A DNA stretch of 36,019 bases from Promicromonospora citrea. Lineage in GTDB: Bacteria; Actinomycetota; Actinomycetes; Actinomycetales; Cellulomonadaceae. Below the pieces are notes generated by a model. It saw only the letters and a program-made list of their open reading frames with translations. It was not told the DNA's origin and did not search any database. Below are positions 1-36,019 of this stretch, in pieces. The DNA lies in contig NZ_JABEMG010000036.1 of NCBI RefSeq assembly GCF_013004695.1, forward strand, positions 1 through 36,019, read 5' to 3'. A program made the position numbers and the translations under genes. Every line of letters starts with the position of its first letter. Position 1 is the stretch's first letter.

Positions 1-615
1 GGCCGTGCCGTCCTCCGTGCCGCCCGCCGCGAGCGTGGCGTCGGCCCCGGCCACCGCGGGGGCGTCGGCGCTCGCCTCCCCCGGCGTGGCGGACGGCTCA
101 GGGCTCTCGTCGGGCGGCGGGGCGGACGGCGCTCCCGCCGTCACCACGAGCACCGGCGCCGGCCGCTCGAGGTCGTCGTGCCCCGCGCCGTCCTCCGCGA
201 CCTCCGTCCAGGCGGCCTCGCCCTCGAGGCAGCGCTGCACGACGGGTAGGACGAGCGTCGCGCCCTCCTCGTCGGGCAGCCGGAGCGACAGCTCGACCTC
301 GGCGTGCTCGCCGTCGGGCAGCGGCTCGTCGGTGGTCCAGGTCAGCGCGTCCGCGGTCTGTTCGACGGCCCAGCGGTCCGTGTCCGCCGCGGTCACCTCG
401 CGCACGCCGTCGGGCAGGCGCAGGGACAGCGCGCGGGTGGCCGACCCCGCGCAGCCGTGCGGCACCTCGACCGTGAGTACGGCGACGGCGCCCGCGGCGG
501 TGGTCGACGGCGTGACGGTCACGTGGGCCGACGCCGGCCCGGCCCCGACGGCCACGAGGGCGGCGGCGGCCAGCCCGGACAGGGCCGCACGTCGGACGAC
601 GGTGGTGCTCCTCAT
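1..615 (-). CDS. YcnI-like (DUF1775) copper-binding exported protein, 3' end cut by window edge
   Basis: The visible part is 205 codons read leftward from an ATG at 613-615 and runs off the window. Residues 1-30 form a signal peptide (MRSTTVVRR, a hydrophobic stretch, then PASA) ending just before His-Val-Thr-Val, so the mature protein would start with histidine. The DUF1775/YcnI family is known to bind copper through that N-terminal His. The folded domain (about residues 31-160) contains two cysteines (in PHGCAG and QRCLEG) and conserved Trp residues. It is followed by a Pro/Ala/Glu-rich linker, in which the window ends. The family usually has a C-terminal membrane helix and sits near CopC/CopD genes, but both lie out of view. 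The divergent neighbour is a tautomerase 209 bases away. The family call is strong; the copper role is family knowledge. Confidence 0.85.
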   Translation of the reverse strand, partial: MRSTTVVRRAALSGLAAAALVAVGAGPASAHVTVTPSTTAAGAVAVLTVEVPHGCAGSATRALSLRLPDGVREVTAADTDRWAVEQTADALTWTTDEPLPDGEHAEVELSLRLPDEEGATLVLPVVQRCLEGEAAWTEVAEDGAGHDDLERPAPVLVVTAGAPSAPPPDESPEPSATPGEASADAPAVAGADATLAAGGTEDGTA

Positions 616-824
616 CGAACTCTCCGTCTCTGCGGTCTCCGACGGGCCGGAGACGGCCCGCTCACCCAATCAGCGGGCCGAACCGCTGTCAAGAATGTGA
701 ACTAGTGGGGTCCGAACCGTTTACTCCGCCCCGGCCCCCGCGTACGGTGGTTCACGTCACCGAACCAAGGTCGGCTCCGTGAACACGGACTGCGTCCGAC
801 CCGACCCCCCACCGGAGGGAAGAC

Positions 825-1049
825 ATGCCCAACATCACCGTCGAGCTGCTCCGCGGCCGCACGATCGAGCAGCGCCGCGAGTTCGCCAAGGCCGTGGCCG
901 ACAGCGCCGTCGAGATCCTGGGCGCCCGGCGCCAGGACGTCCGCATGGTCTTCACCGAGATCACCCCCGACATCGTCGCCAACGGCGGCGTGCTGGCCAG
1001 CGAGGACGAGAGCCGCGCCGGCGTGGTCGCGGCGCTCGCCGACGACTGA
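825..1049 (+). CDS. 4-oxalocrotonate tautomerase family protein, 74 aa
   Basis: This is a short tautomerase-fold protein of the usual family size (60-75 residues). Removal of the initiator Met leaves Pro as residue 1 (MPNITVELLRGRT), the catalytic base of the 4-OT superfamily. The segments RGRTIEQRREFAKAVADSA and RRQDVRMVFTEI match the helix and second strand of the family. The start follows a good ribosome site (GGAGGG, about 7 bases upstream). The substrate cannot be told from sequence; members isomerise 2-hydroxydienoates, and some have dehalogenase or MIF-like activity. It faces the long oxidase gene convergently and shares a terminator with it. It is not obviously part of the sugar operon. 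Confidence 0.88.
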   Translation: MPNITVELLRGRTIEQRREFAKAVADSAVEILGARRQDVRMVFTEITPDIVANGGVLASEDESRAGVVAALADD

Positions 1050-1080
1050 GCCGCCCCTTCCGCACCGGCGCGGGACGGGC

Positions 1081-1116
1081 CCGTGGGCCCGGAGGACTCG
1101 TCCTCCGGGCCCACGG
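1081..1116. terminator. Bidirectional hairpin between tautomerase and ThuA-oxidase genes
   Basis: A perfect 16-base inverted repeat (arms 1081-1096 and 1101-1116, loop CTCG) lies between two convergent stop codons. There is no T-run, as is common in actinobacteria. It probably ends both transcripts. Confidence 0.85.
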
Positions 1117-1126
1117 CCGTTCCTCC

Positions 1127-4100
1127 CTACTTCACCCGGAGCGTCACCCGGGTCTCCGCGGCCACCACGAGGTCGCTGCCGAGGTAGGACACCGTCACGG
1201 TGACGTCCTTGCCCTTCACCTGCGGCACCTCGAACCGGACGCGCCCGTCCTCGACGGTGCCGAGCACGGTCGGGCCGTCCTTCACCACGAGCCGCACCTG
1301 TCCCGTCACCGGGACGTCGTACGGCGCGGTGAGCGAGACGTCGACGACCGTCTTCTTGTCCTTCCCCTTGCCGCTGTTCGCGGCGGAGATCTCCATCGTG
1401 GCGACCACCTTCTCGACCACGACCCGCACCGTCGACGACGACGCCGCGTGGTCGCCGTCCCCGCCGTAGCGGAGCGTGAGGTCGTGCGCGCCCGGCGGCA
1501 GCGACCGGGCCGGCAGGACGATCGTGCCCCGCCCGTCCGCGATCGTCGCGGTGCCGAGCACCTCGGTGCCGTCCCGCAGCTCGACCTCGCCGGTGGCCGT
1601 GTCGGGCGACACGGCCAGCGAGACCGACCCCGCCGTCCCGTACACGACGGGCAGCGCGACACCAGCCACGGCCGTCGCCGTCGGCGACTTCACCGTGATC
1701 GTCACCGTGGCCACGGCGGAGCGGTCCTGCCCGTCGTCGGCGCGGTAGGTGAACACGTCCTTGCCGTTGAACCCGGCGTCGGGCGTGTAGGTGAACGAGC
1801 CGTCCGCCTCGAGGGTGACCGTGCCGTTGGCCGGCTGGGTCACCGCCGTCGCGGTGAGGACGTTGCCGTCCTCGTCGGTGTCGTTGGCCAGGACGCCGGG
1901 GGCCGGGAGCGCGAGCGGCTGACCGCCCACGGCCTGGTAGGCGTCGTTGCGCGCCACCGGCGCCGTGTTGACCGGCGGCTGCTCGGCCTCCTCGACGGTG
2001 ATCGTCACCGTCGTGGGGGCCGACGTCGCGGTGCCGTCGGACGCGCGGTAGGTGAACGTGTCCGTCCCGGAGAAGCCGGCGTCGGGCGTGTAGGTGAACG
2101 ACCCGTCCGCCGCGAGGGTGACCGCACCGTTGGCCGGCTGGGCGAGCCCCGTGGCCGTCAGGTCGTCGCCGTCCGCGTCGGTGTCGTTCGCCAGGAGGCC
2201 CGGCGCCTCGACCGACAGCGGCTCGTCCTCGACCGTTCCGTAGGCGTCGGCCGCGCCGACCGGCGCCGCGTTCACCGGCGGGCCCTCGGACAGCTCGGCG
2301 ACCTGCTCGGGCGTGAGCTCGTAGCCGAACATCCGGAACTCGTCGACGAGGCCGTCCCACCGGGCGTCCGGCCAGCTCGTCCCGCCGATCATGTTCGCCG
2401 TCGTGGACCCGTCCACGCCGACGTCACCGATGCTCACCGTGAAGTCGTCGCGCGTGGCCTGCAGCTCGCCGTCGAAGTAGATCTTGCCGACGGACCCGCT
2501 CTGGGTGAAGACCACGTGCGTCCACTCGTTCAGCGGCAGGTCGTTGCCCTGGCCGAGCACGAGACGTTCCTGGGCGCTGCCGGGCGTGCCCGGCGCCTTG
2601 AACGTCGCTGCGAAGCCGGTGGCCCCGCTGACCTGTGTGTTCGACTGCAGCAGGAAGAACGTGTCCGTGCTGCTGCCGATCTGCAGGAGCGGCACCCAGG
2701 TCGGCAGCGCGTCCGGCCGGGCCCAGAGCGAGACGCTGAACTGGTCGTCCATGCCCGCCTGGATGTCGTCGGGCAGCTCGACCTGGTTGCCGGAGCCCGA
2801 GGGGCCGCCGGGCAGGTTCACCGCCGCGCCGAACCGGCCGTCCTGCGTCCAGCCCGTCGCGCCGGAGAGCGTCGCCGCCCCGACCGAGCCGTCCAGGCCG
2901 GTGTTGGCCGCCGTGCTGCCCTCGCCCTCGTCGAAGGCGTAGTGGATGGGCGTGCCCTCGCCGGGCGGCGGCCGCTCGACCGTGTGCTCCACGGTGTGCG
3001 CGGAGTCGCGCCAGCCGTCGGCGGCCAGGAACCGCACCTCCACGTCGTGGTCGCCCGGCGAGAGCGCGACGCCGGTGAAGGTCACCGCGCCGTCGGTCAC
3101 GTCGGCCTGGCCACCCACGCGGGCGCCGTCGACCCACAGCTCCGCCACGCCGGCGGGCGCACCGCCGGACACCGCCTCGACCGCGGCGGAGACCGTCACC
3201 GGCTCGCCGAACGGCGACGGCGAGCCGGGCTCGACCGTGACCGTCGTGGTCGTGGCGACGGCGGTGCCGTCGGCGTACAGGGCCGCGACGTCGGCGTCGC
3301 CGAGCGCGGTGCTGTAGACACGCACGTCGTCCATGAGCCCGTCGTACGCCGGGTCGGGGAAGCCGTTGCGCCCCAGCCAGTTGTTCGACGTCGGCCCCAC
3401 GTCCGTCATGTCGATCGTGAGGTCGTCGCGCGACGCGACCGGCTCTCCGTCGAGGTAGAGCGTGCCCGTGGAGCCCTGGCGCGTGAACGCGACGTGGTTC
3501 CACTCGCCCGCCTCGACGTCCCGGGTCGGCGTGGCGTAGACCCGCTCCTGGAGGGCCGACCCCTTCGCCTTGAAGGTCGCCGCGAGGCCGGTGCCGCCGG
3601 GCGCGGCGTCGGTCTGCATCTGGAGCTGGAAGAAGCTGCCGGCGTCCCCGAGCCCGTCCCCGAGGTGGAACAGGCCGGTCCAGCCGGTCTTCGTGTCCGG
3701 CCGCACCCAGAACGAGGTCGTGAAGGCGTCCTCGCCCCGCAGCAGGTCGTCCGGTAGGTCGACGGCGTTGTCCGTGGCGCCGCCGGCCAGGTCGAGAGCG
3801 CCGCCGTGGACGCCGTCCTCGCTCCAGCCCGTCGCGCCTGTGAGCGTCGCCGCCCCGACGCCCGCGTCGGTGCCGCTGTTGCCCGCCCGGCTGCCCGTGC
3901 CCTCGTCGAAGGCGTAGTGCACCGGCACGTCGGAGGCGCCGGGGTCGGTCCCGGTGATCACGACGTCGTCGATCATGACGCCCGCGGCCGAGTCGCCGCC
4001 GGTGAGCGTCAGGTCGTGCGAGCGCGACTGCGCCGTGAACGTGCCGACGTACGTGCCGAACCTGGTGGTCGACGACAGGTCGGTCGGCGCGCTGAGCGTG

Positions 4101-6904
4101 GTCGACAGGTCGGCGACCGACAGGTCGGCCGTGCCGGGCGCCGTGCCCGACGACCGGCTGTCGCGTGCGTACCGCAGCGAGACGCGGTACTCGCGTCCCG
4201 GGTCGAGGCCCTTGACGGTGCGGGTCAGGCTGCCGTCGTCGCCCACCGCGAGGTGGTAGCCGGTCAGGCCGAGACCGCCCTGGCTCGACGCCGCGGCGCG
4301 GACGAGCTGGACCTCGCTGTCGACCTCCCACGGCGACATGCGGCCGTTGCCCGGCTCGACGTCCACCACGGCCGGCGGGTTGGCGGAGCGCCACTCGGCC
4401 GGGATCCGCGGGTACTCGAGCTGGTCGACGAGGTGCGGCGTGCGCACGTCCATCTCGACGGTCGGGTCGATCTGCACGATGTCGGCGACGGACGGCGTGC
4501 CGTCCTCGTCGAACACGAACAGCATGTAGGCCCCCGGCGGCGCCCAGGTGCCGTCGACCGGCGTCTCGATCGTCAGCGTGCCGCCGTCCTGCGCGAACGC
4601 CAGGTCCTGGAAGTTCTGGTCGTTGTTGAACCCGTGCGTCACCGAGCCGTTGCGGACCAGCGTGACCCGCGAGACGTCGACGTCGGCCTGCACGTCGAAG
4701 GTGCCGTCGTAACCGACCTTCTTCGGCACGCCCGTGACCTCCGGGCGCTCGGCGAGCTCCTCGCCGTCGAACAGGTAGGCCGGCGAGTAGAACTCGACGT
4801 CCGTGTAGTTGCGCGGGCCCGGCGTGCCGCCGCCGCCGACCATGACGCGGCCGTCGGGCAGGAGCAGCGCGGTCGAGTGGTAGAGGCGGGCGTGCTCGTA
4901 GGGCACGTCGACCTGCGTCCACTCCCCCGTCTCCGGGTCCCAGATCTCGGCCGTGGTGACGTAGCCACCGTTGCCGTTGTTGTCGCGCGAGCCGCCGGTG
5001 ACGATCACGTCGCCGTCGGGCAGCACCGTGGACGTCGCCCAGTGGCGCGCGTGCCGCATCGGCTCGGTCGCCTCGACCACCGGCGCGTCGGTGCCGCCGG
5101 TGATGTCGACGGTGAAGCCGGCGCGAGCGCCGTCGGGCCCGCCGCCGTTGGCCCACCAGCCACCGCCGACCTGCAGGATCTTGCCGGGGCGGTACATGGT
5201 CGCCGTCGACGTGGCGCCCACGGGGTTGCCGAGCGCACCCTGGTTCGCGACGTCGGAGGGCAGCGTGCCGCGCAGGGTGATCTCGCCGTCGCCCGAGGGG
5301 TCGAGCTCGAACATCTGCGTGCCGGTGATGGTGAAGACGTTGCCGTTGCCCGGCGCCACGAAGGCCCGCGGGTACCACCAGCGGTTCTCGTCCGGCCCGT
5401 TGCCGCCCCCGCCGTCGCCGTACGCGGCCGCGCTGGTGGCGCCCTCCAGGAGCTTCCAGGAGCTGCCCTCGTCCGGCGTGTAGAGCTCGGGCGTCAGCAC
5501 GCCCGGGCCGCCCGGGCCACCCTTGAGGCTGCCGCCCTGCACGACGACGGAGCCGTCCGGCAGGGTGGTGCCGGTCGGGTACCAGCGCGGGTAGTTCATC
5601 GGCGCCTCGGTGCGCAGGCCCTGGTTGGTGGTCCAGCTCGTGACGCCGATGGCGCCGTCGTTCGGCGCGTTGCCGCCCAGGCCGTCGTCACCGCCCACGG
5701 TCATCGTGGCGCGCCGGTGCGGCATCTGGACCTGCATGGAGCAGAACAGGTCGGTGTAGGTCGTGTTCGCCACGAGCCCCGACGTGACGTTGGCGGGCGT
5801 GCGCTCCTCGGCCGGGTCCCAGATGTCGATCTCCATCTGGCCGCCCTGGACCACGCACGAGTTGCCGAAGAAGTCGTACGGCGTGCCGTCGGTGCAGCCC
5901 GACGAGACGCTGCCGAAGGACTGGACCTTGCCGTCCGAGGTCAGCGCCGCGTTGATCGGCACCAGCGGCCACGGCGTCACGCCGCTCCACGCGCCCTGCT
6001 CCGCCTTGCTCGGCGGGGAGCAGTCGGCGGGCAGCAGCCCGGCCGCGTACGCGAGGCCGTTCTTCATCTGCGTGCGGATGGGCGCCTCGGCGTAGGCCGT
6101 CCCCTCGTGGCCCATGCCGGAGTACCACGACCGGCCCTCGTCGATCTCCTGGCACCAGGTGATCGGGTGGCTCGTGCCGTTGTGGCCCATGCCGTAGGAG
6201 GTCTCGTCCGCCTCGAGCAGCGTGCGGACGTTCGGGGCCGGGTTGACCAGCCAGTCGTACCACTCGTCGCTGCGCGTGAAGTCGTCCGGGAGCCCCTGGG
6301 TCAGCGGGTGCGAGGTGTCCTTGACCACGACCCGGCCCGGCCGTACGGCCGGGTCCTCGGGGTGGCCCTCGGACATCGCGCCGACGAGCCGGGCGTAGAA
6401 GGGGTTCACGTCATGCTCGCTCTGGCCCACGGACCAGCCGGCGTAGTGCATGCCCATGTAGCCGCCGCCGCCGCGGATGTAGCTCTCCAGGGCCGCGCGC
6501 TGGTTCACGTCGAACAGCACGCCACCGGTCTGCGCGAAGACGACGGCGTCCTTCGTCGCGAGGTTCTCGGTCGTGAACGCCGCGGCGTTCTCGGTCTCCT
6601 CGATCTCCACCGGCTGGTCGTACTCGGTGCCGAGCTGGTCCGCGAGGTCGCGCACGGCCTGCCGGGCCTGCACGTGGGACGCGTGGAAGTTGGGCTTGTA
6701 GAACAGCAGGACGCGCAGGACTCCGTCGTCCACGGAGCCGACGGCGGCCGCTGCGCTCTCGGCGGGTGCCGCCTGGGCGACGCCGGCGAGCGGCGAGCCG
6801 AGGAGCACGGCTGCCAGGAGGGCGGCGAGCCCGGCCCGGCGGCGTCCGGGTACACGGCGTCCGGGTAGATGGTGGCGCCGGTCAGGTCTGCGTAACAGGT
6901 TCAT
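1127..6904 (-). CDS. Secreted ThuA / copper-radical oxidase (galactose-oxidase type) / LamG / Ig multidomain protein, 1925 aa
   Basis: A twin-Arg-rich signal peptide covers residues 1-45. A ThuA domain (GATase1-like) lies at about 63-295, with HPLTQGLPDDF and WYSGMGHEG. Residues 310-815 are a kelch propeller plus DUF1929 C-terminal domain of the galactose/glyoxal oxidase class. Every radical-copper residue can be placed: Cys388 (LFCSM) and Tyr442 (PRWYPT) for the Cys-Tyr cofactor, Tyr675-His676 (RLYHS) and His757 (SVTHGFN). An unassigned beta region follows (about 840-985), then LamG 1 (995-1210), an Ig-like domain, LamG 2 (1319-1540), two tandem cadherin-like/Big_9 repeats (1543-1744) and two Ig-like domains. 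No LPXTG or C-terminal membrane helix is present, so it should be released. It follows the aldehyde dehydrogenase by 197 bases and may be read from the kdu operon or its own promoter. Expected chemistry is O2-dependent oxidation of an alcohol to an aldehyde plus H2O2; the substrate is unknown. Confidence 0.9.
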   Translation of the reverse strand: MNLLRRPDRRHHLPGRRVPGRRRAGLAALLAAVLLGSPLAGVAQAAPAESAAAAVGSVDDGVLRVLLFYKPNFHASHVQARQAVRDLADQLGTEYDQPVEIEETENAAAFTTENLATKDAVVFAQTGGVLFDVNQRAALESYIRGGGGYMGMHYAGWSVGQSEHDVNPFYARLVGAMSEGHPEDPAVRPGRVVVKDTSHPLTQGLPDDFTRSDEWYDWLVNPAPNVRTLLEADETSYGMGHNGTSHPITWCQEIDEGRSWYSGMGHEGTAYAEAPIRTQMKNGLAYAAGLLPADCSPPSKAEQGAWSGVTPWPLVPINAALTSDGKVQSFGSVSSGCTDGTPYDFFGNSCVVQGGQMEIDIWDPAEERTPANVTSGLVANTTYTDLFCSMQVQMPHRRATMTVGGDDGLGGNAPNDGAIGVTSWTTNQGLRTEAPMNYPRWYPTGTTLPDGSVVVQGGSLKGGPGGPGVLTPELYTPDEGSSWKLLEGATSAAAYGDGGGGNGPDENRWWYPRAFVAPGNGNVFTITGTQMFELDPSGDGEITLRGTLPSDVANQGALGNPVGATSTATMYRPGKILQVGGGWWANGGGPDGARAGFTVDITGGTDAPVVEATEPMRHARHWATSTVLPDGDVIVTGGSRDNNGNGGYVTTAEIWDPETGEWTQVDVPYEHARLYHSTALLLPDGRVMVGGGGTPGPRNYTDVEFYSPAYLFDGEELAERPEVTGVPKKVGYDGTFDVQADVDVSRVTLVRNGSVTHGFNNDQNFQDLAFAQDGGTLTIETPVDGTWAPPGAYMLFVFDEDGTPSVADIVQIDPTVEMDVRTPHLVDQLEYPRIPAEWRSANPPAVVDVEPGNGRMSPWEVDSEVQLVRAAASSQGGLGLTGYHLAVGDDGSLTRTVKGLDPGREYRVSLRYARDSRSSGTAPGTADLSVADLSTTLSAPTDLSSTTRFGTYVGTFTAQSRSHDLTLTGGDSAAGVMIDDVVITGTDPGASDVPVHYAFDEGTGSRAGNSGTDAGVGAATLTGATGWSEDGVHGGALDLAGGATDNAVDLPDDLLRGEDAFTTSFWVRPDTKTGWTGLFHLGDGLGDAGSFFQLQMQTDAAPGGTGLAATFKAKGSALQERVYATPTRDVEAGEWNHVAFTRQGSTGTLYLDGEPVASRDDLTIDMTDVGPTSNNWLGRNGFPDPAYDGLMDDVRVYSTALGDADVAALYADGTAVATTTTVTVEPGSPSPFGEPVTVSAAVEAVSGGAPAGVAELWVDGARVGGQADVTDGAVTFTGVALSPGDHDVEVRFLAADGWRDSAHTVEHTVERPPPGEGTPIHYAFDEGEGSTAANTGLDGSVGAATLSGATGWTQDGRFGAAVNLPGGPSGSGNQVELPDDIQAGMDDQFSVSLWARPDALPTWVPLLQIGSSTDTFFLLQSNTQVSGATGFAATFKAPGTPGSAQERLVLGQGNDLPLNEWTHVVFTQSGSVGKIYFDGELQATRDDFTVSIGDVGVDGSTTANMIGGTSWPDARWDGLVDEFRMFGYELTPEQVAELSEGPPVNAAPVGAADAYGTVEDEPLSVEAPGLLANDTDADGDDLTATGLAQPANGAVTLAADGSFTYTPDAGFSGTDTFTYRASDGTATSAPTTVTITVEEAEQPPVNTAPVARNDAYQAVGGQPLALPAPGVLANDTDEDGNVLTATAVTQPANGTVTLEADGSFTYTPDAGFNGKDVFTYRADDGQDRSAVATVTITVKSPTATAVAGVALPVVYGTAGSVSLAVSPDTATGEVELRDGTEVLGTATIADGRGTIVLPARSLPPGAHDLTLRYGGDGDHAASSSTVRVVVEKVVATMEISAANSGKGKDKKTVVDVSLTAPYDVPVTGQVRLVVKDGPTVLGTVEDGRVRFEVPQVKGKDVTVTVSYLGSDLVVAAETRVTLRVK
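1673..2278 (-). repeat. Two tandem cadherin-like (Big_9) coding repeats, 101 codons each
   Basis: Within the ThuA-oxidase gene, residues 1543-1643 and 1644-1744 are near-copies. Each starts PVN.APV and contains LANDTD.DG, QPANG.VTL and GSFTYTPDAGF. The pattern is a recent internal duplication typical of extended stalks in secreted proteins. Confidence 0.85.
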
Positions 6905-7078
6905 CGTTGATCCCTTGTCACAGGTGGGGGCACGGGGGGGTGGTGCTGGTGGTGCTCGGGTGGTGCGCCGGGCGCGCGGGCACGGCCCGGCCGGCCGATC
7001 CCCCGCCCCGAGGTCGGCCGACCGGACCTGCGCGCCCGGTGTCTTGCCTGTCGTCCTGCCTGTCGTCTCCTGTCAGAG

Positions 7079-7095
7079 CGGCGCCGGCGGCGCCG
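7079..7095. terminator. Small GC hairpin just after the aldehyde dehydrogenase stop
   Basis: Arms CGGCGCC (7079-7085) and GGCGCCG (7089-7095) flank a GGC loop six bases beyond the ALDH stop codon. It may attenuate read-through into the oxidase gene. The rest of the 197-base gap (6905-7101) holds three CCTGTCGT-like repeats near 7046-7076 and G-rich sequence, with no clear promoter. Confidence 0.4.
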
Positions 7096-7101
7096 CCGGG
7101 C

Positions 7102-8604
7102 TCATCGCAGCTCTGCGATGACCGTCTTGAGCTCCGTGTAGTCGTCGAGGCCGAACGAGCCGAGCTCGCGGCCCCAGCCGGACTGCTTGTAGCCGCCGCG
7201 CGGGAGCGTGACGTCGTCGGCGTGCCAGGTGTTCAGCCAGACCGTGCCGGCGCGCAGCCTGCTGCCGACCCGGTGGGCCGTGCTCAGGTCGCGCGACCAG
7301 ACGCCGGCGGCCAGGCCGTAGACCGTGTTGTTGGCGGCCGCGACGACCTCGTCCTCGCTGTCGAAGGGCACGGCCGTGATGACCGGGCCGAAGATCTCGT
7401 CGGTCTGCACGGCCATGTCCTCGGTGACGTCGGTGATGAGCGTCGGCGAGAAGAACCAGCCGCGGTCGGCCGCCGGGTCGGGGCTGCCCGCCGCGAGCGT
7501 CGCGCCGTCCGCCACCGCGCCGCGCACGTAGCCCATGACCTTCTCGTGCTGCTCCTGCGAGACGAGCGGGCCCATGGTCGTGGCCGGGTCGAACGCGTCG
7601 CCCACCCGGATCGCCTTGGCCGCGGCGGCCACGCCCTCGACCACCTCGTCGAACACCGCGCGCTGGACGTACAGGCGCGAGCCGTTGACGCAGCACTGGC
7701 CCTCGTTGAAGTACCCGGCCAGGGCGGCTCCGGCGATCGCGGCGTCGAGGTCGGCGTCCGCGAAGATGATGTTGGGCGCCTTGCCGCCGAGCTCGAGCGA
7801 GACCTTCTTGAGGTTGCGCGAGGCGCCGGCCGCGATCTTCTTGCCGACCTCGGTGCTGCCGGTGAACGCGACCTTGTCGACGCCGTCGTGGTCGACGAGC
7901 GCGGCGCCCGCGTCCCCGAAGCCCGGCAGCACGTTGACGACGCCGGCGGGCAGGCCCGCCTCGAGCAGGAGCTCGCCGAGCCGCAGCGCCGTCAGCGGCG
8001 TCTGCTCCGCGGGCTTGAGCACGACCGTGTTGCCCGCCGTGATCGACGGGATGATCTTGAACGCGGCCATGGTGAGCGGGAAGTTCCACGGCACGATGCC
8101 CGCGACGACGCCGATCGGCTCGCGCCGCGTGTAGGCGTGGAAGTCCTTGCCGGGCACCGACATCGGGATCGTCGTGCCCTCCATCTTCGTGGCCCAGCCG
8201 GCGAAGTAGCGGAACAGCTCGGCGGCGACGCCGACGTCGCCGCGCGCGGACGCGAGGCTCTTGCCGTTGTCCAGCGACTCGAGCTGCGCGAACTCCTCGG
8301 TGCGCTCCTCGATCATGTCGCCGACGCGCCACAGCAGGTGCGAGCGGTCCCGCGGGCTCATCCGCGACCACGGGGAGCCGGCCTCGAACGCGTTCCGGGC
8401 GGCGGTGACCGCGCGGTCGGCGTCGACCGCGGACGCCTGGGCGACCTCGGTCAGCACCTCCTCGGTCGCGGGGTTGACCGTCGCGAACGTCCGGCCGTCC
8501 TTCGCGTCCACCCGCTCGCCGTCGATCAGGAGCTGCTGAGGCGAGGAGAGGAACGCGGAGACGGCGGGCAGGAGCTGGGGCTTCTCGGGCAGGTTCTCGG
8601 ACAT
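7102..8604 (-). CDS. NAD(P)-dependent aldehyde dehydrogenase, 500 aa
   Basis: This is a full-length ALDH-superfamily enzyme that oxidises an aldehyde to a carboxylate in the cytosol. The oxyanion Asn174 is in PWNFP, the glycine motif FTGSTEVG is at 247-254, the general base Glu271 is in LELGGK, and the catalytic Cys305 is in GQCCVNGSR. It ends with the usual GGYKQSGWGRE segment. There is no signal peptide. The start has GGAAGG five bases upstream. Family resemblance is to betaine/lactaldehyde/general ALDHs, so the substrate is open. It is co-directional with a CUT2 importer 68 bases upstream and precedes the secreted copper-radical oxidase, so an aldehyde made by that oxidase is an attractive but unproven substrate. 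Confidence 0.93.
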   Translation of the reverse strand: MSENLPEKPQLLPAVSAFLSSPQQLLIDGERVDAKDGRTFATVNPATEEVLTEVAQASAVDADRAVTAARNAFEAGSPWSRMSPRDRSHLLWRVGDMIEERTEEFAQLESLDNGKSLASARGDVGVAAELFRYFAGWATKMEGTTIPMSVPGKDFHAYTRREPIGVVAGIVPWNFPLTMAAFKIIPSITAGNTVVLKPAEQTPLTALRLGELLLEAGLPAGVVNVLPGFGDAGAALVDHDGVDKVAFTGSTEVGKKIAAGASRNLKKVSLELGGKAPNIIFADADLDAAIAGAALAGYFNEGQCCVNGSRLYVQRAVFDEVVEGVAAAAKAIRVGDAFDPATTMGPLVSQEQHEKVMGYVRGAVADGATLAAGSPDPAADRGWFFSPTLITDVTEDMAVQTDEIFGPVITAVPFDSEDEVVAAANNTVYGLAAGVWSRDLSTAHRVGSRLRAGTVWLNTWHADDVTLPRGGYKQSGWGRELGSFGLDDYTELKTVIAELR

Positions 8605-8671
8605 GGGGGCCTTCCGTGTGAGGTCGGTCGGGAGTGGGGCCGGTGGGCTGGACGGGTGGACGGGTGGACGA

Positions 8672-9664
8672 CTACTTGATGACGAGCAGCTTCGACCGGT
8701 CGAGGGTGAGTGCGACGGCCGCGACGATGATCGCGCCGTAGAGGATCTGCTCGTAGGCCGAGGGCACGCCGACGATCGGCAGTCCCACGCGCAGCAGCGT
8801 GACGACGAGCGCGCCGGCGAGGCTGCGCCACACCGAGCCGTGGCCGCCCGTGATGGCGGTGCCGCCCACGACGATGGCCGCGACGGCCGGGAGGAGCAGG
8901 TTGTCGGCCATGGTCGGGCTCCCGCTGAAGTTCCGGGAGACCAGCATGACGGCCGCCAGCCCCGCGCACGCGCCCGAGAGGGTGAACGCGCCGACCTTGA
9001 CCAGGTCGACGGGCGAGCCGGCGAGACGGGCCGCCGACTCGGAGTACCCGATGGCGCGCACCCAGCTCCCGAGCGGTGTGAGGCCCAGGACGAGCGAGAC
9101 CACCCCGACGACGAGCAGCGCGACGACGAACGCCATCGGCAGCACGCCCGCGAGGTACAGCGTCAGCCAGTGCGTCGCGTCCCGGTCGGACAGCGGGATC
9201 GGCCCGGCGTCGGAGACCACGAGGGCGATCGCCGCGTAGATGCTCATGCCGCCGAGCGTCACGATGAAGGACGGGATGCGCAGCAGCACGTGGGCGACGC
9301 CCTGCAGCAGCCCGATCAGGGCCGTCGCCGCGACGACGGCGGCGAGCGTCACCGCGCCGAGGTCGGGCAGCCAGAGCGCGAACAGCACGGTGGCGAGCGA
9401 GCACAGCGCCGCGATCGACAGGTCGATGCCGCCGCACAGCACGACGACCGTCGCGCCCGCCGCGAGCACGACGAGCGGCGCGGCCGTGCGGACGGCGGCC
9501 GTGAGGCTGCTCAGCGTGAAGAACCCCGGGTCCACGACGGTGAGCGCGGCGAGCAGCACGACGAGCGCGATGAGCGGCATGAACGACGTCAGCCGGCGGC
9601 CCACGGTGGGCCGGGCGACGACCGGCGTGTCGGGAGCCGGCTGGGCGAGGACGGGCGTTGACAC
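8672..9664 (-). CDS. CUT2-family sugar ABC transporter permease (RbsC-like), second permease
   Basis: The 330-residue integral membrane protein belongs to the RbsC/XylH permease family, with about 8-10 hydrophobic segments from residue 30 onward. Family marks include VLCGGIDLSIAA, IPSFIVTLGGMSIYAAIAL and VVGGTAITGGHGSVWRSLAGAL, the last being the coupling region to the ATPase. It starts with GTG one base after the ATPase stop, with AAGGAG ten bases upstream inside the ATPase gene, so translation is coupled. It is the second of two different permeases in the operon, so the importer channel is probably a heterodimer. The ligand is probably a monosaccharide or small sugar acid; sequence alone does not say which. 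Confidence 0.92.
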   Translation of the reverse strand: MSTPVLAQPAPDTPVVARPTVGRRLTSFMPLIALVVLLAALTVVDPGFFTLSSLTAAVRTAAPLVVLAAGATVVVLCGGIDLSIAALCSLATVLFALWLPDLGAVTLAAVVAATALIGLLQGVAHVLLRIPSFIVTLGGMSIYAAIALVVSDAGPIPLSDRDATHWLTLYLAGVLPMAFVVALLVVGVVSLVLGLTPLGSWVRAIGYSESAARLAGSPVDLVKVGAFTLSGACAGLAAVMLVSRNFSGSPTMADNLLLPAVAAIVVGGTAITGGHGSVWRSLAGALVVTLLRVGLPIVGVPSAYEQILYGAIIVAAVALTLDRSKLLVIK

Positions 9665-9665
9665 G

Positions 9666-11221
<1,556 letters not shown>

Positions 11222-11225
<4 letters not shown>

Positions 11226-12244
11226 TTCGTCACCTGGTTCCTACGACGCTGGGGGATGACGGCGGCCGCGACGGCCGCGACGACGATGAGGCCCTGGACG
11301 CCGCCCTGCCAGTACGGGCTGACGCCGACCTGGACGAGCCCGTTGGTCAGGACGGTGACGAGCAGGACGCCGACGGTGGAGTGCAGGATGCCGCCGCGCC
11401 CGCCCGTGAGCAGGGTGCCGCCGACGACGGCGGCCGTGATGGCCGCGAAGTCGTAGCCCTTGCCCGCCTGGACCAGGCCCGCGCCGAGCTGGCTGGTGAC
11501 CATGACGCCCGCGAGCCCGTAGAACGCGCCCGCCAGGGTGAACACGGCCACCTTGTACGGGGCGACCCGCACGCCGGACAGCGCGAGCACCTCCTCGGCG
11601 CCGCCGATCGCGAACGCGTACCGGCCCAGCCGCGTGTACCGCTGCACGGCCCAGGCCACGAGCACGCAGGCCAGCGCGATCCACGTGAGGTGGGCGAGGC
11701 CGGCGAACCGCTCGACGGCCCAGCCCTCGAGCAGCGGGTCGGTGACGTTGGGCTGCACGCCCGCGAACAGGAGGGTCGCCACACCGAGGCCGACGGCGGA
11801 GACGCCGAGCGTCGCCATGAACGACGGCACCTTGAGCAGCACGAGCGCGAGCCCGCTGAGGCACCCGAGCGCGGCCGCCAGGCCCACGGCGACGACGATG
11901 CCGACGAGCCCCAGGTCGTTGTCGTTGCGGTTGTTGGCGACCAGGAGCGCCACGGTGATCGCGGACGCCCCCATGATCCCGGGGGCGGACAGGTCGATGG
12001 ACCCCGTCATGAGCACGAAGCTGATGCCGCAGGCCACCACGGCGAGCACCGCGGCGGCGTCGAGCACGTTCTGCACGTTGGAGACCGTCCGGAAGCCGGG
12101 GCTGAGCGCGGCGAAGACGCCGAACAGGACGACGAGCGCGATCGGCGGGCCCGCGTCCCGCAGGGACACCCCCCGCCGGGGCCGGGGGCGTCGGGCAGGG
12201 GGCACGACCTCGGTGTCGGCCTCGGCGGGGGATGTCATGGTCAC
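11222..12244 (-). CDS. CUT2-family sugar ABC transporter permease (RbsC-like), first permease
   Basis: The protein has about 340 residues, a charged cytosolic N-terminus rich in Pro/Arg (residues 1-25), and then the hydrophobic core of the RbsC family. Family marks are FVLMTGSIDLSAPGIMG, VPSFMATLGVSAVGLG and VVGGTLLTGGRGG, the EAA-like coupling loop. The GTG at 12242-12244 overlaps the binding-protein stop in a GTGA and is chosen over an in-frame ATG six bases later (12236-12238), because the nearest purine-rich site suits it better; the ATG remains possible. It pairs with the permease at 8672-9664 in a heteromeric importer. Confidence 0.92.
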
Positions 12245-13332
12245 GAGATCGCGCCCTGCGACCGGCTGAAGAGGTTGTCGCAGGCGAAGTCCTCGGCGCT
12301 CGTCTCCGGGGAGACGAAGTCGGCGACGTTGTCCTGCCTGATGAGGAACTGCTCCGCGAACCAGGCACGGTCCTCGTCGGCGATGTCCTCGGCGGCGAGC
12401 TCGCCCGTGGCGACGCAGTAGCCGATGGCCAGGCCGATGCCGCCCTGCCACGGGCCGTCGCTGGAGACGGTGGCCGTCATGGTGCCGTCCTCGATCGCGG
12501 TGAGCGCGTCGGGGACCGCGTCGATGCCGACCACGGCGACGTCGTCGCGCCCTGCCTGCTGCAGCGCCTCGAGCGCGCCGAGCGCCATGTCGTCGTTGGC
12601 CGCCCAGATGCCCTTGATGTCGTCGCCGTGCTTGGTGAGCAGGGTCTTGGTGACCTCGAGGGCCTCGGCGCGGGAGAAGTTCGCCGTCTGGTCGTCGAGC
12701 AGCTCGACGTCGGGGTTGGCCGCGAGCGACTCCTCGAGCCCGGCGAACCGGTCCTTGGCCGCGCCGGTGTCGAGGATGCCCTGGAGGGCGACGATGCCGC
12801 CGGACCCACCGATGGCCTCGGCCAGCGCGTCACCGATCTGCTTGCCGGACGCCACGCCGTCGTAGGTGATGTGGGAGAGCCAGTGGTCGTACTCGGTGAC
12901 GTCGAGGTCGGCCGGCTTGTTCCACTGGGTGACGAGGTAGGCGCCCGCCGCCTGCGCGCCCTCCACGATGGGCGGCGTGTCGGAGTCGCCGTTGGGCAGC
13001 ACGTTGAGCACGAGGCACTCCGTGTCGCCGGCCAGGAGCTGGCTGATCTGCTCCTGCTGGCGCGTGGAGTCGCCGTCGTAGGTGAGGCGCTCCTGGGTGA
13101 GGCCGACCTGCTCGGCGAAGGCGTCGCCGCCGTCGAGCCACGAGGCCTCGTAGGGGTTGGACTCGTTGCGGACCTGGCCCACGAGCTGCACGTCGGCCGG
13201 GTCGCAGGCGGCAGCGGCCTCGCCGCCGCCCGCGGCGCCGCCGCCGGCGGCCGTCTCGGTGCAGCCGGTGAGCACGGCGGCCGCCAGGGCCACGCCGAGG
13301 GCGGCGGCCGTGGGTCGAGAGGTGAACTTCAT
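12241..13332 (-). CDS. Sugar ABC transporter substrate-binding lipoprotein (periplasmic-binding-protein type I fold)
   Basis: The protein has 363 residues. The N-terminus MKFTSRPT, a hydrophobic run and the lipobox LTGC put the lipidated Cys at residue 24, so it is anchored outside the membrane. The body is a RbsB-like type I binding fold: VQLVGQVRNESNPYEASW near the start, IWAANDDMALGALEAL and VVGIDAVPDAL in the second lobe. A Gly/Ala linker follows the lipobox. It is the first gene of the transporter set, 57 bases after kduD, preceded by GAGGATCAACG. The 13 bases across its start are identical to those at the ThuA-oxidase start. The ligand is unknown; the operon suggests a sugar acid, uronate or sugar aldehyde. 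Confidence 0.93.
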   Translation of the reverse strand: MKFTSRPTAAALGVALAAAVLTGCTETAAGGGAAGGGEAAAACDPADVQLVGQVRNESNPYEASWLDGGDAFAEQVGLTQERLTYDGDSTRQQEQISQLLAGDTECLVLNVLPNGDSDTPPIVEGAQAAGAYLVTQWNKPADLDVTEYDHWLSHITYDGVASGKQIGDALAEAIGGSGGIVALQGILDTGAAKDRFAGLEESLAANPDVELLDDQTANFSRAEALEVTKTLLTKHGDDIKGIWAANDDMALGALEALQQAGRDDVAVVGIDAVPDALTAIEDGTMTATVSSDGPWQGGIGLAIGYCVATGELAAEDIADEDRAWFAEQFLIRQDNVADFVSPETSAEDFACDNLFSRSQGAIS

Positions 13333-13389
13333 CGTTGATCCTCGATCTCTGTTCGGTGCCGGTGACCGGCTCTGGGGGTGAGGCAGGGT

Positions 13390-14157
13390 TCAGCGGGCCA
13401 TCCAGCCTCCGTCGACGGCCAGGACGTGGCCGTTGACGTAGTCGGCGGCGGAGGAGCTGAGGAAGACGGCAGCTCCGGCGATGTCCTCGGGCGTACCCCA
13501 GCGGCCTGCCGGGATGCGCTCGAGGATCGAGCGTGAGCGGTCCGCGTCCTCGCGGAGCGCAGCGGTGTTGTCGGTGACCATGTAGCCGGGCGCGATGGCG
13601 TTGACCTGCACGCCGTGCGGGCCCCACTCGTTGGCCAGCGCCTTGGTCAGCCCGGCCACGGCGTGCTTGGAGGCGGCGTAGGACGCCACGCGCAGGCCGC
13701 CCTGGAAGGAGAGCAGGCTCGCGATGCTGACGACCTTGCCGTGGCCGCGCTCGACCATGGGCCGGCCGAGCTGCCGGGTGAGGAAGAAGAGGCCGTCGAG
13801 GTTGACGTCGAGCACGCGCCGCCAGGCGTCCCTGCCGACGTCGACCGCGTCCTCGCGGTCGATGACGCCCGCGTTGTTGACCAGCACGTCGACCTGACGG
13901 CCGGCGACCAGGTCGGCGCCGACCTGCTCGACGGCGTCCAGGTCGCCGACGTCGAGGTCGACGACGTCGACCTTCGCACCCGCCTCCGCGACGAGGTCGC
14001 GCGTCACGTCCTGCCGACCGGGACGGCCGAGCAGGACGACGTCGGCACCGGCGCGCGCCAGGCCGACGGCGACCGCCTGGCCGAGCCCGCGGCCCGCGCC
14101 CGTCACGGCGGCGCAGCGGCCGTGCAGGTCGAAGGGTGAGGGCGGCGCGATGGTCAC
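13390..14157 (-). CDS. kduD: 2-dehydro-3-deoxy-D-gluconate 5-dehydrogenase (KduD-type SDR)
   Basis: The 255-residue short-chain dehydrogenase has TGAGRGLG (19-26) for NAD(P) binding, NNAG (94-97), and the catalytic Ser147, Tyr160 and Lys164. The stretch SLLSFQGG plus PAGRWGTPEDIAG and the ending VDGGWMAR follow the enterobacterial KduD pattern closely, which is more specific than generic SDR motifs. KduD interconverts 2,5-diketo-3-deoxygluconate and 2-keto-3-deoxygluconate downstream of KduI. Its GTG start overlaps the kduI stop (GTGA), confirming the pair. KDG kinase and aldolase genes are not in this window. Confidence 0.93.
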   Translation of the reverse strand: MTIAPPSPFDLHGRCAAVTGAGRGLGQAVAVGLARAGADVVLLGRPGRQDVTRDLVAEAGAKVDVVDLDVGDLDAVEQVGADLVAGRQVDVLVNNAGVIDREDAVDVGRDAWRRVLDVNLDGLFFLTRQLGRPMVERGHGKVVSIASLLSFQGGLRVASYAASKHAVAGLTKALANEWGPHGVQVNAIAPGYMVTDNTAALREDADRSRSILERIPAGRWGTPEDIAGAAVFLSSSAADYVNGHVLAVDGGWMAR

Positions 14158-14972
14158 AGGTCCTCCAGGGCGACGGGGCTGAGGTCCGTGTAGACGTTGT
14201 TCTCCCCGGCCATCGCCCAGATGAAGGCGTACGAGCCGGTGCCTGCGCCCGCGTGGATCGACCACGGCGGCGAGATGACGGCCTCGCGGTTGCGCACCAC
14301 GAGGTGCCGCGTGGCGCCGGGCTCGCCCATGAGGTGGAACACCCGCGCGTCCTCGTCGAGGTCGACGTAGCAGTAGATCTCGGTGCGCCGGTCGTGCAGG
14401 TGGGGCGGCACGGTGTTCCAGACGGACCCGGGGGCGATGACGGTGACGCCGAGCTGGAGCACCGAGGACTTCACGTCCTGCCCCCACACGTACCGGTAGA
14501 GGCTGCGTTCGTTGGCCGTCTCGGCGGAGCCCAGCGCGACGGGCTCGACCTCGGCGTTGCGCAGCAGGCGCGTGGGGTAGGTCGCGTGCGCGGGCGCGGA
14601 GACGAAGTAGAAGGCGGCGTCGGCGCCGCCGAAGGAGACCTCGCTCCCCCGCCCGACGAAGAGGCCGTCGAGGTGGTCCAGCTCGAACTTCTCGTCGCCC
14701 ACGACGACGTGCCCCGTGCCGCCGACGTTGATGACGCCCAGCTCGCGACCCTCGAGGTGGGAGCCGGTGCCCAGCACCTCGGACCAGGCCGGCAGCTCCA
14801 GCTCGTCCGCACCGGGCACCGCCCCGCCGACGACGAGGCGGTCGTCGTGCGTGTACGTGCCGTGCACCTCGCCGGGCACGAAGAGGTCGGGGACGAGGAA
14901 GCTCTCCCGGAGGTCCGCGGTGGTGGCCGTCTCCGCGGAGGACGGAGATGTCGAGTATCGAACCTGGATCAC
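14154..14972 (-). CDS. kduI: 5-dehydro-4-deoxy-D-glucuronate isomerase
   Basis: The 272-residue bicupin enzyme isomerises 5-keto-4-deoxyuronate, from unsaturated uronides, to 2,5-diketo-3-deoxygluconate. E. coli KduI has also been reported to act on hexuronates. The zinc ligands are visible: His191, His193, Glu198 (HLHDRRTE) and His240 (SIHAG). Other family blocks are ELGVINVGGTG, APAHATYPT and VISPPWSIHAG. I chose the GTG at 14970-14972 because GAGGGG lies seven bases upstream; a TTG at 14987 would add five residues and would place the start inside that ribosome site. It is the first gene of the operon, about 44 bases from the predicted transcription start. Confidence 0.94.
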   Translation of the reverse strand: MIQVRYSTSPSSAETATTADLRESFLVPDLFVPGEVHGTYTHDDRLVVGGAVPGADELELPAWSEVLGTGSHLEGRELGVINVGGTGHVVVGDEKFELDHLDGLFVGRGSEVSFGGADAAFYFVSAPAHATYPTRLLRNAEVEPVALGSAETANERSLYRYVWGQDVKSSVLQLGVTVIAPGSVWNTVPPHLHDRRTEIYCYVDLDEDARVFHLMGEPGATRHLVVRNREAVISPPWSIHAGAGTGSYAFIWAMAGENNVYTDLSPVALEDL

Positions 14973-14988
14973 GAAGTCGCCCCTCAAG

Positions 14989-15052
14989 TTGTGAACTGTG
15001 TTCGGCTATGTGAACTGCCCCGACCCTAGACGTGACCTGGCTCACGGGTCAA
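14989..15052 (-). promoter_or_regulatory. kdu operon promoter with IclR-type direct-repeat operator
   Basis: Read leftward, TTGACC (15052-15047), an 18-base spacer and TAGGGT (15028-15023) make a near-consensus housekeeping promoter starting near 15016. Two repeats of AGTTCACAW (15016-15008 and 14997-14989), 19 bases apart or about two helical turns, cover the start site. A related AGTTCGCAT at 15082-15074 lies upstream. This fits repression by the divergent IclR protein; the sites are seen, the binding is inferred. Confidence 0.65.
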
Positions 15053-15073
15053 GGGGCGGAAACCTGTCCATGT

Positions 15074-15093
15074 ATGCGAACTCGCGGTAGTGT
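15074..15093 (+). promoter_or_regulatory. Possible iclR promoter -10 with overlapping operator-like box
   Basis: TAGTGT at 15088-15093 is a reasonable -10 for the rightward regulator gene. The -35 region is weak. The operator-like box ATGCGAACT (15074-15082) lies in the spacer, which would suit autoregulation. Confidence 0.4.
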
Positions 15094-15146
15094 CAGAATC
15101 ACCCGGGAGCGCCGACCGGGTCCCGGAGCAGCACCGAAGGAGAGTC

Positions 15147-15944
15147 ATGCAGCGTCACACGGAGCCTCGCGGTCAGTCGTCGAGCGAGGCCGGGCCGGTC
15201 AAGTCAGCGGCCCGCGCCCTCGACCTGCTGGACGACATCGCGGCCAACGGCCCCGGCACGCAGCTCCAGCTCTCGACGCGGCTCGGCATCCCCAAGAGCA
15301 GCCTGCACGCGCTGCTGCGCACCATGACCGACCGGGGGTGGCTCGAGACCGACCCGACCGGCAGCGTCTACCAGCTCGGCATCCACTCGCTCGTGGTCAG
15401 CTCGGCCTACCTGGACGGCGACCCCGTGCTGGCCCGCGCGACGGCGGTGCTCGACGAGGTCGCCGCCGCCACCGAGGAGACCGTGCACCTGGGCCGCCTC
15501 GACGGCGCCGACGTCATCTACACCGCCAAGCGGGAGTCGGTGCACCCGCTGCGCATGCACTCCGCCGTCGGGCGCCGGCTGCCCGCGTACGCGACGTCGC
15601 TGGGCCGCGCGATCCTCGCGGAGCTGCCGCCCGAGTCGCGCGCCGACCTGGTGCCGGAGCAGATCGCGGCGATCACCCCGCACACGACCACCGACAAGGA
15701 CAAGGTGCTCGAGATCATCGACCAGGCGGCCTACCAGGGCTACGCCACGGAGAGCGAGGAGTCGTGCCTCGGCGTGCGGTGCTTCGGCGTCGCGCTGCCG
15801 TTCCGGCGGGACGCCGTCGACGCCATGAGCGTCGCCGTGCCGATCAGCCGGCTGGGCGACGGGCGTCAGGACTTCATCATCGAGACGCTGCTCAGCGTGC
15901 GGTCCCGCCTCACGGCCCTCCAGGGCCACTCGCTGGTCCGCTGA
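15147..15944 (+). CDS. IclR-family transcriptional regulator (KdgR-like by context)
   Basis: The 265-residue protein has an N-terminal winged helix-turn-helix (about 18-80; KSAARALDLLDDI, LGIPKSSLHALLRTM, YQLGIH). An IclR effector-binding domain follows (about 95-255; GRAILAELPPE, ESCLGVRCFGVALPF, MSVAVPISRL). The ATG at 15147 follows AAGGAGAG, so longer upstream starts are unlikely. It is divergent from kduI. IclR-type KdgR proteins control kduI and kduD in enterobacteria with 2-keto-3-deoxygluconate as inducer; the same role is inferred here from position and from the repeats in the shared promoter. Confidence 0.93.
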   Translation: MQRHTEPRGQSSSEAGPVKSAARALDLLDDIAANGPGTQLQLSTRLGIPKSSLHALLRTMTDRGWLETDPTGSVYQLGIHSLVVSSAYLDGDPVLARATAVLDEVAAATEETVHLGRLDGADVIYTAKRESVHPLRMHSAVGRRLPAYATSLGRAILAELPPESRADLVPEQIAAITPHTTTDKDKVLEIIDQAAYQGYATESEESCLGVRCFGVALPFRRDAVDAMSVAVPISRLGDGRQDFIIETLLSVRSRLTALQGHSLVR

Positions 15945-16003
15945 GAGCGAGCCAGGTCGTTCTCGGTCGCGACGCTCGCCGCCGTGCCGGGACGTCGGCA
16001 GAG

Positions 16004-16348
16004 TCAGGCCGCCGGGCGGTGGAGCTGGTGGGCCGGGGCGACCGACGCGAGCGCCGCGTCGAGGACCTCCGGCGTCAGCCCGGCCTGGGCGACCTGCGCA
16101 GTGACGGTGCCGAGCACCTGGTCGGACACTGCCCAGAGCGGCAGGCCCGCACGGTGGGCCACGTCCAGCAGGAGCTGCTCCGCCGTGGCGTCGTCGATCC
16201 CGCGCATCACGGCGACGAGGCTCTTGACCCGTTCGACGGCGACGTCTCCGACGATCAGCGCGTGCGACTCGTCGGTGTCCAGATGGGCGGGCGACGGGTA
16301 GGTGAGCGACATGGGGACCCCCGGATCAAGGATCTGGAGCCGCTTCAT
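16004..16348 (-). CDS. Small ANTAR-like RNA-binding protein, about 102-114 aa
   Basis: The C-terminal half (VERVKSLVAVMRGIDDATAEQLLLDVAHRAGLPLWAVSDQVL) has the three-helix spacing of an ANTAR domain, which in this phylum often binds RNA as an antiterminator. The match is by pattern and not strong. No PAS, GAF or receiver domain precedes it; the first 35 residues hold DTDESHALIVGD only. The ATG at 16346-16348 gives 114 residues. An internal ATG at 16310-16312 with GGGGG five bases upstream is a credible alternative giving 102. It is convergent with iclR and has no evident target nearby. Confidence 0.6.
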   Translation of the reverse strand: MKRLQILDPGVPMSLTYPSPAHLDTDESHALIVGDVAVERVKSLVAVMRGIDDATAEQLLLDVAHRAGLPLWAVSDQVLGTVTAQVAQAGLTPEVLDAALASVAPAHQLHRPAA

Positions 16349-16528
16349 GACCCCGAGCCATAGAGGTTAGAGCACATTCACCCAAAAAGGCAATACCGGG
16401 CAGTCTTGGCATCCCCGCCGGGTGATCTTCGCGGGCAGGACCGGTTCGGGATGCGAGTGAGTGCAAACAGGACGAACGTTGAAATATCGGCGGCGCGCAC
16501 AGCACCGCCTTCACCAAGGAGGTAACCG

Positions 16529-16678
16529 ATGCCGTCCTGGCTCATCCTCATCATCATCGGCGTGGTTCTCGTCATCCTGGGAGTCGCGACCGAGATCGGC
16601 CAGTTCCTCATCTGGATCGGCGTGGCCGTGCTGGTGATCAGCCTCGTGCTCGGACTCGCCCGACGTACCCGGACGTGA
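16529..16678 (+). CDS. 49-residue hydrophobic membrane peptide (DUF6131-like)
   Basis: A near-perfect ribosome site (AAGGAGGT, six bases before ATG) introduces a 49-residue protein that is almost entirely two membrane helices (residues 3-20 and 23-42). A short turn (TEIGQF) separates them and the end is basic (ARRTRT). Small proteins of this form are common in actinobacteria and are annotated DUF6131; no function is known. The gene stands alone between a 180-base upstream gap and a strong terminator. Confidence 0.85.
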   Translation: MPSWLILIIIGVVLVILGVATEIGQFLIWIGVAVLVISLVLGLARRTRT

Positions 16679-16693
16679 CGTGACACCTCCCAC

Positions 16694-16731
16694 GCAGGGC
16701 CCGGCCGGTGAGCTCACCGGCCGGGCCCTGC
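16694..16731. terminator. 38-base perfect palindrome after the small membrane peptide
   Basis: Two 19-base arms meeting at GAG/CTC (16694-16712 and 16713-16731) form a perfect inverted repeat 15 bases after the stop. It lacks a T-run and most likely acts as an intrinsic terminator. Confidence 0.8.
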
Positions 16732-16759
16732 TGTCTGCGCGGCGGGCCGCCCCGGTCTG

Positions 16760-16882
16760 ATGGGCGCCCTCCTGGGGCTGGCCTCGGCCGGCCTGACCCT
16801 GCTGCGCGAACGGCCCGAGCCCGCGCAGCGCCTCGGCCTGGTGCTGGGGCTGACCGCGTGCGCGCTGCTCGTGGTGCCGTGA
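16760..16882 (+). CDS. Possible 40-residue membrane peptide
   Basis: An ATG-initiated frame encodes two hydrophobic segments (GALLGLASAGLTLL and RLGLVLGLTACALLVV) around a charged RERPEPAQR turn. No ribosome site is visible and the gene follows a terminator, so it may be a chance frame or a remnant. Confidence 0.3.
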   Translation: MGALLGLASAGLTLLRERPEPAQRLGLVLGLTACALLVVP

Positions 16883-16898
16883 GCACGGCACGGCGCGC

Positions 16899-17330
16899 CT
16901 AGAGTGCCGGCGAGCGCCGCTCGTACCCGCCGACCAGCCGGACGACGACCGGCTCGCCCGCCGTGCGCACCTCGGCCACGTCCGCCCAGTCCACGAGGAA
17001 CGTGCCACGGTGCCTGCGCCGCACGAGCTGCGGGATCGGCCAGGGCGAGCGCACGTCCGTCCGCTCGTACCCGAGGAACGAGCCACCGCTCCGCGGGCTG
17101 ACCAGCAGCCCCACCAGCCGCGCCGCGCCGACCTCGTCCCGCGCGGCGGTGTGCTCGCTCAGCGGCTCGTCCGGGTTCTCCCGGTCCTCCTCGCCGCCCT
17201 CGCCGCCGCTCCCGCCGTCGCCGTCCTCCGGCTCGGTCACGGCGAGCGCGAAGCGCACGTCTACGACCACGCCCACGCGGGTGCCGTCCGGCTCCTCCAC
17301 GCGCGCGTCGAGCAGGTCCCCCACGTTCAT
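16899..17330 (-). CDS. PRC-barrel-like protein, 143 aa
   Basis: The N-terminus MNVGDLLDARVEEPDGTRVGVVVDVRF is the strand-turn-strand pattern of a PRC-barrel. An acidic, low-complexity insert (about 34-55, rich in Glu, Asp and Gly) follows, and then a second beta region (VGLLVSPRSGGSFLGYER through VVVRLVGGYERR). The ATG overlaps the stop of the gene before it (ATGA), so it is translated with the neighbouring PRC-like gene and the transporter. The function is unknown. PRC-barrel domains otherwise occur in RimM and in photosynthetic and stress proteins. Confidence 0.7.
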   Translation of the reverse strand: MNVGDLLDARVEEPDGTRVGVVVDVRFALAVTEPEDGDGGSGGEGGEEDRENPDEPLSEHTAARDEVGAARLVGLLVSPRSGGSFLGYERTDVRSPWPIPQLVRRRHRGTFLVDWADVAEVRTAGEPVVVRLVGGYERRSPAL

Positions 17331-17704
17331 CCGTCCGCCTCCGCGTCGTGCCTGCCGCCGGGGAGCCGGCCCACGACGTGGTCGCGGAGCCAGAGCTCGA
17401 CCCAGTCCGCGTCCAGCTCGTCGGACCGCACGGACAGCTCGATGGCCGTGCCGACGTGCGCGACGTCCGACCACGCGATGCGCGGCAGCCGCGAGGCCGG
17501 GACGGCGCCGCCGAACAGCCGCGTGAACAGCGTCGGGCCGACGAGGATCGCGCCGACCTGGGCCGCCTCGCCCGGCCGCGCCTCCTGGCCGTCGGGTCCG
17601 GTGAGCTCCAGGTCGTCGACGGCGCGCACGGGTTCGCCGTCCGCGTCCAGGACCTGCCGGCTGAGCAGGTGCAGCCGGGCGTCGACGAGGCGTTCGCGCG
17701 TCAC
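17327..17704 (-). CDS. PRC-barrel-like protein, 125 aa
   Basis: This is a paralogue-like partner of the next gene. VDARLHLLSRQVLDADGEPVRAVDDLEL is the PRC-barrel core; VGAILVGPTLFTRLF and PRIAWSDVAHVGTAIEL resemble the corresponding middle and WADVAEV segments of its neighbour. It ends with an acidic WVELWLRDHVVGRLPGG tail. The GTG start overlaps the transporter stop (GTGA) and its own stop overlaps the next ATG. No signal peptide is present, so it should be cytosolic, perhaps at the transporter's inner face (inference). Confidence 0.7.
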   Translation of the reverse strand: MTRERLVDARLHLLSRQVLDADGEPVRAVDDLELTGPDGQEARPGEAAQVGAILVGPTLFTRLFGGAVPASRLPRIAWSDVAHVGTAIELSVRSDELDADWVELWLRDHVVGRLPGGRHDAEADG

Positions 17705-18930
17705 GAGCCCGCCCCCGTCGCGATCATGAGCGGGATCGCCGCGACCGCCGCCACGAGGACGATGACGAGGTACACCGTGCCCAGCGCGTTGACGACCCGG
17801 CCGTTCACGTACCGGCCCATGTACTGCGGGTCGTTGGCGACCACGAGGATCGGCACGTAGGTCAGCGGCAGCGCGACGGCGGAGAAGACGACGGACATCT
17901 CCGTCACCATGACCGGGTCGACGCTCGTCATGAGGATGCCGACGCCGAGCAGCACGGCCACGATCATCGTGAGGTGGAACCGCGCGGCGTGGGCCGGCCG
18001 CCGGAACGTGCCCCAGGACCAGCCGAGGTACTGCGCGAGGGAGTACCCGCTGGACAGCGCGGTCTCGAGCGCGGCGCCGAACGTCGCCGCGACGATGCCG
18101 ACGATCACGACGGCGAGCAGCAGCGGGCCGCCCGCCTGCGCCACGGGGAGCACGATCTGGGACAGCGCCGACACCTCGATCCCCGCGGGCAGCAGCACGA
18201 CGGCGGCGCACGCCGCGATCGACAGCGACAGCAGGCCGCCGAGCGGGAACCCGATGAGCACGTTGACCCGGTTGGTGGCGAGGTCCTTGGCCGTCCAGCG
18301 CTCCTCGACGGCGCCGGACGAGAAGAAGAACACCTCGTACGGCGTCATCGCGGCCCCGAACAGCGCCACGGCGTAGTACCAGTACGTCGCCACGTGCTCG
18401 GTGCCGGGCGGGGACGGCGGCACGGCCTGACGCATCAGCTCGCCCCAGTCGGGACCGAGCAGGAAGGGCGCGACGGCGAACCCGACGAGCAGCAGCCCCA
18501 TGAGGCCCGCGACGTTCTCCATGACCTCGAACTTCACGCGCCACAGCACGAGCCACACCGCGAGGCCGGCGACGGGGATCCAGAGCCGCGGCTCGACGCT
18601 GCTGGCCAGGTGCAGCGCGAGCGCGATGCCGCCGATCTCCGCCGTCAGCGTGAGCAGGTTGATCGCGAAGGACGCGACCAGGTTGGCGCCGGCGGCCCGG
18701 GGGCCGAGTCGCTCGCGCACGATCTCGAAGGTCGCGCGCCCGCTCACCGCGGCGACGCGCCCCGCCATGCTCGCGAACAGGCAGATGCCGACGACGCCGA
18801 CGACGACCACCCACGCGAGCGACAGGCCGAACCGTGAGCCGACGACGGCGTTCGTGACGAGGTCGCCGATGTCGACGAACCCGCCGATCGCCGTGAGGAT
18901 GCCGAGCGCTGCCCCCATCACCTTCTTCAC
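17701..18930 (-). CDS. NRAMP-fold membrane transporter with altered metal-site motifs, 409 aa
   Basis: There are about 11 membrane segments in the LeuT/NRAMP arrangement. Classical NRAMPs have DPGN in helix 1 and a Met-Pro-His in helix 6. Here helix 1 has D20-I-G-D followed by LVTN, and helix 6 reads GAAM195-TPYEVFFFSSGAVEE. Asp20 and Met195 align with metal-binding residues, but the Pro, Asn and His are replaced. Protons plus divalent metal remain possible, and so does a different ion. The GTG at 18928-18930 overlaps the stop of a 54-residue gene, with AGGTGG close upstream. The longer open frame further upstream is not membrane-like and was discarded. Confidence 0.82.
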   Translation of the reverse strand: MKKVMGAALGILTAIGGFVDIGDLVTNAVVGSRFGLSLAWVVVVGVVGICLFASMAGRVAAVSGRATFEIVRERLGPRAAGANLVASFAINLLTLTAEIGGIALALHLASSVEPRLWIPVAGLAVWLVLWRVKFEVMENVAGLMGLLLVGFAVAPFLLGPDWGELMRQAVPPSPPGTEHVATYWYYAVALFGAAMTPYEVFFFSSGAVEERWTAKDLATNRVNVLIGFPLGGLLSLSIAACAAVVLLPAGIEVSALSQIVLPVAQAGGPLLLAVVIVGIVAATFGAALETALSSGYSLAQYLGWSWGTFRRPAHAARFHLTMIVAVLLGVGILMTSVDPVMVTEMSVVFSAVALPLTYVPILVVANDPQYMGRYVNGRVVNALGTVYLVIVLVAAVAAIPLMIATGAGS

Positions 18931-19091
18931 GGGCCACCTGCCTCGGCGAGGGCCTGCTCGACGGCGTCGGTCGCGGTCGCCAGGTCCTCGAGCAGCGCGT
19001 CGGCGTCGCCCGGCACGCTCCGGGCACCGTCGAGGTCGCCGCCCGAGCGGGCGGCGACCCACTCCCTGGCCTGCACGACGACGTCGGTCAT
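18927..19091 (-). CDS. 54-residue soluble helical protein of unknown function
   Basis: The frame starts at an ATG 14 bases beyond the lipoprotein stop and ends in a GTGA overlap with the NRAMP-like gene. The sequence (MTDVVVQAREWVAARSGG, later DADALLEDLATATDAVEQALAEAG) is acidic and predicted helical, with no signal peptide. The position between the lipoprotein and transporter genes and the tight overlap support it as real. I do not recognise the family. Confidence 0.6.
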   Translation of the reverse strand: MTDVVVQAREWVAARSGGDLDGARSVPGDADALLEDLATATDAVEQALAEAGGP

Positions 19092-19105
19092 GTCGCCGAC
19101 GGCGG

Positions 19106-19450
19106 TCAGCCCCGCCGCTGGTCGGACGACGTCGCGTCGGGCGGCACGAGGGTGGTCAGCGCCCGGTCGGCCTCGTCGAGGGCGTCGAGCTGGTCGAGCA
19201 GCGCGGTGTCGGCGACGGGCCCGGTGACCCGGCCGCGGGCGAGCAGGTCGACGGTCAGCCGCGTCGTCTCCGCGGCGGACCGCGCCTCGACGAGGGCGTC
19301 CGCCACGGACGCGGAGGCCTGTCCCGGCTGCTGCCTGCTCGCCACGGTGCACGCGGAGGTCGCGGTGAGCGTGGCCGTCAGCACGGCAGCGACGACGACG
19401 GACCGCGCACCCCCCGGCCGCCCAGCCCCGCCCCACGACGTCGCCACCAT
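19106..19450 (-). CDS. Small lipoprotein, about 114 aa
   Basis: An N-terminal hydrophobic segment ends in TSAC, with the lipidated Cys at 34, followed by a helical, Ala/Asp-rich body (residues 45-114) with VADALVEARSAAETTR and LDQLDALDEADRALTTL. It looks like an extracytoplasmic helical hairpin. The ATG at 19448-19450 is preferred; a GTG at 19486 would lengthen it by 12 residues. It appears to head the operon containing the 54-residue protein, the NRAMP-fold transporter and two PRC-like proteins. No function can be assigned. Confidence 0.7.
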   Translation of the reverse strand: MVATSWGGAGRPGGARSVVVAAVLTATLTATSACTVASRQQPGQASASVADALVEARSAAETTRLTVDLLARGRVTGPVADTALLDQLDALDEADRALTTLVPPDATSSDQRRG

Positions 19451-19507
19451 GACCCTGATGCTCCCCGCACCGGCGCGCGCTCGCACGTCAGAGCGTCGCC
19501 GGACCGC

Positions 19508-20890
19508 TCAGCGGGGCGCGAGCGGCTCGGTGGCGGGGCCGTCGAGCACCGCGCCGTCGGCCGCGAACCGCGAGCCGTGCGCGGGGCAGTCCCACGACTG
19601 CTCCTGCTCGTTCCAGCGCACCACCGCACCGAGGTGCGGGCACACCCGCGAGACCCGGCGGGCACCGGCCCGCTGCCCGGTCGGGCGGGTCGTCGCGCAC
19701 GCCCAGCCCGCCGTCTGCTCCGCGACGGTGCTCGCCTGGCTCGTCGTCGGGCGCGGCGGGCGCGCCCACGGCTCGAGCGTCGCGGCCCACGTGGGCGCCT
19801 CACCGAGCAGGCGGCCCGCGAGGGCGAGGCCGGCCGCCGCGCCCGTGGTGAGCCCCCACTTGGCGTAACCGGTGGCCACGAGCACCCGCTCGTCGCCCGG
19901 GTACGCCGGCCCGACGAACGGGAGGCCGGTGTCGGTGGACCAGTCCTGCACCGCCCACGCGTGCCGCGCCGCGCCGACCGGCAGGTGCTCCCGCGTCCAC
20001 CGCTCGAGGGCCGCGACCCGCTCGGCCGGATCCTTCTCCCGGCCGGTGGTGAACCCCTCGCCGCCCACCATGAGCAGGTTCCCCGCGGTGCGCAGCGAGC
20101 GGGTCGGCGAGCCCGCCGTGAGCGACATCGTCGAGCCGAACCCCGGCGGCAGGTCCTCGGGCCGCGCCACGTCCCACGTCGTGACCAGGCTGCGCCCCGG
20201 GTGCATGCGCAGGAAGAGGCCGCCGACCCGGCCCGGCGGCACGTGGGTCGCCAGCACGACACGGTCGGCGAGCACCGTGCCGCGCGTGGTGCGCAGCGCG
20301 ACGCCCGAGGCGAGCCGGCGCACCTGCCGTACCCGGACGCCGTCGTGCACGGTGACGCCGCGCGACCGGAGGCGGGCCCGCAGCGCGGCCAGGGCACGGT
20401 GCGGGTCGACCTGGCCCTGGCCGGGCAGGCGGACGGCGCCGTGGTGCGGCGCCGGGTACGGCGGCCGGTCCTCCCAGTGGACGGCGAGCCCCGCGCGCAG
20501 GCCGGCGGCGAGCACGTCGTCGAGCACGCCCGTGTCCCCCGGGTCCGTCGCGACGGCGAGGTCGTCGCGGTCCTCCACCGGCACGCCGACGTCCGCGAGC
20601 GCGGAGCGCAGCCAGCCGAACCCGGCCTGCCCCGCCGCCACGTAGTCGCGCAGCGCCTCGTCACCGCGGCGTGACAGCTCGGCGAGCCGGGTGCCCTGCA
20701 GCAGCGAGAGCTTGCCGGTGGACCGGGCGGTGGTGCTCGCTCCCGGGTCCGTCGCGGCGTCGAGCACGACCACGTCGGCGCCGTCGTCGGCCAGCAGGTG
20801 AGCCGTGACCACCCCGGTCAGGCCCGCGCCCACCACGACGACGTCGGCGCGCAGCGGGGCCGGTTCCGGTGCTGCGGGGGTCTCGCTCAC
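19508..20890 (-). CDS. FAD-dependent oxidoreductase with C-terminal Rieske [2Fe-2S] domain, 460 aa
   Basis: Residues 15-375 are a DAO-type flavoprotein: VVVVGAGLTG dinucleotide motif (17-26), a second FAD region at VVLATHVPPG, and the C-terminal VLVATGYAKWGLTTG. Residues 385-460 carry a Rieske cluster with Cys417-His419 and Cys435-His438 (CPHLG and CPAHG). This two-part design is common in actinobacterial and bacillar proteins of unknown substrate. The GTG start is fixed by AGGAGG four bases upstream; a longer frame to 21007 lacks a ribosome site. It is divergent from a PAS-ANTAR regulator with a 185-base shared control region. Confidence 0.9.
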   Translation of the reverse strand: MSETPAAPEPAPLRADVVVVGAGLTGVVTAHLLADDGADVVVLDAATDPGASTTARSTGKLSLLQGTRLAELSRRGDEALRDYVAAGQAGFGWLRSALADVGVPVEDRDDLAVATDPGDTGVLDDVLAAGLRAGLAVHWEDRPPYPAPHHGAVRLPGQGQVDPHRALAALRARLRSRGVTVHDGVRVRQVRRLASGVALRTTRGTVLADRVVLATHVPPGRVGGLFLRMHPGRSLVTTWDVARPEDLPPGFGSTMSLTAGSPTRSLRTAGNLLMVGGEGFTTGREKDPAERVAALERWTREHLPVGAARHAWAVQDWSTDTGLPFVGPAYPGDERVLVATGYAKWGLTTGAAAGLALAGRLLGEAPTWAATLEPWARPPRPTTSQASTVAEQTAGWACATTRPTGQRAGARRVSRVCPHLGAVVRWNEQEQSWDCPAHGSRFAADGAVLDGPATEPLAPR

Positions 20891-21075
20891 GGTGCCTCCT
20901 GCTGCCTCGGGACGGCGTCCGGTGCCGGACGGTCCCAGGCTGGCACGGTGGTCGGCGACTCGCAGCGCCCGCGTCGACGCAGGTCCCGGCGCCGCGTTGG
21001 CGGTCACGAGAAGGTCGGGTTACGGTGCATGAGGAGTCAAGAAGTGGCGCCGGACCCGTACTCACGGAGGCCCCG

Positions 21076-21813
21076 ATGACGACACCGACGACTCTCAACG
21101 CCACGGAGACCACCTCCCGCAGCCTGCCCGACCGCGCGAGCGACCTGATCCGGAACCTGACCGCGGGGACATCCGTCCTGTCGGGCCAGTACCGCATCGA
21201 GCTCGAGAGCGGGACCTGGTGGTGGTCCGACGAGGTGTACCGGATGTACGGCTACCAGCCCGACGAGGTGCGGCCCGGCATCTCGGTGCTCAAGGCCCGC
21301 CGGCACCCCGACGACCAGGACCGCGTCGTGCACGAGGCACTGCGCTCGCTGCGCGCCGCCCGGCCCTTCACCTGCGCGCAGCGCATCATCGACGCGCACG
21401 GCCGCAGCCGCACCCTGCTCGTGACGGGGCAGGGCGTCCGGACCGAGCACGGGCCCGAGATCGTGGGCCAGGTGGCCGACGTGACCCCGCTCCAGCGCGA
21501 GGCCGTCGCTCGCGAGGCCCGCCGGGCGGTCGACGGCGCGATGGCGTCGGCGGCCGTGATCGAGCAGGCGCGCGGCGTGCTCATGGCGGTGCACGGCCTC
21601 ACCGAGGAGGACGCGCTGACCAGGCTCACCGAACGGGCCGCCGCCACCGGCGCGGACCTGCGCGCCGTGGCGACCCAGCTCGTGGGCGGGCTGTCGGGCT
21701 CCGGCGGGCTGGGCGCCCCGGCGGCCCGGCACGTGGACACGGTGCTCGCCGAGGTGACCCCCGCCAAGCGCTCGCGCGTGCACGACCCCCTGCTCACGCG
21801 CCGCGCTGCCTGA
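21076..21813 (+). CDS. PAS-ANTAR putative RNA-binding antiterminator, 245 aa
   Basis: A PAS sensor domain (about 38-135; WWWSDEVYRMYGYQPDEVRPG, HPDDQDRV, VGQVADVTPLQ) is joined by a helical linker to an ANTAR domain (about 144-205; IEQARGVLMAVHGLTEEDALTRL). ANTAR proteins typically bind paired hairpins in nascent RNA and prevent termination. The ATG at 21076 has CGGAGG five bases upstream. The PAS ligand is unknown. Its divergent position next to the flavin/Rieske enzyme suggests redox-linked control, but that is only context. Confidence 0.9.
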   Translation: MTTPTTLNATETTSRSLPDRASDLIRNLTAGTSVLSGQYRIELESGTWWWSDEVYRMYGYQPDEVRPGISVLKARRHPDDQDRVVHEALRSLRAARPFTCAQRIIDAHGRSRTLLVTGQGVRTEHGPEIVGQVADVTPLQREAVAREARRAVDGAMASAAVIEQARGVLMAVHGLTEEDALTRLTERAAATGADLRAVATQLVGGLSGSGGLGAPAARHVDTVLAEVTPAKRSRVHDPLLTRRAA

Positions 21814-21836
21814 CCCGGGCGGCCCGACCACCCGGC

Positions 21837-21870
21837 CCGACGGGCCCCGCGCCGGCGCGGGGCCCGTCGG
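21837..21870. terminator. Bidirectional 34-base perfect palindrome
   Basis: Arms 21837-21853 and 21854-21870 are exact complements, between the convergent stops of the PAS-ANTAR gene and the ThDP enzyme gene. It probably terminates both. Confidence 0.88.
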
Positions 21871-21873
21871 CGT

Positions 21874-23649
21874 TCAGCCCTCCGCGCCCTCCCCGGCGTG
21901 CTGCTCGCGCAGCAGGGCGCCCGCCTGGTTACCGTCCGGCTCCCGGGCGAGCGCGTCCAGCATCGTGTCGACCTTCTCCTCCCCCTGCCGCGGCGGCAGG
22001 AGCGGCACGTCCGGGTCGACGACGGCCTCGACCACGACCGGACGGTCGGCCGCGAGCGCCCGCGACCACGCCTCGCCGACGTCGGCCGGGTCCTCGACGC
22101 GGATCCCCTCGAGGCCGAGCAGGCGCGCGTAGCCGGCGTACGGGAAGTCGGGCACGGTCTGCGAGGTGGGGTACCGGGGGTCGCCCTCCATCTCGCGCTG
22201 CTCCCAGCTCACCTCGGCGAGGTCGCCGTTGTGCAGCACGAGGACGACGAACCGCGGGTCCGCCCAGTCGCGCCAGCGGTGCGCGACGGTGATGAGCTCC
22301 GAGAGCCCGTTCATCTGCATCGCACCGTCGCCCGCGAGCGCGACGACCGGCCGGTCCGGATGGAGCAGCTTGGCCGCGATCCCGTACGGCATGGCCGACC
22401 CCATGGAGGCGAGCGTGCTCGACAGGTGCGCGGGGACGCCGTCGGGCAGGCGGAGGAAGCGCGCGTACCAGTAGGTCACGGACCCGACGTCGACGGCGAC
22501 CTGGGCGTCGGCGGGCAGGCGCGCCGACAGCTCGTCCACGACGTGCTGCGGGTTGAGCCGGTCCGGGCGCTGCGCGACGCGGCCGGCCGCGACGTCGCGC
22601 CACCCGGCGACGAACCCCTCGACCTGGTCGCGCCACCCGGCCCGCTGTCCGAGCAGGGGCAGCAGGGCGTCGAGCGTCGCGGCGGCGTCGCCGACGAGCG
22701 GGACCTCGACCGGGAACTTCGTGCCGATGTTGCGGCCGGTCACGTCGATCTGCACGGCGCGGGCCTGGCCGGGCGCCGGGTAGTACTCGGTCCACGGGTC
22801 GTTGCTGCCGACGACGAGCAGGGTGTCGCAGCCCGCCATGAGGTCGGCCGACGCCGTCGTGCCCAGGTGTCCCATGACACCGCAGTGGTACGGCAGGGCC
22901 TCGTCCAGCAGCGGCTTGCCGAGGAGCGACGTCGTCAGGCCGCCGCCCAGGCGCTCGACGAGCTCGCGCACCTGCGGCTCGGCGCCCTCGGCGCCCTGGC
23001 CCACGAGGACGGCGAGACGCTCGCCCGCGCCGAGCAGGTCGGCCGCCGCCCGCAGCGCGCTCTCGTCCGGCACGGCCCGCGGGCGGGCGTACGCGGTGGA
23101 TGACCGGATCACGCCGTGGGCCTGCTGGTCCTCGTCGGGGGCCTCCGCCTGCTGCACGTCGTGCGGCACGACGACGCACACGGGGCTCGACGTGGCCAGG
23201 GCGGTGCGGAACGCGTCGTCGACGACGTGCGGCAGCTGCTCCGGGGAGACTGCGGTCTGCACGTACTGCGCGCACACGTCCTTGAACAGGGTGTGCAGGT
23301 CCACCTCCTGCTGGTACCCGGCGCCGAGCGCGCTCGTCACCACCTGCCCGACGATCGCGACGACGGGCTTGCGGTCGAGCTTGGCGTCGTAGAGGCCCTC
23401 GAGCAGGTGGATCGCTCCGGGGCCCTGCGTCGCGAGGCACACGCCGACGCCTCCCCCGTACTTGGCGTGACCGGTCGCCATGAAGGCCGCCATCTCCTCG
23501 TGGCGAGCCGTCACGAGCTCGACCTGGTCCTCGTGCCTGCGCAGGGCGGCCAGGAGCGGGTCGATGCCGTCGCCCGCGTACCCGAAGACGCGGGTCACGC
23601 CCCAGTCGGTCAGTCGTTCGACGAGTCGGTCTGCCACGGTGGAGGTCAT
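21874..23649 (-). CDS. Thiamine diphosphate enzyme of the pyruvate oxidase / acetolactate synthase class, 591 aa
   Basis: The three-domain ThDP enzyme has an N-terminal PYR domain with catalytic Glu51 (ARHEEMAAFMA), a central domain (about 195-335), and a C-terminal PP domain with the GDG motif (440-442) and Asn474 for Mg-ThDP. Overall form resembles PoxB-type pyruvate dehydrogenases, which make acetate and CO2 and pass electrons to flavin or quinone. The C-terminus lacks an obvious amphipathic membrane helix. The ATG at 23647-23649 has GGGAG six bases upstream and is preferred to one 27 bases earlier. Substrate not certain. Confidence 0.88.
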   Translation of the reverse strand: MTSTVADRLVERLTDWGVTRVFGYAGDGIDPLLAALRRHEDQVELVTARHEEMAAFMATGHAKYGGGVGVCLATQGPGAIHLLEGLYDAKLDRKPVVAIVGQVVTSALGAGYQQEVDLHTLFKDVCAQYVQTAVSPEQLPHVVDDAFRTALATSSPVCVVVPHDVQQAEAPDEDQQAHGVIRSSTAYARPRAVPDESALRAAADLLGAGERLAVLVGQGAEGAEPQVRELVERLGGGLTTSLLGKPLLDEALPYHCGVMGHLGTTASADLMAGCDTLLVVGSNDPWTEYYPAPGQARAVQIDVTGRNIGTKFPVEVPLVGDAAATLDALLPLLGQRAGWRDQVEGFVAGWRDVAAGRVAQRPDRLNPQHVVDELSARLPADAQVAVDVGSVTYWYARFLRLPDGVPAHLSSTLASMGSAMPYGIAAKLLHPDRPVVALAGDGAMQMNGLSELITVAHRWRDWADPRFVVLVLHNGDLAEVSWEQREMEGDPRYPTSQTVPDFPYAGYARLLGLEGIRVEDPADVGEAWSRALAADRPVVVEAVVDPDVPLLPPRQGEEKVDTMLDALAREPDGNQAGALLREQHAGEGAEG

Positions 23650-23751
23650 GCGCGCTCCCAGGGTCGGCCGGCGCACGGCCGCGGCGTCGGCTCCACCGGG
23701 GTGCGCCCGCTGACCATCGTGGGTGGGTGCCGGGGCACTCGCACGCGCGCC

Positions 23752-23787
23752 GGGCGGCGGCTCGGGCGGTGGCTCAGGCGGCAGCTC
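23752..23787. repeat. Three tandem 12-base GGGCGGYGGCTC-like units
   Basis: Units start at 23752, 23764 and 23776 and differ at one to three bases. The last unit overlaps the stop codon of the DUF4440 gene. The purpose is unknown; it may be a simple-sequence expansion. Confidence 0.6.
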
Positions 23788-24154
23788 AGGCCGTGGCGAC
23801 GCAGTCCTGGCTGAACGTGTTCCACCAGCGGCCGGCGCGCTCGACCCACAGCGAGCTGACGTACATCGCCTCGGGTGCGCCGCCGCCGGCGGGTTCGTAG
23901 TCGGCGCGGTAGCAGAGCAGCACCGAGTCGGGCGCGACCTCGATCACCCGCTCCTGGCTGATCCGGTAGGCGCCGACGGTCGGGCCGTCGGCGAGCTCGG
24001 CGGCGTGCTCGTCGCGCGTCGCGAACCCCTCGGGGTACAGGCCGACGAAGTCGTCGGAGAGCAGCGCGCGGTCGGCGTCGGGGTCGCCCGCGGCCAGGGC
24101 CTCCCAGACCCGGGTCTCGAGGGCGACGAAGAAGTCGGTGGTGCGGTCGGGCAT
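23786..24154 (-). CDS. DUF4440 / SnoaL-like (NTF2-fold) protein, 122 aa
   Basis: A compact alpha-beta cone protein: FFVALETRVWEALAAGDPDADRALLSDDFVGLYPEGF is the typical DUF4440 opening. Later strands include SVLLCYRADY and AMYVSSLWVERAGRWWNTFSQD, the classic W...G.W ending. The ATG has AGGAGG five bases upstream. Members include polyketide cyclases, isomerases and many non-catalytic binders; no role can be chosen here. Confidence 0.85.
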   Translation of the reverse strand: MPDRTTDFFVALETRVWEALAAGDPDADRALLSDDFVGLYPEGFATRDEHAAELADGPTVGAYRISQERVIEVAPDSVLLCYRADYEPAGGGAPEAMYVSSLWVERAGRWWNTFSQDCVATA

Positions 24155-24206
24155 GGGGTCCTCCTGCGGTACGGCCGGGGCCTGCGTCTGCTGCCATCAT
24201 GGGGCC

Positions 24207-24524
24207 ATGACGGACGGTGGCGGGGACCGGGACGTCGTCCGGCTCATGAACGACTACGCCGCACGGTGGCCCCTGTGGGTCCGGTTCGGGGGGACCCGAC
24301 GGTCGGACTGGGACGTCTCCGCCGACCTCGCCGACCGCCTCGAGGCCTGGGCCGCGGTGTTCGACGAGCACTACCACTGGGAGACCGGCTGGCCGGACGC
24401 GCGGATCCGCGAGACCCAGCGCGCCGAGGGGGCCGAGCTCGCCCGCCTCCTCCAGGCCGGGCTGGGCGCCGGGTGGGAGGTTCGGTACGAGTTCTGGGAA
24501 GAGAACGTCTCCCCGCAGCCCTGA
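24207..24524 (+). CDS. Hypothetical protein, 105 aa
   Basis: The family is not recognised. It is soluble, Trp-rich (9 Trp) and acidic, with WDVSADLADRLEAWAAVFDEHYHWETGW in the middle and a helical RETQRAEGAELARLLQAGL near the end. The ATG is preceded by a GGGG a few bases away. It is divergent from DUF4440 and 53 bases before the APH-like gene in the same direction. Confidence 0.7.
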   Translation: MTDGGGDRDVVRLMNDYAARWPLWVRFGGTRRSDWDVSADLADRLEAWAAVFDEHYHWETGWPDARIRETQRAEGAELARLLQAGLGAGWEVRYEFWEENVSPQP

Positions 24525-24577
24525 CGCCACGGCCCCCGATAGCGTTCCCGCACGTCACCGCCGACCGAGGGAACCTC

Positions 24578-25594
24578 ATGCACGCCGACCGCTACGACGG
24601 CTCTCGCGGCTCCGTACACCCCCGACACCCCGCGCTGGAGATGCTCTGGGAGACCGCCGAGCCCACCCACGTGCTCGCCACCCGGTTCGGGCACGACGAC
24701 GGCGACGCCGCCCGCACCTGGCTCACCGGCCTCGTGGGTGAGCACTGGGGCATCGAGGTGCTCGCCTGCCACCGCATCGTCATGAGCGACTGCAACGCGC
24801 TGGCCTGGCTGGACACGTCGTCGGGCAGGGTGGTGGCGAAGTGGTCGGTGGCGCGCGACCGGTTCGCGCGCCTCGCCGCGCTCACGGACCTCACCGCCTG
24901 GCTCGCCGCGCAGGGGCAGCCGGTCTCGGCGCCGGTGACCGCCCCGTCGGGCCGCACGCACCTCACCACCGACGGCGTCCTCCTCGCGCTGCAGCGCGAG
25001 ATCGACGCGTCGCCGCTCGAGGTGTCGGACCTCGGCGCGGTGCACGACGCCGGGGCGGTGCTCGCCCGCCTGCACCGGGAGCTCGCGGCCTACCCGGAGA
25101 CCGGGCGGGTCCGCGACGTGACACCGGATCCCGGCCCGTCGACGGTGGAGCGCGTCACCGCCTGGTTCGCGACCCCGCCGCCGCACGTGCCGGTTCCCCT
25201 GCTCGACGCGCTGCGCCGTCGGCTCGACGACGCGCCCGCCGCGCCCGTGCCCGTCCAGCTGCTGCACGGCGACGTCCGCGCGGCGAACCTGCTGTGCGCG
25301 CAGGGGCGCGTGCGCGCCGTCATCGACCTGGAGGAGGCGCGGTTCGACACCGCGGTGGACGAGCTGGCGCGCGGCGCCGTCATGCTCGGCACGAAGTACC
25401 ACCGGTGGGGGCCCGTCAGCCCGCACGTCCGCGCGACGTTCCGTGCGGGCTACGAGACCGAGCGGCCGCTCGCCCCCGAGGAGGCGCGGTGGTGGGACGT
25501 GCTGGTCGGGGCGTACTCGCTGCTCATGATCCCGCCTGCCGAGGACCCGACCGGCTGGCGGGGCGCGGCGGAGGTCGAGCTGCTCGGGGCGTAG
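24578..25594 (+). CDS. Aminoglycoside-phosphotransferase-fold kinase, 338 aa
   Basis: The protein kinase-like APH fold is visible: Lys88 (VVAKWS) as the ATP-contacting lysine, the catalytic loop HGDVRAAN (Asp232, Asn237) and the metal Asp250 in VIDLEEARFD. The family includes antibiotic kinases, homoserine and choline kinases and many uncharacterised members. Here the substrate is unknown and resistance should not be assumed. The ATG at 24578 follows GAGGGA by six bases. The same frame is open for a further 850 bases upstream but is not protein-like there. Confidence 0.87.
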   Translation: MHADRYDGSRGSVHPRHPALEMLWETAEPTHVLATRFGHDDGDAARTWLTGLVGEHWGIEVLACHRIVMSDCNALAWLDTSSGRVVAKWSVARDRFARLAALTDLTAWLAAQGQPVSAPVTAPSGRTHLTTDGVLLALQREIDASPLEVSDLGAVHDAGAVLARLHRELAAYPETGRVRDVTPDPGPSTVERVTAWFATPPPHVPVPLLDALRRRLDDAPAAPVPVQLLHGDVRAANLLCAQGRVRAVIDLEEARFDTAVDELARGAVMLGTKYHRWGPVSPHVRATFRAGYETERPLAPEEARWWDVLVGAYSLLMIPPAEDPTGWRGAAEVELLGA

Positions 25595-25608
25595 GGGCCT
25601 CGTCGTGC

Positions 25609-26079
25609 TCACAGGGGTCCCAGGGCGTCGCCGGGGTCGGCGTCGAGGCCGAGCGTCTCCAGCACACGCAGGAGGCTGCGCTCCTCGTAGCGGAAGTGGC
25701 TCTCCATGATCGCGGCGATGCCCTCGAGGTGGGCCGCGAGCGCCTCCGGCGGCTGGGCCGCCGACACCGCCGCCTCCAGGCCGCCGACGAGGTGGCCGAT
25801 CATCGAGTGGTCCTGCCGCAGCGCGCGCAGGGTCCCGGCCAGCTCGGGGTGCGCGGCCGCGACCGCGGGGAAGAGCTCGCGGTCCTCGCCCTCGTGGTGC
25901 CGGGTCAGGGCCGTGCAGAAGCCGTGGCAGAACAGGAGGAGCTCCCGGGTCGCGGGGCTCGCGGGTTCGCCGGAGGCGAGCGCCTCCCGCGTGATCGTCA
26001 GGGCGTCGCGCAGGCGTGCGTGCACCCTGCGCAGCTCGGTACTCCAGGCCACCAGCCTGGTCGTCTCGCCCTCAGTCAC
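25609..26079 (-). CDS. Hemerythrin HHE-domain protein, 156 aa
   Basis: A four-helix hemerythrin-like cation-binding protein. Candidate di-iron ligands are His20 (RRVH), His52 (FCHGF), His61/62 with Glu66, His91 (QDHSMIGH) and His128/Glu132 (SHFRYEE). Such proteins bind O2 or NO or act in iron homeostasis. The GTG start at 26077-26079 has only a weak ribosome site. It is convergent with the kinase gene. Confidence 0.88.
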   Translation of the reverse strand: MTEGETTRLVAWSTELRRVHARLRDALTITREALASGEPASPATRELLLFCHGFCTALTRHHEGEDRELFPAVAAAHPELAGTLRALRQDHSMIGHLVGGLEAAVSAAQPPEALAAHLEGIAAIMESHFRYEERSLLRVLETLGLDADPGDALGPL

Positions 26080-26205
26080 GTGAGGGCGAAGGGGTCAGCG
26101 AGGTCATCGCCGTCTCCTTCGGGTCCCGCGCCTCCATGCCTGACACGGTCTGCCACCGGCACGCGACGCTGCGGCGAGGCTAGCAGGTGGCCTACGCTGC
26201 CCGGC

Positions 26206-26859
26206 GTGACGTCCTCCGAGCACCTGGCGACGGTCCGCGCCGACTACGACGCCAGGGCGGCCGAGTACACCGCGTTCATCGGCGACGCGTACGCGTCCGC
26301 ACCGCTCAGCCATGCGCTGGTGCGGACGTTCGCCGACCTCGTCCGACAGGGCGGCGGCGGCCCCGTGGCCGACGTCGGCTGCGGCCCGGGCCACGTGACC
26401 GCCGCCCTGCGGGAGCTCGGCGTCGAAGCGTTCGGCGTCGACCTCTCGCCGGAGCTGGTCGCGACGGCGCGTGCCGCCCACCCCGGCGTCCGGTTCGACG
26501 TCGGCGACCTGGGCGCGCTCGACGTCGCGACGGGCAGCCTCGCCGGGGTGCTGGCGAACTACTCCGTCATCCACACCCCGCCCGAGGTGCTGCCGACCGT
26601 GCTCACCGAGCTCGGCCGGGTCCTGGCGCCGGGCGGTCACCTGCTCGTCGCGTTCCAGGCCCTGGCCGACGACGAGGGCACGGCCGAGGCGTTCGACCAC
26701 ACGGTCTCGCCCGCGTGGCGGTACTCCGGCGCCCATGTCGCCGGTCTGCTGCGTGAGGCCGGGGTGGACGAGGTCGCCCGCCTGGTGATCGCGCCGCGCG
26801 AGGACCCCCGGCGCGGGTTCCCGCAGGTACACCTCCTGGGCCGGCGGGTCGGCGCCTGA
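26206..26859 (+). CDS. Class I SAM-dependent methyltransferase, 217 aa
   Basis: The SAM site motif I is VADVGCGPG (54-62) and motif II is FGVDLSPELVATAR (about 76-89). They are followed by VRFDVGDLGALDV and the LAPGGHLLVAFQA post-motif, ending in a divergent small-domain region. The N-terminal YDARAAEYTAFI is usual for Methyltransf_11/25 proteins. It starts at GTG with no strong ribosome site, possibly leaderless. Acceptor unknown. Confidence 0.9.
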   Translation: MTSSEHLATVRADYDARAAEYTAFIGDAYASAPLSHALVRTFADLVRQGGGGPVADVGCGPGHVTAALRELGVEAFGVDLSPELVATARAAHPGVRFDVGDLGALDVATGSLAGVLANYSVIHTPPEVLPTVLTELGRVLAPGGHLLVAFQALADDEGTAEAFDHTVSPAWRYSGAHVAGLLREAGVDEVARLVIAPREDPRRGFPQVHLLGRRVGA

Positions 26860-26870
26860 GCCGCGCACAC

Positions 26871-26905
26871 CGGTGCGGCCGGCGGGGAGCCCGCCGACCG
26901 CACCG
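26871..26905. terminator. Bidirectional hairpin between methyltransferase and esterase genes
   Basis: Arms 26871-26886 and 26890-26905 pair over 16 positions with one mismatch around a GAG loop, between convergent stops. Confidence 0.85.
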
Positions 26906-26921
26906 TCCGTGACCGCTGCCG

Positions 26922-29159
26922 TCAGGCGGCGTCCTCGACGAACAGCCGCGGCAGGAAGTCGATGAGCGACTTCTGCCAGACGTCCCAGCTGTGCGGGCCG
27001 GGGACGATGGGCGCGAACTCGTGGTTCACGCCGCGGTCCTCCATGGCCGTGACGAGCTGGATCGTCGCTCCGTAGGTGAAGTCCTGCCGGTCACCGGAGT
27101 AGACCCGCAGCAGCTTCGTGCCCGCGTTGATGGCGTCGACGTCCGCGTTCGCCGGCGGAGCACCGAACGCCGACATGGCGCCGATGTACCCGAACTCACC
27201 CGGGTGCGCCCAGAGGGTGCTGAGCGTGTGCCCCGAGCCCATGGACAGGCCGGCCAGCGCGCGCCGGTCGCCCTCGGAGCTGATGTTGAGCTGCTCCTCG
27301 GCGGCCGGGACGATCCGCGTGGTGACCTCCGTGGGGAAGTCCACGCCGTTGCCGTTGGCCATGACGACCACCATCGGCACGATGGTGCCGTTCCGGTAGT
27401 GGTTGTCGAGGATGCGCTGGGCGTGGCCCACCTCGATCCAGTCGGTCCACGTCTGCCCGCCACCGTGCTGCAGGTAGAACACCGGGTACGGCTCGGCCCG
27501 GTCCGGGTCGTAGTCCGGCGGCGTCCAGACGTACGCCGACCGCTCCGTACCGCCGCCCGCCGTGCTCGGGTAGCTCAGGACGCTGACCTCGCCCCGGTCC
27601 TCCTCCGGCACCTCGGCCGTGTACCGACCGCGGAGCGTGTCGCCCTCGACGGTGAACGTGCTCCACGTCGGCTCCGAGGTCACCGTGGTGGGGTTGCTCG
27701 GGTCCTTGAGGTCCACGCCGTCGACCACGAACTTGTAGTAGTACGAGCCGCCCTCGACCGCGAGGGAGAGCCGCCACGACCCGTCGTCCTGCCGGACCAT
27801 GTGCGTCCGCGGCCAGCTGCCGGCCGGGCCGAAGTTGCCCCAGACGGTCACGTTGTTCGCGTCCGGGGCGACCTCGGGGCCGAGCTCGAGGGTGACGACG
27901 CCGTTCTCGTCGATCCACGGCGTCGGCGTCGTGCCCGGCGCCGGGAGCTCGTGCTCCACGAACGGCAGGTGACCCTCGCTCGGGCCGTCGTCGACGCCCT
28001 CCCGGAAGATGCGCCCGGCGAAGTCGTGCACGGCCTTCTGCCAGGTGTGCCAGGTACCGCCCGTGGCCGGGTCCGACCCGTCGGACTGGAAGTCCACGCC
28101 CGCCCCCGCCAGCTTCTCGGCGAGCGCGACGGTGGCGTCGTAGCCCGGGTCGGTGACGTTGCCCGCGTAGAGGCGGAGGACGTCGACCGAGCCGTTGATC
28201 TGCTTCGCCTTGCCCTTCGGGATCGCCTTGTCGAAGCCGCCGGAGAACGACCCGACGTTGCCGAAGTCGCGCGGCTTGGCGACCACGGCCTCCAGGGCCT
28301 GCTCCGCGCCGCTGCCGATGCCCGCGATCGCACGGCCGGTGCCCGTGCGGGACACGTGGTACGCGCGCTCGACGGCGGGCAGCAGGTCCTTCGTCACCCC
28401 GGCCGGACCGGGCTGCGCGGCGTCGGCCATGACGACGACCATCGGCTCGGCGTCGCCGTCGAGCGTGAGGTTGTCCATGATCTGGCCGAGCCGGCCCAGC
28501 TCCGCCCACTCGCGGAAGCCCTGGCCCTCGTCCTGCAGCAGGTAGAGCACCGGGTACGGCGCGGCGCGGTCGACGTCGTAGCCCGGCGGCGTCCACACGA
28601 GCGCCTCGCCCCGGTGCTTGGGGCCCTTGCCGTAGTCGAGCTGCGTGAGCTCGCCGCCGCCGGGCACGTCGGCGAGCCACTCGGCGCCCGGTCCGGGGAC
28701 GAACAGGGTGCTGTAGGTGGGCTTCGACGTCACCTCCTGGGGCGCGTCCGGGTTCCGGAACGCGACGGTGTCCTGGTTCGCCGCCGGACGTGCGGCGTAC
28801 TGGTAGTAGTAGAGGCCGGGCTCGAGGGGGCCGAGCGTGGCGGTCAGGTTCCCGCCCTCCTCCCCCATGTTGAGGTCGGTCCACGCCTTGCCCGGGCCGA
28901 AGGTGCCCTGCACGGCGACGGGGCCCGTCGAGAGTCCCGTCTCCTCGGCGACCGTCGCCCGGGGCACGGTGAAGCGGTAGACGTCCGAGACGGGGTTGTC
29001 GGGCACCTCGCCCACCCACGGGTCGCTGCTCACGGCGTCCGCCACCGCGGTCGGTGCGACCAGCAGGGTGCCTGCCATCGCGGCTCCTGCCACTGCCGCA
29101 GCCAGTCGTCGTCCTCGTCGAAACGGGCGGGTGGTGCGCGCCTGAGGTTGTCTCGCCAT
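26922..29159 (-). CDS. Secreted double esterase (esterase D/Fes type), first catalytic copy degenerate, 745 aa
   Basis: The signal peptide is residues 1-40 (RRGRRLAAAVAGAAMAG, then TAVA). Two repeats each have an E-set/CBM48-like Ig domain (about 50-155 and 415-505) followed by a PF00756-type alpha/beta hydrolase (about 180-390 and 535-742). The second copy has nucleophile Ser639 (GLSMG), Asp693 and His723 (GPHSW). In the first copy the aligned positions are Gly282 (AGIGSG), Asp337 and Gly368, so nucleophile and histidine are missing while the fold is kept. Relatives include feruloyl and acetyl-xylan esterases and trehalose-mycolyl esterases; substrate unknown. The ATG at 29157-29159 follows AGGAAGG. 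Confidence 0.9.
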   Translation of the reverse strand: MARQPQARTTRPFRRGRRLAAAVAGAAMAGTLLVAPTAVADAVSSDPWVGEVPDNPVSDVYRFTVPRATVAEETGLSTGPVAVQGTFGPGKAWTDLNMGEEGGNLTATLGPLEPGLYYYQYAARPAANQDTVAFRNPDAPQEVTSKPTYSTLFVPGPGAEWLADVPGGGELTQLDYGKGPKHRGEALVWTPPGYDVDRAAPYPVLYLLQDEGQGFREWAELGRLGQIMDNLTLDGDAEPMVVVMADAAQPGPAGVTKDLLPAVERAYHVSRTGTGRAIAGIGSGAEQALEAVVAKPRDFGNVGSFSGGFDKAIPKGKAKQINGSVDVLRLYAGNVTDPGYDATVALAEKLAGAGVDFQSDGSDPATGGTWHTWQKAVHDFAGRIFREGVDDGPSEGHLPFVEHELPAPGTTPTPWIDENGVVTLELGPEVAPDANNVTVWGNFGPAGSWPRTHMVRQDDGSWRLSLAVEGGSYYYKFVVDGVDLKDPSNPTTVTSEPTWSTFTVEGDTLRGRYTAEVPEEDRGEVSVLSYPSTAGGGTERSAYVWTPPDYDPDRAEPYPVFYLQHGGGQTWTDWIEVGHAQRILDNHYRNGTIVPMVVVMANGNGVDFPTEVTTRIVPAAEEQLNISSEGDRRALAGLSMGSGHTLSTLWAHPGEFGYIGAMSAFGAPPANADVDAINAGTKLLRVYSGDRQDFTYGATIQLVTAMEDRGVNHEFAPIVPGPHSWDVWQKSLIDFLPRLFVEDAA

Positions 29160-29317
29160 TGACCTTCCTCTCGTTCGAAATCGATGTCGTACGCCACGAG
29201 GACGGCCGCTCCGCCGTACCTCGCGCATGACAGGTGACCGCGTCGGCACCTGCCACGGGTGGTGCCCGAGCCGCGCTCGGCCTCGGGCAGTTCGTCGCGT
29301 CGGTCAGCCGGTGGTGC

Positions 29318-29389
29318 TCACGGCTTGCCGAGGTGAGGAATCCTGGCCGCGAGCAGAGCCTGCGCGGACGGGGTGGACCTTCGAGTCAT
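29318..29389 (-). CDS. Possible 23-residue leader peptide upstream of the esterase gene
   Basis: An ATG with AAGGGAG eight bases upstream opens a 23-codon frame (MTRRSTPSAQALLAARIPH...). It lies between the tandem operator and the esterase start. It could be an upstream leader or a truncated gene start; no known attenuator signature is seen. Confidence 0.3.
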   Translation of the reverse strand: MTRRSTPSAQALLAARIPHLGKP

Positions 29390-29428
29390 CTGCGTGCTCC
29401 CTTGCACGAGTGCGTTCCGGTCGGGTCG

Positions 29429-29462
29429 AACTTTAACGATAAAGGAACTTTAACGATAAAGG
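29429..29462. promoter_or_regulatory. Tandem 17-base AT-rich operator, LacI-family-like
   Basis: Two exact adjacent copies of AACTTTAACGATAAAGG. Each contains CTTTA-ACGA-TAAAG, an imperfect palindrome with a central CG as in LacI-family operators. The AT content is far above the surroundings. It lies 270 bases before the esterase start and 100 bases before the gene at 29562, so it could control either. Confidence 0.6.
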
Positions 29463-29561
29463 TCGGCGCTGGCAAGGCCCTGCTCGCGCGCTCGCGGTCG
29501 CGGCACGGGAGCCGCTGGTACCGTGCGATCCCGCACCGTCGACCGCGCCCAGGGGGACCCG

Positions 29562-29994
29562 ATGACCGAGATCCCGATCTCGACGTTCTTCTACGAGTAC
29601 CGCGGCGAGCGGTACGAGCTCCACTCCGGCGGCAAGGACTACGCACGCGTCACGGTGGACGGCACACCGACGCCCGAGCGGTTTCCCGAGGCGCTCGAGT
29701 TCGGCACAGGCCCCCGGTCCCCCTGGGTGATGCTCCCGCGCAGCGTGTTCGACGTGGGGTACCGGCAGACCGTGCGAGGCCGGTGGCACGGCGCACCGGT
29801 GTCCGTGGTGTCCGTGGTGCGGCGCGGCCCGGACCGCGGGCTGATCACGGTGAGCTACGACGGCGCCGATCCGTCGGAGGCCGAGACCAGGGTTCTCGGG
29901 GAACCAGTACATGGGCTGGGAGGCCGTCGTCCCCGCGGCAGAGATCGAGGACATCACCGTCGAGACCACGCGGCAGGAGCTCCGCACGGACTGA
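29562..29994 (+). pseudogene. Unknown protein, frameshifted near 29898 (about 143 aa when restored)
   Basis: The ATG follows AGGGGG by about five bases. Codons 1-112 read MTEIPISTFFYEYRGERYEL through DPSEAETRVLG. After the G-run at 29898-29901 the sensible frame moves: removing one G continues as NQYMGWEAVVPAAEIED and stops at 29992-29994. In the unshifted frame the tail is Arg/Gly-rich junk to 30050. Restored length is a whole number of codons. The cause may be a real mutation or a sequencing error in the homopolymer. No family is recognised; it looks like a small soluble beta-rich protein. Confidence 0.65.
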
Positions 29995-30033
29995 CCCGCA
30001 CCGGCGGGCCACGTCGCGGCCGCAGACCCGTGC

Positions 30034-30039
30034 TAGTTT
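30034..30039 (+). promoter_or_regulatory. Candidate -10 box for the exporter leader
   Basis: TAGTTT lies seven bases before the GTG of a 21-codon leader frame, so the transcript could begin at or next to that GTG (leaderless). No good -35 is seen. Confidence 0.5.
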
Positions 30040-30046
30040 CGCCCCC

Positions 30047-30112
30047 GTGAGGTCACCCGAAGCATCCAGGTCAGGGCTGCCGGCGCTCCGGCAGCCCGAG
30101 ATGCCCCGCTAG
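30047..30112 (+). CDS. 21-residue attenuator leader peptide upstream of the Cmx-type exporter
   Basis: A GTG frame of 21 codons ends in TAG and contains a perfect 10-base-pair hairpin inside its coding part. Its start is only seven bases past a -10-like box. It begins MRSPEASRSG and ends PEMPR. Drug-stalled ribosomes on such leaders are known to change downstream folding for chloramphenicol-resistance genes. The precise peptide role here is inferred. Confidence 0.6.
   Translation: MRSPEASRSGLPALRQPEMPR
30074..30097 (+). promoter_or_regulatory. Leader hairpin 1
   Basis: Arms 30074-30083 and 30088-30097 are exact complements (GGGCTGCCGG/CCGGCAGCCC) around CGCT. The hairpin lies within the leader peptide frame. 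A second hairpin (ACCCCTC 30131-30137 with GAGGGGT 30147-30153) follows. Confidence 0.75.
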
Positions 30113-30166
30113 AGACCATCAGGTCCGACCACCCCTCCCCCGTGGCGAGGGGTCGCCGTCGTGCAT

Positions 30167-30222
30167 CCGAAGGGCCCGTAGTGCCGCCGCAGGCCTACCT
30201 GTTCCCCCTCACCCTTCGGAGG
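30167..30222 (+). promoter_or_regulatory. Ribosome-site-sequestering stem before the exporter gene
   Basis: CCGAAGGG (30167-30174) is exactly complementary to CCCTTCGG (30212-30219), whose end is the first half of the ribosome site CGGAGG (30217-30222) of the exporter at ATG 30228. Pairing would hide the site. This is the expected off-state of a translational attenuator. Confidence 0.65.
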
Positions 30223-30227
30223 CTCTC

Positions 30228-31379
30228 ATGCCTGTCCTGCTGTACGTGCTCGCCGTCGCGGTGTTCGCGCAAGGCACGTCGGAGTTCGTCCTCGCCGGGC
30301 TGGTGCCCGGCATCTCCGCCGACCTCGGTGTTCCTGTCGCCCAGGCGGGCTGGCTGACCGCGGGCTTCGCGGTCGGGATGGTGGTGGGCGCGCCGCTCAC
30401 GGCGGCGCTCGCCCGGCGCCTGTCGCCGCGCCTGACCCTCACCGCCTGCCTGCTGGTCTTCGTCGCCGCGCACGTCGTCGGCGCGCTGACGGACCAGCTC
30501 GCCGTCCTGTTCGCCGGCCGGGTCGTCGCCGCCCTGGCGAACGCGGGCTTCCTGGCGGTCGCCCTGTCGATTGTCACCCGGATCGTCCCGGTCGACCGGC
30601 AGGCCCGCGCGCTGGCCGCGGTCCTGGCGGGGACCACGCTCGCGCTCGTCGCCGGCGTTCCGGCCGGTGCGCTGCTCGGCGCGCTCTGGGGCTGGCGGTC
30701 CGCCCTGTGGGCGATCGCCGGGCTGGCGACGGTCGCGCTGGTCGCCGTCGCGGCCCTCACGCCGAGGCGGCCCGGTCCGGACGGGCCACGGGGCGACCTG
30801 CGGGTCGAGCTCAGCACGCTCCGGTCGCCGGTCCTGCGGCACAGCCTCGCGCTCGGCGTCCTCGTGAACGGCGCGACGTTCTGCGCCTTCACCTACGTCG
30901 CGCCCGTGGTGACCGACGCCGCGGGCCTCGCCCCCGTCGTCGTCCCCGCGGTGCTCGTGCTGTTCGGGCTGGGGGCCTTCGCGGGCGTGACCGCGGCGGG
31001 CCGGCTCGCCGGCACGCACGGCCGGCTCGTGCTGTGGGTGGGCACGCCCGCCCTCGTGGCGGGCTGGACCCTGTGGGCGACGCTCGCCGCCTCGCCGACG
31101 GCGGTGTGGGTGCTCGCCCCCGTGCAGGGTGCGCTGTCGTTCGGGGTCGGCGGCACGCTGATCGCCCGGACGATGGCGGCGGCCCACGGCGCCCCGACGC
31201 TGGGTGGGTCGTTCCCGACCGTCGCCCTCAACCTCGGGGCGCTGCTCGGGCCGGTGCTCGGCGGCTGGGCGCTCGGGCCGCTGGGGACCACCGGCCCGAT
31301 GGTCGCCGGCGCGGCGCTGGCGGCCGGCGCCGCCCTGCTCTGGGCCGCGCCGGTGCTCGCGCGGCGATTTGTGCGCTGA
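30228..31379 (+). CDS. Cmx/CmrA-type chloramphenicol efflux MFS transporter, 383 aa
   Basis: This is a 12-helix major facilitator drug/H+ antiporter. The opening YVLAVAVFAQGTSEFVLAGL, the FAVGMVVGAPL and GRVVAALANAGFLAVAL blocks, GVPAGALLGALWGWR (antiporter motif C-like region), VNGATFCAFTYVAPVVTD and APTLGGSF are close to actinobacterial Cmx/Cml chloramphenicol exporters. Length fits the family. The CGGAGG site is six bases before the ATG and lies in a stem. The upstream leader peptide and hairpins suggest drug-inducible translation. A strong terminator follows. The drug range is inferred from family. Confidence 0.88.
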   Translation: MPVLLYVLAVAVFAQGTSEFVLAGLVPGISADLGVPVAQAGWLTAGFAVGMVVGAPLTAALARRLSPRLTLTACLLVFVAAHVVGALTDQLAVLFAGRVVAALANAGFLAVALSIVTRIVPVDRQARALAAVLAGTTLALVAGVPAGALLGALWGWRSALWAIAGLATVALVAVAALTPRRPGPDGPRGDLRVELSTLRSPVLRHSLALGVLVNGATFCAFTYVAPVVTDAAGLAPVVVPAVLVLFGLGAFAGVTAAGRLAGTHGRLVLWVGTPALVAGWTLWATLAASPTAVWVLAPVQGALSFGVGGTLIARTMAAAHGAPTLGGSFPTVALNLGALLGPVLGGWALGPLGTTGPMVAGAALAAGAALLWAAPVLARRFVR

Positions 31380-31385
31380 GCGGTG

Positions 31386-31417
31386 GCCCGCGGCCGGGCT
31401 CCCGCCCGGCCGCGGGC
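31386..31417. terminator. Bidirectional hairpin after the exporter gene
   Basis: Arms of 13 bases (31386-31398 and 31405-31417) pair exactly around CTCCCG, between the exporter and the convergent SDR gene. Confidence 0.85.
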
Positions 31418-31424
31418 GTGGCGA

Positions 31425-32181
31425 TCAGCCCTGGCGGGTGGGGCGCACGACGATCTCGCCGATCTCGACGTCCCGCGGCTGCTCGACGGCGAACGCGACG
31501 GCCCGCGCGACGGCGTCCGGGTCGATGCCGAGCTCCGCCATGTTCCGCTGCACCTCCGCGCGGACCTCGGGCGCCATGTCCATGGAGTCCACCAGCTCGG
31601 TACGCACGTACCCGGGCGAGACCGCCGTGGTGCGCAGCACGCCGTCGGTCGACTCCTGCCGCAGCCCCTCCAGCAGGGTGCGCACGGCGTTCTTGGTCGC
31701 GGCGTAGAGCGCCTGGGTCGGCACGATCTTGAGGCCCGACGTCGACACCGTGGTCACCAGGTGCCCCTCGCCCTGCCGCCGGAACACCGGCAGGGGCGGC
31801 CGCGATGCCGTGGAGCACGCCGTTGAGGTTGACGTCGATCATGGCCTGCCAGCCGGCGACATCGAGGTCGGCAACAGGACTGAGCCTGCTGATGCCCGCG
31901 TTGCCGACCAGGACGTCGAGCCGCCCGAACTCCTCGACGGCACGACCCACCAGGGCCTCGAGGTCGGCGGAGCGGGTCACGTCGACCGCGAGCGCCGTCG
32001 CGCGCCCACCGCGCTCCCGGATCTGCCGGACGAGGTCGTCGAGCCGGTCGGTGCGCCGCGCGCCGAGCACCACGTGCGCGCCACGCTCGGCGAGCAGCGT
32101 GGCGGTGGCTGCCCCGATGCCGCTGCTCGCGCCGGTGATGGCTACGACCTTGCCCTGGATGCCTGCACTGTTCTGCGTCAT
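31425..32181 (-). pseudogene. Short-chain dehydrogenase, frameshifted near 31793 (about 251 aa when restored)
   Basis: A classical SDR read in two frames. Part 1 (from ATG 32179-32181, AGAGGC upstream) has GITGASSGIG-type TGASSGIG, NAG and DVNLNGVLHGIAA. Part 2 has STSGLKIVPTQALYAATKNAV (Ser, Tyr and Lys of the catalytic set) to PTRQG. The join needs removal of one base in the G-run 31793-31796, after which the text reads GIAAALPVFRRQGEGH as in intact relatives. Either a disabled gene or a homopolymer error. It is divergent from a TetR gene whose operators cover its promoter. Confidence 0.8.
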
Positions 32182-32202
32182 GCCTCTGCCTCTCGATATA
32201 GT

Positions 32203-32245
32203 GGACACGTGTCCGCTTCTTCGAACGTAGCGGACACCTGTCCGC
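32203..32245. promoter_or_regulatory. Two TetR-type operators in the SDR/tetR divergent promoter
   Basis: Site 1 is GGACACGTGTCC (32203-32214), a perfect palindrome. Site 2 is GCGGACACCTGTCCGC (32230-32245), a seven-base inverted repeat around CC. Their centres are 29 bases apart. A -10-like TATAGT (32197-32202) for tetR abuts site 1, so autoregulation and SDR repression are likely. Confidence 0.78.
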
Positions 32246-32276
32246 CTGTCGAGCGCATGTGACGAGGAGCAGATCG

Positions 32277-32819
32277 ATGGCCCGCAAGGACGCCCTGGAG
32301 AACCGCGCCCGGATCATCGAGGTCGCTCGGCGGGAGGTCGCGGCCTCGGGGCCGACGGAGCTGAAGCTCAACGCGGTCGCCAAGGAGGCCGGCGTCGGGC
32401 AGGGCACGCTCTACCGGCACTTCCCCACCCGCGAGGCGCTGCTGGTGGAGGTGTACCGCCAGGAGGTCGACGAGCTCGTCGAGCTCGCGCCCCGGCTGCT
32501 CGAGACCCACGAACCCCTGGAGGCGCTCAGCCGGTGGTTCGACCGCGTCGTCGAGTACGCCCGCGTGAAGCGCGGCGTGCTCGCCGCGCTCGAGGCGTCG
32601 GTCTGGCGGGACCTCACGAACCACAGCCTCGGCCCCATCGGCGACACGATCACCCTGCTGCTCGACGCCGGGCGGGCGGCGGGCCAGGTCCGTGACGACG
32701 CCGACGCGTCGGACGTGATCGTGCTGATCGCCTACCTGTCGCGACTCAGCGACGACGAGTGGGAGCGGCGGGCGTACGGGCCGATGCGGATCGTGGTGGA
32801 CGGGTTGCGGCGGGGGTGA
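32277..32819 (+). CDS. TetR-family transcriptional repressor, 180 aa
   Basis: The N-terminal helix-turn-helix (about 10-55) reads RARIIEVARREVAASG, LNAVAKEAGVGQGTLYRHFPTREALL. A helical ligand-binding and dimer domain follows, with a C-terminal WERRAYGPMRIVVDGLRRG. The ATG at 32277 has GAGGAG about eight bases upstream. It is divergent from the SDR gene and linked to two palindromic operators. The ligand is unknown. Its 3' end has decayed relatives at 33484 and 34132. Confidence 0.92.
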   Translation: MARKDALENRARIIEVARREVAASGPTELKLNAVAKEAGVGQGTLYRHFPTREALLVEVYRQEVDELVELAPRLLETHEPLEALSRWFDRVVEYARVKRGVLAALEASVWRDLTNHSLGPIGDTITLLLDAGRAAGQVRDDADASDVIVLIAYLSRLSDDEWERRAYGPMRIVVDGLRRG

Positions 32820-32849
32820 GGGGAGCACCCCTGTGCCACCATCGACGAG

Positions 32850-33473
32850 ATGGACATCAACTGGCTCGGCTTCGTCGGGGTCGTGGCGATCGCCTACGTG
32901 ATTCCCGGACCGGACATGGCCGTCATCCTCCGGGCCGCGACCCGCGGGTGGCGTCCCGGTGGCGCCGCCGCCGTGGGCGCCCAGGCGGGACTGTGTGTCC
33001 ACCTGGCCCTCGCGGTGGCCGGCCTGTCGGTCGTCCTGGCCCGCTACCCCGAGGCCCTCACCGCGCTCCGCATCGCCGGTGGGCTCTACCTGATGTACCT
33101 GGGCGGGCGGCTGATCCTGCCGACCCTGAGACGCGACCCGAAGGACGAGGAGACGAGCGACGACGCCTCGCCGCGATCAGCGTTCGGCCAGGCCCTGTTC
33201 ACGAACCTGCTGAACCCCAAGGCCGTGCTGTTCTTCGCCGCGGTCCTGCCGCAGTTCCTGGTCACGGGTGACCAGGCCGCGGCGGTGTGGGCCCAGGTCC
33301 TGGCACTCGGCGCGCTCGACGTCCTCCTGGGCTTCGCGGTGTGGGCCCTCGTCGTCGGCCTGGGCGTCCGGCTGACGGCACTCCTGAAGCAGCGACGAGC
33401 CCGCCAGTGGTGGGATCGCGTCACCGGGACGGCCCTCGGGGTCGTGGGCGGCGGCCTGGTCCTGCGGCACTGA
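32850..33473 (+). CDS. LysE/RhtB-family amino-acid exporter, 207 aa
   Basis: Six membrane helices with the family motif IPGPDMAVILR near the start and NLLNPKAVLFFAAVLPQF in the middle, length as expected. Relatives export amino acids or derivatives such as homoserine, lysine or arginine. No strong ribosome site is visible. It lies 30 bases after tetR in the same direction and may be co-transcribed. A fragment of a tetR-like 3' end follows directly. Confidence 0.9.
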   Translation: MDINWLGFVGVVAIAYVIPGPDMAVILRAATRGWRPGGAAAVGAQAGLCVHLALAVAGLSVVLARYPEALTALRIAGGLYLMYLGGRLILPTLRRDPKDEETSDDASPRSAFGQALFTNLLNPKAVLFFAAVLPQFLVTGDQAAAVWAQVLALGALDVLLGFAVWALVVGLGVRLTALLKQRRARQWWDRVTGTALGVVGGGLVLRH

Positions 33474-33483
33474 GGCCGTTCGG

Positions 33484-33548
33484 TCTGGGAGCGGCGGGCG
33501 TACGGACCGATGCGGATCGCGGTGGACGGGTTACGGCGGCTGAGGGGC
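33484..33548 (+). pseudogene. Fragment of a tetR 3' end (relic A)
   Basis: About 60 bases nearly identical (three isolated substitutions, then a two-base length difference) to 32760-32825 at the end of the tetR gene. Conceptually it reads VWERRAYGPMRIAVDGLRR. It has no start and no helix-turn-helix, so it is the tail of a lost or duplicated regulator. Confidence 0.8.
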
Positions 33549-33637
33549 GAGCCCTCGCGTCGCACGGTTCGCGGCGCTCACGCGGACGCGAACCAGTCCG
33601 TCCGCAGCACCGATCCGATCACGGCCGCCGAGACAGG

Positions 33638-34018
33638 TCAGTCGAGGCTCGCGGTCATCCTGATCGAGACGAGCAGCCCCGGTATCTCGGCGCCGAGCTT
33701 GGCGGCATAGCGCGTCGGCGGGTTCTCGGGGAACCAGCGGGCGTACTCCTCGTTCATCCCGTCGAAGTCACGCGGGTCGGCAAGCAGCACGCCGACCTCG
33801 ACGACGTCGTCGAGGCTCCCGCCGCCGGCCCGCAGGACGGCCTCGCAGTTCGCCAGCGCCTGGCTGGTCTGGGCCTGGATGGTGTCACCCGCCAGCCGGC
33901 CGGTTCCCGGGTCGATCCCGGTGGTCCCGGAGACGAAGATCTGCGAGCCCGCCCGGACTCCCTGGCTGAACATCGGGGAACTCGGTGCGTTCGGTGTGCT
34001 GATCGTCTGTCGCGGCAT
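33638..34018 (-). CDS. RidA/YjgF-family protein, 126 aa
   Basis: A typical small RidA-type trimer subunit: SQGVRAGSQIFVSGTTGIDPGTG, QALANCEAVL and the Arg103 (PPTRYAAK) that binds the substrate carboxylate in RidA enamine/imine deaminases. The usual C-terminal VEIEA is VSIRM here, so Glu120 of canonical RidA is replaced; it may belong to another Rid subgroup. The ATG at 34016-34018 follows AGGAGGT by about five bases; the upstream in-frame extension is not used. Confidence 0.88.
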   Translation of the reverse strand: MPRQTISTPNAPSSPMFSQGVRAGSQIFVSGTTGIDPGTGRLAGDTIQAQTSQALANCEAVLRAGGGSLDDVVEVGVLLADPRDFDGMNEEYARWFPENPPTRYAAKLGAEIPGLLVSIRMTASLD

Positions 34019-34283
34019 GGCGCACCTCCTGCGTGATCGTCCCACCGATGCGAGCCTCGGGGAAGGGCACAGCCCGTCTGCAGCCGGTAGCGGCACGTGT
34101 CGGGCTCAGCGCTGCAGGACAACCGGCTCCCCCTGTCACGGCTCGGCGACGATGTCTGGGAACGGCGGGTGTACGGACGATGCGCTGCTCGAGGTCGAGG
34201 GCGTGGGTGGCGGTCGGGCCGGTCGGGCCTGAGGCAGCGCAGCTGCTGACCTCGATCCTTCGTGGGTGAGGTGAGTCAAGGCA
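34019..34283. other. Gene-free stretch before the insertion sequence
   Basis: Together with the IS left end, about 340 bases here lack an intact gene. It holds the second tetR relic (34132-34176) and otherwise nothing recognisable. Confidence 0.7.
34132..34176 (+). pseudogene. Fragment of a tetR 3' end (relic B)
   Basis: Reads LSRLGDDVWERRVYG, matching LSRLSDDEWERRAYG of the intact TetR (32739-32783), with a base lost at the end. It begins earlier in the gene than relic A and shares the DVW/VW variant with it. Confidence 0.75.
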
Positions 34284-34287
34284 TAGG

Positions 34288-34356
34288 AAAGGTGCTCTGA
34301 ACTGGCACGATACGTCTTGTCGAGGGACGTGTCGGGCTGAGGATCGGAGCACCTTT
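34288..34356. repeat. Inverted repeat covering the transposase ribosome site
   Basis: AAAGGTGCTC (34288-34297) and GAGCACCTTT (34347-34356) are exact complements. The second arm lies just before the GTG start at 34360 and includes part of GGAG. In a transcript entering from outside, the stem would mask the start, a known protective device of insertion sequences. Confidence 0.65.
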
Positions 34357-34359
34357 CTG

Positions 34360-35870
34360 GTGGGCGAGACTACCGCGTGGGATGCGCGTTTGGAACTGAC
34401 CGCTGACGGTAAAGGGCTGGTCGCGAACGCGGGTGTGGTGCTGCTGCGTAAGACCGCCGACGCTGTCGGCCTGACCGCTCGGATCTCGGAGGTGTTCGGG
34501 CCGGGCAGGGTCGAGCGGATCTGCCGCGGGGCGGTGCTGGTGGGCGCGGCGTCCGCGATCGCTGCCGGGGCCAGAAACCTGTCCCAGGTCGAGCGGATGC
34601 TCGCTCATCACGTCGGCACGTTCGGGTCGTGCGGTTCGGACTCGACGCTGTGGCGGACCCTGGACTCCATCGACGAGCGGGCCCTGAAGCGACTGTCGCG
34701 CGCTCGGGCGAGAAGTCGTAGGACGCTGTGGCGGATGCTGGCCGCGCGGCCGGGTGGGTTGCCCTGGCTGCACGTCGGCGGCAAACGCCTTCACGGGTGG
34801 GTCGTGGTGGACCTGGATGCCACGATCGTGGGCTGCCACTCCCGTAAGCAGAACGCGACGGGGACCTACAAGGGCGGGTTCGGGCACCACCACCTCGGCG
34901 GGTGGATCGCGAACACCGGCGAGTCCCTGTCGATCCTGCCCCGACCGGGGAACGCGGGCAGCAATACCGCGACCGACCATGTCACCGTGCTGGACGAGGT
35001 CCTCGCGCAGATCCCTGACGAGGGCCGGCACTCCAAGCTGCTGGTGCGGATCGACGGCGCCGGCGCGTCCCACGACACGGTCAGCCACCTGGAACGGCTG
35101 GGCACCACCCGGCGCCGGGTGGCCTGGACGATCGGCTGGACCATCACCAGCGTTGAGGAGGCAGCGATCAAGGCTCTGCCGAGCGGGTATGGGTGCCCTA
35201 CCTCGACCAGGACGGCACGATCGCCCCGCCCGTCGACTACGACGACGCGACCAGCGACGAGACCCACGGCTGCGGCGGGCCCGGGTCTGAGTACGGGCAT
35301 GTCGCCGAGCTGACCGGGCTGGCGAAACGGCCCGGCTGGCCCGCGACCATGCGGCTGATCGTGCGCCGGGTCCCGATCGCACCACGCGACCAGGCCGCAG
35401 GGAAGGTCACCGCCCTGGAGAAAGCCACGAGCTGGAAGTACGCGATCACCGCGACCAACATCGGCCGGATGCGCGGCATCCCCGGGACGAACCAGCCGCA
35501 GTGGCTCGATGTCCTGCACCGTCACCACGCCGTCGTCGAAGACCACGTCCGGGCCGCGAAGACCACGGGCCTTGGCCTGCTGCCCTCCACCTCCTGGCGG
35601 ATCAACACCGCCTGGATCCTGCTGACCGGCATCGCCCGTGACCTCGACGTCTGGACCCGGCTGCTCGCCTTCCACGACCACGAGCTCCTGGCGAAGGCCG
35701 AACCAGCCACGATGCGCGAGCTCGTCTACTGGCTGCCCGCCCGCCTGGCCCACCACGCCCGCAAAAGGTGGCTGCGCTTCGACCGCGACCACCCCCACAC
35801 CCAGGGCCGCGGCAAAGTCTGGTCTACAGGAGCGCGGTTGGGGTGGCCTGACCTGCGTCTTTGCTGGTGA
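34360..35870 (+). pseudogene. IS1380-family transposase, broken by a one-base deletion near 35181
   Basis: Part 1 (GTG 34360) carries the N-terminal region and the DDE_Tnp_1 segments VVVDLDATIVG, YKGGFGHHHLGGWI and LLVRIDGAGASHD. At 35179-35181 the frame is lost. One more G there would read ALPERVWVPYLDQDG and continue through ATSWKYAITATNIG, LPSTSWRINTAWILLTGIARDL to a stop at 35868-35870, about 503 residues in all, normal for IS1380. No slippery heptamer is present, so programmed frameshifting is unlikely. Confidence 0.85.
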
Positions 35871-35919
35871 GACGGGATGCGCGGGTGCGTCCCGAGACAG
35901 GTTGGATCGGAGGTTCCTA

Positions 35920-36019
35920 CGCCAGCCGCTGCCTACCTGCAGGAACACACCCGCGCTCATGTCATCGTCTCGCGCCACCGCCATGGTGTCCAAGCCCGTC
36001 TCATCCGACATCCTTCTGG
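35920..36019 (-). other. Window edge; possible start of an interrupted gene
   Basis: A leftward frame from ATG 36009-36011 (MSDETGLDTMAVARDDD...) with AGAAGG directly before it runs into the insertion sequence. It could be the head of a gene cut by the element, but the evidence is only an open frame. Confidence 0.25.

Follow-up and report, generated by a model that had tools for sequence, protein, structure and literature searches.

The 36,019-nt stretch of Promicromonospora citrea DNA analysed here (the window) encodes a probably exported protein in which a ThuA domain is joined to a copper radical oxidase (ThuA-CRO; Table 1). This arrangement raises the question of what the two domains do in one polypeptide, and on which substrate.

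Table 1. Coordinates of the ThuA-CRO gene, its encoded domains and the neighbouring genes and sites within the window.
Feature	Coordinates	Strand	Basis
ThuA-copper radical oxidase-LamG-cadherin/Ig protein, 1925 aa (P0001)	1127..6904	-	ORF call, Pfam
Probable export signal at the N-terminus (residues 1-45; AQA precedes the cleavage site)	6770..6904	-	judged by eye from translation
ThuA domain (PF06283), residues 64-287	6044..6715	-	Pfam, Foldseek (ThuA-like 4jqs)
Kelch propeller of the copper radical oxidase, residues about 303-718	4751..5998	-	Pfam, phmmer, Foldseek
Cys388 (GOase Cys228 position, thioether partner)	5741..5743	-	phmmer, alignments
Tyr442 (GOase Tyr272 position)	5579..5581	-	phmmer, alignments
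Tyr675-His676 (GOase Tyr495-His496 positions)	4877..4882	-	phmmer, alignments
His757 (GOase His581 position)	4634..4636	-	phmmer, alignments
Galactose-oxidase-like early-set domain (PF09118), residues 720-812	4469..4747	-	Pfam
Beta-rich module (residues 816-1030) without a Pfam match over cut-off	3815..4459	-	Pfam, structure model
LamG domain 1 (PF13385), residues 1044-1207	3284..3775	-	Pfam
Second LamG domain, residues about 1320-1540; similar to domain 4 of the arabinanase AbnA (5hon)	2285..2947	-	Pfam, phmmer, Foldseek
Cadherin-like/Big_9 repeats and Big_3_5 domain	1415..2272	-	Pfam
YcnI-like protein (DUF1775), runs past window end	1..669	-	Pfam
Weak operator-like site between tautomerase and YcnI genes, score 11.9 (below the threshold of 12)	749..765	+	motif scan
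Small tautomerase (PF01361) starting with Met-Pro; gene convergent with that of ThuA-CRO	825..1049	+	Pfam
Aldehyde dehydrogenase (ALDH; PF00171), 500 aa; under cut-off of all 25 NCBIfam models shown	7102..8604	-	Pfam, NCBIfam
Ribose-type ABC permease 2 (PF02653)	8672..9664	-	Pfam
Ribose-type ABC ATPase (RbsA/AraG-like)	9666..11225	-	Pfam, NCBIfam
Ribose-type ABC permease 1 (PF02653), start taken at 12238	11222..12238	-	Pfam
Sugar-binding protein of the importer (PF13407)	12241..13332	-	Pfam, NCBIfam
KduD, 2-dehydro-3-deoxy-D-gluconate 5-dehydrogenase	13390..14157	-	TIGR01832
KduI, 5-dehydro-4-deoxy-D-glucuronate isomerase	14154..14987	-	NF002091
Putative 17-mer operator close to kduI, score 29.8	15000..15016	-	motif scan
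Putative 17-mer operator in the gap between the IclR gene and kduI, score 28.1	15066..15082	-	motif scan
IclR-family regulator (resembles KdgR and others; below equivalog cut-offs)	15090..15944	+	Pfam, NCBIfam

Domain architecture, cofactor residues and distribution

A Pfam search bore out the domain order given by an earlier sequence-only reading, which had placed a ThuA domain before a copper-radical-oxidase propeller, two LamG domains and cadherin/Ig repeats. The ThuA match covered the whole model (positions 1-209 of 209; 170 bits against a cut-off of 33.4). Glyoxal_oxid_N scored 38.6 bits (cut-off 37.5), with Kelch motifs alongside, and GO-like_E_set 76.1 bits (cut-off 25); the C-terminal modules were matched by Laminin_G_3 (twice), Big_9/Cadherin_5 (twice) and Big_3_5. 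Twenty intact orthologs and the frame-broken L078 (n = 61) were no longer than 1700 aa, mostly ending after the second LamG domain. When residues 816-1541 were modelled, AbnA arabinanase was the top Foldseek match. Many of the other Foldseek matches of this model were generic lectin folds, including clostridial neurotoxin binding domains, whose global fit was poor, and indicate the fold class only.

Residues 296-812 aligned with galactose oxidases in a phmmer search against PDB sequences (best match 9g8h, E 1e-38). The five residues that the sequence-only reading had assigned to the cofactor, C388, Y442, Y675-H676 and H757, fell in this alignment on C228, Y272, Y495-H496 and H581 of galactose oxidase (GOase), which we take to be the numbers of its cofactor residues. 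The assignment was upheld by conservation in an alignment of the window protein and 61 orthologs, from which L096 and L100 (split frame in the ORF picks) and L101-L103 (no CRO) were omitted: C388 and Y442 were kept in 61 of the 62 rows, the exception being L078, which is frame-broken there, and Y675, H676 and H757 in all 62. When the window protein was aligned with 29 more distant CRO relatives (a subset of the CRO matches of the phylum-wide search), the same columns held C in 27, Y in 28, Y in 28, H in 30 and H in 30 of the 30 rows.

An AlphaFold2 model of residues 60-1030 (pLDDT 76, pTM 0.71) agreed with these alignments, the predicted structure matching the galactose oxidase and GlxA folds in Foldseek, with E values down to 1.4e-32 for galactose oxidases; ThuA-like 4jqs was also matched (E 5.6e-13). 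Two features of AA5 enzymes were found, a Cys-Tyr pair with a second Tyr and two His, and a kelch propeller with a GO-like early-set domain. The protein has an apparently complete copper-radical-oxidase cofactor set, and an inactive propeller is disfavoured because all five residues are kept. At the position of the stacking Trp290 of galactose oxidase (AA5_2) the phmmer alignment placed Leu460, and this column held L in 53, V in 4, S in 3 and I in 1 of the 62 rows, with one gap. Since this position differs and the specificity positions of GOase are not all kept, galactose could not be claimed as the certain substrate and was dropped as such. The residues RWWYPR (508-513), W584 and N586 were invariant in the ThuA-CRO clade apart from one gap; W584 and N586 were absent from the 29 distant relatives.

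The fusion is widespread and not unique to the window: it was found at 63 loci in many actinobacterial genera, which ruled out a chance ORF in high-GC DNA. The locus set comprised 66 of 77 loci (L038-L103), since the matches of L104-L114 were confined to the C-terminal part, from residue 1439 onwards; set A1 held 38 orthologs and set A2 held 37. Among 396 phylum-wide genomes, searched with E limits of 1e-20 and 1e-40, there was no further ThuA-CRO-like CRO above 47% identity and no further KduI above 50%. The nearest CRO relatives that lack ThuA (L148-L150, 43-47% identity) had no ThuA or kdu match within 13-18 kb; an ALDH of 38-39% identity was present in L148 and L149, the latter with a weak CopC-like match as well.

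Gene neighbourhood and regulation

The operon genes are separated by -4 to 67 bases, with 197 bases before the ThuA-CRO gene (start of RbsC read at 12238). KduI scored well over the NF002091 cut-off (365.4 bits against 250), and alignment to 1ywk placed in it the motif PHLHDRR...SIHAG, presumably the metal site; KduD passed TIGR01832 narrowly (341.4 bits against 338.85). A promoter and terminator scan of positions 6500-7300 found nothing. There was no tblastn match to KdgK, Eda or CopC-CopD inside the window; relatives of KdgK (70%) and Eda (55%) are encoded side by side elsewhere in the genome.

Linkage of ThuA-CRO to kdu genes was strong. At 61 of the 63 loci a kduI or binding-protein gene was present, and a 62nd, on a truncated contig (L065), had ALDH, Eda and KdgK. 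A same-strand ALDH gene lay within 5 kb upstream of ThuA-CRO at 58 loci, with both Eda and KdgK between the two at 29. The remaining five were L055, L081, L083 and L100, where the kdu genes (53-69% identity) are on the other side of ThuA-CRO, and L073, which has the gene without an operon or ALDH. Overall, ALDH was present at 61 of the 66 loci. Copper genes also recurred, CopC-CopD within 5 kb downstream at 37 of 63 loci and YcnI within 4 kb at 30; they may have a role in general copper supply. Clustering of the flanks (E 1e-25, self-picked ORFs, up to 10 kb, conditions that divergent or short genes could escape) gave four clusters in at least five of the 66 loci: CopC-CopD (32), a PfkB kinase (21), a tautomerase (10) and a 951-aa regulator-like protein (5).

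A 17-mer motif was learned from the gap between the IclR gene and kduI and applied with a score threshold of 12. It was found upstream of ThuA-CRO at 47 of 63 loci, whereas shuffling gave 3 of 1260, a background of roughly 0.004 per region; at the other 16, the clade of the window among them, there was no match. At a threshold of 10, two sites were found at 40 of 63 loci, spaced by 28-31 bp in 39 of these. The kdgK-eda stretch of the window's own genome (12.9 kb) held no site above 11.2. These sequence matches suggest that ThuA-CRO and kduI often share putative regulator sites.

The operon KduI belongs to a distinct subfamily. Among 150 genomes of the family, a KduI of at least 79% identity and ThuA-CRO occurred in the identical 17, 7.3-7.6 kb apart (Fisher p 9e-23, uncorrected for kinship); other KduI proteins in the family were at most 56% identical to it. 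For comparison, 27 genomes with an ordinary KduI were hand-chosen out of the 54 in the family that matched KduI at all and had no ThuA-CRO; in genus g21 this choice passed over G110, G132 and G148. GH88/105 exceeded the cut-off in none of the 17 ThuA-CRO genomes, eight of which had weak matches below it, compared with 17 of these 27 chosen controls (p 1.5e-5), where it lay within 2.2 kb of kduI in 12 of the 17 positives; the other 10 controls were also without it. PL22 was likewise absent from all 17 ThuA-CRO genomes, so neither of the sources of unsaturated monouronate that mark a pectin/GAG-type kdu system (GH88/105 or PL22) was found over cut-off in them. Four of the 17 (G006, G087, G111 and G123) carry an additional ordinary KduI (48-49% identity), still with no GH88/105 over the cut-off; the absence is therefore not tied to the operon KduI alone.

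The same genome encodes two other large ThuA proteins (L115 and L116) fused to a glucose/sorbosone dehydrogenase (GSDH), one of which also carries a 3-keto-disaccharide hydrolase domain. Because ThuA is fused there to another sugar-oxidising module, the suggestion of the sequence-only reading, that the two domains carry out paired carbohydrate chemistry outside the cell, is plausible and strengthened. The decisive part is the gene neighbourhood outside positions 1127-6904, that is kduI-kduD, the ABC importer, ALDH, the operator-like motif and, in many relatives, copper genes; this context had been missed, and the earlier interpretation is partly supported overall.

A proposed entry route and its alternatives

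We consider it probable that secreted ThuA-CRO provides the entry step of a copper-dependent regulon for sugar catabolism, with the product aldehyde imported, oxidised and passed into the Kdu pathway; the substrate, the elimination step and the chemistry of ThuA are what we infer. The LamG modules would hold the glycan and the oxidase would convert a primary alcohol, probably a hexosyl C6-OH, to an aldehyde and H2O2. The aldehyde sugar would lose O-4 by beta-elimination, perhaps aided by ThuA, and would be taken up by the ABC importer. ALDH would oxidise it to the uronate level, giving 5-keto-4-deoxyuronate, which KduI, KduD, KdgK and Eda would convert to pyruvate and glyceraldehyde-3-phosphate.

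An excerpt of PMC3388858 describes the 6-aldehyde of galactosides passing to an alpha,beta-unsaturated aldehyde by beta-elimination, a chemical reaction helped by heat and alkaline pH; a catalyst would therefore be needed near neutral pH. That ThuA is this catalyst is a guess. A tentative version of the route, possible rather than probable, is that the CRO oxidises C6 of a hexosyl residue to the aldehyde, the fused ThuA acts as an aldehyde-level lyase that eliminates O-4, and the unsaturated dialdose, once imported, is oxidised by ALDH and broken down via KduI-KduD.

It is unlikely that the kdu operon instead burns uronates released by lyases from pectin or other uronic-acid polymers, with ThuA-CRO loosening the polymer by oxidation of its galactose or arabinose side chains, the two being co-induced and not consecutive. 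PL1 pectate lyase exceeded the cut-off in 13 of the 17 ThuA-CRO genomes, so lyase products could be the source in most of them, and both the arabinanase-like second LamG domain and an AbfB domain in the close ThuA relative L103 would suit such a role. However, PL1 was absent from G031, G074, G111 and the window's own genome, in which none of the families searched (PL1, GH88/105 and PL22) was matched, and the four flank clusters common to at least five of the 66 loci, judged from sequence and in part from Pfam, included no recognised lyase or hydrolase of polysaccharides. The monosaccharide-type importer and the prevalence of ALDH also argue against it.

A route without elimination, in which the oxidase yields a hexodialdose, ALDH converts this to galacturonate or glucuronate and KduI and KduD act on these directly, appears improbable. 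According to excerpts of PMC3578941 and PMC3388858, respectively, E. coli KduI facilitates the breakdown of both hexuronates and uronic acid is also formed in galactose oxidase reactions. The presence of KdgK and Eda after ALDH at 29 loci nevertheless speaks against this route, since both depend on a 2-keto-3-deoxy sugar acid. The gap could be bridged by a galacturonate dehydratase (PMC6353982, in part), but none was recognised among the flank clusters in at least five of 66 loci. It is very improbable that ThuA-CRO modifies the surface or supplies H2O2 in the way of GlxA in morphogenesis, with the kdu genes marking a common niche and not a pathway. In favour, GlxA, whose role has been studied among the bacterial relatives, does act in Streptomyces development (PMC3543389, in part), and L073 has the gene without the operon. 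Against it stand the exact match in occurrence with a distinct KduI subfamily across the family genomes sampled, the linkage at 61 of 63 loci and the recurring motif sites, found also for L068 and L073.

If the preferred reading, entry through ThuA-CRO into the Kdu pathway, is true, actinobacteria would have an entrance to uronate catabolism that depends on copper, and ThuA fusions with oxidative enzymes (CRO, GSDH) would form a testable class. In the tentative version with ThuA as a lyase, oxidation followed by elimination would be, for neutral sugars, the counterpart of the polysaccharide lyases that act on uronic acids, and a joint catabolic function would link ThuA domains with bacterial copper radical oxidases. 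Given the linked genes, the recurring operator-like site, the importer and the downstream enzymes, the substrate can be traced from both ends.

Comparison with known systems

We know of few bacterial copper radical oxidases with a known role. No description of the ThuA-CRO fusion or regulon was found among the matches listed in one open-licence literature library. With galactose oxidase and other AA5 enzymes (1gof, 9g43 and 5c86) ThuA-CRO shares the propeller, the early-set domain and all five cofactor residues; it differs in its low identity (20-24% in fold alignments), the Leu at the Trp290 position, the N-terminal ThuA domain and the kdu linkage.

The fusion of GSDH to ThuA in L115 and L116 likewise combines ThuA, sugar-oxidising and sugar-binding modules in one chain, the partner being a glucose/sorbosone dehydrogenase family, presumably PQQ-type, and not a copper radical oxidase. 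GlxA of Streptomyces (4unm) is a bacterial copper radical oxidase that was matched by both sequence and fold, but ThuA-CRO reached 133 bits against the cut-off of 800 of the GlxA equivalog NF052501; the glxA gene lies beside the cellulose-synthase-like cslA, and its product is a development protein, according to an excerpt of PMC3543389. A Burkholderia pseudomallei AA5 enzyme (named in the title of a reference cited in PMC11267884) is also a bacterial AA5 fused to a carbohydrate domain, the partner there being an inactive CE3 domain and not ThuA. With the pectin-type kdu pathway, the enzymes of which are described in an excerpt of PMC6353982, the system shares the cytoplasmic enzymes (KduI, KduD, KdgK and KdgA/Eda) and an IclR-family regulator. 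It differs from that pathway in having no GH88/105 over the cut-off and no PL22, and in possessing its own KduI subfamily, an ALDH and ThuA-CRO.

Domain organization and conservation of the ThuA-CRO protein

Pfam analysis upheld the sequence-only reading that a ThuA domain is joined to a copper-radical-oxidase (CRO) propeller, LamG domains and cadherin/Ig repeats. ThuA (residues 64-287) was followed by kelch/Glyoxal_oxid_N matches, a galactose-oxidase-like early-set domain (residues 720-812) and a C-terminal half containing two LamG domains, two cadherin-like/Big_9 repeats and one Big_3_5 domain. Residues 296-812 aligned to galactose oxidases in a PDB sequence search (E down to 1e-38); in this alignment the five residues already named as cofactor residues, Cys388, Tyr442, Tyr675, His676 and His757, coincided with the galactose oxidase cofactor residues. 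They were kept in 61, 61, 62, 62 and 62, respectively, of the 62 rows of an ortholog alignment that included the window, and, in a broader CRO alignment of 30 rows, in 27, 28, 28, 30 and 30. Structure prediction, one of the checks proposed for the fusion, gave an AlphaFold2 model for residues 60-1030 (39 input sequences, pLDDT 76) with resemblance to galactose oxidases and ThuA-like proteins.

CRO was present in 63 of the 66 loci used, out of 77 found by scanning genome contigs. Hosts included Promicromonospora, Myceligenerans, Isoptericola, Nocardioides, Kribbella, Cellulomonas, Blastococcus, Catellatospora, Actinoplanes and Asanoa, and the top segment match was from Promicromonospora thailandica (91%), which makes an origin of the window in this genus probable. 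In the ortholog alignment the ThuA, propeller and LamG parts were better conserved than the C-terminal repeats. Length exceeded 1700 residues in 40 of 61 orthologs; the other 21 included locus L078, due to a broken frame similar to the split gene of genome G111 (see table). Loci L101 and L102 encoded a close ThuA domain (81% and 78%) and LamG sequence with no CRO match, as Pfam confirmed for L101. The nearest CRO relatives found (L148, L149 and L150; 43-47% identity) lacked ThuA, and an aldehyde dehydrogenase (ALDH) gene was nearby in two of the three.

Features located in the window, in other loci and in other contigs
Feature	Location	Strand	Remarks
Small tautomerase	825-1049	plus	Met-Pro start
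ThuA-CRO gene	1127-6904	minus	ORF, 1925 residues
Nramp-type metal transporter	17701-19062	minus	
PAS-ANTAR regulator	20869-21813	plus	
Short-chain dehydrogenase	31228-32208	minus	top match breaks off after 139 of 326 residues; frame possibly broken
DDE transposase (PF13701)	34360-35313	plus	near window end; about 250 of 435 profile positions matched
ThuA-AbfB protein	L103:9842-11143		close ThuA domain (78%), AbfB in place of CRO (Pfam)
Split ThuA-CRO gene	G111:C1:1737946-1740245		two frames; broken frame or sequencing error
Other large ThuA proteins L115, L116	G000:C69 and C255		own genome

Locus content and an operator-like motif

Upstream of the ThuA-CRO gene in the window, on the same strand, were kduI, kduD, genes for a ribose-type binding protein, two permeases and an ATPase, and an ALDH gene, with an IclR gene divergent from kduI. 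KduI and KduD scored above curated equivalog cut-offs, KduD only narrowly. Anywhere in the 66 loci, where several absences fall at locus ends, KduD, RbsB and ALDH were each present in 61, KduI, RbsA and each permease in 60, tautomerase in 51, CopC-CopD in 39, IclR in 37, YcnI in 34, Eda in 32 and KdgK in 31. A kduI or binding-protein gene was found in 61 of 63 loci with ThuA-CRO; the contig of L065 is truncated, yet it includes ALDH, Eda and KdgK, and L073 is a second ThuA-CRO copy without the operon. A co-directional ALDH gene lay within 5 kb upstream of ThuA-CRO in 58/63 loci, the exceptions being L073 and four loci (L055, L081, L083 and L100) whose kdu genes were on the opposite side and of lower identity; in L068 an opposite-strand gene and IclR intervened between ALDH and ThuA-CRO. 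Eda (Pfam-confirmed in L055, elsewhere read off the sequence) and KdgK both lay between ALDH and ThuA-CRO in 29/63. The locus kinase scored highest against a KHG/KDPG aldolase/sugar kinase model, below that model's cut-off.

Two 17-mers, built around a TTGAC element, were conserved in the IclR-kduI gap (31 sequences). A weight matrix trained on these gap sites only was run over all loci; 47 of the 63 loci had a match (score at least 12) at a distance of 60-450 bases on the upstream side of the ThuA domain. The background rate was 0.010 per kb, and among 1260 shuffles 3 gave a match. No match at this score was found in 16, namely the window's near relatives L038-L043, L052, L063, L064, L076, L085 and L096, together with L045, L049, L080 and L100. 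At threshold 10, 48/63 loci had at least one site and 40/63 had two distinct sites, spaced 28-31 bp in 39 and 62 bp in one. Two loci in which the ThuA-CRO gene is not immediately preceded by ALDH, L068 and L073, carried sites as well. The window has 197 bases from ALDH to ThuA-CRO, and a scan found no terminator-like sequence between them. These sites may be operators bound by the IclR protein, and ThuA-CRO is very probably a member of the kdu catabolic regulon.

YcnI (DUF1775) followed ThuA-CRO in the window. In 37/63 loci a co-directional CopC-CopD (both domains Pfam-confirmed in L040) occurred no more than 5 kb downstream, and YcnI was within 4 kb in 30/63; these neighbors are compatible with a copper enzyme and are not proof of copper delivery. 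The tautomerase gene was near the ThuA-CRO 3' end in 39 loci and near IclR in 12, with a motif match upstream of 20 of 51; the window's site scored 11.9, slightly below threshold. The tautomerase could act on a pathway enol.

Co-occurrence with KduI and the GH88/105 control

ThuA-CRO (at least 86% identity) and KduI (at least 79%) were found in the same 17 of 150 family genomes, 7.3-7.6 kb apart. Other KduI proteins reached at most 56%, an 88% piece in G074 being the other end of the same split gene. The window's own genome carried the operon copy only; four of the 17 (G006, G087, G111 and G123) additionally had an ordinary KduI (48-49%).

GH88/105 enzymes release the usual KduI precursor. None of the 17 ThuA-CRO genomes had a GH88/105 match above cut-off (8 had weak sub-cut-off matches). 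Of 27 selected relatives that carry ordinary KduI, 17 did have one above cut-off, and in 12 of these it lay no more than 2.2 kb from kduI. Within one genus (g21, leaving out G110, G132 and G148), G042, G116 and G122 had ThuA-CRO without GH88/105 over cut-off, whereas G021, G058, G084 and G140 had ordinary KduI with GH88/105 nearby. Since the family genomes are related by descent, the p values for co-occurrence (9e-23) and the GH88/105 contrast (1.5e-5) overstate independence. PL22 was absent from all 17 genomes; PL1 was present in 13, the window's own genome being without it.

Proposed route and relation to known enzymes

CROs convert primary alcohols to aldehydes, releasing H2O2. ThuA-CRO would oxidize a sugar primary alcohol to the aldehyde with release of H2O2; elimination and then ALDH oxidation of the aldehyde would give an unsaturated uronate. 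One study reports that 6-aldehydes of galactose can lose O-4 by base-catalyzed beta-elimination and that uronic acid also forms in galactose oxidase reactions (PMC3388858). Unsaturated uronate is converted to 5-keto-4-deoxyuronate, the KduI substrate, slowly unaided or via KduF (PMC6353982). Such a route would account for KduI, KduD, KdgK, Eda and ALDH with no dehydratase missing, and as KdgK and Eda relatives are adjacent on another contig of the own genome, the kdu pathway can be completed there to pyruvate and glyceraldehyde-3-phosphate. On balance we favor entry of the ThuA-CRO oxidation product into the kdu pathway.

That ThuA performs the elimination is doubtful. One of L115/L116 is a ThuA-GSDH-PKD-CBM6 protein and the other combines ThuA, F5/8, GSDH, PKD and 3-keto-disaccharide hydrolase domains; these fusions make a ThuA role on oxidized sugars likely. 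Likeness to AbnA domain 4 and the AbfB domain of L103, presumably CBM42-type, hint at an arabinose-type substrate for ThuA-CRO.

Among the matches listed from one open-licence library, there was no description of the ThuA-CRO fusion or regulon. The main text of the GlxA paper (PMC3543389), in the part available, names none of ThuA, Nocardioides, Kribbella, Cellulomonas and Catellatospora; that of PMC11267884, likewise in part, lacks the word ThuA and places certain AA5 enzymes, bacterial ones included, outside the two original subfamilies. The component families are known; their combination is new.
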